59,518 nt of DNA from a virus. The position numbers and the translations under genes are program-made. The stretch is from the IMG/VR virus record IMGVR_UViG_3300025122_000016, positions 1 through 59,518 of that record; one strand, given 5' to 3'. This document shows positions 1 to 59,518 of the stretch, one piece after another. The notes beneath the pieces were generated by a model. The model was not told where the DNA came from. It made no database searches and was given only the letters and a program-made list of their open reading frames with translations. Positions within the stretch are counted from its first letter, which is position 1, and every line of letters begins with the position of its first letter.

Positions 1-145
1 TCCAGCATCGACTAACAGCTTATGTAGTCGGATAACCTCAAGTCTGACTTGCGGATCGGTAATCTGCAATTTTGACTCTGCCGGATGGGAATCAACAGCA
101 TCGTTGGCGCGTTTCAAGATTTTGAGAAGTAACCACGTCGGAACC
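1..145. repeat. Terminal direct repeat, left copy
   Basis: These 145 bases recur at the right end of the window with one mismatch (C at 19 against T at 59392). This is the signature of a circular or circularly permuted genome opened at an arbitrary point by assembly. The window is then one complete genome plus 145 repeated bases. The mismatch changes a Lys codon AAG to AAA in the reverse-strand gene crossing the join, so it is silent. Confidence 0.93.
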
Positions 146-528
146 TTGGTTTCTTTAGCATAATCGTACCATCTGCTACCATCGGCCCAGTAGTGGTCAA
201 CACTTATCTCAAACTTGCCATCGACCTCTTTCCCGACGATCTCACCGTCCCATGACACATTCTTACCAAACGCCTTTTTATTGACGTTCCAGACCACACC
301 GAAGGATGCCTCAACATATTGCACCATGCGAGCGGTGTCTACTCCCTTCGGGCAATCCTTCACAATGTCAGTAAAAAGTGTGGCATTGAAGTGGTTGGCG
401 TAATGCTGGCCAGCAGAGACGAGCAGTTGGTGATACAGATCACGCATCGTTTTAGCTTTTGCGTGGACTGCTTTAATCTGCTTGGGAAGGTCGGCTTCTG
501 CAATGATTGATTTGATTGATGTGCTCAT
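1..528 (-). CDS. Unknown 185-residue protein crossing the circular join (N-terminal part)
   Basis: A reverse-strand gene that is cut by the window edge. The ATG at 526-528 follows a TGAGGAA ribosome site. Translation starts MSTSIKSIIAEADLPKQ and stays open to base 1. The frame continues without a break from 59373 to a TGA at 59344, giving 185 residues on the closed circle. The N-terminal third looks helical, and the middle has aromatic and charged residues. No signal peptide, membrane segment or metal motif is visible. I do not recognise the family. It is the last gene of the reverse-strand unit upstream of the divergent region, preceded by a roughly 500-base leader if the promoter near 1058 is used. 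Its richer G+C matches the adjoining small-gene cluster. Confidence 0.85.
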   Translation of the reverse strand, partial: MSTSIKSIIAEADLPKQIKAVHAKAKTMRDLYHQLLVSAGQHYANHFNATLFTDIVKDCPKGVDTARMVQYVEASFGVVWNVNKKAFGKNVSWDGEIVGKEVDGKFEISVDHYWADGSRWYDYAKETKVPTWLLLKILKRANDAVDSHPAESKLQITDPQVRLEVIRLHKLLVDAG

Positions 529-570
529 AATAAATATTCCTCATGAGATTACGGATCACCGGAATTGGTA

Positions 571-586
571 ATCCCTCAATCAACCT
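571..586 (-). repeat. 16-bp inverted repeat, copy upstream of the edge gene
   Basis: Reads AGGTTGATTGAGGGAT on the reverse strand, 43 bases upstream of the ATG of the 185-residue gene. The same 16 bases occur on the forward strand at 59300-59315, just past that gene. On the circle the two copies flank the gene as inverted repeats about 660 bases apart, end to end. Here the copy runs into an imperfect stem (GGATTAC with GTAATC) close to the ribosome site. Confidence 0.75.
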
Positions 587-643
587 ACAGGTTCTGGTGT
601 TTACAACTTTGCAATGTATCCGGCGCCTACCGCCCGAGAAGGG

Positions 644-681
644 CCGCGCTCAGTGCGCGGTGTCGCGTGGGACGCGATCGC
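644..681. other. Two adjacent GC-rich hairpins
   Basis: CCGCGC (644-649) pairs with GCGCGG (655-660) around a 5-base loop. TCGCGT (663-668) pairs with ACGCGA (672-677) around GGG. The second overlaps the palindrome GCGATCGC (674-681). If the promoter near 1058 is used, both would lie in the long leader of the edge gene. A role in RNA structure or at an origin cannot be separated by reading. Confidence 0.6.
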
Positions 682-1019
682 TTACAACCCCATGTCAGCC
701 TATCGGCCTACCGTATCAAGGAATCTGCGGTGTAGCCCGCTTTCACCTACACCATCTTCAAACTACCAGTGGAGTCTGAATCAATCGGTGCAACTCTGGT
801 TCGATCCAATCACCATTACGCCATCTCAAGCGCGTTGGCCTACCACATTATTCACACTTGCCAAGCCCCGATACTCAAGTCACTTTCGATCATATCGCTA
901 CGGGAGTCAGATGCTACGTTGTGGTAGCGGATTATCCGGCGCCCTACCCGCTGTTCTTTAACGTCTGCTCGGCATGCACTAGCAAGACGTACATCCTTGC
1001 GACACCTTATTGTGCCGCT

Positions 1020-1062
1020 TGTTGGGCCTCGAATTGACAACCCAACACCCACATTATACATA
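1020..1062 (+). promoter_or_regulatory. Possible forward promoter inside a 7-bp dyad
   Basis: TTGACA, a perfect -35 box, lies at 1034-1039. It is followed by TATACA at 1055-1060 (15-base spacer) or TACATA at 1057-1062 (17-base spacer). The -35 box sits in the loop of the dyad TGTTGGG (1020-1026) / CCCAACA (1041-1047), which would suit an operator. Transcription would run rightward through the C/G tracts towards the late genes. Spacing is imperfect, so this is tentative. Confidence 0.4.
1053..1062 (-). promoter_or_regulatory. Possible reverse-strand -10 region
   Basis: The reverse strand reads TATGTATAAT: a perfect TATAAT box next to a TG. No good -35 box lies 16-18 bases upstream. A transcript from here would have a leader of about 520 bases before the gene starting at 528. 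It resembles the TATGCTATAAT sites at 1294-1304 and 52128-52138. Confidence 0.4.
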
Positions 1063-1117
1063 ATCCGCACAATGTTTTCTTTATTTAAGGTTTTGAGATC
1101 AATGGTTTACAAAAGGA

Positions 1118-1220
1118 ACCCCTAATCCGCAGGCGGGGGTGTCCGACTTTCCGACGCAGCGGTTGCCCACCCCCATACATACATTAAAAAACTCACACGC
1201 ACACACTAAGGGGGCGTTTT
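1118..1220 (+). promoter_or_regulatory. Attenuator-like set of alternating C and G tracts
   Basis: Four tracts can pair in exclusive ways: ACCCC (1118-1122), GGGGGTG (1135-1141), CACCCCC (1168-1174) and GGGGG (1210-1214). The last is followed by CGTTTT. Tracts 2 and 3 are exact 7-base complements. Pairing 1 with 2 would free 3 to pair with 4, next to a short T-run. This is the geometry of a leader attenuator for rightward transcription. Loop sizes of 26-35 bases weaken the case, and no leader peptide was found. Confidence 0.35.
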
Positions 1221-1293
1221 ATGCAGGATTTTATGTGGCTTTGCTTAAAATTTTACATAAAATAATCTGAAGTGCGCCAGTTGGTACCCCTAA

Positions 1294-1304
1294 TATGCTA
1301 TAAT
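1294..1304 (+). promoter_or_regulatory. Extended -10 promoter TATGCTATAAT
   Basis: TATAAT at 1299-1304 preceded by TGC makes a perfect extended -10 element, which can work without a -35 box; none is seen at 16-18 bases upstream. The ATG at 1311 is seven bases after the box, where RNA would normally start, so the first mRNA may be leaderless. The same 11 bases recur on the reverse strand at 52128-52138. Confidence 0.65.
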
Positions 1305-1310
1305 ATAGGT

Positions 1311-1502
1311 ATGGGGAAGCGTAATATAGCAAGAATCAAGACTAAACCTAGGTCAAAGATTGATGTACCTGATATAGAGTATCTGGCAATGCCTGATTGG
1401 ATGGTTGATAAGGAGGGGACTGGTACCCATACTTCCATATATGAAGATTCTTTAGATGGTACTACTTGGTATGATGAACGTATCGAGACTGCACGGGGTT
1501 AA
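1311..1502 (+). CDS. Small unknown protein, first gene of the late unit
   Basis: A 63-residue protein starting MGKRNIARIK, with a basic N-terminus and an acidic, Tyr/Trp-containing C-terminal half. The ATG at 1311 has no Shine-Dalgarno site and falls at the expected start of transcription from the -10 box at 1299-1304. A GTG at 1272 would extend the frame by 13 residues, but it lies upstream of that -10 box. No family recognised. The gene heads the forward unit, just before the basic microprotein and peptide deformylase. Confidence 0.55.
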   Translation: MGKRNIARIKTKPRSKIDVPDIEYLAMPDWMVDKEGTGTHTSIYEDSLDGTTWYDERIETARG

Positions 1503-1542
1503 GTTGTTGAATTTCATGGTAAATTTTTTTTGGGAGTAAAAA

Positions 1543-1710
1543 ATGGCAGTAAAAAAGAAAAAACAGGGTTATAATGATAGACTTGACGAGAGACTTGGCA
1601 TGACCCGTGGGAAACAGGGCGACAAAAAAATGTCTTCAGCTGGCCGTCGTGCTGTTTCTAAAGGGGCCCGAAAGAAGAAAGGGTCCTATGGCTTTAAGAA
1701 AGTCAAGTAG
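1543..1710 (+). CDS. Lys/Arg-rich 55-residue microprotein
   Basis: Starts at ATG 1543 after a GGGAG site, beginning MAVKKKKQGYNDRLDERLG. About a third of its residues are Lys or Arg, mostly clustered at the two ends, so it should bind nucleic acid or pack with DNA. Its last 23 bases overlap the start of the deformylase gene in another frame, and its Lys/Arg codons supply that gene's ribosome site. Similar short basic proteins follow at 2851, 3916 and 7024. Small basic proteins of this type are common and uncharacterised in aquatic phages. Confidence 0.7.
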   Translation: MAVKKKKQGYNDRLDERLGMTRGKQGDKKMSSAGRRAVSKGARKKKGSYGFKKVK

Positions 1711-2191
1711 TTCTGCTGCGGATTATCCTTCCAGTTCAACGAATCCTGAACTTCCTATACTTGCCTTCCCTGATCCTAGATTAAGGAAGAAGGGTAAGGA
1801 TGTAAAGAAGGTTACGGATTCTGAGACAAACCTTGCAAGACGGATGGCTTATACAATGTATAGCAATGAAGGTATCGGCCTTGCTGCTACTCAGGTGAAT
1901 TTTCAAAAAAATATAATTGTAATGGACACCTCTGAAGAGAGGGATGATCTATACGTAATGATAAATCCTGAGATAGTGGCAAGGTCTGGTACCGCAAGAA
2001 CAAGTGAAGCCTGTTTGTCAGTGCCCGGGTTACGTGCTTTAGTAAACAGGTCTGAGGATATAATAGTAAAGTATACTGATTTGTCTGGTGTAGAGATAGA
2101 AGAAAATTTTAACGATATGCAATCTTACTGCGTACAGCATGAGATAGATCACCTCAATGGTAAAATATTAATTGATCATATAGCTAACTAA
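1688..2191 (+). CDS. def: Peptide deformylase
   Basis: A 167-residue enzyme that removes the formyl group from the initiator Met of new proteins at the ribosome. The three family motifs are present: GIGLAATQV at residues 62-70, EACLS at 107-111 with the metal ligand Cys109, and HEIDH with ligands His151 and His155 and catalytic Glu152. Motif II has Ala where bacterial enzymes usually have Gly (EGCLS). The protein stops shortly after motif III, without the long C-terminal helix of E. coli Def, as in other phage versions. The ATG at 1688 follows an AAAGGG site; a longer in-frame start at 1607 has no ribosome site and overlaps the previous gene more. The stop codon shares one base with the next start. 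In cyanophages the enzyme is thought to help mature heavily made host or phage proteins; the role here is inferred. Confidence 0.95.
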   Translation: MALRKSSSSAADYPSSSTNPELPILAFPDPRLRKKGKDVKKVTDSETNLARRMAYTMYSNEGIGLAATQVNFQKNIIVMDTSEERDDLYVMINPEIVARSGTARTSEACLSVPGLRALVNRSEDIIVKYTDLSGVEIEENFNDMQSYCVQHEIDHLNGKILIDHIAN

Positions 2192-2646
2192 TGAGCAAAA
2201 TAAGAAAGAGACAAGGTAGTGTTGTTCACTCCTCAGTGTGGGATAAAAACAACAAAGAAGAAGTTACGAAGATGTTTCATGAGGGAGCATCTATAGTTGA
2301 GGTGTGTAAGTTCTTAGGTATAAATAAATCCACATGGTACAGGTGGTTAAAGGACCCTAGGAAAAAAGATTTTCAAGATTCGGCGGAATTAGGTTTGGAG
2401 GCTTCCGAAGCTTACTGGGTAAGAATGGGGCGAGAGAATATTGAGAATAAAAGTTTCAATACAGCGCTGTATTCTTTCCTTATGGTTAATAAGTTTAATT
2501 ACAGGTCTGCTTACTCCAAACAGGAAAAGGATGTTAAGGAAGTAAAAGAACATAAGATAGAGGTCAAGAAGTCTGTAGACGTTGATTCTATTCTAGGCAA
2601 GCTAGAAGCAGCTATTCTAGTTGAGAGCAAGGAGCAAATACATTAA
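2191..2646 (+). CDS. terS: Terminase small subunit
   Basis: A 151-residue DNA-recognition subunit of the packaging motor. Residues about 31-55 form a helix-turn-helix (G-A-S-I-V-E-V-C-K-F-L-G-I-N-K-S-T-W-Y-R-W-L). The segment around residues 76-108 (WVRMGRENIENKSFNTALY) matches the oligomerisation part of small terminases from podoviruses and siphoviruses. A charged Lys/Glu tail follows. It overlaps the deformylase stop by one base and ends one base into the next start, so the genes are translationally coupled. The large subunit is 2.7 kb downstream, separated by small membrane and basic genes. Confidence 0.82.
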   Translation: MSKIRKRQGSVVHSSVWDKNNKEEVTKMFHEGASIVEVCKFLGINKSTWYRWLKDPRKKDFQDSAELGLEASEAYWVRMGRENIENKSFNTALYSFLMVNKFNYRSAYSKQEKDVKEVKEHKIEVKKSVDVDSILGKLEAAILVESKEQIH

Positions 2647-2846
2647 TGAATTTTAGTCATTTAAAAGAGATTGGTGAAAGTTATTTTTCCCATATGTTTT
2701 TTAGTTTTAAGATGTTTGTAATGCTTACAGTTTTATCTTGGGTTGCGCTTGTGCATTCAATCATTCCATTTGCGTTTACTTCATTTGTTTCTAGTAAGCT
2801 TGAAAACTTGAGTGACGCTTTGATTGCCAGAAACGAGGGGGTTTAG
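2646..2846 (+). CDS. Small membrane protein, DUF6356-like
   Basis: A 66-residue protein with one strong hydrophobic segment at about residues 23-50 and the pattern YFSH...LVHSIIPFAF. This resembles the DUF6356 family of short single-span proteins found in bacteria and phages. The start overlaps the stop of the small terminase gene. No enzymatic motif is visible. Its position among membrane genes makes a lysis or membrane role possible but unproven. Confidence 0.7.
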   Translation: MNFSHLKEIGESYFSHMFFSFKMFVMLTVLSWVALVHSIIPFAFTSFVSSKLENLSDALIARNEGV

Positions 2847-2850
2847 TGTA

Positions 2851-2967
2851 ATGCCTAAAGTCGGCACAAAAAAATTCAGCTATACTGATAAGGGTAAGAA
2901 AGCGGCTAAGGCCTACTCCAAGAAAACAGGGAAAAAAGTAAAGAAGGCTTCCCCTAAGAGTTACTAA
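2851..2967 (+). CDS. Basic 38-residue microprotein
   Basis: Begins MPKVGTKKFSYTDKGKKA and ends KKASPKSY, with 13 Lys and little acid. Short proteins with the MPKVG...F.YT.KGKKAAK pattern recur in aquatic phage genomes with no assigned function. The ATG is four bases after the previous stop, with a GAGGGG site. Its stop shares a base with the next ATG. A DNA-condensing or packaging-related role is a guess from charge only. Confidence 0.72.
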   Translation: MPKVGTKKFSYTDKGKKAAKAYSKKTGKKVKKASPKSY

Positions 2968-3341
2968 TGAAGGCCGCGATTATTATTTTATGGGCTTTGT
3001 TTTCTTTCGTTGATGCAAAAGCAGAAAAGCCAACCATATATAGAAATATGGTGACAATCCAAGTGCTGTGTAGTAGTGGTGGCCCTGAATTATTTATGAA
3101 AAAACTTCTTGATGATTATAATGAGAAGCCTGTTCACGCTATGGATCTCAGTTCACAAAGCGGGACGGATATGCAAATGTATATCACTGAGAATAGGAAT
3201 AATCCTAGTAGCACTCTCTTATTACATAATCGAGCGGGAGACAAGACCTGTATCTTCTGGACCGCAGAAGATTATCTAAAGACCATAGAAACAGAAAGTC
3301 TCCCAGCAAAGAAACCAGAGGGGATGAAACTTGAAAGTTGA
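2967..3341 (+). CDS. Exported protein with signal peptide, unknown
   Basis: 124 residues. The N-terminus (MKAAIIILWALFSFVDAKA) is a typical signal peptide with probable cleavage after AKA. The mature part is mixed polar, with two Cys (about residues 35 and 92) that could form a disulphide in the periplasm. No lipobox is present. It lies between two membrane/coiled-coil genes, so it may act in the envelope. No family recognised. Confidence 0.68.
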   Translation: MKAAIIILWALFSFVDAKAEKPTIYRNMVTIQVLCSSGGPELFMKKLLDDYNEKPVHAMDLSSQSGTDMQMYITENRNNPSSTLLLHNRAGDKTCIFWTAEDYLKTIETESLPAKKPEGMKLES

Positions 3342-3633
3342 CCCTAAATTTTTTGGATTCCTATTATTCCTGCTTATCCAGACAGGTAGTGCTATCTGGT
3401 GGGCATCTGATATCTCTGCCGAGGTGGAGCGTTTGGCTGGCATTCAAGGCAGGGCAATACCAGCTCTTGAAGCAGAGGCTAAACAATGCGGCATAGAGAT
3501 ACACAACCTAAAGAAGTTGACAGGGGATCAAGAGAAGGTGGCAGAATCTGTAAAGAACTTGGATGTTATGCTCTACAGATTAGAAACCATTGAGAACATG
3601 TTGGATAAAATCTTAGCGACGAAGGTGAGATAA
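3331..3633 (+). CDS. Single-span membrane protein with coiled coil
   Basis: 100 residues. A hydrophobic segment at about residues 6-25 (FFGFLLFLLIQTGSAIWWA) is followed by a long helical, coiled-coil-like region to the C-terminus. TTG is the likely start, after a GAGGGG site; no ATG is available in frame near the beginning. It overlaps the previous gene by 11 bases. The topology (short inside, one span, outside coiled coil) is that of inner-membrane spanins, but no outer-membrane partner overlaps it, so function stays open. Confidence 0.68.
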   Translation: MKVDPKFFGFLLFLLIQTGSAIWWASDISAEVERLAGIQGRAIPALEAEAKQCGIEIHNLKKLTGDQEKVAESVKNLDVMLYRLETIENMLDKILATKVR

Positions 3634-3911
3634 TGGCTGAGTATACGGGTCCAGAGCGACGGGGTAATGGCGGATGGCACTTATCTAAAAGCCTCAGCGT
3701 TTCTCATTTATTTACCACGGTTGCAATCGCGATTGGGTTCTTTACCTATCTCACAGGTATAGAGCAGGAAACAGTAGTTAATAGAATGGAATTAAAAAGT
3801 CTGTCTGAAAGAATGGACAGAACAGATCAAAGACATTCAGAACAGTTTGTAGAAATAAAAGATATGTTAAAATCCTTAACTGTTAAAATAGACAACTTAA
3901 AGACGAGGTAA
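3633..3911 (+). CDS. Single-span membrane protein with coiled coil, possible holin-like
   Basis: 92 residues: a polar basic N-terminus (GPERRGNGGWHLSK), one membrane segment at about residues 23-42 (LFTTVAIAIGFFTYLTGI), then a charged heptad-like helix to the end. The stop of the previous gene overlaps its ATG by one base. The architecture repeats that of the preceding gene. Such paired proteins are frequent and mostly unassigned in podoviruses and siphoviruses; a holin or spanin-like role is only a hypothesis. Confidence 0.65.
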   Translation: MAEYTGPERRGNGGWHLSKSLSVSHLFTTVAIAIGFFTYLTGIEQETVVNRMELKSLSERMDRTDQRHSEQFVEIKDMLKSLTVKIDNLKTR

Positions 3912-3915
3912 GATA

Positions 3916-4035
3916 ATGCATCCCCAACCTGTTAACGGAACAAGACGAAGGAACAGAACTGCTATGCAAGCCAGATTAAAAGAAAGAGCCAGATCAAGGT
4001 CTAGGTTCTCATTACCAAAGAAAGGCGGTAAATAG
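3916..4035 (+). CDS. Arg-rich 39-residue microprotein
   Basis: MHPQPVNGTRRRNRTAMQAR is followed by RLKER/SRSR-type Arg clusters and a LPKKGGK end. It is strongly basic with almost no acid. The ATG follows an AGGTAAGAT context four bases after the previous stop. It is the third basic microprotein between the small and large terminase genes. A role with packaged DNA is inferred from charge and place only. Confidence 0.62.
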   Translation: MHPQPVNGTRRRNRTAMQARLKERARSRSRFSLPKKGGK

Positions 4036-4037
4036 TC

Positions 4038-4949
4038 ATGTCATTCCAAGATCCAGACGCTGACACAGATCCTTATGGCGCTGGCGAATCAGCAGGAGGT
4101 ACAGATGCTGGTGCTAATGTAAGTGCGACTGGTCCTGCTACTGCTGGAGATACAGACGGCGGTGGTTCAGTATCGACACAGGAGCAAGATCAACGCGATC
4201 CTACTAGAGGCAGAGATGAATCCTATGGCAGGACATCCGAGAGAGATCGCGGAATAGATGCGTATGCAACTGTAGTAGAGGCGCTAGATAATGATGTTTC
4301 AGCTTTGACCAGCAACATCGCAAATGTTGAAACGGACACTCAGGTTGATTCCTTTACCTCTCAGTTTGCTACTCCCGTAACGGAGAAGGATGCCCCGTTT
4401 TATGGAAAATTTGATCCTAAAGATCCCAGACGGTCTTCTTACGACAAAGAAGCTGTTGATTGGTATGATATAATAGCCAAGGAAGAAAAATCCACAGAGG
4501 CAAAAAGAGCCGGCCTTCACACAAGCGCTGCCGCTTTACGTACAGCAAAGAGCTTCCTTGGACCACTTGGTGCTTTTTTTGGCCCTGTGCCTACCAGAGA
4601 TGAGATTGACGCCATGACCCCCAAAGAGGTTAATAAGGCGGTGGATGATATCAACGCTAAGCAACAAGAACAAGAAGCGGAACAGGAAGGGTTATCAACC
4701 GGCGAAGATGATCGTAAAGTAATGCAGGATCGGGTCACTATAAAGAAATTCAGGGACGAGTACGAATGGGCAGAGGGGCTGTCTGATGATGTTGTCTTAG
4801 CTTATGCTAAAGACCCAACCCTGCTCCAGTTAAAACTAGACAATGTAAGGATGTTAGATACGATTGAGGCGGGGCAAGCTAAGCCAGCTTTGACTTCAGG
4901 AGTATCACCAAGACAGGTTATATATAACCCAATGTCTGTTTATGCCTAA
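4038..4949 (+). CDS. Unknown acidic protein, 303 residues
   Basis: The first 70 residues are low-complexity, acidic and rich in Gly/Thr/Ser/Asp. Residues 75-110 are helical (VVEALDNDVSALTSNIANVE). The remainder is mixed, with a Glu/Gln-rich helix around 200-220 (KQQEQEAEQEG). No transmembrane segment or catalytic motif is visible. An acidic disordered head followed by helices suits a virion-associated or assembly protein. The gap that follows (4950-5037) carries direct repeats and a strong ribosome site for the next gene. Confidence 0.7.
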   Translation: MSFQDPDADTDPYGAGESAGGTDAGANVSATGPATAGDTDGGGSVSTQEQDQRDPTRGRDESYGRTSERDRGIDAYATVVEALDNDVSALTSNIANVETDTQVDSFTSQFATPVTEKDAPFYGKFDPKDPRRSSYDKEAVDWYDIIAKEEKSTEAKRAGLHTSAAALRTAKSFLGPLGAFFGPVPTRDEIDAMTPKEVNKAVDDINAKQQEQEAEQEGLSTGEDDRKVMQDRVTIKKFRDEYEWAEGLSDDVVLAYAKDPTLLQLKLDNVRMLDTIEAGQAKPALTSGVSPRQVIYNPMSVYA

Positions 4950-5002
4950 AGGCAGTGGGTAATGCCAGTCTACCCGAAACAAGCATAGTTGTTTTAAATT
5001 AA

Positions 5003-5023
5003 GGTGTACAAACGGTGTATAAC
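5003..5023 (+). promoter_or_regulatory. Tandem GGTGTA direct repeats upstream of 5038
   Basis: GGTGTACAAAC (5003-5013) is followed at once by GGTGTATAAC (5014-5023) in an 88-base gap. TTGTTT lies at 4989-4994 and TATAAC at 5018-5023, but the spacing is too long for a standard promoter. The repeats could bind a regulator. A strong AAAGGAG site follows for the ATG at 5038. Confidence 0.35.
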
Positions 5024-5037
5024 AAAGGAGTGATATT

Positions 5038-5337
5038 ATGTCAATTAGATTAGTAAGCAGTCAAGCAAGGGCAATGGACAGGATGTTCGAAAGAATGATG
5101 GGATTTACTGGGCAAGCCAATCCATTAACTATGATAGATAATGTATTTGATAGATTTGAGAGGTTTAGTAGAGAAGCATCTCTCCCGGCTGACGGCGCAG
5201 AATTTACATTATATGAGATGGTTCCGACCACTTACAGGGCTGAGAGGCAATCCGATGGATCTGTCCTCTTCAAGGTTGTAACCAAAGATAAGGAAGAGGA
5301 AGATGCCGATACAGCGGTGCAAGCTGAAAAACGGTAG
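5038..5337 (+). CDS. Unknown 99-residue protein
   Basis: Begins MSIRLVSSQARAMDRMFERMM after the best ribosome site of the region (AAAGGAG, 7-base spacing), so it is probably well expressed. The first half is helical and Arg/Met/Phe-rich; the C-terminal 20 residues are acidic (KDKEEEDADT). No family recognised. It lies 22 bases upstream of the large terminase. Confidence 0.72.
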   Translation: MSIRLVSSQARAMDRMFERMMGFTGQANPLTMIDNVFDRFERFSREASLPADGAEFTLYEMVPTTYRAERQSDGSVLFKVVTKDKEEEDADTAVQAEKR

Positions 5338-5359
5338 ACAAGGGTGGACAGAAGGGTAA

Positions 5360-7024
5360 ATGATATTACCCAATATATCTTCTGGCGTCTATGCTAATAC
5401 TAAGAATGCAGAAGCAGCAGTTCAGTTTGCAGAATGGGCATTACTAGCTGAATATGATAAGGCAGTTAAGGCATATGCTGACTGCCATAAGGATCCTAAT
5501 ATTGATGATAGTTTTATTAGGACTCTTTGCCAGCTTGACAGGTATTACCTTGGTGTTTTTATTTGCAACAGGCATGATATGCTTCATCCATGGATCTATG
5601 AAAGGTGCAGGGAGGTAGAGGCAAATAGAGATAACTATTTAGATTTATGGGCTCGTTTTCATTATAAAAGCTCTATTATAACTTTTTTGGGTTGTGTGCA
5701 AGAGGTCCTTTGTAATCCAGAGATTACAATAGGTATATTATCATTTTCAGCTAAACAGGCTAAGCCATTCCTCAGACAGCTAATGCAGGAGTTTGAGAGC
5801 AATGAAAATCTTGTAAGGTTGTTTAGTGATATCCTATGGGAAAAGCCTAGAACGCAGGCACCTAAGTGGGCAGAGAATGATGGGCTATGTGTAAAGAGAA
5901 AGTCTAACCCTAAAGAGCAAACTATAGAAGCTCATGGCCTTGTTGATGGTCAGCCTACAGGTAGGCATTTTCAACTGATAGTATACGATGATGTAGTTGT
6001 TCAAGATGCAGTATCAACCCCTGAGCAGATAGCCAAGACAACAACCCAGTGGGAGCTATCTCTTAACTTGGGATCTACTCATGGCCCTAGATTTCAGTAC
6101 GCAGGGACAAGATACTCGTATGGTGATACCTATGGGACAATACTACAAAGAGCTGCCGTAAAGCCAAGAATACATCCAGCTACAGATAATGGCGCGATGG
6201 ATGGCGATCCTATCTTTCTAGAAAAGGAAAGATGGGAAGAGATAAAGAAAACAACATCTACCTATATAGTAGCCTGTCAGCAATTGCTGAACCCTATTGC
6301 AGGCTCTGATATACATTTCAGAGATGAGTGGTGGCGTGAGTGGGAAGTAAGACCGTACACTATGAATGTCTACCTGATGTGCGACCCAGCCCACTCCAAG
6401 AAGAAAGAATCTAATAGGACAGCTATGGCTGTTGTAGGAGTAGATGCTAACTATAACAAGTTTCTATTAGACGGGGTTTGTCATAGACTTTCTTTATCGG
6501 AGAGGTGGGATTCCTTAAAGAAGTTAAGAGCTAAATGGAAAAGAGCTCCGGGGGTGCGAGAGGTAAAGGTTGGCTATGAAAGGTATGGAGCGCAAAGCGA
6601 CATAGAGCACTTCAAGGAAATGATGCGTATAGAGGGAAGTTCCTTTCCTATATACGAATTGAACTGGGTTGGTGGAGGCGGCTCCCAATCTAAGAAGGAT
6701 AGAATACAGAGGCTTGAACCAGACCTAAAGGATGGGTCTTTCTTTTTCCCATATCCAACTAATGAGAAAAGACTAACATCTAGTCAACAGGGCATGATAG
6801 AAAGAAAGCAGAAATTTTTAAATTCAAGAAAAATCGTATGTAAGGATGAGAACAATAAGTTGTACGATCTAACTACTTGGATGAGGGAAAACGAGTATAG
6901 ACTTTTCCCCACTATACATCCAGATTTTTTAGATGCGCTATCAAGGATTTATGACATGGACCCAGCCCCTCCCTTACTTAGAAGAAACAAGGTTCTAGAA
7001 CCTAATGCGGAGGCCTCCTTCTAA
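5360..7024 (+). CDS. terL: Terminase large subunit
   Basis: A 554-residue DNA-packaging motor with N-terminal ATPase and C-terminal nuclease. The ATPase has a variant Walker A around residues 99-105 (R-F-H-Y-K-S-S, with Lys103) and a Walker B LIVYDD at about 208-213. The RNase H-like nuclease starts at DPAHS (Asp342), with a second acidic site in GYERYG (about 412) and a third in HPDFLDALSRIYD near residue 530. The degenerate Walker A with Arg and Lys is normal for headful-type terminases. It pumps DNA into the prohead through the portal (17334-19538) and cuts the concatemer. Its stop overlaps the next ATG by one base. Confidence 0.93.
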   Translation: MILPNISSGVYANTKNAEAAVQFAEWALLAEYDKAVKAYADCHKDPNIDDSFIRTLCQLDRYYLGVFICNRHDMLHPWIYERCREVEANRDNYLDLWARFHYKSSIITFLGCVQEVLCNPEITIGILSFSAKQAKPFLRQLMQEFESNENLVRLFSDILWEKPRTQAPKWAENDGLCVKRKSNPKEQTIEAHGLVDGQPTGRHFQLIVYDDVVVQDAVSTPEQIAKTTTQWELSLNLGSTHGPRFQYAGTRYSYGDTYGTILQRAAVKPRIHPATDNGAMDGDPIFLEKERWEEIKKTTSTYIVACQQLLNPIAGSDIHFRDEWWREWEVRPYTMNVYLMCDPAHSKKKESNRTAMAVVGVDANYNKFLLDGVCHRLSLSERWDSLKKLRAKWKRAPGVREVKVGYERYGAQSDIEHFKEMMRIEGSSFPIYELNWVGGGGSQSKKDRIQRLEPDLKDGSFFFPYPTNEKRLTSSQQGMIERKQKFLNSRKIVCKDENNKLYDLTTWMRENEYRLFPTIHPDFLDALSRIYDMDPAPPLLRRNKVLEPNAEASF

Positions 7025-7203
7025 TGGCTAGAAAGTTTAGAGTTGGGGGTAGAAAAAGATACAAGCCTATGCGACCAGCATATAGGATGACCAATGGAAG
7101 AATTTTTTATGAGAAGCGTGGAGATAACCAAGGTGCCTATGATGTTAAATTTCCCTATGTTCAAAATTACTATTGGGTTGACGGGTATACGGTAGTAGAT
7201 TAA
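7024..7203 (+). CDS. Basic 59-residue protein, unknown
   Basis: Starts MARKFRVGGRKRYKPMRPAY; the basic half is followed by a Tyr-rich C-terminus (Y-V-Q-N-Y-Y-W-V-D-G-Y). The start overlaps the large terminase stop. Part of the series of small basic proteins of this unit. No family recognised; virion-associated or DNA-binding roles are both possible. Confidence 0.7.
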   Translation: MARKFRVGGRKRYKPMRPAYRMTNGRIFYEKRGDNQGAYDVKFPYVQNYYWVDGYTVVD

Positions 7204-7205
7204 TT

Positions 7206-7784
7206 ATGGCAAGCATTACAACAAGAGCGGGAAAGGGGTCACCATTAACCCACGATCAAGTAGATGACAACTTTGTTAACCTTAATGATGGAAAGATAGA
7301 ACTAATACAAAATGTTACAGCTACTGGCGTAACTATGGACAAGAGTACAGATTTTATTCTGTACCTTGACGCTGCCTCAAACACAACGAAGAAAATACTA
7401 GCTAGCAACTCTAGCTTTATTGAAAGAGCTATGGCGCTAAAGGCTATACCAGATACCATTGACTTATACACTGGAGATGGAATTGCTAGGATGGTAATAC
7501 CGAGCACCCTTGATGACTTGTATTTATTTTCAATAGGAGCGCATGTATTCACGGCTGGAAGTTCTGGATCGAACACCATCATGCTATACAACGAGACAAA
7601 GGCTGCTGATATGTTAACTTCCGGGGTAATTATTGAAGTATCTGAAACCGACTCAAGCACTTCAGGAACCCCTCCTGTTTTAAGTTCAGACAACAAAGTT
7701 AATACAGCAGATGTTTTAAGATTTGATGTTGATACTATATCAACGGGAGCGAAAGGGTTAGAAGTCAGGATGACCTTTAAGTAA
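7206..7784 (+). CDS. Tail fibre-like protein
   Basis: 192 residues. The start MASITTRAGKGSPLTHDQV, followed by DDNFVNLN, is the common N-terminal anchor of phage fibre proteins. After a short helical stretch, a Ser/Thr-rich beta domain follows (residues about 80-192). It probably sits on the virion surface or spikes. It is coupled to the next gene by a shared stop/start base. Confidence 0.72.
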   Translation: MASITTRAGKGSPLTHDQVDDNFVNLNDGKIELIQNVTATGVTMDKSTDFILYLDAASNTTKKILASNSSFIERAMALKAIPDTIDLYTGDGIARMVIPSTLDDLYLFSIGAHVFTAGSSGSNTIMLYNETKAADMLTSGVIIEVSETDSSTSGTPPVLSSDNKVNTADVLRFDVDTISTGAKGLEVRMTFK

Positions 7785-7963
7785 TGGAAGATGTAGAAAG
7801 ATTGCATCTTGAAATACCTAATGAGTACGGGGTGTTATTTGGTAGATATGTAGAATCATATGTAACAGATAGAGATCTGTTTGAGGGATTTGTTGCTTGG
7901 AAAACATTATCAATGGGCATTATCAGAACAATGGATGTTGTAGAGTTCAATAAAGATATTTAA
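7784..7963 (+). CDS. Unknown 59-residue protein
   Basis: Begins MEDVERLHLEIPNEYG; mixed alpha/beta, acidic, with no membrane segment. Start overlaps the fibre gene stop by one base. Function unknown; its position right after a fibre gene would suit a small chaperone, but nothing in the sequence proves this. Confidence 0.68.
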   Translation: MEDVERLHLEIPNEYGVLFGRYVESYVTDRDLFEGFVAWKTLSMGIIRTMDVVEFNKDI

Positions 7964-7965
7964 TT

Positions 7966-8175
7966 GTGGATATCGAAAAGGAGCTGTCCTCTTTGGATTC
8001 AAATTTCCAACAGAAGATAGCCGTTACCAAAAATGCTCTTATATCTAATTTCGGAAGTTTGATGGTGTATTACAATACTTTATACAAGGACAATTTCTTA
8101 GGATTTTCTATTTGGAAAAATGCTGTTTTTAGCAGTTTAAGAACACGAAGAGAAGTAGAACACGGGAGAGATTGA
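7966..8175 (+). CDS. Unknown 69-residue protein
   Basis: GTG start two bases after the previous stop. Begins MDIEKELSSLDSNFQQKIAV, a predicted helix, followed by an aromatic segment (VYYNTLYKDNFLGFSIW). It could be a small helical assembly protein. No recognised family. Confidence 0.6.
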   Translation: MDIEKELSSLDSNFQQKIAVTKNALISNFGSLMVYYNTLYKDNFLGFSIWKNAVFSSLRTRREVEHGRD

Positions 8176-8176
8176 T

Positions 8177-8266
8177 ATGGTAGAATGGGCAAAAGAAAAC
8201 AAGATGTTAGCTGTAATCGCATGCATTATAGTTGTTTCCGTTCTTTGGCAGCTGTTTGCTGGGTAA
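8177..8266 (+). CDS. 29-residue membrane peptide nested with the lipoprotein gene
   Basis: MVEWAKENK is followed by a single hydrophobic segment (MLAVIACIIVVSVLWQLFAG) and a stop. The ATG at 8177 has a well-placed GGGAGAG site. Nearly the whole peptide overlaps, in another frame, the beginning of the lipoprotein gene at 8185. Tiny one-span peptides next to spanins can act as holin regulators; this is a guess. Confidence 0.5.
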   Translation: MVEWAKENKMLAVIACIIVVSVLWQLFAG

Positions 8267-8604
8267 TATTTTTAACAGGATGCATGAGTTTAAAGAAAGC
8301 GGGACTGATCGGAGCGGGAGCTCTAGTTCCAGGTGCAATTGCATCAGTTGCGAGTTCGGGGACTGCTCCTGTACTTCTGGCCTCTACGGTCGGTGCCTCT
8401 GTGACGAGTGTGGTTGCGGACGTGATGACCCAATCGAAAGGAGAAGCGATGAATGCAGCAGCTAGTTGTGCCCCAGATAATTTCTGGAGCTTGTTGGGAA
8501 GTATTGTGGAAATGGGAGGAATTTATCTCATTTTAATCGTATTAATTCCCATGATTTTGGGTTGGTTATTACCCGGTCCATTGGAGAGAAAGAAAAAGAA
8601 ATGA
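8185..8604 (+). CDS. Lipoprotein with C-terminal membrane segment (u-spanin-like candidate)
   Basis: Up to 139 residues. A lipobox (F-L-T-G-C, Cys at about residue 33 from ATG 8185; residue 21 if ATG 8221 is used) should anchor the mature N-terminus in the outer membrane. A second hydrophobic segment near the end (GIYLILIVLIPMILGWLLPG) is followed by a basic tail ERKKKK, giving an inner-membrane anchor. This two-ended topology is that of single-protein spanins such as T1 gp11, which fuse the two membranes at lysis. Against this, the middle is unusually hydrophobic and Gly/Ala-rich (AGLIGAGALVPGAIA). The true start is unclear, since the best ribosome site serves the nested 29-residue peptide. 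Its stop overlaps the next ATG. Confidence 0.6.
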   Translation: MGKRKQDVSCNRMHYSCFRSLAAVCWVIFLTGCMSLKKAGLIGAGALVPGAIASVASSGTAPVLLASTVGASVTSVVADVMTQSKGEAMNAAASCAPDNFWSLLGSIVEMGGIYLILIVLIPMILGWLLPGPLERKKKK

Positions 8605-9458
8605 CCCTTACTATTTCTGTAGACTCTCATGCGCCTTCTGTTTCTATAGGGCCAGAGATGATTCCGGTGCCGGAAATATTCTGTGCAGTTAATGCAGATA
8701 AAGAAGATATAAGAAGAAATATGGAAGCTAACTTGAAGAAGGGAGTTCCTCAAGTTGTTCCTTATGAAACGCAATGGGATAAAACTGTCGCGTTAGTGGT
8801 AGGTGGGCCATCTCTAAACTCTACTCTTGACCTGTTAAAAGAGAAGCATAGAAATGGAATGCCGGTAATAACGGTGAATGGATCTTACAAGTATTGTATG
8901 GACCACGGTATAAGACCATCCGCTTTTGTTATGTTGGACAGCAGGGAATTTAACAATAGATTTGTTGATCCTCCGCACAAAGAGTGTAAATACTTTATAG
9001 CGTCCCAGTGTCATCCATCTGTTCTTGATAAATTAGATGGATATGATGCCTATCTTTGGCATACAGCAGGACAGGACGAGTATAAAGATATTTTAGATGA
9101 AGCGTATGGGGAAATGCATAAAGACTATTTTCCTATACTAGGAGGTTCCACGGTAACATTAAGGGCTATTCACTTAATTAGATTACTTGGGTTTCCAAAG
9201 TTTGAGGTTTTTGGTTTTGACAGTTGCATCATGGAAGAGCATCACGCTTATTCTCAACCAGAGAATAATGATGAAAAGGAGATTGAGATTCATGTTGCTG
9301 GAAAACAATTTTTGTGTACGGTAGCGCATTATCATCAAGCGAAGGAATTCGTTCAAATGGTCAGCGCCACCGGGGACCATTACGATATGATAATACACGG
9401 TGAGGGTTTGATATCCCACATTGTACGAAGCCCGGAAGCATTAAAGGAGGCAGCATAA
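8601..9458 (+). CDS. DUF115 / MptE-like protein (sugar-related)
   Basis: 285 residues from ATG 8601, which overlaps the previous stop (ATGA). The core VALVVGGPSLNSTLDLL, around residue 63, with later ITVNGSYKYC and FVMLDSR, matches the Rossmann-like DUF115 family. Its members include the Maf proteins of flagellin glycosylation and MptE pterin kinases. A second conserved block is GGSTVTLRAIHLIRLLG with FEVFGFDSC. Phage copies often lie beside tail-fibre genes, as here, next to a Ser/Thr/Gly-rich adhesin array. It may modify fibres with sugar or act on nucleotide sugars; this is inference. Confidence 0.78.
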   Translation: MTLTISVDSHAPSVSIGPEMIPVPEIFCAVNADKEDIRRNMEANLKKGVPQVVPYETQWDKTVALVVGGPSLNSTLDLLKEKHRNGMPVITVNGSYKYCMDHGIRPSAFVMLDSREFNNRFVDPPHKECKYFIASQCHPSVLDKLDGYDAYLWHTAGQDEYKDILDEAYGEMHKDYFPILGGSTVTLRAIHLIRLLGFPKFEVFGFDSCIMEEHHAYSQPENNDEKEIEIHVAGKQFLCTVAHYHQAKEFVQMVSATGDHYDMIIHGEGLISHIVRSPEALKEAA

Positions 9459-9902
9459 ATGGCGGCTACTGCATGGAGTTTTTACAATAGTTTTAAAGAT
9501 AAATTAGGGAATGCGCTATTTGATCTAAACGCTACTACCTACGATTATAGTATGGCATTGTTTACTAATAGTGCTAGCACCAATGCTAACAATGTAGCGT
9601 TATCTACTTATGCGTCTATCGGAAACGAAGTGGCGGGTAGTTATGGCTATGCTACTGGCGGAGTGTCTGTATCAGGAAGGACGTGGACTTCGGTAGCAAC
9701 CAATAAGTTTAGATGGGATGCTACAGCCGTAGTTTGGACCGCAACAGGCGGTGATATAGCTGATATCAAATACGCTATTATCTACAAGTCTGGCGGAGCT
9801 TTGGTTTGCTTTTCCAAACTATCGACATCTCATTTTACTTTGACTGCTGACAACACGTTGACTATAACTCCAAATGCCAATGGCATCTTTGAGTTGAGTT
9901 AG
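9459..9902 (+). CDS. Virion structural protein, unknown
   Basis: 147 residues starting MAATAWSFYNSFKDKLGNAL, directly after the previous stop with an AAGGAGG site. It is all-beta in character, rich in Ala/Ser/Thr/Asn, and ends in a strand-rich block (FTLTADNTLTITPNANGIF). The pattern (fixed N-terminus, ALFTNSAS, WTATGGDI, IIYKSGG) is that of a family of small phage surface proteins often found by large terminase or fibre genes. Probably a head or tail decoration. Confidence 0.68.
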   Translation: MAATAWSFYNSFKDKLGNALFDLNATTYDYSMALFTNSASTNANNVALSTYASIGNEVAGSYGYATGGVSVSGRTWTSVATNKFRWDATAVVWTATGGDIADIKYAIIYKSGGALVCFSKLSTSHFTLTADNTLTITPNANGIFELS

Positions 9903-9912
9903 GAGAGACTAA

Positions 9913-10134
9913 ATGGGAATCGAATCAGCCACATATATTTCACAACTTAGCTCTACTAATCCGCTAGGCACAGACCCTGTTTCAGAGGGTGATCAACATT
10001 TGCGTTTAATCAAGTCTGTTTTGCAGTCTCAGTTTACTAACCTTGGCGCGGTCGCGGTTACTGTAGATGCAGCTACATTAAATACTAACCCTAATGCAGC
10101 CGCTGTAGCCATGGCGATTGCCCTCGGAGGATAA
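9913..10134 (+). CDS. Short fibre-anchor-like protein
   Basis: 73 residues. YISQLSSTNPLGTDPVSEG, continuing DQHLRLIKSVLQ, is the usual N-terminal virion-binding module of long fibre proteins. Here the protein ends soon after it, at AVAMAIALGG. It may be an adapter or the remnant of a longer fibre whose distal part has become separate genes (10138 and 10506 follow in the same direction). Confidence 0.68.
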   Translation: MGIESATYISQLSSTNPLGTDPVSEGDQHLRLIKSVLQSQFTNLGAVAVTVDAATLNTNPNAAAVAMAIALGG

Positions 10135-10137
10135 CCT

Positions 10138-10494
10138 ATGGCTAATGACTTTCAAATACAAGCAGCACAGTTAACAACTTCGTTTGCCTCTTTTGTTCCG
10201 GGTATAGATACAGCAACGACGAATCAAACTGTACACGCTATTTATTTTTCAAATATAACTACCTCTTCGGTGGATGTTTATTTGAGACTTTACGACAACG
10301 ACACTCCCACGGCTATAACAGGTGGTTATATTTTGTTCAAAGTTCCCGTGCCAGCTAGTAGCACTCTAGTAATAGAAAAGCCTATAAATTTAGTTTGTAG
10401 CGCTACTGCTTCTGAAACAAGAACATTGTGGGCAAAAGCTTCGGTTGGAACAGCAATTGATGCAGTGGCGAGCGTTTTGGTAATGACAGCATAG
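10138..10494 (+). CDS. Small beta-sandwich virion protein, unknown
   Basis: 118 residues with alternating Thr/Ser/Val strands (VHAIYFSNITTSSVDVYLRL) and no membrane segment or catalytic motif. It begins three bases after the previous stop. The beta-rich composition and place among fibre genes suggest a surface structural protein. Confidence 0.65.
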   Translation: MANDFQIQAAQLTTSFASFVPGIDTATTNQTVHAIYFSNITTSSVDVYLRLYDNDTPTAITGGYILFKVPVPASSTLVIEKPINLVCSATASETRTLWAKASVGTAIDAVASVLVMTA

Positions 10495-10505
10495 GTGATT
10501 AAACA

Positions 10506-11477
10506 ATGGCATATTTAGGACAAGTAGATAGAAAAGCTAGTAACGTCCAAGTCTTCAATGTCGATTCTTCCACCTCTGCTACGCATAACATAGGATGGAC
10601 GCCTCCAAGCGAACAGACCATAATCGTTACTATTAATGGTGTGAAGCAACACACAAATGCATATAGCTTTAGTGGTGCTGTTCTAACTCTAAGTTCTGCT
10701 TTGGTTACAACAGACGAACTAGAAGTTATAGGTATTAATGACATTGGTAATTCATTAACTCCGGTAGATGGATCAGTTACTACTTCTAAGTTAGGAGATG
10801 ATGCAGTAACCCTAGCTAAGATGGCTGGACTTGCAAGAGGGAAAATCATTGTGGGTGATTCTTCTGGTGATCCATCTGCTTTGACGGTTGGTTCAGCTAA
10901 TCAGGTATTGAAGAGTGATGGAACTGATGCTGCATGGGGCGCAGATGTTGGTGGATCATTAGTTTACCTTGCAAGTTCTCGATCAACTGTGGATGCTGCG
11001 ACTGTAGATTTTCAAGGGTTCAAAAGTACAGATTATTTATTTTATCTTATTACTGGATTTATGACACCAGTTACAGCCAATGTTCAGTTAAGTATGCGGC
11101 TCATGGATGGAGCGTCGGAAATAACCACAAGTAATTATCTTTACATTCGGGGCGGAGTTGACAGCGATGGAACTGGTGTTTATGACAACAGTACTACTAA
11201 TGATAATTGGTCGTTAGCTGCCAATGTTGGCACTCAAGGCCCTGCGATGTTTTCATTACAACTTCATTTTCAGGATGCAACTGATGATGGTTGGGATGGT
11301 GCTTTACTTGTTGGAAATCTAGGACATATATTATCAGCCACTGGTGATCCTGTAGAACGCACAGTCTATGGGAACTATGGTGTTGATAATGCCGATCTTG
11401 ATGGTATTCGATTTTATCATAATAGTGGGGATATTGATTACCACAAAATTGTTGTCTACGGAATGAAGGGTAGCTAA
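10506..11477 (+). CDS. Tail fibre protein
   Basis: 323 residues. The N-terminal about 90 residues (TIIVTINGVKQHTNAYSFSG, LTLSSALVTTDELEVIGI) form a beta domain shared with the 13196 gene. A repeat-like linker follows (VDGSVTTSKLGDDAVTLAKMAGLA, GKIIVGDSSGDPSALTVGS), then a distal beta domain (about 170-323). The linker is typical of trimeric fibres. It is probably part of the host-recognition apparatus. Confidence 0.78.
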   Translation: MAYLGQVDRKASNVQVFNVDSSTSATHNIGWTPPSEQTIIVTINGVKQHTNAYSFSGAVLTLSSALVTTDELEVIGINDIGNSLTPVDGSVTTSKLGDDAVTLAKMAGLARGKIIVGDSSGDPSALTVGSANQVLKSDGTDAAWGADVGGSLVYLASSRSTVDAATVDFQGFKSTDYLFYLITGFMTPVTANVQLSMRLMDGASEITTSNYLYIRGGVDSDGTGVYDNSTTNDNWSLAANVGTQGPAMFSLQLHFQDATDDGWDGALLVGNLGHILSATGDPVERTVYGNYGVDNADLDGIRFYHNSGDIDYHKIVVYGMKGS

Positions 11478-11478
11478 T

Positions 11479-11739
11479 ATGGCAAGATATAAAATGGTAA
11501 ATGGTGAGCGCATTCAGTTTACTCCAGAAGAAGAAGCCGCCAGAGATGCAGATGAGTCTCAAGCTGCCATAGAGCAAGCCGCTATAGACGCTGATCACAC
11601 TTGGAAGCGTAAAGCAGAATACCCATCAATAGATGAACTGGTAGTCGCTCTTTGGGAAGGTGTGGTTGAAGAAAGAATGGCTGCAGTGACGCAACTAGAA
11701 GGTGCGCGTCAGGCAGTTAAAGCTAAGTATCCTAAGTGA
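11479..11739 (+). CDS. Fibre accessory protein (chaperone-like)
   Basis: 86 residues starting MARYKMVNGERIQFTPEEE, strongly helical, Ala/Glu-rich, with YPSIDELVVALWE in the middle. This start and middle recur in small proteins encoded just after phage fibre genes, and they are thought to be assembly factors. It follows the fibre stop by one base. Related in design to the accessory genes at 14258 and 16083, which end in a GL.xEEx..AFGI tail that this one lacks. Confidence 0.68.
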   Translation: MARYKMVNGERIQFTPEEEAARDADESQAAIEQAAIDADHTWKRKAEYPSIDELVVALWEGVVEERMAAVTQLEGARQAVKAKYPK

Positions 11740-11900
11740 GCTTTATAGTAGGGATAGCAAGGATAGCCCATTGGTTTCTAATCCCGTTCTTAGTTATATG
11801 GATGACAATAGCACCAGACGATATGCTGCCTAATTGCTTGATAGAAGCAAAAGCATACATCTCAGACAAATATAGAGGAAGTTATTTTGGCAACGACTAA
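11736..11900 (+). CDS. 54-residue membrane protein inside the fibre array
   Basis: GTG start at 11736 overlapping the previous stop. MSFIVGIARIAHWFLIPFL, then VIWMTIAPDD, gives one membrane span at about residues 8-27, followed by a polar tail ending SYFGND. Its 3-prime end overlaps the next gene's TTG start by 14 bases, and its codons supply that gene's AGAGGAAG site. An unusual guest between secreted-type adhesins. The coupled overlaps argue it is translated. Confidence 0.58.
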   Translation: MSFIVGIARIAHWFLIPFLVIWMTIAPDDMLPNCLIEAKAYISDKYRGSYFGND

Positions 11901-12537
11901 AATTGAAGCATCAAACATAGCAACGGGGGCAGTCCCTTCTACGGGGTTTACCTCTGTACAAGTGTTTACTGCAGCGTCTACATGGACTAGACCTACTGAC
12001 ATTACCAAGGTAATAGTTGAGGTTCAAGGTGCTGGAGGTGGTGGTGGAGGCGGCTCCACATCCAAAGGAGACGGAGGAGGCGGTGGTGGCTATGCTAAAA
12101 AATTCTTGGATGTATCTAATACCACGACAGCAACTGTCACCATAGGAGGCGCTGGTACTGGAGGTGCCTCTACTGCAAATGGAGTTGCTGGTGGATTGTC
12201 AAAGTTTGAGGAAAATGCAGGATCAGGAGGTTGGGCAGATGTAATTGGTAATGGAGGAGCTCTTGGCCAAACAAACAATGCTGGTGGGGGCGCTGGCGGT
12301 ACTGGAACGGGTGGTGACTTTAATATCACGGGCGGTTCAGGCGGTGGTCAGACAAACGAAAATAACACTGGAGGCGGTTCACAATTTTCTTCCATGCACT
12401 ATTCTATTACAGGCAGTGCAAATCCACCAACCGCAACACCCGGTTATGGTGGTGGCGGGGAAGGTAGTCGTGGAACAACTGGCTATAGCGGCGCTGCAGG
12501 AACAGCCGGAATAGTTATCGTTTGGGAGTATAAATAA
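11887..12537 (+). CDS. Glycine-rich tail adhesin 1
   Basis: 216 residues from a TTG start with an AGAGGAAG site. A short head (KIEASNIATGAVPSTGF) is followed by the shared module W-T-R-P-x-D-I-T-K-V-I-V-E-V. About 140 residues in Gly runs follow (GAGGGGGGG, GGGGGGYAKK, GGGAGGTGTGGDFNITGG), ending in IVIVWEYK. Such runs form polyglycine helices in receptor-binding tips of phages such as S16 gp38. Likely host recognition. Paralogues follow at 12537, 14537 and 15256. Confidence 0.8.
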   Translation: MATTKIEASNIATGAVPSTGFTSVQVFTAASTWTRPTDITKVIVEVQGAGGGGGGGSTSKGDGGGGGGYAKKFLDVSNTTTATVTIGGAGTGGASTANGVAGGLSKFEENAGSGGWADVIGNGGALGQTNNAGGGAGGTGTGGDFNITGGSGGGQTNENNTGGGSQFSSMHYSITGSANPPTATPGYGGGGEGSRGTTGYSGAAGTAGIVIVWEYK

Positions 12538-13196
12538 TGGCATTAACTAAAGTAGGTTCTGGAGTTATTCAAGATGATGCCGTTGGTATCGCTAATTTAG
12601 GAGCGACTGGGACCGCATCAGCAACGACATTCCTTCGTGGAGACAATGCGTGGGCTAGTGCTGCGGCAGGACTTAACTCTGCTCAATTTTTTACCTCTAG
12701 TGGAACGTGGACTAAACCAACAGGAATTACTAAAGTAATTATGTATGTTACTGGTGGTGGTGGTGGGAGTAAAACGAGTGCCTCGGCAGACGATACCTCT
12801 GGTGGTGCAGGAGCAACGGCAATTAAATTTTTAGATGTATCCAGCATCTCAACATCGACGATAACAGTGGGCGCGGCTGGAGATGGGCAAAGCACACCAA
12901 CAGCAGGGGGTAATTCTATTTGGTCAGATGGGACCAATACCATCACTGCGAATGGTGGTACGCAAGGAAATGCTACTAATACTCCGGGCGCACAAGTGAC
13001 GGCAACGGGCGGTGATATAAATATTCCCGGATCGCAAGGGACAAATTCTCCACAAGATAACGGGAAACCCTCTTTTTGGGGTGGTGGAACTTATCGGGCG
13101 AATGGAACAATTTATGGAGAGGGTGGCCCCGGCCAATATCAACAAACAGGTTACGACGGTGGGCCGGGAATTGTATTAGTTTGGGAGTATAAATAA
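12537..13196 (+). CDS. Glycine-rich tail adhesin 2
   Basis: 219 residues. The head (KVGSGVIQDDAVGIANLGAT, then TFLRGDNAWAS) resembles fibre linkers. The shared module GTWTKPTGITKVIMYVTGGG is followed by Gly/Thr/Asn-rich loops and a C-terminus IVLVWEYK nearly identical to that of adhesin 1. Start and stop overlap neighbours by one base. Gly runs are shorter than in adhesin 1, so the tip surface should differ. Confidence 0.8.
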   Translation: MALTKVGSGVIQDDAVGIANLGATGTASATTFLRGDNAWASAAAGLNSAQFFTSSGTWTKPTGITKVIMYVTGGGGGSKTSASADDTSGGAGATAIKFLDVSSISTSTITVGAAGDGQSTPTAGGNSIWSDGTNTITANGGTQGNATNTPGAQVTATGGDINIPGSQGTNSPQDNGKPSFWGGGTYRANGTIYGEGGPGQYQQTGYDGGPGIVLVWEYK

Positions 13197-13642
13197 TGCC
13201 TTATTTAGGATTTGAACCAACATTCGGAGAATACCCGAATCAGATATTTGCAGGAACTGCTACTGGGCCTAATGGATCGAGGACAGACTTCACAATGACA
13301 TACGCTCCATCAAACAGTGCATCGGTTCTGGTGACGCTGGCTGGAGTAAAGCAGATGACCAACGCTTACAGTGTAAATGGCACGACCCTTACGATGACTG
13401 CTGCTCCTGCTGCAGACGACCCATCAGGGACAAACAGTATGGAGCTGGTCTTCTTAGGGCTAAGGGCTGATACAATTCAGCCTGATGAAACTTTAGGCAC
13501 AGACGCAATCATGAGGTATAACGGAAACACAATATCTGAAAACATAACAGTAACGGCTGCACAGAATGCAATGAGCGCAGGACCAATTACCATTGCAGAC
13601 ACTTACATAGTTACTGTCGATGGTAACTGGAGCATCGTATGA
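13196..13642 (+). CDS. Fibre segment with beta domain
   Basis: 148 residues. The region SASVLVTLAGVKQMTNAYSV parallels the N-terminal domain of the 10506 fibre (IIVTINGVKQHTNAYSF). A linker follows (DETLGTDAIMRYNGNTISEN), and the end (VTVDGNWSIV) is common in phage fibres. It overlaps the next gene by four bases. It seems to be a compact fibre or connector produced by module shuffling within the array. Confidence 0.7.
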   Translation: MPYLGFEPTFGEYPNQIFAGTATGPNGSRTDFTMTYAPSNSASVLVTLAGVKQMTNAYSVNGTTLTMTAAPAADDPSGTNSMELVFLGLRADTIQPDETLGTDAIMRYNGNTISENITVTAAQNAMSAGPITIADTYIVTVDGNWSIV

Positions 13643-14256
13643 GCACACTAGAAGTTGGAAAGATTGTTCCAGCAACAGGGACTGCAATAACATTAGGGGA
13701 TTCAGGTGATACTTTCACCATACCAGCAAGTGCAACGCTGGATGTTAATGGAATTATCGACTTAACTGGGGCTACCAAAACTAGCTTTCCTTCTATAACA
13801 ACTGCAAGTCAGTGGAGATTGACTACAGATTTTACTGGAGGGGTAACTCCTATTGCAACCAATCTTGAAGAGGTTGATGGTCCTGTCGGTTTTGGTGTTC
13901 TTGGGTCTTCAATGACGCAATCAAGCGGTATTTTTACGTTCCCCAGCACTGGATACTGGATGATTAAGTTTGATACTGTAAGTTCAGCCGCAGCACGGGT
14001 TGCTTATAATAAGTCAATTATTATGACTACAACGAATGATTCAACTTATGTTGAGGCGGCATGGGCTATGGCATTTAATGTTTCTAGTCCAGCAACTTAC
14101 TCTAGTAGTTCTGTTGTTTACATCATGGATGTCACCAGCACATCAACTCATAAAGTTAGATTTGATGTTGCCGTAGCTTCTGGTACAACTACTTGGATGG
14201 GAGACACGGATCACAACGAAACTTGTATGACTTTTATAAAATTAGCGGATACCTGA
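13639..14256 (+). CDS. C1q-like fibre tip protein
   Basis: 205 residues. The head STLEVGKIVPATGTAITLGD with TFTIPASATLDVNG is a widespread fibre repeat; an equivalent head occurs in 14537. The distal 130 residues (GIFTFPSTGYWMIKFD, YMIMDVTST-like strands, MTFIKLADT) fit the C1q/TNF-like jelly-roll seen in many phage fibre tips. Probably a trimeric receptor-binding domain. Followed one base later by an accessory gene. Confidence 0.75.
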   Translation: MSTLEVGKIVPATGTAITLGDSGDTFTIPASATLDVNGIIDLTGATKTSFPSITTASQWRLTTDFTGGVTPIATNLEEVDGPVGFGVLGSSMTQSSGIFTFPSTGYWMIKFDTVSSAAARVAYNKSIIMTTTNDSTYVEAAWAMAFNVSSPATYSSSSVVYIMDVTSTSTHKVRFDVAVASGTTTWMGDTDHNETCMTFIKLADT

Positions 14257-14257
14257 T

Positions 14258-14533
14258 ATGAAACCAGAACACATTGAAGACGTATTGGTACATTTACATT
14301 CTGGTCAATGGTTTGGCTGGTCAGACTCTAAGAACAAGGTTTATGACAATTTAGTTATTCACAGCGATGACGAGAAGCCAACACAAGAATGGTTAGAATC
14401 AGAATTAACTCGACAGCAAGACGCATATGACGCAGAGCAAGTAGCAAAGCAAGAAAGGTTGGCTTCTGCTAAATCAAAACTTGAGGTTCTTGGACTCACA
14501 ACTGAAGAAGTTAAAGAAGCATTCGGGATATAA
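14258..14533 (+). CDS. Fibre accessory protein (chaperone-like)
   Basis: 91 residues: MKPEHIEDVLVHLHSGQWFG, a helix of Gln/Glu/Ala (RQQDAYDAEQVAKQERLA), and the tail KLEVLGLTTEEVKEAFGI. The tail is shared with 16083 and with the 16-residue frame at 16023. Likely helps fold the fibre encoded next to it. Spaced one base from the upstream stop. Confidence 0.7.
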   Translation: MKPEHIEDVLVHLHSGQWFGWSDSKNKVYDNLVIHSDDEKPTQEWLESELTRQQDAYDAEQVAKQERLASAKSKLEVLGLTTEEVKEAFGI

Positions 14534-14536
14534 ACT

Positions 14537-15256
14537 ATGGTATCTACAGTAAAAGTTGATGTAGTAGCTCCAAGAGTAGCTACCGGAACAACCACACTAG
14601 GAGTCAGTGGTGATAAGTTGCTTGTGCCTTCTGGTGTCACAATAACAAACTCTGGAACAGCTACTGGGTTTGTTTCTGGATTCACTTCGGTTCAGAAATT
14701 CACAGCGAGTGGAACGTGGACTAAACCTGCTGATATAACTAAGATATTAGTTTTTATTACTGGCGGTGGTGCGGCTGGAACGTATATATCTGGTTCTGAT
14801 GGTCAAGGGGGTGGTGCTGGTGGTACAGCAATAAAATTCCTTGATGTGAGTGCAATTTCTTCTGTGGATGTAACTATTGGATCTGGTGGACTAGATACTG
14901 GTGTAGGTGCATCTCCATCTTTCGGTAATGCGGGTGGAGCGTCTGCTTTCGGTGTTGCTCCTGCTACCGTTCATTGCACGGCTGGTGGGGGTGCAATCGG
15001 TACGACTCAGCAAGTGCCCGGCGTTGGTGGTGTAGGGGCTAGTGGAGATTTAGACATCAAAGGAGGCATGGGGTCTTATGCTGGGTTTGGCAATGGCGGG
15101 TCTAGTTTCTGGGGAGGCGGTACTTCCGAAGGTTACAATGGCGGATATACAAGTCCTGTAGGTGTAGGGGCGTTTGGTTCTGGCGGTGGTGGGGCAAGAG
15201 ATGTGGCTGCTGGCGATGGCGCGGATGGAGTATGTTTTGTGATGGAGTTCAAATAA
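14537..15256 (+). CDS. Glycine-rich tail adhesin 3
   Basis: 239 residues. A fibre head (TTTLGVSGDKLLVPSGVTI) leads to the shared module GTWTKPADITKILVFITGGG. Gly-rich blocks follow (GQGGGAGGTAIKFLDVS, GVGGVGASGDLDIKGGMG, FWGGGTSEGYNGG) and the end is VCFVMEFK. The segment AIKFLDVS is shared with adhesin 2, a sign of common origin. Stop overlaps the next start. Confidence 0.8.
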   Translation: MVSTVKVDVVAPRVATGTTTLGVSGDKLLVPSGVTITNSGTATGFVSGFTSVQKFTASGTWTKPADITKILVFITGGGAAGTYISGSDGQGGGAGGTAIKFLDVSAISSVDVTIGSGGLDTGVGASPSFGNAGGASAFGVAPATVHCTAGGGAIGTTQQVPGVGGVGASGDLDIKGGMGSYAGFGNGGSSFWGGGTSEGYNGGYTSPVGVGAFGSGGGGARDVAAGDGADGVCFVMEFK

Positions 15257-16023
15257 TGGCTAGTACAATTAGAACAGACAAGATAGGGCCAGCAGATGGC
15301 TCTGCTGATTTTACTCTCCCAACTGCAGACGGAAGTGCAGGGCAGTTTATAAAAACTGATGGATCAAAAGCCCTCAGTTTCGCTACAGTTACTGAAACTG
15401 GATTTCTTGGTGTGGTAGTTTACACAGCAACAGGCACTTACACTCCGGGTAATACTACAAATGGAACTGCTGGTGATGAAGGCAGTGCAACTGTTTCTAA
15501 GATTATTGTAGAGGTATTGTCTGCAGGGGGAGGCTCTGGTTCATGTGGAGCGGCGGGTACTTCTGGTGGTGCTGGCGGTGCAGGCTCGTATGCGTTGAAG
15601 GTTTTGGATATAGGAACTGATAGAGCTGTTATAACTACATGTACTCCAACTGTTGGTGCGGCAGGAGCCGCTGCAAGTTATGCCGGTTCTGAAGCGGGTG
15701 CTACTGGAGGCGCGTCTTCATTTGCAAAGGCCACTGGAAGCGGGTCATTTACAACTGTTGCAACTTTTGGTGGAGTGGGTGGCACATATAACACTTATAC
15801 TCCCGGCGCTGGTGGAGCAGCGCCAACTACTGGCGATATAAATTTAGCAGGATGCGGGGGGTATAACGTGAATTCAGGTGGTGATTCTCAATATGGTTGG
15901 GGCGGTAGACCAGACCCAAACCCCGGGACAGGTTATGGTACTGGTTCAGCAAGTGGTTCTGGGACTAATACAAATGGTATACCCGGCAAGGATGGAATTA
16001 TAGTGATTTGGGAGTATGCATAA
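15256..16023 (+). CDS. Glycine-rich tail adhesin 4
   Basis: 255 residues from ATG 15256, which overlaps the previous stop; an upstream in-frame start at 15232 lies within the preceding gene. Head: DKIGPADGSADFTLPTADGS. A longer linker, then KIIVEVLSAGGGSGSCGAAG and further Gly/Ala/Ser runs, ending IIVIWEYA. It is the most divergent of the four, with Cys residues in the Gly-rich part. Likely host recognition. Confidence 0.8.
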   Translation: MASTIRTDKIGPADGSADFTLPTADGSAGQFIKTDGSKALSFATVTETGFLGVVVYTATGTYTPGNTTNGTAGDEGSATVSKIIVEVLSAGGGSGSCGAAGTSGGAGGAGSYALKVLDIGTDRAVITTCTPTVGAAGAAASYAGSEAGATGGASSFAKATGSGSFTTVATFGGVGGTYNTYTPGAGGAAPTTGDINLAGCGGYNVNSGGDSQYGWGGRPDPNPGTGYGTGSASGSGTNTNGIPGKDGIIVIWEYA

Positions 16024-16073
16024 TGAGCTACGGGCTTAACACAGAAGAAGTTAAAGACGAATTTGGACTATAG
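16023..16073 (+). pseudogene. 16-residue remnant of a fibre accessory gene
   Basis: The frame starts at the ATG overlapping the adhesin 4 stop and encodes MSYGLNTEEVKDEFGL. This aligns with the C-terminal tails of the accessory proteins at 14258 (LGLTTEEVKEAFGI) and 16083 (LGLDLEEISAAFGI). It looks like the end of a third copy whose body was deleted. It may still be translated as a micropeptide. Confidence 0.7.
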
Positions 16074-16082
16074 GAGATATTG

Positions 16083-16370
16083 ATGGCACATGCAAATTAC
16101 GCAGTAGTTGAAAGCGGAACAGTAACAAATATGATTGTGGTGGACGAAGATGTTGGATTTGAAATGGATGGGGCCGATGTGGTCAAGGCTACTAGCGACG
16201 CTAGGATTGGCGGAAGCTGGGATGGAAATGTTTTTTCATTTGTCGAGCCCCCAGTTCCTGAGCCTTCTGCTGAAGAAGTTGCTCGTGCTGCTAAGTTAGC
16301 AAGCGCTAAAGAGAAGTTAGCTGCATTAGGTCTAGACTTAGAAGAGATTTCAGCAGCTTTCGGAATCTAA
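16083..16370 (+). CDS. Fibre accessory protein (chaperone-like)
   Basis: 95 residues from ATG 16083 after a TAGGAGAT site. The N-terminal half (NYAVVESGTVTNMIVVDEDV, RIGGSWDGNVF) is a fold common in small tail-fibre assembly or collar proteins. The C-terminal helix ends KLAALGLDLEEISAAFGI, the tail shared with 14258 and 16023. Likely partner of the neighbouring adhesin. Confidence 0.72.
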   Translation: MAHANYAVVESGTVTNMIVVDEDVGFEMDGADVVKATSDARIGGSWDGNVFSFVEPPVPEPSAEEVARAAKLASAKEKLAALGLDLEEISAAFGI

Positions 16371-16374
16371 TTAA

Positions 16375-16884
16375 ATGGCTGGGGCCAATGTTGCTTGGAA
16401 TTCTGCCAGTGGGTCATGGAATGCATGGGTAGGAAAGTGGGATGATGTAGGCTTTACTCCGGGCGTTGGAACACTAACGCTCACAGGGTATGCTGTTAGC
16501 GACGCTGAAGGTGTATTTAAATCTCCAGCGGTTGCCAGTTTAATATTAGGCGGATTAGTACCTAGTTCTGATGTAGTATTTAAAGATGTTCCGGGTACAG
16601 CTAGTCTAACTCTTACAGGTTTTGTCCCAGCAGTATATGATCCATCAGAAAACATACTCATAAGTCCGGGTGTTGGCGTTGTTACGATAGTCGCTAACGA
16701 CTGGGATGGTTATGTTGGAACATGGGATGCAGCTACAAGCACTTGGGATAGCATAGGGTACGAGCCTCATGCAAGTCAGACATTTAGCTTTAACATTGCT
16801 ACAGGAGTTTTAACATTGATACCACTTGCTCCATCACGAGCGGAGAAGGCACCAAAATTCTTGCCTCCGATATATATAACATGA
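16375..16884 (+). CDS. Unknown Trp/Gly-rich virion protein
   Basis: 169 residues with a repeated pattern. WNSASGSWNAWVGKWDDVGF at the N-terminus is echoed by YVGTWDAATSTWDSIGYEP near residue 120. Between and after these are Thr-rich strands (GTLTLTGYAVSD, ASLTLTGFVPAV). This internal duplication and beta character suggest an extended surface protein. No family recognised. Confidence 0.65.
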   Translation: MAGANVAWNSASGSWNAWVGKWDDVGFTPGVGTLTLTGYAVSDAEGVFKSPAVASLILGGLVPSSDVVFKDVPGTASLTLTGFVPAVYDPSENILISPGVGVVTIVANDWDGYVGTWDAATSTWDSIGYEPHASQTFSFNIATGVLTLIPLAPSRAEKAPKFLPPIYIT

Positions 16885-17027
16885 CAAAACAAACTGAATT
16901 TTCATGGGCTGAATTAGTAAAAAAAGCTGATCCTAATAGCACAGCTCCGGTACCATCTTATACTTTTAACGGTAAATCATTTTACAGCCCTCAGAAGAAG
17001 AGAAATAATGGAAGTAGAAAGAGCTGA
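16881..17027 (+). CDS. Unknown 48-residue protein
   Basis: ATG overlaps the previous stop (ATGA). MTKQTEFSWAELVKKADPNS is followed by a basic C-terminus (PQKKRNNGSRKS). The last 20 bases overlap the next gene. Too short to classify; coupled at both ends, so probably translated. Confidence 0.55.
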   Translation: MTKQTEFSWAELVKKADPNSTAPVPSYTFNGKSFYSPQKKRNNGSRKS

Positions 17028-17334
17028 GCAATTTAAGTTAGGCGATCATTTAAGAGCTAAAAATGTGGCTGAGACTTTAGAAAAAAAATATCCGGGATGG
17101 CTTTGGGCTGTTCATGTAGATCACGGACTTGTTACTGTGAAGTCAATGCTGCTATCCGGCAACTGGGGATTTATTTTGCATGAGGATAAAATTGATAATG
17201 ATTATAAATCTGTCGTGAGGGCTGGTGGCGAGATACTTGAAAGATACAATCAGAACAGGGGAAGATTTAACAATACAAAGTACAATGATCTGACTATGGA
17301 TAATAAGGGGCGGTTAAGCGGAGATAGAAGTTAA
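17008..17334 (+). CDS. Unknown 108-residue protein upstream of portal
   Basis: Begins MEVERAEQFKLGDHLRAKNV; mixed alpha/beta with WLWAVHVDHGLVTVKSMLLS in the centre and a basic C-terminus. The stop overlaps the portal ATG. Proteins of this size and pattern precede the portal in related podoviruses, but the role is unknown. Confidence 0.68.
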   Translation: MEVERAEQFKLGDHLRAKNVAETLEKKYPGWLWAVHVDHGLVTVKSMLLSGNWGFILHEDKIDNDYKSVVRAGGEILERYNQNRGRFNNTKYNDLTMDNKGRLSGDRS

Positions 17335-19538
17335 TGTCACTAGTAAATCCACAGCCTTCGTTAGAGGGAGCAGGCGATATACCACCAGAAGAAGGCGGTC
17401 AGGTTGAAGACTTCTGGTTAAGAATAGCTAGGCAGTCATACGAAAGCTCATCTGAATGGGTGGATGCAAATCTAAGGTACCAGTGGGAAAAAAGTTTATC
17501 TTTATTTAATAGTAAACACCCGTCTGGTTCTAAGTATCATTCTGCTGCTTATGATAAAAGATCAAAGTTATTTAGGCCAAAGACTAGAACAGCTGTAAGG
17601 AACTTACAGGCAGCTATGGCTATAGCTTTTTTCTCCAATGAAGATGTAGTTAGTATACAGCCTAGAAACCCTAACTCTCCAGAGCAGGCTGCTGCCGCAG
17701 TAGTGGCTCAGTCATTGGTGCAATATAGATTAACAAATACTATTCCATGGTTTCAAACTATGTCTTCTGCATTGCAAGATGCTGCAGTGCAAGGGGTTTG
17801 TGTATCTCATCAGTATTGGGATTTTGAGGAGCAAGAGCAGATATACACTGAAGTCGATGAAGTAAACAACCCTATACTCGATGAAGAAGGAAGAGCTACT
17901 GAGATTAAGCAAAAAACTGCTTTGACGGATAGGCCGTCTATTGAGCTTATATCTCCTGAGAATTTCAGAATTGATCCAGCTGCTGATTGGGCAGATCCTG
18001 TTGGGTCAACTCCATACATAGTTCATTTAATACCAATGTATGTTCAAGATGTTTTGGCTAAGATGAATGATGGCGAATGGCACACTTTAACTGTTGAGCA
18101 GTTATTATCTACCACAACTGCAGAAGATGATAATACAACTAGACTTGTTAGAGATGAGCCTAGAATGGATCCTTTAGATACAGATGCTGGGTTTGGAGAA
18201 ATACAAGATCATAAGATAGTATGGATTCATAAGATAATAATAAATAAGGAAGGAAATGATTGGTGCTACTTCACAGCAGGTACTGATTATATGCTTACAG
18301 ATGCTAAGCCATTACTTGAAATGTATCCATGGCTAAGGCCGGGAGAAAGACCTTATGTAATGGGTGCGGTAAACTTAGAGGCTCATAAGCTTTATCCTTC
18401 TGGGACAGTAGAGATGACGCAGGAGTTGCAAGCAGCTGCTAACGACATATGGAATCAAAGATTCGATAATGTTCGGCTTGCAATGAATAAAAGGTATCAT
18501 ATACGAAGAGATAGAAATATAGATTTAGATGCCTTATTTAGGTCGGTGCCGGGTGGGGCTGTTGAGATGGATGACCCAGACACTGATGTAAGGGTTATAG
18601 AAACAAGAGATGTAACTGCATCCGCTTATGCAGAGCAAGATAGAATCAATATGGACTTTGATGAGTTGCAGGGCAACTTTTCTACGTCAACAGTCCAAGG
18701 AGCTAGGAATCTAAACGAAACAGTAGGCGGAATGGCATTGCTTGCTGGGAATAGCAGTACAGTAACTGAGTATGTTTTAAGAACCTTTTCGGAGACATGG
18801 GTTGAGAGAGTCCTAAAGCAATTAATAAGATTAGAGCAGTACTATGAAACAGATGAGATAGTTTTATCGGTTGCTGGAGACATGGCTGAAAGTAAGTTAG
18901 GGTTTAAAGTCGATGAGAATTTAGATAACTTATTGAGGGAAGAGGTTCTATTGAAAGTTAATGTTGGTTTGAATGCTACTAACCCGTTGACTAAGGTCCA
19001 AAACTTAATGGCGGCAATTGCTACATTGTCTAATATTCCCGGAGTTGCCGAAAGGCTTAACTTGCCTGAAATAGCAAAAGAGGTATTCGGGCAATTAGGA
19101 TTTAAGGATGGTTCAAGGTTTGTGTCTTTCGATGAAGACCCAAGACTTCAGGAGCTTATGCAACAACTTGAGCAAATGCAAGCTGTTATTGAGTCTGATC
19201 AACAGAAGATACAAGGAAGAATGCAAGTTGAGCAAATGAAGCAAGAAGCTAATCTGCAAGCTGCCTCAATGAAGTCTGCGACAGATCTAAGGATAGCGCA
19301 GATAAAAGCGCAGCTTGAGTATATAGACTTGCAGCTCAAAAAGGCTGATGTAAAAACAAGAAAGGATGAATTATTATTGCAGCGAGAGGCCCTAATAAAT
19401 CAGATAGCCGATCAAGAGATAGAGCGACAGGCTGAAATAGCAGAGAGTGCTATCAATCCTTCTGATATGACACAAGAAGGTAAAGTAGGCATCATGGCTA
19501 GAGATGATTATAATATGGTACCTTATGCTGTGGGATAG
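17334..19538 (+). CDS. Portal protein
   Basis: 734 residues, the size of P22-type podovirus portals. The dodecameric ring at one capsid vertex through which DNA enters and leaves. Recognisable blocks are KRSKLFRPKTRTAVRNLQAA (about 80-98), the stem/wing region in the middle and QELQAAANDIWNQRFDNVRL. A long Gln/Glu/Ala coiled coil runs at about 600-705 (barrel-like), followed by a short tail. It is followed by a small gene, scaffold and coat, a canonical head order. Confidence 0.88.
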   Translation: MSLVNPQPSLEGAGDIPPEEGGQVEDFWLRIARQSYESSSEWVDANLRYQWEKSLSLFNSKHPSGSKYHSAAYDKRSKLFRPKTRTAVRNLQAAMAIAFFSNEDVVSIQPRNPNSPEQAAAAVVAQSLVQYRLTNTIPWFQTMSSALQDAAVQGVCVSHQYWDFEEQEQIYTEVDEVNNPILDEEGRATEIKQKTALTDRPSIELISPENFRIDPAADWADPVGSTPYIVHLIPMYVQDVLAKMNDGEWHTLTVEQLLSTTTAEDDNTTRLVRDEPRMDPLDTDAGFGEIQDHKIVWIHKIIINKEGNDWCYFTAGTDYMLTDAKPLLEMYPWLRPGERPYVMGAVNLEAHKLYPSGTVEMTQELQAAANDIWNQRFDNVRLAMNKRYHIRRDRNIDLDALFRSVPGGAVEMDDPDTDVRVIETRDVTASAYAEQDRINMDFDELQGNFSTSTVQGARNLNETVGGMALLAGNSSTVTEYVLRTFSETWVERVLKQLIRLEQYYETDEIVLSVAGDMAESKLGFKVDENLDNLLREEVLLKVNVGLNATNPLTKVQNLMAAIATLSNIPGVAERLNLPEIAKEVFGQLGFKDGSRFVSFDEDPRLQELMQQLEQMQAVIESDQQKIQGRMQVEQMKQEANLQAASMKSATDLRIAQIKAQLEYIDLQLKKADVKTRKDELLLQREALINQIADQEIERQAEIAESAINPSDMTQEGKVGIMARDDYNMVPYAVG

Positions 19539-19541
19539 AAT

Positions 19542-19877
19542 ATGGAATTTTATGATCCTAATGAAATAGGTATAGATGAGTTAGTAAAAAGAGTACGAGT
19601 TGGTGAAAAAACAAAAGAGTTTATTTCTTCGGCAACTGGTAAGGCTATAGTTTCTCGTGCAGTTAGCGACTATAGATCTGGAATACATGAACTGCAAAAA
19701 ATGATAATGGATGGATGGACTGGCTCTCAAGAACAAGAGCTGTCCAAATATCGCGGAATCTCTAACAATCTCGCTACCCCTTTGAAGATGCTAAGATGGT
19801 TAGATGGTGTAATCGCGGACGGTGATAATGCGGAGACTCTTGCGAAATATAAAAGATCCAGTGATTTAGAACCATAG
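19542..19877 (+). CDS. Unknown head-cluster protein, 111 residues
   Basis: Starts MEFYDPNEIGIDELVKRVRV, largely helical, with no motifs. It lies between portal and scaffold with three- and nine-base gaps. In related phages this slot holds a small conserved protein of unknown role. Confidence 0.7.
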   Translation: MEFYDPNEIGIDELVKRVRVGEKTKEFISSATGKAIVSRAVSDYRSGIHELQKMIMDGWTGSQEQELSKYRGISNNLATPLKMLRWLDGVIADGDNAETLAKYKRSSDLEP

Positions 19878-19886
19878 GAGAATAAG

Positions 19887-20879
19887 ATGTCACAAGAGGA
19901 CGCTACCCCCCAAGAGGATGCGATAGAAGATGTTGTAAGTGAAGAGGTAGTAGATAGTAAAGTTTCCAGCCCTAGAGAGCTTGCCATGCAAGCTATAATT
20001 GATAGCAGAAGGGAAGAGTTATCAGAAGAAATAGGAGAGGAGCTTGAAGCTACAGAAGAAATTACTATACCAGATGTTAGGAGTGATGATTCCCCATTAA
20101 ATTATAATGGGGAGCAATGGGTTGCTACTATAAAAGTAGATGGCCAAGAATTGAATGTACCATTTGATGACTTAAAATCATCTCACCAAAAAGATAAGGC
20201 TTCTCAAAAGAGGTTTGAAGAAGCCGCGCAACTCTCAAGGCAGTTAAAGCTTAGAGAGGAGCAATTGAATTCTTATGTTAGGCATTTACATGAGAACCAA
20301 CAAAAACAAGCACCACCTTCTGACGTGCCTGAAAACAATAATGATGCCAGTATTATAGAGCAATATCATGAAGCCTTGTATGAAGATGATTCAGAGAAGG
20401 CTGCATCGTTGCTAAAGACCTTGACAAATGGGCGCGAACATGCTACCCAGAATGTGGAAGAGGTTGTTAATCAAGCTTTGGAAAGAGCTTTTGCTAGTAG
20501 ACGAGCCGCACAGGAACGTCATGAGCAGGCAAAGTATAACATGGACTTAGATGATGCAGTTGGATGGTTCAACGAAAATCATAAGGACATTGCAGAAACG
20601 CCTGAGCTACGTGCTGTAGCAGATAATAGAACGGTTACCCTAATGCAGGAAAATCCTGAATGGACACCTAAACAAGTTATCGAAGCAGCGGCAGATTATA
20701 CTAGAAATTGGATTAGTAATTTAGCTAATCCAAAAGATGCTAGGATCACTCGCAAAAAGAATATTGTGAAACATCCTAGGGCAGTCAGTGCTGCATCTTC
20801 TTCTGGCGATCAGGATATGGAGCCTCAAACTCCATCCCAGATTATAGATGAAATGAAGAGACAGCGCGGGCAAATATAA
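19887..20879 (+). CDS. Scaffolding protein
   Basis: 330 residues. The N-terminal third is strongly acidic (EDATPQEDAIEDVVSEEVVD), the middle is coiled-coil (RFEEAAQLSRQLKLREEQL), and the C-terminus is basic with KRQRGQI-type residues. This charge pattern, plus a position directly before the major capsid gene after an AGGAGAA site, identifies the internal scaffold that guides prohead assembly and is later lost. No protease motif seen. Confidence 0.8.
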   Translation: MSQEDATPQEDAIEDVVSEEVVDSKVSSPRELAMQAIIDSRREELSEEIGEELEATEEITIPDVRSDDSPLNYNGEQWVATIKVDGQELNVPFDDLKSSHQKDKASQKRFEEAAQLSRQLKLREEQLNSYVRHLHENQQKQAPPSDVPENNNDASIIEQYHEALYEDDSEKAASLLKTLTNGREHATQNVEEVVNQALERAFASRRAAQERHEQAKYNMDLDDAVGWFNENHKDIAETPELRAVADNRTVTLMQENPEWTPKQVIEAAADYTRNWISNLANPKDARITRKKNIVKHPRAVSAASSSGDQDMEPQTPSQIIDEMKRQRGQI

Positions 20880-20897
20880 TTAACAGGAGAAGTAAAT

Positions 20898-21863
20898 ATG
20901 GCTGGACAAGTATGGTCAGTTAGCACTTCTGGTGGTTATATGTACGCCGACAACTTAAGCCGACAACTGCGTATGGCTGTTCAGCCTATCGTCAAGTTCA
21001 GGCAGTTTTGTGATGTTAAAGATGCAGCCCATCAGGGTTTGCATAGAGGCGATACATTCCACTGGAACGTGTATAGCGATGTTTCTACGCAGGGAACAAC
21101 GTTGACCGAGACCAATACTATCCCAGAAACTTCGTTCACGATTTCTCAGGGCACCATGACCATCACCGAAGCGGGTAACTCCGTTCCGTGGACTGGTAAG
21201 TTGGATGATCTATCTGAGCAACCTGTGTCAGAAGTGGTAAGGAAAGTATTAAAAACTGATGCGAAAAAAGCGTTTGACAATCTTGCTGCGACTCAATTTG
21301 ATGCTGCTGCATTGCGTGTTGTGCCGACTGGGGGTAACTCCACCACGGCTCTAACGTTAACCACGAATGGAACTGCTACGGTTAATAACAACATTGCTTT
21401 ACAGAAAGAGCATGTTAAGTTGATCGTAGATACCATGAAAGAACGTAACATTCCCGCCTATTCGGGCGATGATTATTACGCAATTGCATGGCCGTCAACG
21501 TGGAGGACGCTAAAGAATAATCTGGAAGACATCAAGCAGTATATTGATCAAGGCTTCCAAATGATTATGAATGGTGAAATTGGACGTTACGATGGTGTAC
21601 GTTTTGTTGAGCAGACCCATAAAGCGAAAGCTTCTATTGGTACTGCTTCTTCTGCGTGGACTAACGGTCTGTCTGATTGGGCTGTTTTCTTTGGCGAAGA
21701 TACGGTAGCTGAAGCAGTTGCTGTTCCTGAAGAGATTCGAGGGAAGATCCCCGGAGATTTCGGAAGGGACCGTGGCATAGCGTGGTATTATCTAGGCGGT
21801 TTCGGCATTGTTCACACACAAGCAGCCCAGTCACGAATTGTGATTTGGGATAGCGCAGCTTAG
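20898..21863 (+). CDS. Major capsid protein (N4 gp56-like, HK97 fold)
   Basis: 321 residues. The pattern RQLRMAVQPIVKFRQFCDVK, then LHRGDTFHWNVYSDVS and a Thr-rich strand region, followed by VPWTGKLDDLSEQPVSEVVR, resembles the N4-gp56 family. Codon choice shifts here to C/G-ending codons (for example AAC, ACC, GTC, CGT), as expected for the most expressed gene. AGGAGAAG precedes the ATG. It forms the icosahedral shell, built on the scaffold encoded just upstream. Confidence 0.86.
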   Translation: MAGQVWSVSTSGGYMYADNLSRQLRMAVQPIVKFRQFCDVKDAAHQGLHRGDTFHWNVYSDVSTQGTTLTETNTIPETSFTISQGTMTITEAGNSVPWTGKLDDLSEQPVSEVVRKVLKTDAKKAFDNLAATQFDAAALRVVPTGGNSTTALTLTTNGTATVNNNIALQKEHVKLIVDTMKERNIPAYSGDDYYAIAWPSTWRTLKNNLEDIKQYIDQGFQMIMNGEIGRYDGVRFVEQTHKAKASIGTASSAWTNGLSDWAVFFGEDTVAEAVAVPEEIRGKIPGDFGRDRGIAWYYLGGFGIVHTQAAQSRIVIWDSAA

Positions 21864-21873
21864 GAGGCACATT

Positions 21874-22266
21874 ATGAGTTATTCAAATCCTATAACTACG
21901 CGAATCCAGTCCGGTGATGTTCAAGACTTGGGAGGCACACCAACTGCCTACTCATTTAAGGGACCAACGGGTAAGAAGGGTATGATTGTTGATATTGGTA
22001 TTGAGGTTACCGAGACTTTCGCTTGCGATACTTTAGAGGCATGTTTTAATGTCGGAACGAGTAGTGACCCAGATGCTTATTGTAAACTCAATATTACGGA
22101 TGGTACCGCTATAACAGATACATTCAATATCCAAAATGATACGAATGCTATTATTGCACAGGCTATTCCTGCCGATACTCAGATCGAGTGTCTCCCAGTT
22201 GCTGGGACCGACGCTTCCAGTGTGACCGGGCAAGGATATACCTATGTTGTTGTTGAATGGTATTAA
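21874..22266 (+). CDS. Capsid-associated protein (decoration candidate)
   Basis: 130 residues of beta character (TAYSFKGPTGKKGMIVDIGI, QGYTYVVVEWY). It follows the coat gene by ten bases with a TAGGAGG site and shares its highly expressed codon style. This suits a capsid decoration or stabilising protein. No named family recognised. Confidence 0.7.
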   Translation: MSYSNPITTRIQSGDVQDLGGTPTAYSFKGPTGKKGMIVDIGIEVTETFACDTLEACFNVGTSSDPDAYCKLNITDGTAITDTFNIQNDTNAIIAQAIPADTQIECLPVAGTDASSVTGQGYTYVVVEWY

Positions 22267-22277
22267 GGAGGATTAAG

Positions 22278-22457
22278 ATGGCAGATAAAAAGCACTCGGC
22301 TCAGGGTAAGGTTCCTGAGAATGGTATGTCTTTTTTGGAAAAGTCTACTGAAGACACCAAGCAATTGGCGTTGGATAGTCATGGACCAAATCAGATGCCC
22401 ATTGGTGTTGTGCATAAGAGCGTTTCAACGCCGAAAGGTAAGTTCGAATTCGCATAA
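22278..22457 (+). CDS. Unknown 59-residue head-cluster protein
   Basis: ATG 22278 has an AAGGAGG site; a longer frame from 22257 would overlap the previous gene. MADKKHSAQGKVPENGMSFL; polar, no membrane segment. It belongs to the highly expressed coat cluster and ends before a strong hairpin. Confidence 0.7.
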   Translation: MADKKHSAQGKVPENGMSFLEKSTEDTKQLALDSHGPNQMPIGVVHKSVSTPKGKFEFA

Positions 22458-22471
22458 TGTAAATTGGAGAT

Positions 22472-22489
22472 GGGGGGAGAAATCCCCCC
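22472..22489 (+). terminator. G6/C6 hairpin after the capsid cluster
   Basis: GGGGGG (22472-22477) pairs with CCCCCC (22484-22489) around AGAAAT. No T-run follows, so it is not a standard intrinsic terminator. It may stop part of transcription or protect or process the 3-prime end of the capsid mRNA. It lies 17-33 bases before the next ATG. Confidence 0.55.
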
Positions 22490-22506
22490 TGATCCTTGGA
22501 GGTGAT

Positions 22507-22737
22507 ATGCCTAAGAAAATGCTTGACTCTGTTACTTTTTATATGGGCGGAGCTTTACAGACGCCTGTTGAAGGGTATGGATATACAGAGCCTAAGAACA
22601 AAGGGTACACTAGCGGCAGTCAATTGTTTCCAGCTGATGGAAGAGCGATTGAGTATCGTAATGCCCAGATGAAAACCAACAATGATGTAAGGGTAAATGG
22701 TAGTATGATATATAATTCACCAGACTTTTTCTTTTAA
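22507..22737 (+). CDS. Unknown 76-residue protein
   Basis: ATG 22507 after CTTGGAGGTGAT. MPKKMLDSVTFYMGGALQTP, Gly/Tyr/Asn-rich, ending NSPDFFF. Found between the capsid hairpin and the glycosyltransferase. Could be a minor head protein; no family recognised. Confidence 0.65.
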   Translation: MPKKMLDSVTFYMGGALQTPVEGYGYTEPKNKGYTSGSQLFPADGRAIEYRNAQMKTNNDVRVNGSMIYNSPDFFF

Positions 22738-22778
22738 GGTGGAGTGCATTATGAGCTGATGACAGCAGGGGAGCTGAT

Positions 22779-23873
22779 TTGAGGGTAATTAAAATTCCGA
22801 AGAAGAGTATTGAAGATTTAATCCTAGATGACTTTGGAGGAGAAAGAGAAGAAAAGACTGTTTGTATTGTGAGGTACGGGGCTTGGGGTGATATGATAAT
22901 CACATCATCTTTATTTCCGTGGTTCAAAGAAAGAGGTTATAGAGTATGTGTTAATGTTTCTGAAAGAGGCATGGACATTGTAAAGAGTGATCCTAATGTT
23001 GACGAGGTTATAATACAACAAACGGATCAGATACCAAACACTAGATTGTCTGAGTACTGGGAGCGGATGTCTAAATGCTTCGATAAGTTTGTTCAATTAT
23101 CTGAATCAATAGAGCAAACCCTCTTGTTTATGCCTAGGCACTCTGTGAAGATAGATGGCAAGAAAGCTTTTATAGAGGCTAATCCAAATTACTATAAGGA
23201 TAAGGCTTTTATACATAATTTATGTAATGTGAATTATCTGGAAAGAACACATGACCTAGCTGGAGTCCCATATGAAGACGAAAGTGGGTCTTTATTTAAG
23301 CCTAAATTCTTTCCAAGTAACTCTGAAAAGAAGTTCGCTAAAGATTTTAAGAGAAGAGTAAAAAGTAAAAATTTAGTTATGTGGGTTCTTTCTGGGTCTT
23401 CAGTGCATAAGGTTTATCCTTGGGCTGATTCTATTATTGCAAAGTTTATATCTGAGCGTGACGATATTTCTTTTGTTACTGTGGGTGACGAAGCTTGCCA
23501 AATGCTTGAGATAGGGTGGGAAAAAGAAAGGCGGGTTATTACAAAGTCCGGTAAGCTTAGTATAAGAAACACCCTTGCTTTGTTGGATGTTTGTAATGTT
23601 GTAGTAGGCCCGGAGACAGGGGTTTTAAATGCAGCATCTTTTACAGATGCACATAAGTCTATATTTTTGTCTCACTCTTCCGAGGAGAACATGACAAAAC
23701 ATTGGACAAACACCACTGCCTTTGAGCCTGATGATTGTCCTTGTTTCCCGTGCCATAAAATGCACTTTGGATTTGATACTTGCAATAGGGATTTAAGAAC
23801 AGGTGGAGCTCTTTGCGCTGCCAACATACTTCCTGAAAAAGTTTATAACGATATTGAGAGACATCTTAGATGA
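22779..23873 (+). CDS. GT9-like glycosyltransferase (heptosyltransferase family)
   Basis: 364 residues from a TTG start after CAGGGGAGC. The N-terminal Rossmann motif RYGAWGDMIITSSLFPWF (about residues 32-49) and the C-terminal nucleotide-sugar site VVGPETGVLNAASF (about 275-288) are those of ADP-heptose:LPS heptosyltransferases of family GT9. A Cys cluster (DDCPCFPCHKMH) follows. It sits between head and tail genes, not in a metabolic block. It may sugar-modify virion proteins or alter host LPS; the acceptor is unknown. Its stop overlaps the adaptor ATG. Confidence 0.82.
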   Translation: MRVIKIPKKSIEDLILDDFGGEREEKTVCIVRYGAWGDMIITSSLFPWFKERGYRVCVNVSERGMDIVKSDPNVDEVIIQQTDQIPNTRLSEYWERMSKCFDKFVQLSESIEQTLLFMPRHSVKIDGKKAFIEANPNYYKDKAFIHNLCNVNYLERTHDLAGVPYEDESGSLFKPKFFPSNSEKKFAKDFKRRVKSKNLVMWVLSGSSVHKVYPWADSIIAKFISERDDISFVTVGDEACQMLEIGWEKERRVITKSGKLSIRNTLALLDVCNVVVGPETGVLNAASFTDAHKSIFLSHSSEENMTKHWTNTTAFEPDDCPCFPCHKMHFGFDTCNRDLRTGGALCAANILPEKVYNDIERHLR

Positions 23874-24565
23874 GTACTTATTTAACATTATGCCAGAACA
23901 TGGCAAGAGATATTGGAATTCCCGGAAGCGGGCCGTCTAGTGTTTCATCTACATCATTAAGCGAGGAAGAGAATTCTGTTGTTCGGTATGTTAAAGAAGC
24001 GGATCTTGATATTCAACGAAGGTGGTTCGATTGGAATTTCTTATGGAAAGAAGTTACTATGACATCTTCTTCTGGTACATCTACTCTAACATCCCCCTCT
24101 GATCTTGCAAGCTGGAATATAGATAAGATTATATGGGATCTTACTAGTGATGATAATCAGCAATTAGAGTATATGGAGTGGGGCGAGTACTTTGATATGT
24201 ACAAGATAGGTACTGTAGACAGTAGCGTCCCAGAGGTTTTTTCTGTAAAACCTGATAATGTATTAGACTTATATCCAACGCCAAACTCCAATACATCTGT
24301 GTATGGGCAGTATTGGAAAGTACCTACAGAATTGTCTACTGATGCTCAAGTATCTGAAATACCCCCAAGATTCCATAAGATAATAGTAGCAAGGGCTAAG
24401 ATGTATTACGCTGAAAATGAAGATGCTCCTGAAATCCTTGCTGGATCATTAGTTGAGTTTGAAGATCTTTTAGATAAACTTGAGGCTGATCAATTGCCAT
24501 CTCAAAAGAACAGGAGATTTTCTAAAGCGCAAGATCTTTTTAATTTTACGGTTGTTCCTGAATGA
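23870..24565 (+). CDS. Head-tail adaptor (SU10-type)
   Basis: 231 residues. The start YLTLCQNMARDIGIPGSGPS, with LSEEENSVVRYVKEADLDIQRRWFDWNFLW, matches the adaptor family defined in phage SU10 and common in podoviruses. It forms the ring joining portal to nozzle. It overlaps the GT9 gene and the next gene by four bases each, so it is tightly coupled to both. Confidence 0.82.
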   Translation: MSTYLTLCQNMARDIGIPGSGPSSVSSTSLSEEENSVVRYVKEADLDIQRRWFDWNFLWKEVTMTSSSGTSTLTSPSDLASWNIDKIIWDLTSDDNQQLEYMEWGEYFDMYKIGTVDSSVPEVFSVKPDNVLDLYPTPNSNTSVYGQYWKVPTELSTDAQVSEIPPRFHKIIVARAKMYYAENEDAPEILAGSLVEFEDLLDKLEADQLPSQKNRRFSKAQDLFNFTVVPE

Positions 24566-25098
24566 CTCGACTAAGAAATAGGAGGATATCTTCTAGCAAC
24601 TTAACTTCTGTATACTTCCCGTTTGAAGGTGGGTTGAATATAGTTGATCCGGTAATGTCATTAAAGCCCGGAGAGTTGGTTGCAGCTAATAACTTTGAGG
24701 TTGATTTAAGGGGAAGATACAAGAGGACTGATGGCTACGAAAGATTTGATGGGCAGACATTACCATCAGCAATAGAACCGTATTACAGAATTCCATTCAC
24801 TACTGGTAGTGTTACATACCCAACATTTTCTAGCGCTTACGGAACTGCATTTTTTCGTAACGCACCCTCTTCTGGTGATATGGTAAAGGGAGAGACAACA
24901 GGAGCAACAGGAACTGTACTTGTTGTAAGTGTAGAGGATATAACTGGGGATGCCAATGCTGGGACTTTTCCCACAGATGATGCAGAAGGTTATGTATATT
25001 TTGTTGTGACAAGTGGGACTTTCCAAGACGGAGAGAAATTATATTTTTTAAACAAAGACAGCGCCTATGGAGGCGACTTCGATGTGGAGTTTACATAA
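24562..25098 (+). CDS. Tail nozzle protein, N-terminal part
   Basis: 178 residues. YFPFEGGLNIVDPVMSLKPG, then NFEVDLRGRYKRTDGYERFDG, is the conserved N-terminus of podovirus nozzle proteins, which in relatives continue for several hundred residues. Here the frame stops after an immunoglobulin-like GATGTVLVV segment. The matching distal part is encoded at 25713-27659 with a separate gene in between. Probably part of a two-chain nozzle. Confidence 0.72.
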   Translation: MTRLRNRRISSSNLTSVYFPFEGGLNIVDPVMSLKPGELVAANNFEVDLRGRYKRTDGYERFDGQTLPSAIEPYYRIPFTTGSVTYPTFSSAYGTAFFRNAPSSGDMVKGETTGATGTVLVVSVEDITGDANAGTFPTDDAEGYVYFVVTSGTFQDGEKLYFLNKDSAYGGDFDVEFT

Positions 25099-25713
25099 AT
25101 GGGAACACCAACAGTACTAAGAAAAGAAAGGTCAGTTTTAACCGGCACTAGCTTTGCAGATAACACTACTGGTGCTATTACTGCTCAGATGGTTAGGCAA
25201 TTTGTTGAATCTGGAATGGGGGGATATGCAACTATATATTCGCCAGCAGGGACACCAGCTAGTCAAGCGGTAGCATCAGGAGCAACAGCAACTATAGATT
25301 GGAATGCTGATTCAGTCGGGGCTAATGGGCCTGACGACACAGCTACTGTCGCTGCTACACTTGTAGGAAGTGATGCTGATTTCGCTAATGACAGAATCAG
25401 GGTGTATGATAAAGGATTTTTTATGGTCAATCTGGGTGTAAGTTTTGCTCAGACTGGAACGGATACTGTTATATGGACATTCAGAATTGCTACTCAGGAT
25501 ACTGGCGGTAGTGTTGTTTATCCCGGTTATGATGCTGCAGTTCAAAAGGTGGCGGCTACGTTAGATAACATGGCATCCGCTTCTGGAATAATTGATACTA
25601 CTGGTCATACTACATATACAGATATTCTTGCTCAAGTCAAGAACGGTCATGGTAGTAATTCAGAAAACTTTCAAATGCATTATGGTCAACTGTCAGTATT
25701 TAGGGTTGGATAA
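25099..25713 (+). CDS. Beta-rich virion protein inserted between nozzle halves
   Basis: 204 residues starting MGTPTVLRKERSVLTGTSFA, directly after the previous stop. The C-terminal 130 residues (RVYDKGFFMVNLGVSFAQTG, YTDILAQVKNGHGS) look like a C1q-like jelly-roll similar in style to the 13639 tip. It overlaps the next ATG by one base. Its place inside a normally continuous nozzle gene suggests acquisition of a new surface domain. Confidence 0.68.
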   Translation: MGTPTVLRKERSVLTGTSFADNTTGAITAQMVRQFVESGMGGYATIYSPAGTPASQAVASGATATIDWNADSVGANGPDDTATVAATLVGSDADFANDRIRVYDKGFFMVNLGVSFAQTGTDTVIWTFRIATQDTGGSVVYPGYDAAVQKVAATLDNMASASGIIDTTGHTTYTDILAQVKNGHGSNSENFQMHYGQLSVFRVG

Positions 25714-27659
25714 TGGGGCTTTATGCATCTTCTTTTGCACACGGCCCTCCAGAGGAGCGGGATTCTAGTATAGATGCTTCTTTGCTGCCTGAACTACAGA
25801 CCCTTATAGAGGATCAAAGAAAGCTTATAGGGGCTGTTCCCGGAGAAGGGAGCGTAAATGGTGTATGGGTTCACGAAGGTATAACTTATGCCTTTAGGAA
25901 TAAGGCTGGCGGTGCCACCGCTGGAATGTATAAAGCTACATCTACTGGTTGGGTAGAAGTAGGCCTTGGAACAGCTTTAAATTTTGATGGTACTACATTA
26001 AATGGAGAGCCTGTTCCCGGAAATATAGGAACTCCAACAACCATAAAGGGCGGTACTAGTGGGGCAGAAGCAGACTTGATGGGCATCTCATATCATGGGT
26101 TATGGGAGACTGGAGCTCAAGGTGCTATGATTCTGGATAATATTACTGGGACATTTCAAGATGACGAAGATCTTCAAATGCCTTTGATATCGTTTGATAC
26201 AGGATCTGTAGAGATATCTGCAGGGGATAAGTTAAAAGGTGCTTCTTCTTCTAAAGAGGCGGTAGTTACGAGCGTTACAATAGTCACTGGTACATGGACC
26301 TCATCTAATGCAGTAGGCTACATATCTGTAAAGAATAATACAGGAACTTGGACAGCCTCTGAAGACATAACCGTCGGTGGAAATAAAAGAGCTCAGATAG
26401 TATCTTCTCCGGCTCAGCCAACTGAAGTGAAAATAGCTGTGGCTGATGGAGCAACATACTCTCAGTCCTTAGCTCCTGATGGAAAGTATGAATTTGTGAG
26501 TTATAACTTCCTAGGGGATACTAAAACAGATTCCATGTATGGGGTAAATACTGTAGACAATGGATTCTTTTTTGATGGAACTACCTTTGTAAAGAATTAC
26601 ACAGGAAAGGATGTAGACAAGCCCGAACATGTCATAGCTCACGTAAGGCATTTGTTCTATTCTTATGCCGATGCATCAATACAACACTCAAGTATAGGTG
26701 AGCCTAATAAATGGAGTGTTGTCACTGGGGCTGCAGAGTTAGGTCTTGGCGATGTTGTCAGTGGTTTTGGAGTAGAGATAAATGATGTGCTATCTGTGTT
26801 CACAAGGAATGATTGCTATATGCTTTATGGCACTTCCTCAGCAGACTGGCAGTTAAGGAGGTTCCATGCTGGAACTGGTGCTATACCTTACAGCCTTCAG
26901 AAGATGGATCAAACATTTTTCTTAGATGACCGAGGACTAACATCTATTTTCACAGTGCAATACTTCGGAGATTTTCAATCAGCGGTTGCTTCCGATAAGA
27001 TTGATCCTTTAATACAGAAGAAGAAAGACAATACAGTCGCATCTTTAAGGGTGAGAGCAAAGAATCAGTATAGATTATTTTTTGATGATAAAACTGGTGT
27101 GGTTATGACTTTCCTTAATAGGAAAAATAGAGGCATCATGCCGTTTACATTGAAGGATCAGATAGTATGTTGCTGTTCGTCGGAAGATTCCAACGGATTT
27201 GAAGTTCTTTATGGCGGCTTTGATGACGGCTATGTTCGTAGAATTGATTCAGGAACGAGTTTTGATGGAAGTTCAGTGCCATCCTTCATACGCACAGCAT
27301 ATTACAATTATGGCAATCCCGGTAATCAAAAGAGATTTAGGCAGGTTAATCTTGAAATGAATGCAGATACATCTACAGATTTAACAGTAGCTCCTGATTA
27401 TGATTTTGGGGGTATGTATTCTCCTAGAAGTATTCCTATATCAAATACATATCCTATTTCTGTTACAGCAGATGACTGGAATGTAGATGATGTTAGCAAT
27501 GATGCTTTAGGCGTCACTGTTGTTGCATCAGAGCGAATAAAAATAAATGGCTTAGGTCAAAATATGGGCCTACTTATAAAGAATGAAACAACTTACGATA
27601 AACCTATAACATTGCAAGGCGCTGTTGTAGATTATTCTCCACGCGGAGTAAGAAGGTAA
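25713..27659 (+). CDS. Tail nozzle protein, main part
   Basis: 648 residues. After a head MGLYASSFAHGPPEERDSSI come VPGEGSVNGVWVHEGITYAF, VIAHVRHLFYSYADASIQHS, FTRNDCYMLYGTSSADWQLR and FFLDDRGLTSIFTVQYFGDF. These are the beta-propeller blocks of podovirus nozzle or tail tubular B-like proteins. The missing N-terminal block is the gene at 24562. It forms the channel for DNA exit and the site of spike attachment. Confidence 0.83.
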   Translation: MGLYASSFAHGPPEERDSSIDASLLPELQTLIEDQRKLIGAVPGEGSVNGVWVHEGITYAFRNKAGGATAGMYKATSTGWVEVGLGTALNFDGTTLNGEPVPGNIGTPTTIKGGTSGAEADLMGISYHGLWETGAQGAMILDNITGTFQDDEDLQMPLISFDTGSVEISAGDKLKGASSSKEAVVTSVTIVTGTWTSSNAVGYISVKNNTGTWTASEDITVGGNKRAQIVSSPAQPTEVKIAVADGATYSQSLAPDGKYEFVSYNFLGDTKTDSMYGVNTVDNGFFFDGTTFVKNYTGKDVDKPEHVIAHVRHLFYSYADASIQHSSIGEPNKWSVVTGAAELGLGDVVSGFGVEINDVLSVFTRNDCYMLYGTSSADWQLRRFHAGTGAIPYSLQKMDQTFFLDDRGLTSIFTVQYFGDFQSAVASDKIDPLIQKKKDNTVASLRVRAKNQYRLFFDDKTGVVMTFLNRKNRGIMPFTLKDQIVCCCSSEDSNGFEVLYGGFDDGYVRRIDSGTSFDGSSVPSFIRTAYYNYGNPGNQKRFRQVNLEMNADTSTDLTVAPDYDFGGMYSPRSIPISNTYPISVTADDWNVDDVSNDALGVTVVASERIKINGLGQNMGLLIKNETTYDKPITLQGAVVDYSPRGVRR

Positions 27660-27663
27660 TATT

Positions 27664-28791
27664 ATGGCAAGTAGCTATACTGGCGAAAAGGCAATTGACT
27701 ATACCAATACTAATCCTGATTATTGGGGTAGTGTAAATCAATTTTTCAATGAGGGGAAAACAGCAGCGACTGGTGAGACTGGTATATGGATTCCCAATCT
27801 TGAGAAGGAAGGGGCAGAGGCAACAGCTTTAGCTGCAACAGCGGGTGGGGTAAAGGCTTTCTCTGGAACAAACTATGCTAAAGCTTCTGGAACTGACCCG
27901 ACAGACAACGCCGGAGCAGAAAAACCTATAAGATTAGCATCAATCTACAGAGGCGGAACAGAATACAAAGGTAAGGTTGTGAATCCCGAAGCGGTAAAAG
28001 AAGGGCATGACCCGATAAGAGGAGGGCCGATGGGCTCTTTACCTGAGTATTGGCATGGTAGATATATAAAGGGTGGTGAGATCATGGATCGACCACGAGG
28101 CTCTATGTATACTGACCGTGGTGGAGATTTCACTGGTATGCTAATGCCGGGTCAAAAGCTAGATAATCCATTCCTCGATGCATTGCTAGGCCCTAGGGAT
28201 GGTGATGGCCTTAGAGGAACCTATGAAGCTACTACAACAGGGGTTCCTACACATGGTGCTGGAGGAACTACCTCTGGAGGAGGAGCATTCTTCAGCGGTC
28301 CAACAGCCCCGCTGTTTAATACTGTTAATGATTCCGCATTTATTCAAAACAGACTTGCCGATTTATTACAAACCAATACTCCTCTATGGAAAAGCGCTAG
28401 AACTTTAGGATTGCAAGTGGCAAACTCTATGGGTATTCCTTTAGACAGCTCGATAACCCAAGGCATCGTAATGAATCAAATAATGAAGATTGCTATACCT
28501 ATTGTTCAAGCTGATGCAAAAACATACCAGCATCAACAGTTAGTTAATCAAGGATATGCTAATGAGTTTATTCAGTTGATCAACAAAGCCTACATAAGTG
28601 AATTCGATACAAGACTGAAGGGAAGCATTCAACTTGAGCTATCTTCCTTGGCAGCAAACGCAGCCAATTGGAGAACAATGATTGCAGCGTATTCGGATAT
28701 AATGACAACAGCTGATATGTCAGCTAATGCTGCTAATATAGCTATGGGCTCTCTTGGGCCTTTGATGCAGTATGATTTATTTAGGATATAA
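27664..28791 (+). CDS. Internal or tail protein, unknown
   Basis: 375 residues. The N-terminal 200 are Gly-rich and loop-like (KAIDYTNTNPDYWGSVNQFF; GGPMGSLPEYWHGRYIKGG). The C-terminal 150 are helical (FIQNRLADLLQTNTPLWKSA; LELSSLAANAANWRTMIAAY). This split suits an ejection or tail-end protein. It stands first in the run of four ejection-type genes before the giant protein. Confidence 0.68.
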   Translation: MASSYTGEKAIDYTNTNPDYWGSVNQFFNEGKTAATGETGIWIPNLEKEGAEATALAATAGGVKAFSGTNYAKASGTDPTDNAGAEKPIRLASIYRGGTEYKGKVVNPEAVKEGHDPIRGGPMGSLPEYWHGRYIKGGEIMDRPRGSMYTDRGGDFTGMLMPGQKLDNPFLDALLGPRDGDGLRGTYEATTTGVPTHGAGGTTSGGGAFFSGPTAPLFNTVNDSAFIQNRLADLLQTNTPLWKSARTLGLQVANSMGIPLDSSITQGIVMNQIMKIAIPIVQADAKTYQHQQLVNQGYANEFIQLINKAYISEFDTRLKGSIQLELSSLAANAANWRTMIAAYSDIMTTADMSANAANIAMGSLGPLMQYDLFRI

Positions 28792-28805
28792 CAGGAGATA
28801 GAACT

Positions 28806-29384
28806 ATGGACTGGACAAGTATACTTAGCGGCGCAGCTAGCGGGCTAGGAAGCATAGTGGGTGCTTTTTTCTCCGCTCTTGGTAGTGGGGGTGGTGGATC
28901 TGCCGCAGATGGGGCGCAAGCAGTATTCATGAACGGCTTTAGGCAGGGCGACGCAGGTAAAAAAATGCTTTCCTCTTCTAATTATTTTGAAATGGGGTCG
29001 GGAGAAGTTCCTTCTACATACGGTTGGCCAGATACATTCTATAATATGGATGCAAATAGTTTTTTTAAAAGCGCTTTCTCCCCGGGAGGGTGGCTTAATC
29101 CCGGCAAGCAGCCTATGACTCCGTATGAAAAAGCAGGGCTTTGGGCTGCAGTTGGTGGAGACCTAGCCGACCTATATGGAGAAAAAAGAGATCGTGATTT
29201 AGCGAAGAATGTGTTAAAGCTTAAAGAAAAAGGTGGAAGGCACCTTGGAACATCTCACAGCGATAAGCCCGGAGAGGGGGCTCCTTTCGATTTAGTGGCG
29301 GCTTATAAGGCTCAGGGGAAAGTAGCACCATTACGTAGGACAGTTTTAGGGGGCGAAAATACTGCCTTTGGGTTGTTATCATAA
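28806..29384 (+). CDS. Membrane-active internal virion protein candidate
   Basis: 192 residues. The N-terminus MDWTSILSGAASGLGSIVGA, then FFSALGSGGGGSA, is a hydrophobic Gly-zipper helix that could insert into host membranes, as T7 gp14-type ejection proteins do. The rest is polar. Stop overlaps the next start by one base. Role inferred from composition and place. Confidence 0.65.
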   Translation: MDWTSILSGAASGLGSIVGAFFSALGSGGGGSAADGAQAVFMNGFRQGDAGKKMLSSSNYFEMGSGEVPSTYGWPDTFYNMDANSFFKSAFSPGGWLNPGKQPMTPYEKAGLWAAVGGDLADLYGEKRDRDLAKNVLKLKEKGGRHLGTSHSDKPGEGAPFDLVAAYKAQGKVAPLRRTVLGGENTAFGLLS

Positions 29385-30103
29385 TGGCTATTAAATATCC
29401 TAGAAGTCCTCAAGCTCTTCCTGACCCATCTCCAAACGCAATGGCTGATGTTGTTGCCACAGAACAGGCATCTCCATTTGGCGAGGAAGTAACCGTAAGT
29501 GAGTCTGTAGAAACCCCGCTTGGCGCAGCTGGGAATAGCGTTGCTCAGACAGTGGTTGACCCATCAGAGATAGAGACTGCAAAAGCTGTAGCTAAATTTA
29601 TAAAAGATGAAGTAAACCAGTCTAAGGATATTATAGCTGACAGACTAACTAATTCTAGAGATCCTTATGTAGAAGTAGGAGCTATAGTTGCGCCTATAAC
29701 CAAGGATGAATTAGATGCAATTAGAGAAACCGAAATCCCAACCAACTACAACGCTATACCAGCTCTTTTGTCTAGCGGTAATGAAGCAGTTTTTAGAGTT
29801 GGCAAGCTTCAGCCAAACAAAAAAGAAAGAATGATATCATTAATGTCTGCCCTTGATTCATACTCTAATCTTGGAGACCCAGACTTTGGAAAAGAGCAGC
29901 AGATCAAGATGACTCAGGATATAATCCGCAGCTTGCAGGCCAACGAGAAAAATGCTGCTGCGTTAGCTGATATCTCACCACCCCCAGCACCTCTGGGACA
30001 GATGCAATCGCCACAACCTCCAACCTTACCACAAGAACAACCACTCCAACAGCAACCTAGAGGTCTTCTCGGGGCCTCTGTTCCTCAGCAGGATATTGCA
30101 TAA
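29384..30103 (+). CDS. Internal virion protein candidate, unknown
   Basis: 239 residues. Residues about 60-200 are helical and charged; the last 45 are Pro/Gln-rich (PPPAPLGQMQSPQPPTLPQE). Flexible Pro/Gln tails are frequent in ejected proteins that must pass the portal. Coupled to both neighbours by one-base overlaps. Confidence 0.65.
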   Translation: MAIKYPRSPQALPDPSPNAMADVVATEQASPFGEEVTVSESVETPLGAAGNSVAQTVVDPSEIETAKAVAKFIKDEVNQSKDIIADRLTNSRDPYVEVGAIVAPITKDELDAIRETEIPTNYNAIPALLSSGNEAVFRVGKLQPNKKERMISLMSALDSYSNLGDPDFGKEQQIKMTQDIIRSLQANEKNAAALADISPPPAPLGQMQSPQPPTLPQEQPLQQQPRGLLGASVPQQDIA

Positions 30104-32934
30104 TGGCATTTGAAGCTACTCAAAAGTTTTTTGCTAACGCCCAAGCTAGGCTTGATAAAGAAGCAGACTTCCTAAAAGGGGCTGCGTTCTCATTTGCTTT
30201 GAATGAATTCGTTGACAAAAGAACAGAAGCCAGAAAAGAAAAGCTAAGATTGCATGGAGTTGCAGCAACAGCCCATACGCAGAAAATAGATATCATTAAA
30301 AGTATGGTAGGTTCTTTGAATCAAGATATTAAGGCACTTTATAACTCGTTAAAAGGTGCTACTACCGCGTATCAAGCGGGTGGTAGCGCACTTGCAACCA
30401 CCTTAACCAGAATAGGCATGGGCAGCAAAGAGGAGCTTGCTGCTCATATACAAAATTTAAAAGATAATATCATAAGGAAGGAGGAGAAAAGGCAGGCATT
30501 CTATAGCGGGTGGTCAAGACTTGTAGGATATGGCGGGTCTATACCAGAAGCAAACAAGTTATGGAGTGGGAAAACTATTCCAACTACTGCAGCACTTACG
30601 GAGTCTTTAAAAAAATCTGCTGCAGTAGAGGCCGTTACTGAAGGAGCTGCAACCGATACACCTGCTACTACAGTTACCCCATCAGCTGTATCCCCTGCTG
30701 CTGGATCAAGCGTAGCTGATGAGTACCTTGCAATAGATCGACAAGTAGAAAAACTAAGAAAGAAAAACCTTGTAGCCGAAGAGAGAGAAAAGATAGTTCA
30801 AGATGTTGTTAAATTTGCTATAGGTGGGCAGGGTAGTAGTGGAAGGGATAAACTCGCTGGTGTTTTGAAAAGGAAAAAGGATAACGATCTTGATAAAAAC
30901 ATAGATCGCTGGCTGATTGATTATTTAAAAGGGTTTGAGTGGGGTAAACAATTCTTACAAGAATACGAGATTATACCGGGTGATACTAAAGATGCTGATA
31001 CCTTATGGACACAGGAATATGAAGCTGGTCAAACTCCTCGTTTATGGGAGCAGGAATATGAAGCTGGCCAAACTTCTCCGCAAACTGTACCGCCTATTCT
31101 CTATCCTAATTTCCAACATTTTGACGAGCTATCACCAGAGGAAGATGCTTGGGATCGAGGATTACTACAAAAAGGATGGGACAAAAGAGCCCAACAAGCC
31201 ATTCTTGCGCGAAATGTATCTGGTCTTCAGCAGTGGGATTATCTGCATCCAGATGAGGATGCTCCGCTAGAGTGGCCTCAAGAATATGGAGAGTTTGATC
31301 CACAGTATGGGGTGGTTCCTAGGGATATTTCAGAGGAAGCTGCGCTAGCCGAAGTGTCTGACGAAAGATGGGCTCCCGGCCCACGAACTAATGTTCCTGC
31401 AGAGTTGCGTGGGGATAGGCGTCGATACGAGGCGCGCAACTGGATGAAGAAAATCCCAATAGACGAATTTTATAGACTTATTGCAGCCACGATAAAAGAT
31501 AACAAAAAATATCTAGATGAATTGTCTGGAGCTGCTGGTGGTTCTTACTTATTATATCAGGGGTATGATGCAATCAGAGATGCCTTCCTTTCGCCAGACC
31601 AAAAAGAGCTAAAAGCATTATTAAGAGAAAGGGCGGCTGCCAAAAAGAGTCCCAAGAAGTATGGTACATGGACTAAAAAAGATGAGCAGAAACTAACCGC
31701 TCTAAAAAACAAGATTTCAACAGCTAAGAAAACCAAAGCCCGTGAAGCAAAAGGAAAAAGGGGTGGACTAAGTTTATATAAAGAAGATAGGTTTAGAAAA
31801 ATTCCATTCGGCAGTATAGCAAAAATTGGAACAGGTCTTGCTTTGTTAGGGTATGGTTTCTTTGCGGAGGCGAAAGAGCATGGTCTTGCACTTATGGAAG
31901 AGGCTGCGGCTGGAGATGAGAAAGCACTAGAGATCATTGGTGCTCTAAAAATAATATCAGAAGGTGCAGATAAAGTAATAACAACAGGGTTAGGAGTAGG
32001 TGGCGCTGCTATAGATGTAGCTACGGGTGCGGCAGGAGATCAAGGAACCTCTAGAATGCCGGGTCTGGAAAGGATGACAGGGCCGGAAATGGAAAGGATT
32101 CCACACGCTACAAGCCCGCAATATGGGAGCGGTGCGTACCGCGGCCCATTTAAAAGCCCAGCAGTAGGCCAGATTGATGCTGACTCAGATGCTTTAATGA
32201 ATTTAAGAGCTGAAGGATGGCTTGATGAAATTCAGTATAACAGACTTAAAGACCCTTCTATACCTGAAACAGTCAAGAGGAATATAGTGCAGCAGGCCAG
32301 AGACAGAATGGAAGGGGCGGGTGAGCCAGTTGGGCATATGACAGCTACCGAACATAGAGCTGCTAGAGTTATACAATATACAACACAACTGGTAAGTGAA
32401 GCTGAAAGTGGTGGCGATTATAATGCAGTTGGATTCTCTCCGGGAATGAAACAAGAAGAAAGCGACAGAGCTGTTACACAAAGAACTGTAGGGCAAAATG
32501 CTAAGGTGTATGGAGAAGAAAAGAATCTTGGCATGTACCAAATGGATGTCCCTCATATGCTCAGCTTGACAAGAAAGTATCTTGGTAGGGATAAGAAATG
32601 GTTAATGGACCAATCATTTACTCCAGAATTCCAAGATGAGATGTTTAATTTTACGCTTATAGACGCTGGTTTGATGAAGCTCGTTACGGAAGAAATTACT
32701 CCAGCTGAATTTTGGACAAATCTAATAAAGAAATATCCTAGTTTGCCGGGACCTAACCAGAAAAGAGGGGGTAGAACGGTGGGGGAAAATAAAGTAACAG
32801 ATACCATGACCATGGAAGAAAGGTCTGGAGATATCAAGGGGCTAATCAACAAGCGTGTTACTCCTTCTATGTTATGGAGTGCGGCGGACGAAGAAAGAAC
32901 TGGTATGCGTGGCGAAGGATTGCTAGGAAGATAA
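30103..32934 (+). CDS. Ejection protein with lytic transglycosylase domain
   Basis: 943 residues. Residues about 757-880 carry an SLT-type lysozyme-like domain: E-S-G-G-D-Y-N-A-V with likely catalytic Glu768, then NLGMYQMDVPHM. It can cleave peptidoglycan locally during DNA entry, like T7 gp16. The remainder is helical, with a hydrophobic helix near 570-595 (IAKIGTGLALLGYGFFAEA). Two tandem 13-residue repeats occur at residues 301-326 (LWTQEYEAGQTPR, LWEQEYEAGQTSP). It is the only visible muralytic domain in the genome, so it may serve entry only, or lysis too. Confidence 0.84.
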   Translation: MAFEATQKFFANAQARLDKEADFLKGAAFSFALNEFVDKRTEARKEKLRLHGVAATAHTQKIDIIKSMVGSLNQDIKALYNSLKGATTAYQAGGSALATTLTRIGMGSKEELAAHIQNLKDNIIRKEEKRQAFYSGWSRLVGYGGSIPEANKLWSGKTIPTTAALTESLKKSAAVEAVTEGAATDTPATTVTPSAVSPAAGSSVADEYLAIDRQVEKLRKKNLVAEEREKIVQDVVKFAIGGQGSSGRDKLAGVLKRKKDNDLDKNIDRWLIDYLKGFEWGKQFLQEYEIIPGDTKDADTLWTQEYEAGQTPRLWEQEYEAGQTSPQTVPPILYPNFQHFDELSPEEDAWDRGLLQKGWDKRAQQAILARNVSGLQQWDYLHPDEDAPLEWPQEYGEFDPQYGVVPRDISEEAALAEVSDERWAPGPRTNVPAELRGDRRRYEARNWMKKIPIDEFYRLIAATIKDNKKYLDELSGAAGGSYLLYQGYDAIRDAFLSPDQKELKALLRERAAAKKSPKKYGTWTKKDEQKLTALKNKISTAKKTKAREAKGKRGGLSLYKEDRFRKIPFGSIAKIGTGLALLGYGFFAEAKEHGLALMEEAAAGDEKALEIIGALKIISEGADKVITTGLGVGGAAIDVATGAAGDQGTSRMPGLERMTGPEMERIPHATSPQYGSGAYRGPFKSPAVGQIDADSDALMNLRAEGWLDEIQYNRLKDPSIPETVKRNIVQQARDRMEGAGEPVGHMTATEHRAARVIQYTTQLVSEAESGGDYNAVGFSPGMKQEESDRAVTQRTVGQNAKVYGEEKNLGMYQMDVPHMLSLTRKYLGRDKKWLMDQSFTPEFQDEMFNFTLIDAGLMKLVTEEITPAEFWTNLIKKYPSLPGPNQKRGGRTVGENKVTDTMTMEERSGDIKGLINKRVTPSMLWSAADEERTGMRGEGLLGR
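31003..31080 (+). repeat. Two 39-bp tandem coding repeats
   Basis: Units 31003-31041 and 31042-31080 are in frame and nearly identical, each coding for 13 residues (LWxQEYEAGQT..). They lie in the middle of the 943-residue ejection protein. Recent duplication by slippage is likely. Confidence 0.85.
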
Positions 32935-32937
32935 TCT

Positions 32938-35900
32938 ATGGCTGACAATCAAGAGCAAAAAATTTATCTATTTGATTACCCTGCTGTAACTAGGTGGGAT
33001 ACTCCAGTTGATCAATTGAATCAAGCATTGGATACTACAAATGTAAGTTCAGAAGAAAGAAGTCTTGCAGAAGCTTTCCATGGAGGTTACAAGAACCTTC
33101 AACATCTTGCAGCTTCATACATGATGAAAACAGGGAAGCAACTTCTTGACCCTGAAGGGTTTGAGCATGAGGGTATAGGTCGGTGGCTGTTTGAGACTGG
33201 CGAAGATTGGTATACAGAAGTAGGCGCTGACATTGCAGATGACAAACACAGGCCGCGATGGAAAGATGTTGAGGGCGTAGGAGAAACTAGCTCATGGTTT
33301 GCTGATGCTATAGCAGAACAAATACCATTGATGGCTCCCGGCGTGATTGGTGGTGGTCTTGTTGGTATTGCTGCAGCTGCCGCTGGTTGGCCTGTGCTTG
33401 CTGTAACAGGCGCTGTATGGGGGACTGTAGGCTTAACAAGTTACTTGCTGAATACTGGGGATGCTTACTCAAAGCAACTACAGAAGGGCGGAAAAATAGA
33501 TGAACATGTTGCTGACGTTGCTGGTGTTGTAGCTGCTGCTTTTGATGTTATCATACCCGGCGTTATAACTGGTAAGGTTGTAAAAGCTTTAGGTCCTAAG
33601 CTATCTAAGAATTTACGTGATGGATTGCAGAAAAATGTAGCTAAAAATTTAAGGCTAAATACTGCTGTAGGTACTAGGATAAAAAGAGGTATAACGTATG
33701 CTCTTGTTGAGGGATCTACAGAGTATCTGCAAGAAGGGTTGCTAGAGGCCAGTGTAAATTATGTAAATGATCTGCCTCCTTTTGATTATAGCCCAGAACA
33801 AAAAGAGATAATGACAGAGGCATTCTGGGTTGGATGGGGTGCCGGTGGTGCTTTTGGGGTGACTACCCCTACTGGTAGCAGGGCTCAGAGAAAAGCCCTT
33901 GAGGCTGAATCTGCGGCTGCTGATGCTGAAGTAGCAGCTAGTGAAGCTAAAGCTGCTGCAGATGAGGCTGTATTATCTGAGGCGGTTGATGAGTCTACTG
34001 CATTAGAGGCCATTGAAGAGGTGGCTGCTGAAGCTCCGCCGAGAAGTATGAGACGGAGAGGAACACTACCTACCACTGCACCACCTCCAGCTACTCCAGA
34101 ATTTGATACTGGGCTAGCTGGTATAGGGCCATTTGGAGACCCATTAGCTACTCCATATACTAGACCGGGGGATAGGGCTCCCCTTGATGCTGAGGAAGCA
34201 ACACTAGAAACTGGAGATCCTTATGCTCCAACAAGGATGGACAGAGTTAGATCTAGGAGAGCAGCTAGGAGAGCGGAAAGAAGCGAGGTTGATGATACCC
34301 TTGCTAGATTAGAGAGGGGTGTGGAGGCTGATGGCGGCATTCCTGTAATCACAGGACCAGCTGCTGAAACTGTTACTGCATCTGACGCTGGGTTGCTTGA
34401 CATAGGCGAACCAATACGCCCAATAAGGAAGAAGTTTGAAACAGCAGGTGAAACTGGTAGGGTACTAGGAAGGCGCAGAAGAGAGGCTAAAATAGAAGCC
34501 GAAGCTGCTGCTAGAGCTGAGCAAGAAAGATTAGACGCAATAGAAGCTGAGCGTATACTGAGAGAGAAAAGAGAAGCAGCTGACATAGAGGCTGAATCTG
34601 TTGCTTTAGCAGAGTCAAGTAATAGACAGATCCAAGATGCTGTTAATATGGCTAATACATTAATGGATCTAGTCCTAGCTAGAGGGTGGGACGAAGCTAG
34701 GACTATAAGATTTACTTCTCAAAAAGCTGGTGACATTTCTGCAAGCAATGGACAAGCTGCGGCTGATGCATTTAATGCTGTTATTTCACAAAGAATGGCA
34801 AGGGAGGCGGAGGCTAAAGCTGCTGAATCAGCGCCTACAGCTCCCAAAGCTCGCAGCCCAAAAGAAGAAGCTGAATTAGCTGCTACTATAGCAGAGCTGC
34901 AGGAAAGATTCGGTACGATATTTGAAGAAAGACCAGCCATTACACAGTTAGCTGTTTCAGCTACTCCTGAACCCGCTAAACCAAAGAAGAGACCTACAAC
35001 AAAAAGAACACCACCAGCTGTTGCACCCCCTAAAGAATCCGTTGTATGGTCTGATGATAGGGGTGTATTAACTGCTAATGTTGGTGTTGGTACGCCTGCA
35101 GAGGCAGAAGTAATAGTAAAAGAGGTTGATGGAGAGTGGGTTGCATGGGTTGGAGATGCAGAGGTAACTACTGATGGCATGCCAGAATCCGATCAAAAAG
35201 TATTTAAATCCTCAGAAGATGCAAAAAGATTTGTAATAAGACAGTATGGCTCTGAAGCTGAAGCAGCAGCCATACCAAAAGGAAGACCAAAAACGAAGGC
35301 GGCAACTGCTGGAGCTACCCCATCAGCTCCCTCATCAGCTCCGGCTCCGGCAGCTGCCCCTTCACCCTCACCAGCAAAGACTCCTACACCAAAAATAAAG
35401 AAGCCCGCTATTGGTCCTAACATGACCAAGAAGGAGTTTGATTATTATAGTACTCAAGAGGCTGGCGTTCTTTCTCAGAAGAGAATAAACTACATAGCCG
35501 CTAAAAGAGTTAGGGGAACTGAGTTAAATAAGTGGGAGAGCGGTGCTATTCTGTGGGATAATCAGGCAGAAAGAGTTGCTAGAGCAGAGGGTAGAATCCG
35601 TAAGGCAACGGAGAAGCCTGCTGAGAAGCCAGCGGCTGCCAGAAAACCTTTAAGGGTTCTTCCGTATTCCAAAGTAACAACTAATGAAGAAGGGATACCG
35701 CTCCAGATAGAAAAAAATGATGAAGGTACATTCAACTTACTTCTTGGTGTAGAAGATCAAAATGTAATTGGAGTGTACAAATCTAGATCAACTGCTAAAA
35801 ACGTAGCTGATGGCCTTACATCATCTGATGTAGGTAAGAGATTGGCAGCTCCTTTAAAGCTCGAGGCAAGAACTTTAAGAAGAGATTATTCTGATTGGAA

Positions 35901-38900
35901 GAAGCGAGCTGTTGCACTAAGAGGTATGGGTGAACAGAAAAGGGAACAGGCGGAGCGTGATGCAGAAACTTATAGAATATATAAAGGACCGTTACCAGTA
36001 CCTCGTAAGGTTGGTGAAAGATTTACTGAAGTAGCGGTTGGAGTAAAGGAACTACCTGACGGAAGGTATGAAGTAGTAGCGCATTATCATAAGAGAAGGG
36101 GTGTAGCTGTAAAGGGGTCTGTTACAGGAAAGAGAGCGGCAATACCTTTAGCTCTTTTTCATGCAGATACTAGGGCAGGTGCAGAGGCTATAAGAGATTC
36201 CATAATCACAAACCAACAAGAATTCTATGATCTTGTTAGGATGCACCATGAGGTAGGTAATAGATTTATAGAGATGGGGCGTGGTGATAATAGAGTTTTA
36301 TTCCATATGGATGAAGATGCCTTCTTGGAGAATTGGCTATCCAGAGTAAGCCCATCAGAGCGAGTAGAAATTGAAAATGCATTTACCTCACCTGATGTAC
36401 CTGTTGCGATTGATATCGAAGAAGCGACTGCAGAAGAGGCTGCTATGGCTGAGAAAGCTAAAGCTATTGCCTCAGCTAATAAAGCTAAAGCAGATCAGAG
36501 GGTATTAGATAGGGAAGCAACAGAAAAAGCTCTAGCAAAAGAGGAAAGAGATGCACGTATAGAAGCAGAGAACGCTAAAAAAAAAGTAGATGATGCGTTA
36601 GAAGCTGAAGAAGATATAGTTACAGTTGAGGGAGAGTTAGTTGATAAGCCAGTAGGTATTGTTACAGATTCTGACGCAAGAAGAGATGTAGCTGACTTTT
36701 TTGAACAAGTAGTGCTTGATCAAAGCTATCTCACCGATCAAGACTTTGAAAGAATTGGAGAGATTTATAGAGAGAACCCAATGATAGAGTTGGGTGATAG
36801 ACAGATTACTGCTCAGGAGTATATTCTTGAGCAGTATGAAGAGTCCGGCTTTAGTGATCAAATGATTGCGGAGCGTTTAGAGGTAGCCATACCTGATATA
36901 GATTCTGCGGCTACTCCTCCAATCATTCAATATCTAGAGGAATCCCCTCTTGATGGTATAGAATCTATATCTGCGAAGCTTGATTTAGCGCAACCTGAAC
37001 TTACAGTATCTCATGTCGGAGCAACCGATATCGAAGGAAGGACTGATGACGCTCTAAGATCTTTAGAGATGCAAGGCGATCTTAATAAGAGGCTTGGAAG
37101 AGGCTCACATTATAATCTCTCGCTACCATTTACAGAAACTAAGATTGATATTATTGAAGGCAATGACTTCTTAGAAGGTGCAGGGCATGGCGCTGATATA
37201 GTTGTTCTTCATAGGATTCCTGATGAGGCAACTGCCAGATCTTTAGATAGAGTAGCAGCTGAGATAGGGTACGAAGGAGGGATTTCAGAAGGGCATACTC
37301 TTGATAATTGGAAACAGGCTATATCTGATAGTGGCGCAGATCTTGTTTACATCTTTGGGTCTGGTTCTGCTGGAGACTTCAACGGCCTTGACTTTCAGAG
37401 AGTTCCCGGATATGAGATGGTTGGCGATTGGAACCAAGAAGGGGATATGGAGGCTGGCCAATATGCAGTGCTTAAGAAACTTAGAGAGCACCCTTGGAAG
37501 GATAGGGATCTAGACCCAGCATGGTTACTTGATAGTCCTGTAGAAGAGGAGCAGACAGCTGAGCAGCAAACTCAGGAGATGATTGAGAAGGAGCAAGCTA
37601 CTGCAGAAAGAGAAGCTGCAGAAGCTGCAGAAGAGGCTGCTATAGAGCAAGAGATTGCTGATGCAGAGCAAGATTTGATCATAGGGCAAGAGCCTACTCT
37701 TGATTCCGATGAGTTAGCAATAACTGATTGGGATGCTACAAAAGAAATAGAAGCAGAGATAAGAAACGAGAGAAGACTAGCTCAGAAAAAGACTGACGCT
37801 AATAGAGTTGAGCCTTCTTATGTTTTAGGTATGACTCCAGAAGAAATAAAAAGATCTCTAAAGAGACGACCATCCGAAGGCGGCTATTCTGCCGTAGAAA
37901 TAAATACATTATTACAAAATATAGTTTCATGGGGTGATGAAATATCTACCATTCGTGGTGGAGAAGAAGTCCTCATTGATCCGTCTATAACCCAAAAAGC
38001 TACACGTAAAGCAAAGACAGAAGCAATACTTGATTGGCATAAGCTTGCTAATGATTATGTTATTCTGCGGGATTCTGATCAGGATGCATTCGATGTACCA
38101 GAGATGGAGATAGATGAAGCTCCAGAGTTTATGGTTGAGAAGACTGATGATGGTATGTTTCTTAAAAAGGATGAAGGGGCTTTAGTACACAATGTAGTAA
38201 AGAATAATACTGAGGTAAAATCTAGATTCAGAAAGGCTATGCACCGGATCTGGGGCATAACAGCCACGAAAAGGATGGAGAAGATTGGCTTTATAAAGTA
38301 TGTAACTTTCGATGAAGCAAAGGAACTTATACCATCTTTCTTAGATCGCGAAGGATTAAGAACAAAGATAACAGATAGATACTTAGCCTATTCAGCGCCT
38401 ACTGGAGGTATAATATTTATAACAGATAACCTTCGCAAATACTCTCCATTAGATACTGAATCTGTAAGAGGGATTGTATTTCATGAGTTAGGCGTTCATT
38501 TTGGTAAGGGGATATTCTCCAATAGAGAGCTTGCTAGTATACTAGATCTAACAAAAGATATGTGGCGTATGGGAAATCCTGAAATCAATGAAGCTTACGA
38601 TAAGGTTGTCAGATCTTACTTACCTAAAGAAGCCTTTACCGCTCAGGGGTTGCTCAATAAGAGGGGTGTTGGCTGGTTTAGAGGCTATCAGGAGTGGGGG
38701 AAAGTAGGCGAGGAAGCAGCACTTGTCGGAGAGGGGGCCGCTGTGTTTTGGGAGGAGGTTCTTGCTCATTTTGTTGAGAATAGTTCTCCAGATATTAATC
38801 CAACTTTATGGCAGAAAATACAAACATCTTTTAAATTGTTTATGCGTAGGTTGCTATCTACTTGGACCGATCAGGATGTCATTGATAACTTTACCACAAA

Positions 38901-41900
38901 TGATTTAAAGAATACTATTTCTTATGCATTGCGTCATGTCCCTGATATGGCTCTGGCGCGGTATGGTGACACTAGAGCTATTGAAAGATTAAGGAATAAG
39001 AAGAGGGCTGATTTCTTAGAAGAGTCTGTAGTAAAAAGACCATTGTATCATTACACTACAGCTGACTTTCACTACCCTGTATATGAGTTTACAGAGTTAG
39101 GAATGCATCTAGGCACTATGGATGCAGCCATTAGGATAGGCTTAAAGGGTAATGAACATCAGACAATGGATAACTACGGTGCATTAAGAGGTCAGCCGGG
39201 TATTGATTTTATAGATGACCCCTACGATAGCAGTCTGTATAATAGGAATTTAAAAAATGTTGTTCTTAATTGGGGTAGGCCCTTTCCGGTACAGAGAGCT
39301 GGAAAAAGAACTCCTGTATCTCTAAACAATAAATCCTTGATAGTTCTTGATCCGAGAACTGAAGAGTATTATTATGTTTCCAAAGGAAGGAATTTTATCA
39401 TACCAGTTGCCGGTAATGAGGAAGAGATATCTACAAGACAGAAAATAGAGATGTCCTCAAGAGAAGCAAATCGGTTGACAACAGATGCTAATACTGCAGA
39501 GTTTATATCGGAAAAGCTAGGCAGTGCTGAAGGAAGGGGTATTGAGTGGGCTCAGTTTGAAGATAAATACGTTATCTTTCCTCAAGGTGGTTCTATAAAG
39601 GAAGGGTATGCAAGCATAAAAAATCCATTAAGGATACCGATTGATCTATACGCATGGCATATGCCATCCTCATGGGGAAGGTTTATTGATCTTGAGTCAT
39701 TAACCGATCAATCTGTTATTGATGCTTTAGGATCGGAGTGGTCTCAAGCTAATCGATATACTGGTCCTTCTCCTATAGCTGCTCAGATGAGTAAAGAGAA
39801 ATATGAGGAGTGGAATGACTTTATAGTAAGAAATCTAAAGCATCAAGCATTTTTAAATTCTGAGATAGCCAAGGCTAATCAGAAAGTTTGGGACAATCAG
39901 GCAGAGGAGCAAAGGGGAGAAGTAGAGGGCATTGATCATGAATTAGTAGATAAGAGAGATAGTCTAGAGGAAGACAAAGAGATTCACTTCAAAGAATTTA
40001 GTAGGTATATACGGGATCTTCTAACTGATTTTGGATTCGACTCCATAGAGTATATCAACTACCACGAGCATGAACTTAGTAGATCATATATAGTCTTTAA
40101 TGATGGCCAATTCAAAACAACAGACTCTTTGGCGTGGAGGCCAGAGAATTTAGGCATGGGATTCAAGAAGGTTCTTGATGAAACAGTTGCTGATGAAGTT
40201 AAAAAGACTATGCCTCTGGCTGTTGAGTCAACAAAGCAATTAGGTAAAGGTATTGTTGGTAATGCTAGAGCGGATGGATTCTTAACTAAGATGCAGAAAT
40301 TGGTAGAACCATTGGCTACTGTTCCCGGGTGGGAAGAGCTTGAGGTTGGCAGGATGCTTGCAAAAGGCGAGTCTACAATTGCAGTTAACCAAGCTAGAGT
40401 AATATTTGATATTCTTAATCAGGCTAATAGAAAAGAAAAGAAGGCTATCTTTGAGTACTTCACTACAAGAGGTGCCTCTCCAGATAGCCTACCAACAAGA
40501 ACGGTTGATTACGCAGGGGTAGAGTCAGTACTTGGGGGAAGGAGAACTAGTGGGATAGGGGTTGATCCAGATAATATTCATAATGTAAGCATAAAAGATA
40601 AGGTAATTGAAGTAAAGAAATCCATAGAGGGGTATGGAGAAGAACTAGTAGACAGGGGATTGATAAGTCAAGATCAGTATTCAGAGCTGAAAGGCAAGTA
40701 TTTACCACAGCTGTATCTTAAATATCTAGTAGATGACAGCATGCGTAGGTCTTTAGGTACGGGACTAAAGGCATCTACTTTGGATTATACAAAGGCTAGA
40801 AAGGTTCACGATGAGTGGATTGCTCAAATTCTTTTTGGCAAGATTGATGATCCAGCATTCTTGGCGTCAAGATATGTTGGTCAGGTTGGGAGAGACATAT
40901 CGATTATAAAGTACTTGCAATTTATAGCTTCTGACCCCGGCAATAACAAGTGGGTAATACCACAACAGCTTGTAAGTTACAGGGGCATCAATGGAACAGC
41001 AGACTTTTTCCTTAATGAGTCAGCTGGCCTAAGCCATAGGGCAGATATAACAGAGAAGACTGATCCAGAAAGAGCTAAAGAGATGCGTACTATTTCATCT
41101 GAAATGAATAGAGCTGCTAATAGTGTGCAAGATTTTAGCGTGTACAATCAAAAGATGTATAAGCGTATGCCTTCTCATCCAAGGTATGGTGCTATGCGAG
41201 GTCTGTTAGTGCGAAAAGAAATATATGATGACCTTGTTGGATTGTCGACATCCGGCGAGATGTCGTTACCTCAAAGCTTTCTAAGTGATAGAGGCTGGGG
41301 CACCAAGATAACTCAAGTGTTTAAATATACTAGAGTGCCAATGAATATACCAACACAGGCTCGCAACTTTGTGTCTAACATGATACTGTTACATACATCT
41401 GGAGCTGGCGGGGTGCTTGGTTTGGGTATTCCTAGACTGATAACAAAGTCAATGAGTGATATTGTTAATAATGGCAAGTATATGCAGATAGCTAGGAAGT
41501 ATGGAATTGAAGGAACCACATTTGCTACTGAAGAGTTAGCAAGGATAGACAGGGAGTTACTTGCAGTAAAGGCAAGCGGGGATACGTTTGAAGGAGCCAA
41601 AGCCAGAGCCGCTATATTTTTTGATAACTGGATCGACATAGCAGGAAGAGCATACCAGAAATCAGAAGTGCTTTTTAAGGTAGCAAAAATAATGGATGGA
41701 ATGGAGAAGGGGCTTAAGGAATCTGATGCTGTACGGGCGGCAAACAATGCTATCATAGACTACAGCCAAGTATCCCAAGGCATAAGGTATTTGCGTAGAG
41801 TCCCATTCGGTTCTCCATTTATAACATTTAATGCTAAGGTCCTACCTCAGTTGTTGAGAAACCTTAAGAGTAATCCATTGCATTTCTTGCCTTATGTTGC

Positions 41901-42684
41901 GCTGCCCTATATAATAAAGGAAGCTTTAATTGCACAGCATGAGGATTTAGATGACGAGGATGTTAATATTCTAAAGAGGTTGTTGCCTGAGTGGGCTAGA
42001 GAAAGGGCTGGAATATATTTCCTACCATTTAAAGATGAGAACAATAGATGGACCGCGCTTGATCTAGGGTACATGTTACCATGGACGGCGCATTTTGAAC
42101 TGTCTAAGAACTTAGGTAAGGGAGAGTTCGGTAAAGCTTTTGGCAATACAGGTATGTTTACTGGGCCAATGGACCTTGTTGTTGGATTGAAGACAAACCA
42201 AGATCCATTCTTAAATAAAGAGATATGGAATGATTCTGATCCAGCGGCGCAACAGTACCAAGATATCCTAGGCTTTATAACAAGTTATATAGTTCCTCCA
42301 TTCATGTCCCCAAGGAATCAATCAGGAGATACAATAACTGGCGGCGGTCCAATCATAAAGTTAATGATGGCCTCTGGATATATGGATGGTAATATAGATT
42401 CTGATGGGCTACCTAGGTATACTGTACCACGGTCGTGGGCTTCCATGTTTGGGTTTAATACATATAATGTAAATGAACTTTCCGCCGCAAGAAATGTTCA
42501 GTGGATGGAGAGGGAGGCTCTTAGGATAGAGAAGCGGTTAAACAATTTATTACTTAATCCTAATCTATCCATGGAAAAAAGACAGAAGCTTTATACAGCG
42601 TATGTTGAGCATCTAGCAGATAAGGTTAGGAAGACTTACGAGTACTATGATAGCGTGAAGGGCTATGAAAAAATGTTCCAATAA
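32938..42684 (+). CDS. Giant polyvalent protein, 3248 residues
   Basis: One open frame of 9747 bases, a sixth of the genome. Seen in order: a hydrophobic Gly/Ala segment at about 131-171; Ala/Glu coiled coils (about 321-365, 520-555, 1162-1222); a Pro-rich linker (about 797-825); an unknown domain at about 1361-1520 (IFGSGSAGDF). A zincin motif H-E-L-G-V-H follows at 1849-1854. At about 2036-2360 is a region like the ADP-ribosyltransferase of polyvalent proteins (YHYTTADF at 2037-2044, GMHLGT, IKNPLRIPIDLYAW, SYIVFNDGQFK). A long C-terminal region at about 2440-3120 resembles large-polyvalent-protein domain LPD38. Such proteins are thought to be injected with DNA and to disarm host defences. 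Placed after the transglycosylase protein, it is probably ejected too. Domain borders are estimates. Confidence 0.85.
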   Translation: MADNQEQKIYLFDYPAVTRWDTPVDQLNQALDTTNVSSEERSLAEAFHGGYKNLQHLAASYMMKTGKQLLDPEGFEHEGIGRWLFETGEDWYTEVGADIADDKHRPRWKDVEGVGETSSWFADAIAEQIPLMAPGVIGGGLVGIAAAAAGWPVLAVTGAVWGTVGLTSYLLNTGDAYSKQLQKGGKIDEHVADVAGVVAAAFDVIIPGVITGKVVKALGPKLSKNLRDGLQKNVAKNLRLNTAVGTRIKRGITYALVEGSTEYLQEGLLEASVNYVNDLPPFDYSPEQKEIMTEAFWVGWGAGGAFGVTTPTGSRAQRKALEAESAAADAEVAASEAKAAADEAVLSEAVDESTALEAIEEVAAEAPPRSMRRRGTLPTTAPPPATPEFDTGLAGIGPFGDPLATPYTRPGDRAPLDAEEATLETGDPYAPTRMDRVRSRRAARRAERSEVDDTLARLERGVEADGGIPVITGPAAETVTASDAGLLDIGEPIRPIRKKFETAGETGRVLGRRRREAKIEAEAAARAEQERLDAIEAERILREKREAADIEAESVALAESSNRQIQDAVNMANTLMDLVLARGWDEARTIRFTSQKAGDISASNGQAAADAFNAVISQRMAREAEAKAAESAPTAPKARSPKEEAELAATIAELQERFGTIFEERPAITQLAVSATPEPAKPKKRPTTKRTPPAVAPPKESVVWSDDRGVLTANVGVGTPAEAEVIVKEVDGEWVAWVGDAEVTTDGMPESDQKVFKSSEDAKRFVIRQYGSEAEAAAIPKGRPKTKAATAGATPSAPSSAPAPAAAPSPSPAKTPTPKIKKPAIGPNMTKKEFDYYSTQEAGVLSQKRINYIAAKRVRGTELNKWESGAILWDNQAERVARAEGRIRKATEKPAEKPAAARKPLRVLPYSKVTTNEEGIPLQIEKNDEGTFNLLLGVEDQNVIGVYKSRSTAKNVADGLTSSDVGKRLAAPLKLEARTLRRDYSDWKKRAVALRGMGEQKREQAERDAETYRIYKGPLPVPRKVGERFTEVAVGVKELPDGRYEVVAHYHKRRGVAVKGSVTGKRAAIPLALFHADTRAGAEAIRDSIITNQQEFYDLVRMHHEVGNRFIEMGRGDNRVLFHMDEDAFLENWLSRVSPSERVEIENAFTSPDVPVAIDIEEATAEEAAMAEKAKAIASANKAKADQRVLDREATEKALAKEERDARIEAENAKKKVDDALEAEEDIVTVEGELVDKPVGIVTDSDARRDVADFFEQVVLDQSYLTDQDFERIGEIYRENPMIELGDRQITAQEYILEQYEESGFSDQMIAERLEVAIPDIDSAATPPIIQYLEESPLDGIESISAKLDLAQPELTVSHVGATDIEGRTDDALRSLEMQGDLNKRLGRGSHYNLSLPFTETKIDIIEGNDFLEGAGHGADIVVLHRIPDEATARSLDRVAAEIGYEGGISEGHTLDNWKQAISDSGADLVYIFGSGSAGDFNGLDFQRVPGYEMVGDWNQEGDMEAGQYAVLKKLREHPWKDRDLDPAWLLDSPVEEEQTAEQQTQEMIEKEQATAEREAAEAAEEAAIEQEIADAEQDLIIGQEPTLDSDELAITDWDATKEIEAEIRNERRLAQKKTDANRVEPSYVLGMTPEEIKRSLKRRPSEGGYSAVEINTLLQNIVSWGDEISTIRGGEEVLIDPSITQKATRKAKTEAILDWHKLANDYVILRDSDQDAFDVPEMEIDEAPEFMVEKTDDGMFLKKDEGALVHNVVKNNTEVKSRFRKAMHRIWGITATKRMEKIGFIKYVTFDEAKELIPSFLDREGLRTKITDRYLAYSAPTGGIIFITDNLRKYSPLDTESVRGIVFHELGVHFGKGIFSNRELASILDLTKDMWRMGNPEINEAYDKVVRSYLPKEAFTAQGLLNKRGVGWFRGYQEWGKVGEEAALVGEGAAVFWEEVLAHFVENSSPDINPTLWQKIQTSFKLFMRRLLSTWTDQDVIDNFTTNDLKNTISYALRHVPDMALARYGDTRAIERLRNKKRADFLEESVVKRPLYHYTTADFHYPVYEFTELGMHLGTMDAAIRIGLKGNEHQTMDNYGALRGQPGIDFIDDPYDSSLYNRNLKNVVLNWGRPFPVQRAGKRTPVSLNNKSLIVLDPRTEEYYYVSKGRNFIIPVAGNEEEISTRQKIEMSSREANRLTTDANTAEFISEKLGSAEGRGIEWAQFEDKYVIFPQGGSIKEGYASIKNPLRIPIDLYAWHMPSSWGRFIDLESLTDQSVIDALGSEWSQANRYTGPSPIAAQMSKEKYEEWNDFIVRNLKHQAFLNSEIAKANQKVWDNQAEEQRGEVEGIDHELVDKRDSLEEDKEIHFKEFSRYIRDLLTDFGFDSIEYINYHEHELSRSYIVFNDGQFKTTDSLAWRPENLGMGFKKVLDETVADEVKKTMPLAVESTKQLGKGIVGNARADGFLTKMQKLVEPLATVPGWEELEVGRMLAKGESTIAVNQARVIFDILNQANRKEKKAIFEYFTTRGASPDSLPTRTVDYAGVESVLGGRRTSGIGVDPDNIHNVSIKDKVIEVKKSIEGYGEELVDRGLISQDQYSELKGKYLPQLYLKYLVDDSMRRSLGTGLKASTLDYTKARKVHDEWIAQILFGKIDDPAFLASRYVGQVGRDISIIKYLQFIASDPGNNKWVIPQQLVSYRGINGTADFFLNESAGLSHRADITEKTDPERAKEMRTISSEMNRAANSVQDFSVYNQKMYKRMPSHPRYGAMRGLLVRKEIYDDLVGLSTSGEMSLPQSFLSDRGWGTKITQVFKYTRVPMNIPTQARNFVSNMILLHTSGAGGVLGLGIPRLITKSMSDIVNNGKYMQIARKYGIEGTTFATEELARIDRELLAVKASGDTFEGAKARAAIFFDNWIDIAGRAYQKSEVLFKVAKIMDGMEKGLKESDAVRAANNAIIDYSQVSQGIRYLRRVPFGSPFITFNAKVLPQLLRNLKSNPLHFLPYVALPYIIKEALIAQHEDLDDEDVNILKRLLPEWARERAGIYFLPFKDENNRWTALDLGYMLPWTAHFELSKNLGKGEFGKAFGNTGMFTGPMDLVVGLKTNQDPFLNKEIWNDSDPAAQQYQDILGFITSYIVPPFMSPRNQSGDTITGGGPIIKLMMASGYMDGNIDSDGLPRYTVPRSWASMFGFNTYNVNELSAARNVQWMEREALRIEKRLNNLLLNPNLSMEKRQKLYTAYVEHLADKVRKTYEYYDSVKGYEKMFQ

Positions 42685-42967
42685 CAAGCACCAATTGGTT
42701 GAGGTTGAGTGGTATGATATAATAGCTACTGCTGGTTGGGAGAAGGACGACGAGGTGAACTGTCCTTTGTTTATTTCGGTGGGATATTTAATAAAGCAGG
42801 ATGATTCGTTTGTTAAAATAGCTACAACAAAGGATGAAAAGAATGATTGGTATGGCTGGCATGTCTTTCCATCTGGTTGCGTAAAAAAGATACGCCCCCT
42901 TTCGGGGGCGGTAATTGAAGATGCTCCTGTTACCCGAAAAACAGTACAGACAAAACGGAAGAAATAA
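42665..42967 (+). CDS. Conserved small phage protein, last forward gene
   Basis: 100 residues. VEVEWYDIIATAGWEKDDEV, with CPLFISVGYLI, KIATTKDEKNDWYG and HVFPSGCVKKI, fits a small phage protein family of unknown function that often carries two Cys. It overlaps the giant gene by 20 bases. Its 3-prime part contains the hairpin that terminates the reverse-strand unit, so the coding sequence (KIRPLSGAVIED) is also a terminator. Confidence 0.75.
   Translation: MKKCSNNKHQLVEVEWYDIIATAGWEKDDEVNCPLFISVGYLIKQDDSFVKIATTKDEKNDWYGWHVFPSGCVKKIRPLSGAVIEDAPVTRKTVQTKRKK
42883..42910 (-). terminator. Intrinsic terminator of the reverse-strand unit
   Basis: On the reverse strand, CGCCCCC, a GAAA tetraloop and GGGGGCG (42910 down to 42893) form a very stable stem. 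TATC and six Ts follow (42888-42883). It lies about 108 bases beyond the stop of the metallophosphoesterase gene and inside the convergent last late gene. The forward strand lacks a T-run after the stem, so forward transcripts should not stop here. Confidence 0.85.
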
Positions 42968-43017
42968 ATATAAAGGAACAGTAGAATATAGCAAGGCCAA
43001 TGGCAGCTCTAATAACC

Positions 43018-43806
43018 CTATCCATATGTTGAGAGGATTTTACGTTGTGTTACCGATCTTATCTCATCATAATATCCTTCATTGTCTAGGCCCTCCAGCA
43101 TTATGACTCCACGCCACCAAGTATATTCCGTATCCCTGCACCAGCTTTCTGAATATTTTGGGTGTGAATAACATCCAGCAGATAGGCCAAATATTTTTTG
43201 CCCGTCTGGCCTTGTTTGTTCTGCGTGGTTGTATAGGTGGGAATGGCCTTGAACAGCAGAGCAGTGTAGCTTTGAAACAAGTTGGTGACCTATATGCATT
43301 GAGCTAATAGGCCTGCCAGATACTCCTGTTGTGAAGTAGTGAGAGAAGACTATACCTTTGATAGACAGACAATGCTTAAACTCAGTTATCTTCCATCCAA
43401 ATTTGGAGTACTGTAAGTCTTCAATTCCTATAGTCCCATCTAGTTCTGGTGATGTATTTATAGCCCTAAGTATTCTATCTTCGTGGTTGCCTAGGCACAT
43501 GTTAAGTTTAGGCTTGTATTGTTTTTCTTTGTTCTTTTTCTTTTGCTGATTAAACTTCTTTAATGGGAGAAACAATCTTTCTTGTGCATCTATAGCTGAC
43601 TCGATATCTTTTTTAAATCTTCTTCCTTCAAATCCTTTTGTTCCTTTGTCGTAAGAAGAAAGGCTACTCATGTCTGCAAGGTCACCGAGACAGGTTATGT
43701 ATTCTGGTTTTTCATTGACTATTAATTCTCCAAGAGCCTCAAACCTGTCGTTATCATAGTCAGGTGAGGCGTGACAGTCTGGGATGATAAGCATATTGCT
43801 CGTCAT
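43018..43806 (-). CDS. Calcineurin-like metallophosphoesterase
   Basis: 262 residues from ATG 43806 (AGGAGAACAGAT site). Metal-binding motifs in order: D-C-H near the start (LIIPDCHASP), GDLAD, GNHED, and GHSH near the C-terminus, which together hold two metals. Possible substrates are phosphoesters of nucleic acids, nucleotides or proteins. It follows the ribonucleotide reductase stop by 10 bases and ends the reverse unit. Phage members of this family include DNA-repair and RNA-processing enzymes; the specific role is unknown. Confidence 0.82.
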   Translation of the reverse strand: MTSNMLIIPDCHASPDYDNDRFEALGELIVNEKPEYITCLGDLADMSSLSSYDKGTKGFEGRRFKKDIESAIDAQERLFLPLKKFNQQKKKNKEKQYKPKLNMCLGNHEDRILRAINTSPELDGTIGIEDLQYSKFGWKITEFKHCLSIKGIVFSHYFTTGVSGRPISSMHIGHQLVSKLHCSAVQGHSHLYNHAEQTRPDGQKIFGLSAGCYSHPKYSESWCRDTEYTWWRGVIMLEGLDNEGYYDEIRSVTQRKILSTYG

Positions 43807-43816
43807 ATCTGTTCTC

Positions 43817-45661
43817 CTATAGCTCGCATGCATCAGCTGTGCATGCTAATTCTTGGCTTCCTATTGTGTAGTCATCTTCTTCAGAGATGCTATCCCAATC
43901 TATAGGGCTCTTTGTTTTCTCATATAACTCACCCCATACATCAGTTGTTACTTCTTCGTATGGAGCCGCCTCATAAATATGATCGTCGTCCGCTTTAGGA
44001 AGAAAGCTTAGACCGCTAATTATATCAAAGTTCTCCCAACACCAAGCACCAACAGATAGCCATTCGTCTCCCCCAACATAGATGGTAACGCTTGGCTTGT
44101 GCTCGCACCAGTAGAGAGCAAACTTCTTCCATATCTCAAGATGATCTAGCGCGGTTATTTGATTTCTTGTTATAGATTTTGTAGATGCGCCCATTGGAAA
44201 CTCAAAAACTATGGCGTCTTTATTGTATGGGTCAGTAATGTAGGGCTTTCCAGATTTAATCAACGCTTGATTAAGGGGGTCTTTAATGTCCTGTCTTACT
44301 CGTCTAATATAATACTGGGCATAAGCTGGATGCAGGCCGGACCCAGATACTCCAACTAACTGGCTAACTGTACCAGAAGGCTTGATACATGTAACTGCCA
44401 CAGATTGATTTACCTTTAGCTTCTTTGCCCATATCTTATTCTGCTCTACAGCGTGATCCCTAAGACTCATCAGCTCTTCTGGTGTTGCATGAAGAATTTC
44501 TGGGCAATCAAACACGCCTGTAAGGCTTACACCTAGCAATCTCTCCTCTTCTGCATTGCGTTTCCATATTGGGCGCACATATCTAAAGTCTGTTAGAGTG
44601 GACTGGTAGGTTCCTAGTATAGTAGCTAGTCTTACCTTTCTTTTAACATCTTCTAATGTATCTTTAGCTCTAAGCACTACTTCTGATAAATTGCACAAAC
44701 CGGAACTTCGAAGTATCACCTCACTGCAGGGATTGCAACCGAAGTCATGGTCTGTATCTCTGCGATCAGGGGCGAGGTCTTTAGCTGCTTGACGGTTAAA
44801 GATTCCTCTCTCTCCACTCTTGGATTCATATAGAGATATCCATTCACGCATGAATATACCAATGTCTGGTCTCTCTGTGTAACATACAGAGTTATTTGAC
44901 AGTGCTCTTTGTGGTTCATCAATCCACCATTGGCCCATCTTGGCTCGTTGCATTCTCTCATCAGTTAGATTGCTTAAGCTTAGTTCAGCGGCCCGGCGTA
45001 CACCCCCTACAACTACAGCCTCACCATTAAAGCATAAAAGATCATGGCATTCTATACTGTTTAATCTACGGCCAGACGCTCCCTTGAATATTCTTATGTA
45101 TTGGTTGAATAGTTTCTTAAGAGGTTCAGGGCCTGACGCTCTGCCTCCAAATGTTTTAAGCCTAGCACCAGATGGTCGTATTCTTGAGTAGTCAATCTCA
45201 GGTATCCTTCCTTGGTACAGCAGGCTAATCAACTCTCTTAGTGCGCTTGCCCATCCTATCTTGCTATCCCTTACAACAACAGTTGTTTCTGTTGAGTTAA
45301 ATGAGTCAGCTACATCAGGTAGCTTGCTTATGAACTGTCTCTCTACGCTAAACCCAACCCCGGTACCGCATAAAAGAACATACAAGTTCTCATCAAAAGC
45401 TCTCACATGATCAACAGCTATGAAGGAACAATTGTATCCTGCCATGTTATCTCTGGACAATGCTGGTCCCGCAGTCATTAATGCTCTCATGCTTGGCATT
45501 ATTTCCATGTCCAAGATAGCTTGCTTTACTTCATCGGGTAGAGGTTTGTCCCAAAAGTTACAGTATCTATCTACTGTTTCCTCCCAAGTTTCTCTACGCC
45601 CTTCCTTGTCAAGGTATCTAGCGTACCTACTTTTGTGTATGAATTTTTGATACTCGTTCAT
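43817..45661 (-). CDS. nrdJ: Adenosylcobalamin-dependent ribonucleoside-triphosphate reductase (class II)
   Basis: 614 residues from ATG 45661 with an AGAGGGAAAAG site; a longer frame upstream lies in the dUTPase gene. The active site N-P-C-S-E places Asn310, Cys312 and Glu314. The second active Cys323 is 11 residues on (GLCNLSE), the spacing of the monomeric Lactobacillus enzyme. The C-terminal swinging Cys pair is CTADAC. MPSMRALMTAGPAL and YNCSF also fit. It makes dNTPs from NTPs using vitamin B12, oxygen-independently. Together with dUTPase it supplies DNA precursors and implies B12 in the host or its surroundings. Confidence 0.92.
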   Translation of the reverse strand: MNEYQKFIHKSRYARYLDKEGRRETWEETVDRYCNFWDKPLPDEVKQAILDMEIMPSMRALMTAGPALSRDNMAGYNCSFIAVDHVRAFDENLYVLLCGTGVGFSVERQFISKLPDVADSFNSTETTVVVRDSKIGWASALRELISLLYQGRIPEIDYSRIRPSGARLKTFGGRASGPEPLKKLFNQYIRIFKGASGRRLNSIECHDLLCFNGEAVVVGGVRRAAELSLSNLTDERMQRAKMGQWWIDEPQRALSNNSVCYTERPDIGIFMREWISLYESKSGERGIFNRQAAKDLAPDRRDTDHDFGCNPCSEVILRSSGLCNLSEVVLRAKDTLEDVKRKVRLATILGTYQSTLTDFRYVRPIWKRNAEEERLLGVSLTGVFDCPEILHATPEELMSLRDHAVEQNKIWAKKLKVNQSVAVTCIKPSGTVSQLVGVSGSGLHPAYAQYYIRRVRQDIKDPLNQALIKSGKPYITDPYNKDAIVFEFPMGASTKSITRNQITALDHLEIWKKFALYWCEHKPSVTIYVGGDEWLSVGAWCWENFDIISGLSFLPKADDDHIYEAAPYEEVTTDVWGELYEKTKSPIDWDSISEEDDYTIGSQELACTADACEL

Positions 45662-45674
45662 TCTTTTCCCTCTA

Positions 45675-46280
45675 TTACCAGCGCCCACCAATTGGAACAT
45701 CTGCAAGTGCGTCATCATCTTTAGCTACATCTTCATCACTACTGCCAAACCCTTCTTCTCCCCTTTCTCTGTGGGATGTTATGGTTGCGTTTAGCTTTGG
45801 TTCTTCGTATGCATTGTATACTAATTGTGCTATCTTATCGCCCCTGTCTATGTCAAATGGCATTGGGCTTAGATTGGCTAGGATAACTTTGATTTCTCCT
45901 TTGTAGTCCGGGTCTATTGTTCCCGGGGAATTTAGAACAAACACTCCTTTAGATGCTAGGCCACTCTTTGATCTTATCTGCGCCTCCAATCCTTTAGGCA
46001 TAAATAATCTTATGCCGGTACCTATTAACTTCCATTCAAGTGGCTTTATTGCGTGATCTTCCGTGCTGTATAGATCATACCCTACAGCATCCTTGCTTCC
46101 TTTAGATGGGGTGCTGAAGTTGTTATCAGTTAATTCTATTGTAACTTCAAACTTATCTTCACTGCTAATGGCGCTAGCAGTTTTCATTTGATTGTCCCTC
46201 CATTCATTAGCGAGGTCTCTTAGGTTTCTTGCGGCATCCAGAATAGTCTCACCATCTTTGTACTCTTTATTAGAATGCAT
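45675..46280 (-). CDS. dut: dUTP diphosphatase
   Basis: 201 residues, AGAGGAAG site before ATG 46280. All five trimeric dUTPase motifs are visible: AVGYDLYS, RSKSGLA, GTIDPDYKGEI, RGDKIAQLV and RGEEGFGSS. Hydrolyses dUTP to dUMP, keeping uracil out of phage DNA and feeding dTMP synthesis. An extra N-terminal helix (about 50 residues: DAARNLRDLANEWRDN) and an acidic C-terminal tail (EDVAKDDDALADVP) extend it beyond the usual 150 residues. Directly upstream of the reductase. Confidence 0.93.
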   Translation of the reverse strand: MHSNKEYKDGETILDAARNLRDLANEWRDNQMKTASAISSEDKFEVTIELTDNNFSTPSKGSKDAVGYDLYSTEDHAIKPLEWKLIGTGIRLFMPKGLEAQIRSKSGLASKGVFVLNSPGTIDPDYKGEIKVILANLSPMPFDIDRGDKIAQLVYNAYEEPKLNATITSHRERGEEGFGSSDEDVAKDDDALADVPIGGRW

Positions 46281-46485
46281 TTCTTCCTCTCTTGGTGCTT
46301 GTATATTTATTGGGTAGTCCTATACTCTCAGCGTATCTTCTGTATTCATAAATATCCATGCCTGATTGTGATTTGAATATACTGTTCCATGATCTTTTCC
46401 TGTCTGGCTTCATTGCGTTCTTCATAGGCCAAGGGTAAGCGGAGATGGTGTGATCATTTAGTTTTAATCCTGTTCCGTTTCTCAT
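46270..46485 (-). CDS. Unknown 71-residue protein
   Basis: MRNGTGLKLNDHTISAYPWP, Lys/Arg-rich, with CAGGAGAG site. Overlaps the dUTPase start by 11 bases and the previous gene by 32. Basic with several Trp/Tyr, possibly nucleic acid-binding. No family recognised. Confidence 0.65.
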   Translation of the reverse strand: MRNGTGLKLNDHTISAYPWPMKNAMKPDRKRSWNSIFKSQSGMDIYEYRRYAESIGLPNKYTSTKRGRNAF

Positions 46486-46663
46486 CTAGACTCTCCTGCA
46501 TAAATACTATGTATGTTTTATCTTTCATTCTTACAATGAACTCTCCTTTGTTATTGTAAGTACATAGTATAATTCCATTTGATTTCCAGTCCCCTTCTTT
46601 GCATGCAGTATACATTTGCCTCTCAAAAACTTTAGTGTAGCATTCTAGCAAATCGCAATCCAT
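46454..46663 (-). CDS. Unknown 69-residue protein after ssb
   Basis: MDCDLLECYTKVFERQMYTA; mixed beta (GIILCTYNNKGEFIVRMKDK). Starts at the SSB stop without a clear Shine-Dalgarno site, so translation is probably coupled. No family recognised. Confidence 0.63.
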   Translation of the reverse strand: MDCDLLECYTKVFERQMYTACKEGDWKSNGIILCTYNNKGEFIVRMKDKTYIVFMQESLDEKRNRIKTK

Positions 46664-47103
46664 TAGAATGGAACGTCATCTGCTTGATCCGTAACGCTAT
46701 CTTTAAAGGAAGACATCTCTGCTCTGGTGTATTCGTCTTTCTTTGCATGACTATTTTTAGAGTCATGTTCAACTTGCTTGTACGCATCAGGGCTATTAAC
46801 CATTTGAAGTATTGATCCTATAATTTCAGTAACATACTTATCAGTACCGTCGCGGCCTGTATATTTTCTGTAGTTTATTCTTCCTTCTACGTATAGGTTT
46901 GTTCCTTTGGTTAGGTACTGCTCTGCTATTTCAGCTTGGCGTTTGTAGAATACCACCTTATGCCAATCTGCTTTTTCATATTCACCTGATCCAGAAGAAG
47001 TAACAAGGCCTATCTCTGCAACCTTGTTACCATTGGATGTAGTTCTAATTTCTGGGTCTTTCCACACCCTGCCCAAGATAATTACTTTATTAATTCCCCT
47101 CAT
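46663..47103 (-). CDS. ssb: Single-stranded DNA-binding protein
   Basis: 146 residues from ATG 47103 (GGAG site, overlapping the upstream nuclease stop by 14 bases). OB-fold pattern: INKVIILGRVWKDPEIR, GNKVAEIGLVTS, WHKVVFYKRQAEIAEQYLTK, LYVEGRINYRKY. The acidic tip D-D-V-P-F is the bacterial-type tail that recruits replication partners. Coats single strands made by the helicase and the recombination exonuclease. Confidence 0.93.
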   Translation of the reverse strand: MRGINKVIILGRVWKDPEIRTTSNGNKVAEIGLVTSSGSGEYEKADWHKVVFYKRQAEIAEQYLTKGTNLYVEGRINYRKYTGRDGTDKYVTEIIGSILQMVNSPDAYKQVEHDSKNSHAKKDEYTRAEMSSFKDSVTDQADDVPF

Positions 47104-47860
47104 TGTGATTCTCCGGGTAGTATTTTTTAATGTTTTTCCATACAGATAATGTCGAGTTAAATATGTTTGTAAATCTTTCGTGTTCTTCGGCGGGCCACTC
47201 ATGGAATACTGCATGCCCCGGGTGGGTTGCGCTTATAAATATGTTAGCAATTCTTGGTGATTTAATTCCAAGCCCTTGGGCGTAAGCAATTAGTTGGTAA
47301 CCCATGCTATCGTATGCTAGATTTTTATAGTCGTAATCAAACTCCTTAGTTTTAAAGTCTACAACCCATTGGTCAGAGCATAGGTCTACCATGCCACCAT
47401 AACCTTCCTTGCTTGCGAATGTATGCTCAGCTTTCCATTCGGATTTACTGTCATCATTAAGGCCGCAGTTGATATCCAGTATTGAAAAGGCAGCGCCAAT
47501 AATTCTTTTATCATCTTCATTGGCAGGCATATCTCCGGTTTTGAAGTGCGTCTCTAACACATGGTGTATCCTGCTTCCTCTTTCAGATGCTTTCTCAGAT
47601 TCTTTTTTGCTATGGTGTAATATTCTTTTAGCATATGTGCCGTTGTGCTCACCATCTTTTCTGCTTAATTGCATGGATGATTCAATTGCTTTATTTATTT
47701 TCCATTTATCAAGCCCCGGCTTGCCAAGTATGTCCATAACAGATGTGACTGATGGTACCCATCCATGTTTTCTAGCATCGCGAAGTGTTGAACCTCTTTT
47801 AGTTCCGTCCTTAGACGTTACCCAGTGCTGTGGGTTTCCTTCTTTGTCATACCAATGCAT
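47090..47860 (-). CDS. PD-(D/E)XK exonuclease, Cas4/RecB-like
   Basis: 256 residues, AAGGAG site. A helical start (VPSVTSVMDILGKPGLDKW) is typical of RecB-like phage nucleases. The catalytic core is GMVDLCSDQWVVDFKTK, with Asp in the first strand and D-x-K in the second. Next to the Rad52-type annealing protein and ssb, it should resect DNA ends for strand annealing, as Red alpha does. Confidence 0.84.
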   Translation of the reverse strand: MHWYDKEGNPQHWVTSKDGTKRGSTLRDARKHGWVPSVTSVMDILGKPGLDKWKINKAIESSMQLSRKDGEHNGTYAKRILHHSKKESEKASERGSRIHHVLETHFKTGDMPANEDDKRIIGAAFSILDINCGLNDDSKSEWKAEHTFASKEGYGGMVDLCSDQWVVDFKTKEFDYDYKNLAYDSMGYQLIAYAQGLGIKSPRIANIFISATHPGHAVFHEWPAEEHERFTNIFNSTLSVWKNIKKYYPENHNEGN

Positions 47861-47873
47861 TATGTTATGCTCC

Positions 47874-48296
47874 TTATATTCTGTCGGCTAATTCGTTTGT
47901 CCATTTTCCACTGTCAGGATCAGCCCAAGAAGGCAGTTCTTTAGTGTTAGGTAAGTAATAGAGATATCTTCCAACACCCCACTTGACAGCACTACGTTTA
48001 AATGCATCACTCAGACCGCCTTTAGCGCCTTCTATTTTAGTATCGTCAGCCCCGTCTGACTTGCTTATCCATTCGTCTCCAAATCTTATTCTTAATGTAC
48101 ATACAACTCTACCCATGACTTCTTTGTATTCGTCTTGCCAGTTTAAAGGCCCAACTGTTGAGTCAAGGCGAGCCATTACATCTCTTGCATCTATATAGTG
48201 TAATGTTTTATTAGCTTGTGGCCTTGGCTTCACTCTACCAACATCGAATGGTTTCTTCAACTCACGGATTGTATTTAGAATTTCTTGAGTGTCCAT
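47874..48296 (-). CDS. Rad52/Rad22-type single-strand annealing protein
   Basis: 140 residues from ATG 48296 (GAGGTTTGAT site). The pattern WQDEYKEVMGRVVCTLRIRF, then GLSDAFKRSAVKWGVGRYLY with LP, is the Rad52/Rad22 core; the A/DA-x-KR-x-A-x-x-W-G-x-GRYLY block is diagnostic. Anneals resected ends produced by the neighbouring nuclease. Its length lacks the C-terminal partner-binding region of eukaryotic Rad52, as usual in phage. Confidence 0.86.
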   Translation of the reverse strand: MDTQEILNTIRELKKPFDVGRVKPRPQANKTLHYIDARDVMARLDSTVGPLNWQDEYKEVMGRVVCTLRIRFGDEWISKSDGADDTKIEGAKGGLSDAFKRSAVKWGVGRYLYYLPNTKELPSWADPDSGKWTNELADRI

Positions 48297-48297
48297 A

Positions 48298-48528
48298 TCA
48301 AACCTCGCTATCTTGTTTAATCCACCAGTTATCATCACCTCTACCTATACCGTCTAACCATTTGTTATAGCTAGGCTTCCATGATTCATCCATAACTTTC
48401 TTTGCCTTGTCAGGGGTTAATTTAATTTCCTCTTCAAAATATCTTTGCCATTGGGCTACCTCTGCCTCATACTGTTCTTGCGTATCTTCGTACTCATCTT
48501 CAGAGATGTACTCTTCGGAATGTCCCAT
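48298..48528 (-). CDS. Acidic 76-residue protein, unknown
   Basis: MGHSEEYISEDEYEDTQEQY from ATG 48528, three bases after the stop of an 18-codon frame with a strong ribosome site. Highly acidic first half, then KLTPDKAKKVMDESWKPSY. May bind DNA-binding proteins. One-base gap to the annealing-protein gene. No family recognised. Confidence 0.6.
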   Translation of the reverse strand: MGHSEEYISEDEYEDTQEQYEAEVAQWQRYFEEEIKLTPDKAKKVMDESWKPSYNKWLDGIGRGDDNWWIKQDSEV

Positions 48529-48529
48529 C

Positions 48530-48586
48530 TTAATATGCAAAAATAATGAATGCTAATACAGCCATGCAAGCCATGATAAAATCCAT
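48530..48586 (-). CDS. 18-residue membrane micropeptide
   Basis: ATG 48586 with a strong AAGGAGAG site nine bases upstream; codes MDFIMACMAVLAFIIFAY, a single hydrophobic helix. Its stop precedes the next ATG by one base, so it may only carry ribosomes to that gene. It is too short to be sure of a function. Confidence 0.5.
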   Translation of the reverse strand: MDFIMACMAVLAFIIFAY

Positions 48587-48597
48587 TGTTACTCTCC

Positions 48598-48987
48598 TTA
48601 GTATGCTTGTCTTGGTATCGTAATTCCATACTCAGCCATGAACTGTTCAACCCTTTCCATGTATTCCCCAAAGTCATCTACTTTCATCTTAGATGTAGAG
48701 TATGGTAGTTCATATGTCTTTCCTGTTATATCGCTTTCAAGTGTGTCAATACCTAATAGTTCTGTTGCAAGTATAGCATGCAATTCATCTACTGTGTGCC
48801 CTGTTTCCTTAGAGAATGTTCTAAGCAATAGCCAATACCTGTTGTTTTGTTCGGATGATCTTTTAGATTTGTATTTTTGAATCGTCACTTCGTAAGGACT
48901 GTCTTCATTCGCTCCTAGAGCATAGAGTTTATCTATGCAAGAGTCAACCGCTTCGTCGTTACGAAGAACATACCTTATCTTTTCCAT
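48598..48987 (-). CDS. ninB: NinB/Orf-like recombination protein
   Basis: 129 residues, AAGGAAG site. YEVTIQKYKSKRSSEQNNRY, WLLLRTFSKETGHTVDEL and LLGIDTLESDI match the NinB (lambda Orf) family, which binds SSB and DNA to load annealing proteins. It lies beside HNH, annealing and exonuclease genes. Confidence 0.85.
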   Translation of the reverse strand: MEKIRYVLRNDEAVDSCIDKLYALGANEDSPYEVTIQKYKSKRSSEQNNRYWLLLRTFSKETGHTVDELHAILATELLGIDTLESDITGKTYELPYSTSKMKVDDFGEYMERVEQFMAEYGITIPRQAY

Positions 48988-48988
48988 A

Positions 48989-49255
48989 TCATACTTCCTT
49001 GAGTTTGTTTTCTTTGAATGCCCTTCCTATTGTTTGCAAACACCACCTTATCTGATCCTCTTTGGGATGCGTTCCGTTATGGCAATCTTCATGGCACTTA
49101 TAACATACTGGTATAGTAAATACATCTGAGGCCTTTCTCCCTACACCAGCGCCGAGAACAATCACCCGTAAGTGATGAGCCTGTATGCCCTGTATTGTAG
49201 CACAAAATATACAAGGCAGTGAGGCTACCCACTGTAGATACTTGCGTGACTTCAA
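48989..49255 (-). CDS. HNH-type nuclease, Ref/DUF968-like
   Basis: 88 residues from a TTG start with a GGAGAG site. PCIFC, QAHHLR and a downstream VCYKCHEDCHNGTH form a Cys/His zinc and catalytic core. The pattern resembles phage recombination nucleases of the Ref or DUF968 type. Probably cuts recombination intermediates. It ends one base before ninB. Confidence 0.78.
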   Translation of the reverse strand: MKSRKYLQWVASLPCIFCATIQGIQAHHLRVIVLGAGVGRKASDVFTIPVCYKCHEDCHNGTHPKEDQIRWCLQTIGRAFKENKLKEV

Positions 49256-49789
49256 TCAAGCTCTCCTTAATGCGTTTATAAGTTCTCTCTCCCAGTTGTA
49301 TAAGGCCCCTATAAAGTGATAGTGGTAATTATATTTTACGCATCTGTGGTAGGTTCTCCTATCCATCATCAAATAGTTTGCCCTAACTCTATCGCTTATA
49401 GATTTTTTACCAACTCCATTACAAACAGTGCATGTGAATAATGTTTGGTCTATAAAAAGTTTGCCCCTGCCCCCGCACTTAGGACAGCATGATGGACTTA
49501 TGCCTTCGCCAAGTGCTAGAACGCACATCCTTTTTAATAAAGCATTTGTCATTTTAAAGCCGTGTCTTTTTCTTGCCCATTTTATTTTTTTTCCTATCTT
49601 AAACAGTTCAAATAATATTTCTTTATTATGGTTGGGGTCTAATGCATACTTAGCCCTACCGTACAAAGATGCTGGCCTACTAGCAAATCCCATTGCACCT
49701 GCTATATAAATCCATGGCAATCTATCCTCTGTACGTGACGGGTCGGGAGACCTGATTGTCAATGATTTAATGTCTTCTAACCCTGCCAT
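49256..49789 (-). CDS. Q-like antitermination protein candidate
   Basis: 177 residues. CPKCGGRGKLFIDQTLFTCT with CNGVGKK is a C-x2-C-x-G-x-G zinc ribbon, followed by SISDRVRANYLMMDRRTYHR, a possible helix-turn-helix. This order is that of phage Q-type antiterminators, and position at the end of the early/middle set fits. It could let RNA polymerase read through the long forward unit. DnaJ-like zinc proteins are an alternative. Confidence 0.6.
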   Translation of the reverse strand: MAGLEDIKSLTIRSPDPSRTEDRLPWIYIAGAMGFASRPASLYGRAKYALDPNHNKEILFELFKIGKKIKWARKRHGFKMTNALLKRMCVLALGEGISPSCCPKCGGRGKLFIDQTLFTCTVCNGVGKKSISDRVRANYLMMDRRTYHRCVKYNYHYHFIGALYNWERELINALRRA

Positions 49790-49973
49790 AAATGCTCTCG
49801 TATATTTTTCTTGTTGGTCTCAAGCCGAATGCGTGATTGCTTCCATTAACATAACCCAAGAATGTTTCACACGCCTGACTCCCCTCATAGCAGGGCTTGT
49901 AGTACAAGCAGTCAGTGCATGGGGGTTCTTCAGATTTGATTGCTCGTAATATATTAAATATCCCTCTGTCCAT
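49767..49973 (-). CDS. Unknown Cys-containing 68-residue protein
   Basis: MDRGIFNILRAIKSEEPPCT with C-x2-C-x5-C spacing (CTDCLYYKPC) and a basic end (YGRVRRH). Cys could bind zinc. AAGGAGATC site. Overlaps both neighbours slightly. No family recognised. Confidence 0.63.
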   Translation of the reverse strand: MDRGIFNILRAIKSEEPPCTDCLYYKPCYEGSQACETFLGYVNGSNHAFGLRPTRKIYESIYGRVRRH

Positions 49974-50283
49974 GCCTGATCTCCTTCTTCAGGTCACCAA
50001 GTCTTAAAATAACTAGCGTATCATCTATGACTGCAGATCTCTCCTTTAAAAATACGATCGGAGTCTTCACACCATCGCTTGATTTCACTGCTTGATCCAT
50101 AGCATTCTTTATCCACTTGGGTATTTCTTTTCTGTACTTGCACTCGATAGAAAAGACATTGCTTTTTATGTCGGCAGCATGCCCTCGAATTCTACCTGTT
50201 ACTGGTATTCTTTCTGCGTCATCACCCAGTAAGGTCAGCTCCTCAGCTATTTTTCTCTCAAACTTCTTCCATGTTTTATCCAT
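49954..50283 (-). CDS. Holliday junction resolvase-like PD-(D/E)XK nuclease
   Basis: 109 residues from ATG 50283 (GGAGTG site). Glu in FERKIAEELT, Asp in GHAADIKS and E-C-K in FSIECKYRK make the E-D-ExK core of Hjc-type and related nucleases. A likely role is cleaving branched DNA before packaging. A longer frame to 50334 would overlap the primase gene. Confidence 0.75.
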   Translation of the reverse strand: MDKTWKKFERKIAEELTLLGDDAERIPVTGRIRGHAADIKSNVFSIECKYRKEIPKWIKNAMDQAVKSSDGVKTPIVFLKERSAVIDDTLVILRLGDLKKEIRHGQRDI

Positions 50284-50284
50284 A

Positions 50285-52045
50285 TCACACTCCGAATTTA
50301 GGAGGTATCTCTTCAGTAGCTTTATTAAGTTCATGGTATGTTCCTGTAGACCAGTTGTAAGCTAGTTCTGACATGCCTATCCTACCATCCTGTCTGAACC
50401 TAATTTTCTGGGTATGTATTTCTATTACTGCACCACTATCAATGCTTAAATCTCTCCAAACTGTAATACAATTATCAGACTTGTCTCTCCATCTAGCACT
50501 ACCACTTATATCATATGGCGTTGGGATGGGTACCTTACCGTTTTTATCTCGGTAAAGCTTTGCTGGATGGGCGACTATCCATATGTGTATGCCTGCCTTA
50601 CGTGCAAATTGTCTGACTCTTTTTAAACATATAGATATGTACTCTGTTTCTGTTTGATTGTTAGGCCTCATGTGCTCAAGTTCATTCCATGGGTCAATAA
50701 CCAATCCCCTTATACCTTTTTTAAGCACGAGAGATTGCGCGGCTTTTAGAATTGTTTCTATTGACCACTCTTTATCATCATGTGGGAGTATCCAAGTGAA
50801 ATGTTTGGACAACCACCTCTTGCCATGCTCTAACTCTTCCTTACTCATCCTGAGTTGAGGCCCGTCATTGAATGGCGCACCTATATATTTCTCAAGAACC
50901 CTAGCCATATGGTCTTCCATTGGTTGGTTCTCTGGTGAGAAAATTGCGAAGTTCCATCCTTCATTCTTAGCTATGTTAACCATCATGGCGTCTATCCAAT
51001 TTGATTTGCCGCTACTTGGTATCCCTGTAACCGTCGTCAATGCTCCGGGCCTTACCAGATACAAAGGATTAAGGCCACTCCATCCTGTACTTACACCTTG
51101 ATCCATCCCACTATCATACAATCTATTTATAGAGTCAGATAATTCTATTGCATTGTATGTTCCCTCTATTGGGTAAGGTGCAGCGTGGTCAATGCACTCA
51201 ATCAATATGCTTTTTCCATACTTTATAAGAACTTCGTTAGCATCCTTACATCCTTCAGGCCAATCAACTTTGTAGCATACCTCTCTTCCCAACCTTCTAG
51301 ATAACTCATCCTCTAATTTTTTACCAGCCTCGTCGTTGTCAACTGCCAATATAAACTTACCAATACCCTTAGTCCAGTTACCATTTAAATATTCAAACTT
51401 GGAACTGTAGTCTCTTGAGTTTGGTGGTGGTGCGCCATCAGGAACACTTATGCAGTTCTTTATTCCCGCTTCCCATAAAGCCAGTTTATCGATCTCACCC
51501 TCAACAATAACAGACCATCCTGATCTGGAAGTTGCATCTTCATCTGGAACTATTATGTCATCGATGCCATAAGGAATTCTCTGAGCGCCCGCTTCTAAAC
51601 GAAAATTCTTTTTACCGTCCCTATATTTTACGTTTATTAATTCTCCATCTTTATAATATGGAAATGCTATAGCGTTCTCAAGTGATTCTGTTTGTGGCAT
51701 ATAAACTTTCTTGGATGAGATATTATTTTCCTTCAATGTCTCAGCAGATATACCTCTATTCAAGAACCAGTCCATAACTTCAGGACTTAAATCTACGGCG
51801 GGTAATGGTTCTGGCTTGTGGTAGGTTGGCTTTCTCCAGTGGAGTACATTGGATATATCATCCGGCCCCTTCTTTAAAGAGCCTGACCAACCACAGTGGT
51901 GACACAACCATACACCCTCATCTGCATTCACAGATAAGCATGGTGCTTTCTTCTTTTTCCTATGACTTGAACATTCTGGGCATTGTGTATTAACCTGTCC
52001 CGATGCCCTGCCGGGAAGTCTTATACCATAATCTTCAAATGTCAT
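50285..52045 (-). CDS. Primase-helicase (T7 gp4-like)
   Basis: 586 residues from ATG 52045. A start at 52060 is possible, but only the 52045 one has a GGTAAGAG site. Zinc ribbon: Cys22, Cys25, Cys48, Cys51. TOPRIM: VIVEGEIDKLALWEAG and ILAVDNDEAGK. RecA-like helicase: Walker A G-I-P-S-S-G-K-S at 341-348, Walker B GLVIDPWNE, then IVAHPAKL. Primes and unwinds at the fork. No polymerase gene accompanies it. A long AT-rich leader with 17-bp repeats precedes it. Confidence 0.93.
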   Translation of the reverse strand: MTFEDYGIRLPGRASGQVNTQCPECSSHRKKKKAPCLSVNADEGVWLCHHCGWSGSLKKGPDDISNVLHWRKPTYHKPEPLPAVDLSPEVMDWFLNRGISAETLKENNISSKKVYMPQTESLENAIAFPYYKDGELINVKYRDGKKNFRLEAGAQRIPYGIDDIIVPDEDATSRSGWSVIVEGEIDKLALWEAGIKNCISVPDGAPPPNSRDYSSKFEYLNGNWTKGIGKFILAVDNDEAGKKLEDELSRRLGREVCYKVDWPEGCKDANEVLIKYGKSILIECIDHAAPYPIEGTYNAIELSDSINRLYDSGMDQGVSTGWSGLNPLYLVRPGALTTVTGIPSSGKSNWIDAMMVNIAKNEGWNFAIFSPENQPMEDHMARVLEKYIGAPFNDGPQLRMSKEELEHGKRWLSKHFTWILPHDDKEWSIETILKAAQSLVLKKGIRGLVIDPWNELEHMRPNNQTETEYISICLKRVRQFARKAGIHIWIVAHPAKLYRDKNGKVPIPTPYDISGSARWRDKSDNCITVWRDLSIDSGAVIEIHTQKIRFRQDGRIGMSELAYNWSTGTYHELNKATEEIPPKFGV

Positions 52046-52058
52046 AATTTCTCTTACC

Positions 52059-52095
52059 ATAATTATATTATATATACTATAATTATATTATATAT
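52059..52095. repeat. Two 17-bp AT-only direct repeats
   Basis: ATAATTATATTATATAT at 52059-52075 and again at 52079-52095, at a 20-base step. Only A and T, next to the start of primase-helicase. Either an easily melted leader or an unwinding element of an origin. Confidence 0.7.
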
Positions 52096-52127
52096 TTAAC
52101 AACAAAGAATATAATATCTATACTACT

Positions 52128-52138
52128 ATTATAGCATA
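52128..52138 (-). promoter_or_regulatory. Extended -10 promoter TATGCTATAAT before primase-helicase
   Basis: Reverse-strand copy of the same 11 bases found at 1294-1304 on the forward strand. Transcription would start near 52121, 76 bases before the primase ATG, and read through the replication genes. No good -35 box is present. Confidence 0.65.
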
Positions 52139-52192
52139 ACGTATTGGCTATGGTGAGTCATGGTAGAAATTAACTTTCTTGAATCTTCCGTG

Positions 52193-52369
52193 CTATTTCT
52201 CCGACTCACCAAGTTCGTCATCTATCTCTTTCTTACCATCTTTTCTAGTCTGCTTATTAGTTTTTTTAATATGCTTCCCTCCCTTCTTTAATATGTCATA
52301 GTTATATCTTGGCTTTAAAGTATTACGAACAGAACTCGTATCATCTGTACGTTTTCGCTTGTTGCTCAT
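52193..52369 (-). CDS. Basic 58-residue protein, unknown
   Basis: MSNKRKRTDDTSSVRNTLKP from ATG 52369 with GAGAGGAC site. Nearly half its residues are charged, with more Lys/Arg than acid; C-terminal Lys/Glu mix (GKKEIDDELGESEK). Last gene of the MoxR-VWA operon and next to the primase promoter. DNA-binding is possible. Confidence 0.65.
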   Translation of the reverse strand: MSNKRKRTDDTSSVRNTLKPRYNYDILKKGGKHIKKTNKQTRKDGKKEIDDELGESEK

Positions 52370-52448
52370 TGTGTCCTCTCTAAAAACATGCCGTATAAGG
52401 CACCAAATCAAGCCTCTAAGAGACATTTAAAGTGCACCCTGTACCCCC

Positions 52449-53417
52449 CTACGACTGAATAGAATCTACTAATTTTATTAGCTTTCCTTCCATCAAACTA
52501 GCAGGTAACTCCGATGCTATACTGGCGGCAAGTAGGTAAGCTTTATCCATTGTCTCTCTAGACCTGTCAATAAATCTAGCAACGGAAAGCCTCCTTATCA
52601 ACCCCTCGTTTGGGCCGTGGTTTCCATAAGTGCTGGGTTTGTACATCTCTAATACTACATGCATCAAACCAGTTGGAATCCCTCTAAACGTCGCGTTTTG
52701 ATCGGCACAACAGATAGCAAGGTCACCATTTAACCTAGCTTTAGCCATTTCCTTGTAATGTTTTGGCTCTAGGTGCTGTGATAGTGGCTTATCTTCAGCC
52801 CATATAGTCTTGCCTCGATTGAGCCTCTTGGCATTAGTTATATTTCCATTAGGGAACTTATCACTAGCTGGGCTATACTTTATTGTACCTTCATTGGGGA
52901 CTTCATATATAACATGTGGACATTCATTACCATTATGGTATGGTGCGTAAGCATGCATTCTGGCGTCTGTCATGTCAGGATTAAAGCTTGTGAACATCTT
53001 GTTTCCGTCAGTGCCAGCAGATTTTGACCAGAAATAAATCCATTCTGGTAAATATTCTGATATAAGACATACGACTCTATCAGAAAAAAAAGTCCGTTGA
53101 TTTTTACGCCTAACCCCTCTTGTGGGGTATATAAAATCGAAAACTTTATCTAAATCAACAGTTACTTCATTGTTTTTATGGTAAGTTATCATCTTATTAT
53201 TGCTTATTTCAGAAGCCTTGTTACGTATTTCTTCTACGGTTGAGGTATCTCCAAAGTCAAGGTCTAGGTAATTCTCTGCACCAAAAAAGAAATCGCCATC
53301 CTCTTCTCTTAATGTACATCCATTGCCAAATTGTCTTGCGTTTTTATGTATATAATATTCTCTTGCGGCATGCAAGGTAGTATTAATAACCGAAAGTGTA
53401 CTGTCTCCATAAGCCAT
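52449..53417 (-). CDS. Unknown 322-residue protein in the MoxR-VWA operon
   Basis: GAGGAGAAG site. MAYGDSTLSVINTTLHAARE; central aromatic and basic part (TRGVRRKNQRTFFSDRVVCL; ICCADQNATFRGIPTGLMH), C-terminal helix (KAYLLAASIASELPASLMEG). No membrane segment or catalytic motif seen. It follows the VWA/metallopeptidase gene by 15 bases, so it is a candidate substrate or regulator of that system. Confidence 0.72.
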   Translation of the reverse strand: MAYGDSTLSVINTTLHAAREYYIHKNARQFGNGCTLREEDGDFFFGAENYLDLDFGDTSTVEEIRNKASEISNNKMITYHKNNEVTVDLDKVFDFIYPTRGVRRKNQRTFFSDRVVCLISEYLPEWIYFWSKSAGTDGNKMFTSFNPDMTDARMHAYAPYHNGNECPHVIYEVPNEGTIKYSPASDKFPNGNITNAKRLNRGKTIWAEDKPLSQHLEPKHYKEMAKARLNGDLAICCADQNATFRGIPTGLMHVVLEMYKPSTYGNHGPNEGLIRRLSVARFIDRSRETMDKAYLLAASIASELPASLMEGKLIKLVDSIQS

Positions 53418-53432
53418 AAGCTTCTCCTCTAT

Positions 53433-54560
53433 CTAAATCTCTTCATCGACATAAATTACATCTCCGAATGGGCTTGTTATTATTCTACCACAATTATATG
53501 CCACCCAAAGAACGGGATAATCTGGCTCAGTTTCTGGGAAACTGCCCATCATATCTGTGAAATATATAAACAAAGATGGGTTAACATCATTCATTTCTAC
53601 CCACTCAAAAGCAGGCTCAAATGCAGTGCCACCTCCACCAACAGGGTTAATGCTGAAAGGAAAGTCTTCTTTATTAAAGGTCTCTGCTTTGTGAACTGCG
53701 GCATCGACATGCAGTACAATCACCTTATCAATGTCACAATCCATCACTATACCGTTGATCTCACCAACAAATCTCTCCAAAAAAGATTGAGTTGATCCGC
53801 TTGAATCAATAGCAACAACGAGTTCTCTTAGGCCGTGCTCTTTGCGGACAGATGGAAGATATATACCAGAAGAAATGAACTTCTTCAAAGGTTTAGTCCA
53901 TGTTGAGGTATTTTTTATCCTGTCGATAGCGTATTGCCTCATCTTTTCAGACCATAAAATCTCTGGTTCTAGTATATCTGCTACAAGATGTTCAAATTCA
54001 GCAGGTACAGTGCCTCTACTTTTAGCGGCCTCAACAGCGCCAATGACTCTAGTTTTCCACTCATTTTCCATCTCGTTTTTGTCTGAAGAAGAGTTAAATC
54101 CATCTTCAAAGTACCCTGTTCCTCCAATATCGAAGCCAGCAACAGGCAAATCAATGCATTTTGCGCCTTTAATTAGGTCATCATATACCTTTTCAGCAGT
54201 CCATCCGTCATACTTCTCATCATGTAGCACATCTTCTGGCAACGCAATGCCTGCATCAAAGATTATTTTGTTGATTACATAGTCGCAAGCTTGATTCCAA
54301 ACGTAAGGATTTCTAGTTCCTCTCCGTGTTACATGAAGGAAGGCGCAATGACACACCTCATGAACGAAAACACCTAACAATACCCTAACCGACAGGGTTT
54401 CTACATAAGATGGATTATAATATAAATTATTACCATCAGTTCCCATTGTTGGGATGTCTTCCTTGACTATCATAGGCATTCTACATAACAAAGTGCCAAA
54501 GAAAGGTTGATCAACTAAGGCGTGAGTCCTAGCTATACCTATCTTACGATTCAAGTCCAT
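53433..54560 (-). CDS. VWA-like metallopeptidase (DUF2201 type)
   Basis: 375 residues. The N-terminal peptidase-like domain has H-E-V-C-H (His67, Glu68, His71) followed by another His76. The C-terminal VWA-like domain has the MIDAS D-S-S-G-S (Asp252-Ser256), which binds a divalent metal and partners. This pairing fits PF13203/PF09967 proteins found with MoxR ATPases. It overlaps the 292-residue gene by 17 bases. Confidence 0.85.
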   Translation of the reverse strand: MDLNRKIGIARTHALVDQPFFGTLLCRMPMIVKEDIPTMGTDGNNLYYNPSYVETLSVRVLLGVFVHEVCHCAFLHVTRRGTRNPYVWNQACDYVINKIIFDAGIALPEDVLHDEKYDGWTAEKVYDDLIKGAKCIDLPVAGFDIGGTGYFEDGFNSSSDKNEMENEWKTRVIGAVEAAKSRGTVPAEFEHLVADILEPEILWSEKMRQYAIDRIKNTSTWTKPLKKFISSGIYLPSVRKEHGLRELVVAIDSSGSTQSFLERFVGEINGIVMDCDIDKVIVLHVDAAVHKAETFNKEDFPFSINPVGGGGTAFEPAFEWVEMNDVNPSLFIYFTDMMGSFPETEPDYPVLWVAYNCGRIITSPFGDVIYVDEEI

Positions 54561-55422
54561 ATATACGCTCCATTTTCTCTATAATTTGTGTCGCAGATGA
54601 AACAACACCACTCCTAGTGCCTTCACTATCTCTTAACTCCTCGATTCCGTAACATAAAAGACCGTCTTCCATCTCTTTCGCTATCATAGATAGGTTCTGA
54701 TCTTCCATTATATTAAGATGAGGCACAACTTTTACTACATTATGTACTTTATTTATTAAACTGTTGAAAATTCTTGGGTCTTCCTTGTCCAGCACACACT
54801 TCATGTGTGTTACAGCATCATGCATCTTGTAATGTAAGTCTTTAATTGAAGACCGCATAGATTCTATCATATCTTCCTTCGCTTCTTCCTCGATCTTGCG
54901 TAACTCTTCCTGACTAGCACCATGATCGAACCTAAAATCCATACTATCTAGACTAGGTATAGGCCTGATTGATGATGAGAAATGTAATTTATTTAACAGT
55001 GCATCAGCGAATGGGTAATCATTCACATTAAACAACGACCCTAACCTGACCTTAGCCTCTTCAACATGACCATCATAAGCGGCAGAGGTTAATGCCTTCT
55101 CATGATGCCATGCATTCTTAGCTTTTCTTATCACATTGCTTGCCTCTATCACAGAACCGTTACCAAGTATACGCATATTGCTCCCATTCATATATGGTAG
55201 CGTAACAGAGTCAATATACCCCATGATCTCACTCTTTATTTTATGGTATGGCTTGAATAACTTACGTTCCATGGTAATTTTCTGGTAATTTCCTGCTCTT
55301 TTCCTACCGCCTTCAACATTATTATCGAATGCAATCTTTTCAGATAGATTCTTATCTGCCTTAGTGCCTGAAGGTATACTAAAATCAACACACAAAAGAA
55401 CTGCCTTGTCTTCTAGTGACAT
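54544..55422 (-). CDS. Unknown 292-residue helical protein in the MoxR-VWA operon
   Basis: GGAG site. MSLEDKAVLLCVDFSIPSGT, then GKADKN-like charge and GGRKRAGNYQK, recall a family of phage proteins found between MoxR and VWA genes (DUF3150-like). Long helices (RKIEEEAKEDMIESMRSSIK). Likely structural partner in the complex; no catalytic motif. Confidence 0.72.
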   Translation of the reverse strand: MSLEDKAVLLCVDFSIPSGTKADKNLSEKIAFDNNVEGGRKRAGNYQKITMERKLFKPYHKIKSEIMGYIDSVTLPYMNGSNMRILGNGSVIEASNVIRKAKNAWHHEKALTSAAYDGHVEEAKVRLGSLFNVNDYPFADALLNKLHFSSSIRPIPSLDSMDFRFDHGASQEELRKIEEEAKEDMIESMRSSIKDLHYKMHDAVTHMKCVLDKEDPRIFNSLINKVHNVVKVVPHLNIMEDQNLSMIAKEMEDGLLCYGIEELRDSEGTRSGVVSSATQIIEKMERIYGLES

Positions 55423-55423
55423 A

Positions 55424-55660
55424 TTATTCTCCGGTCATTTCAAAATTTGTTAAAATAGAATATGTGGAGTCTCCACTATCAAAGCTTATTGACATACATC
55501 TTTGATACAACCACCACAGAAGTCTGCTTTTCCATGTAAGTATTGGTTCTCCCCTATTGTCAAACTTCCACTTAAGGGACTCATGCTTTTCAAAACAATG
55601 ATCACCAAATACATACATTACATCATAATATACAGACTTAAATCCAACTGTATATTCCAT
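55424..55660 (-). CDS. Unknown 78-residue protein in the MoxR-VWA operon
   Basis: ATG 55660 with AAGGAGAAAC site, so I prefer this to a longer frame reaching 55699 inside the ATPase gene. MEYTVGFKSVYYDVMYVFGD, aromatic and Cys-containing, ends NFEMTGE. Ten bases after the MoxR stop. No family recognised. Confidence 0.65.
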   Translation of the reverse strand: MEYTVGFKSVYYDVMYVFGDHCFEKHESLKWKFDNRGEPILTWKSRLLWWLYQRCMSISFDSGDSTYSILTNFEMTGE

Positions 55661-55670
55661 TAGTTTCTCC

Positions 55671-56702
55671 TTATCCAAGTAAAACATCTGAATTTTCAAT
55701 AGCCCACATACTGAAAGCCTTAGTATCCTCTAACTCCTTAGTCTTTTTCCACGCTTGCATGACACATAAGGTGGTAAACTCAGGGTCAAGTCTCGACATA
55801 TATTTAATGACATTATCAAAGTTCTTTTGATCAGCATACTGAGCGAGACTGCATGCGATAGCGTACTTAGCACTAGGATTTTCTGGAATTCTAGTTTTAT
55901 CAGGTGACTTGATACAATCTAATGGGTCAGGAACATCAACAGCTACATCTTCATGCGATGCAAATGCAACAGCGGCCCCCTCTCCGACAAGTGAGGCGTA
56001 TAAATTAAACCTCATTGATTTAGATGGGTCTTTCTTTCTAACACCACTCACTCTTTCCCACGCTCTAGGGTTAGGGTAAGCCCATTCAGCCGCACCCGTT
56101 TCAGGCATCTTAAATGCCATATCAGGATGGAACTTTAGAAAAGAAATCACAATAGGGTCGACCCCGTTCCGTATAAAGTGAGGAAGAAGCCCGTCCTTTG
56201 CCTGTGTGTCAGCACCTAACTCCATAATCGCCTCGATATGTGCATACCTAGTCTTCTGCGGCACAGAAAGACCACGATTTATACCGCCATGTTCTTTCCT
56301 ATTGCCTAATGCAATGATCTGCCACCCATCAGGTAACCTGTAGTCTCCCACTCTACGCTCTAGAACAAGAGACTGCGTAGATGCGTTCACCTCTTGAGTT
56401 CCATCAAGTATCTCTTCCAAGCAAAGAACCCCATACTTACCATCACGATCCTCATAAGGGAGAAAGTCAGGCGATGCCCACCTAGAGATACCGCCATCCA
56501 AGTAAGGTATACCCTTGATATCACTAGGGTCCATTTGTGAGGTGCGTAGTTCCATATACCCACCAACATCGTTATGTGCGTACAAATCTGTCACCTGAGT
56601 CTTACCTATACCGGAGTGACCAGTAACTAATACTGGTATACCCTGCCCTCGGTAGTATCGGTAATAAGTAGGCAACTCATGCACTGGTACTTGTATTGTC
56701 AT
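55671..56702 (-). CDS. MoxR-type AAA+ ATPase
   Basis: 343 residues, AAGGAG site. Walker A G-H-S-G-I-G-K-T (28-35), Walker B-like GVLCLEEI (91-98, with Glu96-Glu97 instead of Asp-Glu), and LPDGWQIIALGNR with sensor Asn. MoxR ATPases with VWA partners remodel or insert metals into proteins. First gene of a tightly packed six-gene set ending at 52193. Confidence 0.87.
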   Translation of the reverse strand: MTIQVPVHELPTYYRYYRGQGIPVLVTGHSGIGKTQVTDLYAHNDVGGYMELRTSQMDPSDIKGIPYLDGGISRWASPDFLPYEDRDGKYGVLCLEEILDGTQEVNASTQSLVLERRVGDYRLPDGWQIIALGNRKEHGGINRGLSVPQKTRYAHIEAIMELGADTQAKDGLLPHFIRNGVDPIVISFLKFHPDMAFKMPETGAAEWAYPNPRAWERVSGVRKKDPSKSMRFNLYASLVGEGAAVAFASHEDVAVDVPDPLDCIKSPDKTRIPENPSAKYAIACSLAQYADQKNFDNVIKYMSRLDPEFTTLCVMQAWKKTKELEDTKAFSMWAIENSDVLLG

Positions 56703-56713
56703 ATAAAATCTCC

Positions 56714-56911
56714 TTACGCAATGATTACTTCTGGTGGAAGTGACTCAAGAACTAGCCTAGAAACAAACACTCGTTTATTATCTATAACTTTAGAGGTAGA
56801 TAATTTTACAGAGCTATCATTACCAAACTTACTTCTAAAAACTATGACAGGCTCAGCGCCCATAAATTCTTGATCGCATACAGACAGGTCGCTTAATTTA
56901 AGTGCACTCAT
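56714..56911 (-). CDS. Unknown 65-residue protein
   Basis: MSALKLSDLSVCDQEFMGAE, beta-like, with valine-rich VSRLVLESLPPEVIIA end. GGTGAAAG site. Overlaps its upstream neighbour by 14 bases and ends 11 bases before the MoxR gene. No family recognised. Confidence 0.62.
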   Translation of the reverse strand: MSALKLSDLSVCDQEFMGAEPVIVFRSKFGNDSSVKLSTSKVIDNKRVFVSRLVLESLPPEVIIA

Positions 56912-57119
56912 CTTTCACCGTCTCCCAATCAGCATCTTCGTTAGAGTACATTGCCTGCATCTTGAATGGATCAGTTGGCTCCTCAACAACGAGCCTAGCC
57001 TGATCAAGCCTACGTTCCTTTCTATCCATACGGGCAATCTCATCCCTCCACTGGTCAAGCGAAAGGCATCCCTCATCTCTCAGTATATTGAGAGCATGCT
57101 GCGACACAGAGTAAGTCAT
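56898..57119 (-). CDS. Unknown 73-residue protein
   Basis: MTYSVSQHALNILRDEGCLS, charged helix (RDEIARMDRKERRLDQARL). AGGGAGAG site. A dyad (57141-57160) lies just upstream. No family recognised. Confidence 0.65.
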   Translation of the reverse strand: MTYSVSQHALNILRDEGCLSLDQWRDEIARMDRKERRLDQARLVVEEPTDPFKMQAMYSNEDADWETVKDECT

Positions 57120-57140
57120 AATTGACTCTCCCTAAGTTAA

Positions 57141-57160
57141 CTCCGACTGAATTATCGGAG
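57141..57160 (-). promoter_or_regulatory. Operator-like dyad
   Basis: CTCCGA (57141-57146) and TCGGAG (57155-57160) are perfect inverted halves around 8 bases, 22 bases upstream of the ATG at 57119. Only a weak GATAAT lies inside it on the reverse strand; no -35 box is seen. Could be an operator or an mRNA hairpin at the ribosome site. Confidence 0.4.
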
Positions 57161-57185
57161 CAGTTCACAAAAGATCAGTGTCATA

Positions 57186-57359
57186 TCATGACGGATATAT
57201 CATGCACATAATACCACACTCATCCATGTAATTTGCATATGCGATTGGATCACTGAGATAGACGCGCTCTATCTGATTAGGCCTGTCTGTCCTTGCATTC
57301 CACTCATCCAACTCCCACCAACCCACATATATTACATCGTACATCCCTTCCTCTGGCAT
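57186..57359 (-). CDS. Unknown 57-residue protein
   Basis: MPEEGMYDVIYVGWWELDEW from ATG 57359, which overlaps the preceding stop by one base. Acidic and Trp-rich. No family recognised. Confidence 0.63.
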   Translation of the reverse strand: MPEEGMYDVIYVGWWELDEWNARTDRPNQIERVYLSDPIAYANYMDECGIMCMIYPS

Positions 57360-57826
57360 TACTCAACCTCCGTTCTGTTAGGCATTCCTAATAGCCTTAA
57401 CTTTATTAGGAATGCCTTTTCATTCTCAGAAAACTGAAAATAAAACCCCATCGTTGGAGTAATAACCTTATCGCCGAAAGGTTTATACCCCTTGCTCTCA
57501 GCAAGATAGCACAAATACCAATAGTAATCGTCATGATTATCCCATTTCTTTATTAGTTGCTCATCATTCAATAGCGGTCGAAAAAATGAAGGTTTGAAGA
57601 TGCCAAGCGGAACCTGTTCCAAAAACCACTGAAAGGATTCGGGATTGAACTTACCCCATACCTGTTCTATACCCTTACCGAGACTTGAATCCCAATGACT
57701 CCATGTTAGACCATTAACCTCACCTCCCATACTGCCTACCTCAATGTTTCCTATACCGTTAACGTGCGCTCTGTACTCCTCGGGAGAATCGAACACTAGA
57801 TTGGTGCCATATATTCTTATTGGCAT
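57359..57826 (-). CDS. Unknown 155-residue protein
   Basis: GGGGGG-type ribosome site before ATG 57826. MPIRIYGTNLVFDSPEEYRA, rich in Trp and Phe, with GGEVNGLTWSHWDSSLGKG. Globular, no membrane segment. No family recognised. Confidence 0.65.
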   Translation of the reverse strand: MPIRIYGTNLVFDSPEEYRAHVNGIGNIEVGSMGGEVNGLTWSHWDSSLGKGIEQVWGKFNPESFQWFLEQVPLGIFKPSFFRPLLNDEQLIKKWDNHDDYYWYLCYLAESKGYKPFGDKVITPTMGFYFQFSENEKAFLIKLRLLGMPNRTEVE

Positions 57827-58224
57827 TTTAACCCCCCATGTTTAACAATCAGATCAATCACCGCATCAGTGGGAACATACGGATACACTGATCCTGTAGC
57901 GTCACGATCCTCGTCCTCGATGTATGGGAGAATCGCATGGTCTGGCTTACTTGGGTAGCCAACCTCCCAATGCTTATAGTCCTTTGCGGGTAGCCCATTC
58001 TTTTTAGGCGAACAATAATGATTCTCTGATGCTTGGCAGGAAAACCTAAACCCGTCGTTGCATACAATGTAATCCCTGTTCTTCTGGTTAGTATAATAAA
58101 CTATCTTTTCATACACTTCACTGTAATGACTGCGCTCAACAGGTGGATCAATTCTATCCTGTTGCTCACAAAACAACAGTAGAGTTGCCAAATCCCTAGA
58201 AAAACCCTTCGGTACTTCACTCAT
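57817..58224 (-). CDS. Unknown 135-residue protein
   Basis: AGGAGAAAGGT site. MSEVPKGFSRDLATLLLFCE, Tyr-rich middle and Lys/Asp loops. Overlaps the next gene by 10 bases. Its leader GGAGAAAGGTATG is identical to that of the gene starting at 58525. No family recognised. Confidence 0.65.
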   Translation of the reverse strand: MSEVPKGFSRDLATLLLFCEQQDRIDPPVERSHYSEVYEKIVYYTNQKNRDYIVCNDGFRFSCQASENHYCSPKKNGLPAKDYKHWEVGYPSKPDHAILPYIEDEDRDATGSVYPYVPTDAVIDLIVKHGGLKCQ

Positions 58225-58233
58225 ACCTTTCTC

Positions 58234-58347
58234 CTATATTGAAAATTGAAACACATTCAACATCAACAACACCAACGACCACAACAACCAGACGTTACGC
58301 TGAAACCTCATCTCTTCCAAAGACTTCTTCAACCAATCATCATTCAT
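58234..58347 (-). CDS. 37-residue membrane peptide
   Basis: MNDDWLKKSLEEMRFQRNVW, then LLWSLVLLMLNVFQFSI, one span after a charged helix. AGGGGAAATGT site before ATG 58347; overlaps the upstream gene's stop by 8 bases. Confidence 0.57.
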   Translation of the reverse strand: MNDDWLKKSLEEMRFQRNVWLLWSLVLLMLNVFQFSI

Positions 58348-58525
58348 ACATTTCCCCTAAGATTCTAGCGAATGCTTGCCTTGATACCTTAATAGGGCAA
58401 GTTTGCCATGGTTTGCCAGCCTTAATGTGAGCCAATACTATCCTGTAAGGCCCAATAACAGGCAATCCCTTGATAGGAACACACAGGGAATTACGCTGTA
58501 ACCATTTAAGATGTTCTATAGCCAT
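58340..58525 (-). CDS. Unknown 61-residue protein
   Basis: MAIEHLKWLQRNSLCVPIKG, basic, with two Cys and KVSRQAFARILGEMYE. AGGGAGAAAGGT site. May be a small DNA-binding protein; no family recognised. Confidence 0.62.
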   Translation of the reverse strand: MAIEHLKWLQRNSLCVPIKGLPVIGPYRIVLAHIKAGKPWQTCPIKVSRQAFARILGEMYE

Positions 58526-58550
58526 ACCTTTCTCCCTTACAGTTTAACTA

Positions 58551-58748
58551 CTACTTCTCCAAACGTGAAATCTCCGCCTGAATCGAGTCAACAGCCTTAT
58601 CAAGACAGTGCATCGCCCACATACTATTCCCGTCCAGATACCTCCAGTCTGGGACGTTATAAACCACTGACTCCAAACCCTCAAGCAAAGGAACTAACCT
58701 CTCCAGAAACTCTCTGGATCGGCTCTCTACCTTATCTTTAACAGACAT
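58551..58748 (-). CDS. Unknown 65-residue helical protein
   Basis: MSVKDKVESRSREFLERLVP, helical, with a LDKAVDSIQAEISRLEK end. GGAGGAATG site. No family recognised. Confidence 0.62.
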   Translation of the reverse strand: MSVKDKVESRSREFLERLVPLLEGLESVVYNVPDWRYLDGNSMWAMHCLDKAVDSIQAEISRLEK

Positions 58749-58768
58749 ATCAGTACATTCCTCCCTGT

Positions 58769-58951
58769 TTATTTATCGTGATCTTCGCTATCGAAAAGGT
58801 GATACCACACACCCGTCAATTCGCACCTTATCGGGAACTTTGATGTATGAATTTCACTGCAACAGCACTCCTCGCTACACTCACCTGTCCAACTACCGCG
58901 AATATTTTCATCGCGATATATACTATCAAGTCCAAGATGTAAATCTGGCAT
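58769..58951 (-). CDS. Unknown Cys-rich 60-residue protein
   Basis: CAGGAGTAG site. SWTGECSEECCCSEIHTSKF has five Cys in a short span and a later Cys in PIRCELTG, a potential zinc site. No family recognised. Confidence 0.6.
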   Translation of the reverse strand: MPDLHLGLDSIYRDENIRGSWTGECSEECCCSEIHTSKFPIRCELTGVWYHLFDSEDHDK

Positions 58952-58975
58952 ACACTACTCCTGTAGGTTAAATGG

Positions 58976-59287
58976 TTACTTGAAACTACCGTGCAAACCT
59001 CTACTAGACGGTCTGCTACCCTTCCTATTACCACGTACACGTACAGGCTGAGGCAATAAGTCAGATTTGCGCTGAAACACACGAGCATCCGCACGTTCAC
59101 GCTTTCCGTCAGAATTACAGGCCAAAACAACCAGCAATTCAAGGGATTTTGGGGACGCATTTGCCCAGTGCGGTGTACCCTGACGTGTGCGACCGCTAGA
59201 GTCCGTCCAACGATCACACTTCAAACCGTCAGTCATAGGACGATCGCGCTCAGCAATACTCCGATTCAACATATCTATAAAGTCCAC
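58976..59287 (-). CDS. Unknown 103-residue basic protein
   Basis: GTG start with GCGGAG site. MDFIDMLNRSIAERDRPMTD; then SSGRTRQGTPHWANASPKSL and a basic end (RVRGNRKGSRPSSRGLHGSFK). G+C-rich stretch (36 of 60 bases at 59161-59220). Possibly nucleic acid-binding. No family recognised. Confidence 0.62.
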   Translation of the reverse strand: MDFIDMLNRSIAERDRPMTDGLKCDRWTDSSGRTRQGTPHWANASPKSLELLVVLACNSDGKRERADARVFQRKSDLLPQPVRVRGNRKGSRPSSRGLHGSFK

Positions 59288-59299
59288 ATTACGCTCCGC

Positions 59300-59315
59300 A
59301 GGTTGATTGAGGGAT
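59300..59315 (+). repeat. 16-bp inverted repeat, copy downstream of the edge gene
   Basis: AGGTTGATTGAGGGAT on the forward strand, an exact inverted match to 571-586. It overlaps the 5-prime side of the hairpin at 59311-59337. Together the copies bracket the 185-residue gene. Confidence 0.75.
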
Positions 59316-59337
59316 CACACTCTTTCGAGTGTGACCC
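59311..59337 (-). terminator. Hairpin after the edge gene
   Basis: Reverse strand: GGGTCACACTC, GAAA, GAGTGTGATCCC, 11 pairs with one bulged A. It begins 7 bases after the stop of the 185-residue gene and has no U-run. Stable GAAA-loop hairpins like this may act as weak terminators or RNA-processing sites. Confidence 0.55.
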
Positions 59338-59343
59338 GTACAA

Positions 59344-59518
59344 TCATGCAGCTTTGTCTTCGATCAAAGGCAGTCCAGCATCGACTAACAGTTTATGTAG
59401 TCGGATAACCTCAAGTCTGACTTGCGGATCGGTAATCTGCAATTTTGACTCTGCCGGATGGGAATCAACAGCATCGTTGGCGCGTTTCAAGATTTTGAGA
59501 AGTAACCACGTCGGAACC
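59344..59518 (-). CDS. Unknown 185-residue protein crossing the join (C-terminal part)
   Basis: C-terminal end of the same gene that starts at 528 on the left edge. Bases 59374-59518 repeat bases 1-145. The unique tail at 59344-59373 encodes LPLIEDKAA and a TGA stop. A hairpin at 59311-59337 follows the stop on the reverse strand. Function is unknown. Confidence 0.85.
   Translation of the reverse strand, partial: VPTWLLLKILKRANDAVDSHPAESKLQITDPQVRLEVIRLHKLLVDAGLPLIEDKAA
59374..59518. repeat. Terminal direct repeat, right copy
   Basis: Right copy of the 145-base terminal repeat. It differs from the left copy only at 59392. It could be assembly overlap from a circle or real terminal redundancy. 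The arbitrary position inside a gene favours assembly overlap of a circular or permuted molecule. Confidence 0.93.

Follow-up and report, generated by a model that had tools for sequence, protein, structure and literature searches.

The 59,518-base record IMGVR_UViG_3300025122_000016, from an uncultured short-tailed phage, encodes a giant protein of 3248 residues. It is probably a polyvalent protein of the phage type that travels in the head as an internal or ejection protein and enters the cell together with the DNA. Sequence comparison and structure prediction indicate a module plan in which a hydrophobic N-terminal domain, a zincin-like domain of the HEXXXH type and an LPD38-like C-terminal anchor are accompanied by cargo that varies among kin (an ART-like domain, a domain designated here as domain X, and others). 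An entry core plus variable cargo is the best reading of this plan. The giant protein is a divergent new member of an already known type, and interest is added by an anchor common to internal-virion-type proteins and by the undescribed domain X.

The giant gene and its relatives

The window refers here to the whole record at its full length. According to its ORF map, rightward genes dominate positions 1-42967 and the remaining genes are leftward. The giant gene is the penultimate gene of the rightward late operon, on the same strand and in the same operon as the portal, major head protein and tail genes, and its position is similar in the window, the related contigs L097 and L089, MW202615 and PTXU04. 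The late genes of the record include a portal protein of 734 aa (phrog_1216, 3e-30), a major head protein (phrog_1357) and a tail protein. Relatives of the portal are found in Vibrio phages (37%) and in Pseudomonas, Escherichia and cyanobacterial phages. The product of another gene (25713-27659, + strand, 648 aa) matched the phrog_5107 'amidase' family (3e-14), and its place among the tail genes suggests a tail protein. The features of the gene, the protein and the adjacent genes are listed below, with amino acid positions (aa) of the giant protein unless stated.

30103-32934, + strand: upstream partner gene, 943 aa; its aa ~726-893 are 27-30% identical to the genes directly before the giant gene in L097, L109 and L122
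32925-32930, + strand: AGGAAG, Shine-Dalgarno-like, ahead of the giant ATG and within the 3' end of the preceding gene
32938-42684, + strand: coding sequence of the 3248-aa polyvalent protein; ATG start, no internal stop
33073-33882, + strand: Gly/Ala-rich hydrophobic N-terminal domain, aa 46-315 (phmmer, BLAST and hhalign to kin)
33883-35637, + strand: Ala/Pro/charge-rich linkers, aa 316-900, unalignable among kin
35635-36597, + strand: block common to L097, aa 900-1220, 28% identity
36658-36897, + strand: block common to L089, aa 1241-1320, about 60% identity
36997-37479, + strand: domain X (SHVGA ... FLEGAGHGAD ... HTLxNW), apparently mobile, aa 1354-1514 (identity to kin)
38158-38967, + strand: zincin-like metallopeptidase domain of the HEXXXH type, aa 1741-2010 (kin alignment, hhalign)
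38482-38499, + strand: HELGVH, aa 1849-1854; HE[LIVM]GVH is invariant in kin
38752-38757, + strand: E1939-E1940 in FWEEVLAH, candidate third zinc ligand; EE is invariant in close kin and EEVLA also occurs in PTXU04 gp25
39025-40122, + strand: ART-PolyVal-like domain with long insertions, aa 2030-2395 (alignment to L122, L070 and L097)
39049-39051, + strand: H2038 (strand 1, 'LYH'), candidate ART active-site residue from alignment only
39106-39108, + strand: H2057 ('GMHLGT'), likely position of the HYD2 strand-2 Tyr by alignment
40066-40068, + strand: E2377, acidic residue six positions ahead of the serine in 'SYIVF'; kin retaining the strand all have E or D here
40258-42681, + strand: C-terminal anchor module, a distant LPD38 relative, aa 2441-3248 (~800 aa; kin, fold and profile-profile comparison)
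42665-42967, + strand: 100-aa gene directly 3' of the giant gene, 50-54% identity in L097 and L089

An earlier note on this DNA had described a single 3248-residue protein filling a sixth of the genome, with a HELGVH site at H1849, an ART-like region, a C-terminal polyvalent domain and an unnamed domain at about 1361-1520. All of these were recovered. The frame is intact and takes up 9747 of the 59,518 nt (16.4%), the HELGVH site is confirmed and is of the HEXXXH type, and the unnamed domain corresponds to domain X. The other two regions lie at aa ~2030-2395 and ~2441-3248, backed by kin matches to PF18760 below the cut-off and by LPD38 profile-profile and fold matches, respectively.

By composition, the protein divides into globular blocks and Ala/Pro/charge-rich linkers. 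Searches of Pfam, NCBIfam, PHROG and PDB sequences with the whole protein and with segments gave nothing above cut-off, a DNA-level search of phages gave no match, and no prophage copy was confirmed in bacterial genomes with the few search patterns used. The only clear relative in the phage collection is a 2166-aa protein of MW202615.1 (Podoviridae ctwe8250), with 25% identity over aa 2472-3124. Its gene (27793-34293; L002:15942-22442) is labelled 'DNA repair protein', yet it encodes a polyvalent protein with zincin and anchor.

Alignment of the C-termini of the window protein and the MW202615.1 protein led to 80 IMG/VR loci, and a wider alignment to further, closer ones. The closest kin with an overlapping plan are L097 (3697 aa), L109 (2884 aa), L089/L087 (2349 aa) and L122, while L136, L086, L084, L083 and L110-L115 are partial kin. 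Since the blocks of the giant protein are kept as such in independent contigs and the charged linkers between them cannot be aligned, this conservation argues that the blocks are not due to chance.

Conserved modules and variable cargo

The anchor was present in more than 100 contigs and formed the C-terminal end of all complete proteins, which fall at ~1030-1233 aa (L003-L025, L058, L061-L067) and at ~1600-4100 aa. Its AlphaFold model was confident (pLDDT 83, pTM 0.84) and gave 55 fold matches in BFVD at E<=0.001, among them one PTXU04 protein. Many of these matches are labelled large polyvalent protein, LPD38, ART-PolyVal, Zeta toxin, RelA/SpoT or LT_GEWL. Foldseek against the PDB with the same model gave none at E<=0.001, and the VIA rows were mostly helical-hairpin matches at the C-terminal end of the anchor. 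In hhalign, the anchor aligned with a profile of seven LPD38-type C-termini (PTXU04 gp25, JC1 gp69 and five others) with P 97.4, E 1e-11 and a score of 106, the maximum score in 20 column shuffles being 21.5. The Pfam LPD38 model (PF18857) had no match in the window or its kin, whereas PTXU04 gp25 scores 1.6e-38. Because this model misses the window protein, the anchor is termed a remote relative of LPD38 and not a PF18857 member.

The shorter proteins connect the anchor with internal virion proteins. Seven of the nine short anchor proteins tested share 27-49% identity with the N-terminus of LUZ100 gp47, annotated as 'putative internal virion D, similar to T7 Gp16', and one matches phrog_342, an internal virion protein with an endolysin domain. 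Homology of the anchor itself to T7 gp16 was rejected (hhalign P 1.3), and LUZ100 gp47 likewise has no detectable match to the anchor. The window protein also differs from T7 gp16 in the SLT domain, absent from the former in Pfam and scoring 1.7e-31 in the latter.

Elsewhere, the same anchor carries ART-PolyVal (L094 over the cut-off, L070 below it) and LPD23 (L072). In the 2163-aa protein of L082, aa 698-809 match GGDEF (diguanylate cyclase, E 1.3e-8); it would be notable if an enzyme of cyclic dinucleotides were ejected. A 2044-aa protein of a Helicobacter pullorum prophage (BK070136.1, 19665-25799) also has a clear anchor copy (hhalign P 98.6), which links the anchor to the giant proteins of Helicobacter phages.

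Judged from the alignments, the zincin-like domain is the most constant enzyme-like part of the giant protein. There are three residues between the E and the second H of HELGVH, which makes it HEXXXH and not the canonical HEXXH. HE[LIVM]GVH and the downstream EE are kept in L097, L109-L115, L122, L089, L086 and L136, in which the whole domain is only ~28-37% identical. By hhalign, the zincin profile matched the HE[VI]xGH group located ahead of the anchor in L070, L082, L094, L096, L100, L102 and L103 (P 96.6, E 7e-10) and the HEIIVH region of PTXU04 gp25 (P 96.3, E 1.6e-9), and MW202615 carries HEXXH at the equivalent place. The HEXXXH form has been described by Iyer et al. for a subset of polyvalent MPTases (PMC5512222). 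The window zincin fits the pattern of that subset, HE-x3-H with a conserved downstream Glu, as does PTXU04 gp25. MPTase-PolyVal (PF18818) gave no match in the window or kin at E<=5, and other described MPTase clades may escape this model. Among the HMM and structure searches by segment that the earlier note had proposed, the anchor gave a confident model with many fold matches, and there was no direct match above the cut-off. The joint model of zincin and ART-like domain was of low confidence (pLDDT 50), too poor to use, and its PDB search gave no significant match.

Kinship indicates that the ART-like domain is real. PF18760 (ART-PolyVal) had no match in the window protein, and in aligned kin it matched below the cut-off (L122, 9e-7, profile positions 9-134 of 140; L070, 1.6e-6; L097, 3.5e-4). 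The active site of ART-PolyVal and Tox-ART-HYD2 is formed by H (strand 1), Y (strand 2) and D (strand 5). The window would have, by alignment only, H2038, a His at the second position and a Glu at E2377. H2038 is kept in L097, L109, L122, L070 and L136 and is missing in L089, L086 and L115. The first ART strands are missing from L089 and L086; in L115, zincin and anchor are both intact, and the entire domain between them is gone. Because it is eroded or deleted in these close kin, the domain is optional and dispensable accessory cargo. In the fold comparison of the poor zincin and ART model, the only ART-related rows were PARP (Z 2.4-3.0).

Domain X, by its distribution, is a genuine, mobile and undescribed domain. 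Its identity is 53% in L136, in which the order of domain X, zincin, ART and anchor is that of the window, and 46-47% in L137 and L138, two distinct phage proteins of polyvalent appearance with no anchor detected. Searches of Pfam, phage records and bacterial genomes gave nothing similar to it. A macro-domain reading was discarded: the lone match, to macroH2A.2, is at chance level (E 0.14), PF01661 had no match in domain X (its controls ring in 9 genomes) and hhalign to YmdB gave P 0.1. With this, an undescribed mobile domain of ~160 aa has been isolated that is worth a structure.

The N-terminal domain matched L080 (1e-8) and L006 (2e-4) by phmmer, L122 (6e-13) by BLAST and L089 (P 95.8) by hhalign. 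Since hhalign to PTXU04 gp25, P0002, L109 and L097 was not significant, only the window, L122, L080, L089 and, weakly, L006 are assigned to one N-terminal family.

Regarding the pace of change, the leftward genes beside the giant share 76-82% identity with their counterparts in L097/L089, whereas the anchor of the giant protein is 46-53% and the zincin ~30% identical, and the N-terminal half is mostly unalignable. Because its identity to L097/L089 is far below that of the flanking genes, the giant changes much faster than its neighbours, apparently by module exchange.

Predicted function and rival explanations

Blocks delimited by kin (zincin-like, ART-like, domain X and LPD38-like), with predicted activities, fit the description of a polyvalent protein. 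As in the proteins with MPTase, ART and LPD domains described by Iyer et al. 2017, the domain mix includes the HEXXXH MPTase subset and ART-PolyVal, in a late-gene context; unlike that set, the anchor and domain X of the window fall outside its Pfam models and the second ART position is His, not Tyr. The nearest studied counterpart is gp25 of Escherichia phage PTXU04 (2197 aa, putative polyvalent), which also has a hydrophobic N-terminal stretch, charged linkers, a HEXXXH zincin with downstream EEVLA and an LPD38-type C-terminus, and whose gene likewise lies towards the end of the late genes. It differs in having a direct PF18857 match and no detected ART-like domain or domain X; the two proteins are beyond the reach of BLAST and their N-terminal stretches cannot be aligned. 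JC1 gp69 and Bcep22 gp75 of Burkholderia phages (DarB-like, ~4500 aa) are likewise giant late-gene proteins with an LPD38-type end, the C-terminus of JC1 gp69 being one of the seven in the profile aligned with the anchor, but their cargo is an LT-like domain, a methylase-helicase and LPD3 instead of ART and domain X. The MW202615.1 protein has a zincin ahead of the anchor and the same late-operon position, with HEXXH instead of HEXXXH and other N-terminal cargo.

Knockdown of PTXU04 gp25 translation strongly lowers plating on laboratory E. coli, and this Fit gene was validated by plaque assay; gp25 is also among the genes whose expression is toxic or interferes with infection (PMC11879866). 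JC1 gp69 (4515 aa), with an LT-like N-terminus and LPD38 at 4195-4401, was detected with 51 unique peptides in CsCl-purified virions by mass spectrometry (PMC9144972). The link from these data to the window protein is one of remote homology only. They are in line with that part of the earlier note which takes the giant for a polyvalent protein, and one that is probably ejected: its gene lies among virion genes, and of the homologues with an LPD38 end, JC1 gp69 is carried in the virion and PTXU04 gp25 is needed for infection.

In such a packaged protein, the anchor could dock the giant in the virion or the ejection apparatus and the hydrophobic N-terminal part could act at the envelope. The zincin might cut its own polypeptide, before or after ejection, freeing cargo, and the ART-like domain and domain X might act on host targets early in infection. 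Our confidence falls from packaging and ejection through the envelope role of the N-terminus, autoproteolysis and host modification to a dedicated anti-defence role. Autoproteolysis, by analogy with what Iyer et al. proposed for P1 DdrB (PMC5512222), falls somewhat short of an even chance, and that the ART-like domain and domain X modify the host is put forward tentatively, as a doubtful step.

An anti-defence role has been proposed for polyvalent proteins (PMC5512222), and the giant could be in the first place an injected weapon that disables restriction, CRISPR or abortive systems by means of its zincin, ART-like domain and domain X, all other parts serving only for delivery. The fast-changing cargo, in a protein far less conserved than its neighbours in L097/L089, and the presence of ART-PolyVal, GGDEF and LPD23 on the same anchor elsewhere would agree with it. 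Nevertheless, entry and ejection are placed first because PTXU04 needs its homologue in common laboratory E. coli and because the anchor is likewise the end of T7-gp16-like internal virion proteins that lack such cargo. Moreover, none of the cargo domains matches a tested anti-defence protein, and the ART-like domain can be eroded or lost in close kin. This explanation is considered rather unlikely, and the 'multi-tool injected anti-defence system' of the earlier note goes beyond the evidence. The erosion of the ART-like domain, namely the absent strand-1 His in L089/L086 and the missing domain in L115, would also suit a structural or ejection protein with relic enzyme-like domains, with an inactive ART and a zincin serving as a structural fold, as would the long insertions and the His at the likely HYD2 Tyr position. 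However, every close relative retains HE..GVH and EE while the remaining zincin drops to about 30% identity, and most ART-bearing kin retain H2038 and the acidic residue at E2377, which makes relic domains improbable. Finally, non-structural genes also occur near the end of late operons, where the giant gene lies, and the protein could stay in the infected cell as a non-packaged late protein, either an assembly protease or a host-takeover factor; the finding of LPD38-ended JC1 gp69 in purified virions and the occurrence of the anchor in proteins like internal virion protein D argue against it, and it is very improbable.

The reading as a packaged polyvalent protein has a bolder extension, speculative and unlikely in its full form. 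The anchor would be a general 'delivery anchor' of short-tailed phages, a single module for docking and ejection. Some lineages would join it to an N-terminus of the T7-gp16 type and others to exchangeable effector cassettes, which a HEXXXH protease within the protein would set free; domain X would be an undescribed enzyme directed at the host. If true, the ejection machine would amount to a modular system for injecting proteins. More generally, one C-terminal module, remotely LPD38, unites many unannotated giant phage proteins as well as ending internal-virion-type proteins, and the injection of polyvalent proteins becomes directly testable, the anchor predicting loading into the virion and the HEXXXH site predicting cutting of the chain.

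Neighbouring genes and individual contigs

The 943-aa upstream gene had no Pfam match; judged by eye, the ESGGDYNAVG...LGMYQM segment at its C-terminus seems lysozyme- or transglycosylase-like.

Some relatives showed irregular reading frames. In L122, the giant gene is broken at 9293-9348 into frames of 2278 aa and 423 aa that jointly cover the anchor, due to a frameshift or an assembly error. Stop-codon recoding was considered for L103 (11999-12382), which would give a 4057-aa reading of the giant protein, and was rejected: stops occur only within the final ~380 bases, as both TGA and TAA, and a frameshift or the gene end is more likely. L119, a 60.9-kb contig with a 3339-aa frame, contains HELGVH and two HELLH motifs with only a marginal anchor signal, and may encode a polyvalent protein that carries three peptidase domains.

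Downstream of the late operon, the ribonucleotide reductase gene of the window (43817-45718, - strand) is 80% identical in L089 and only 24% in L097 and 26% in L109, while the phosphoesterase beside it (43018-43833) is 76-82% identical in all three. This looks like an in-place replacement of the ribonucleotide reductase gene.
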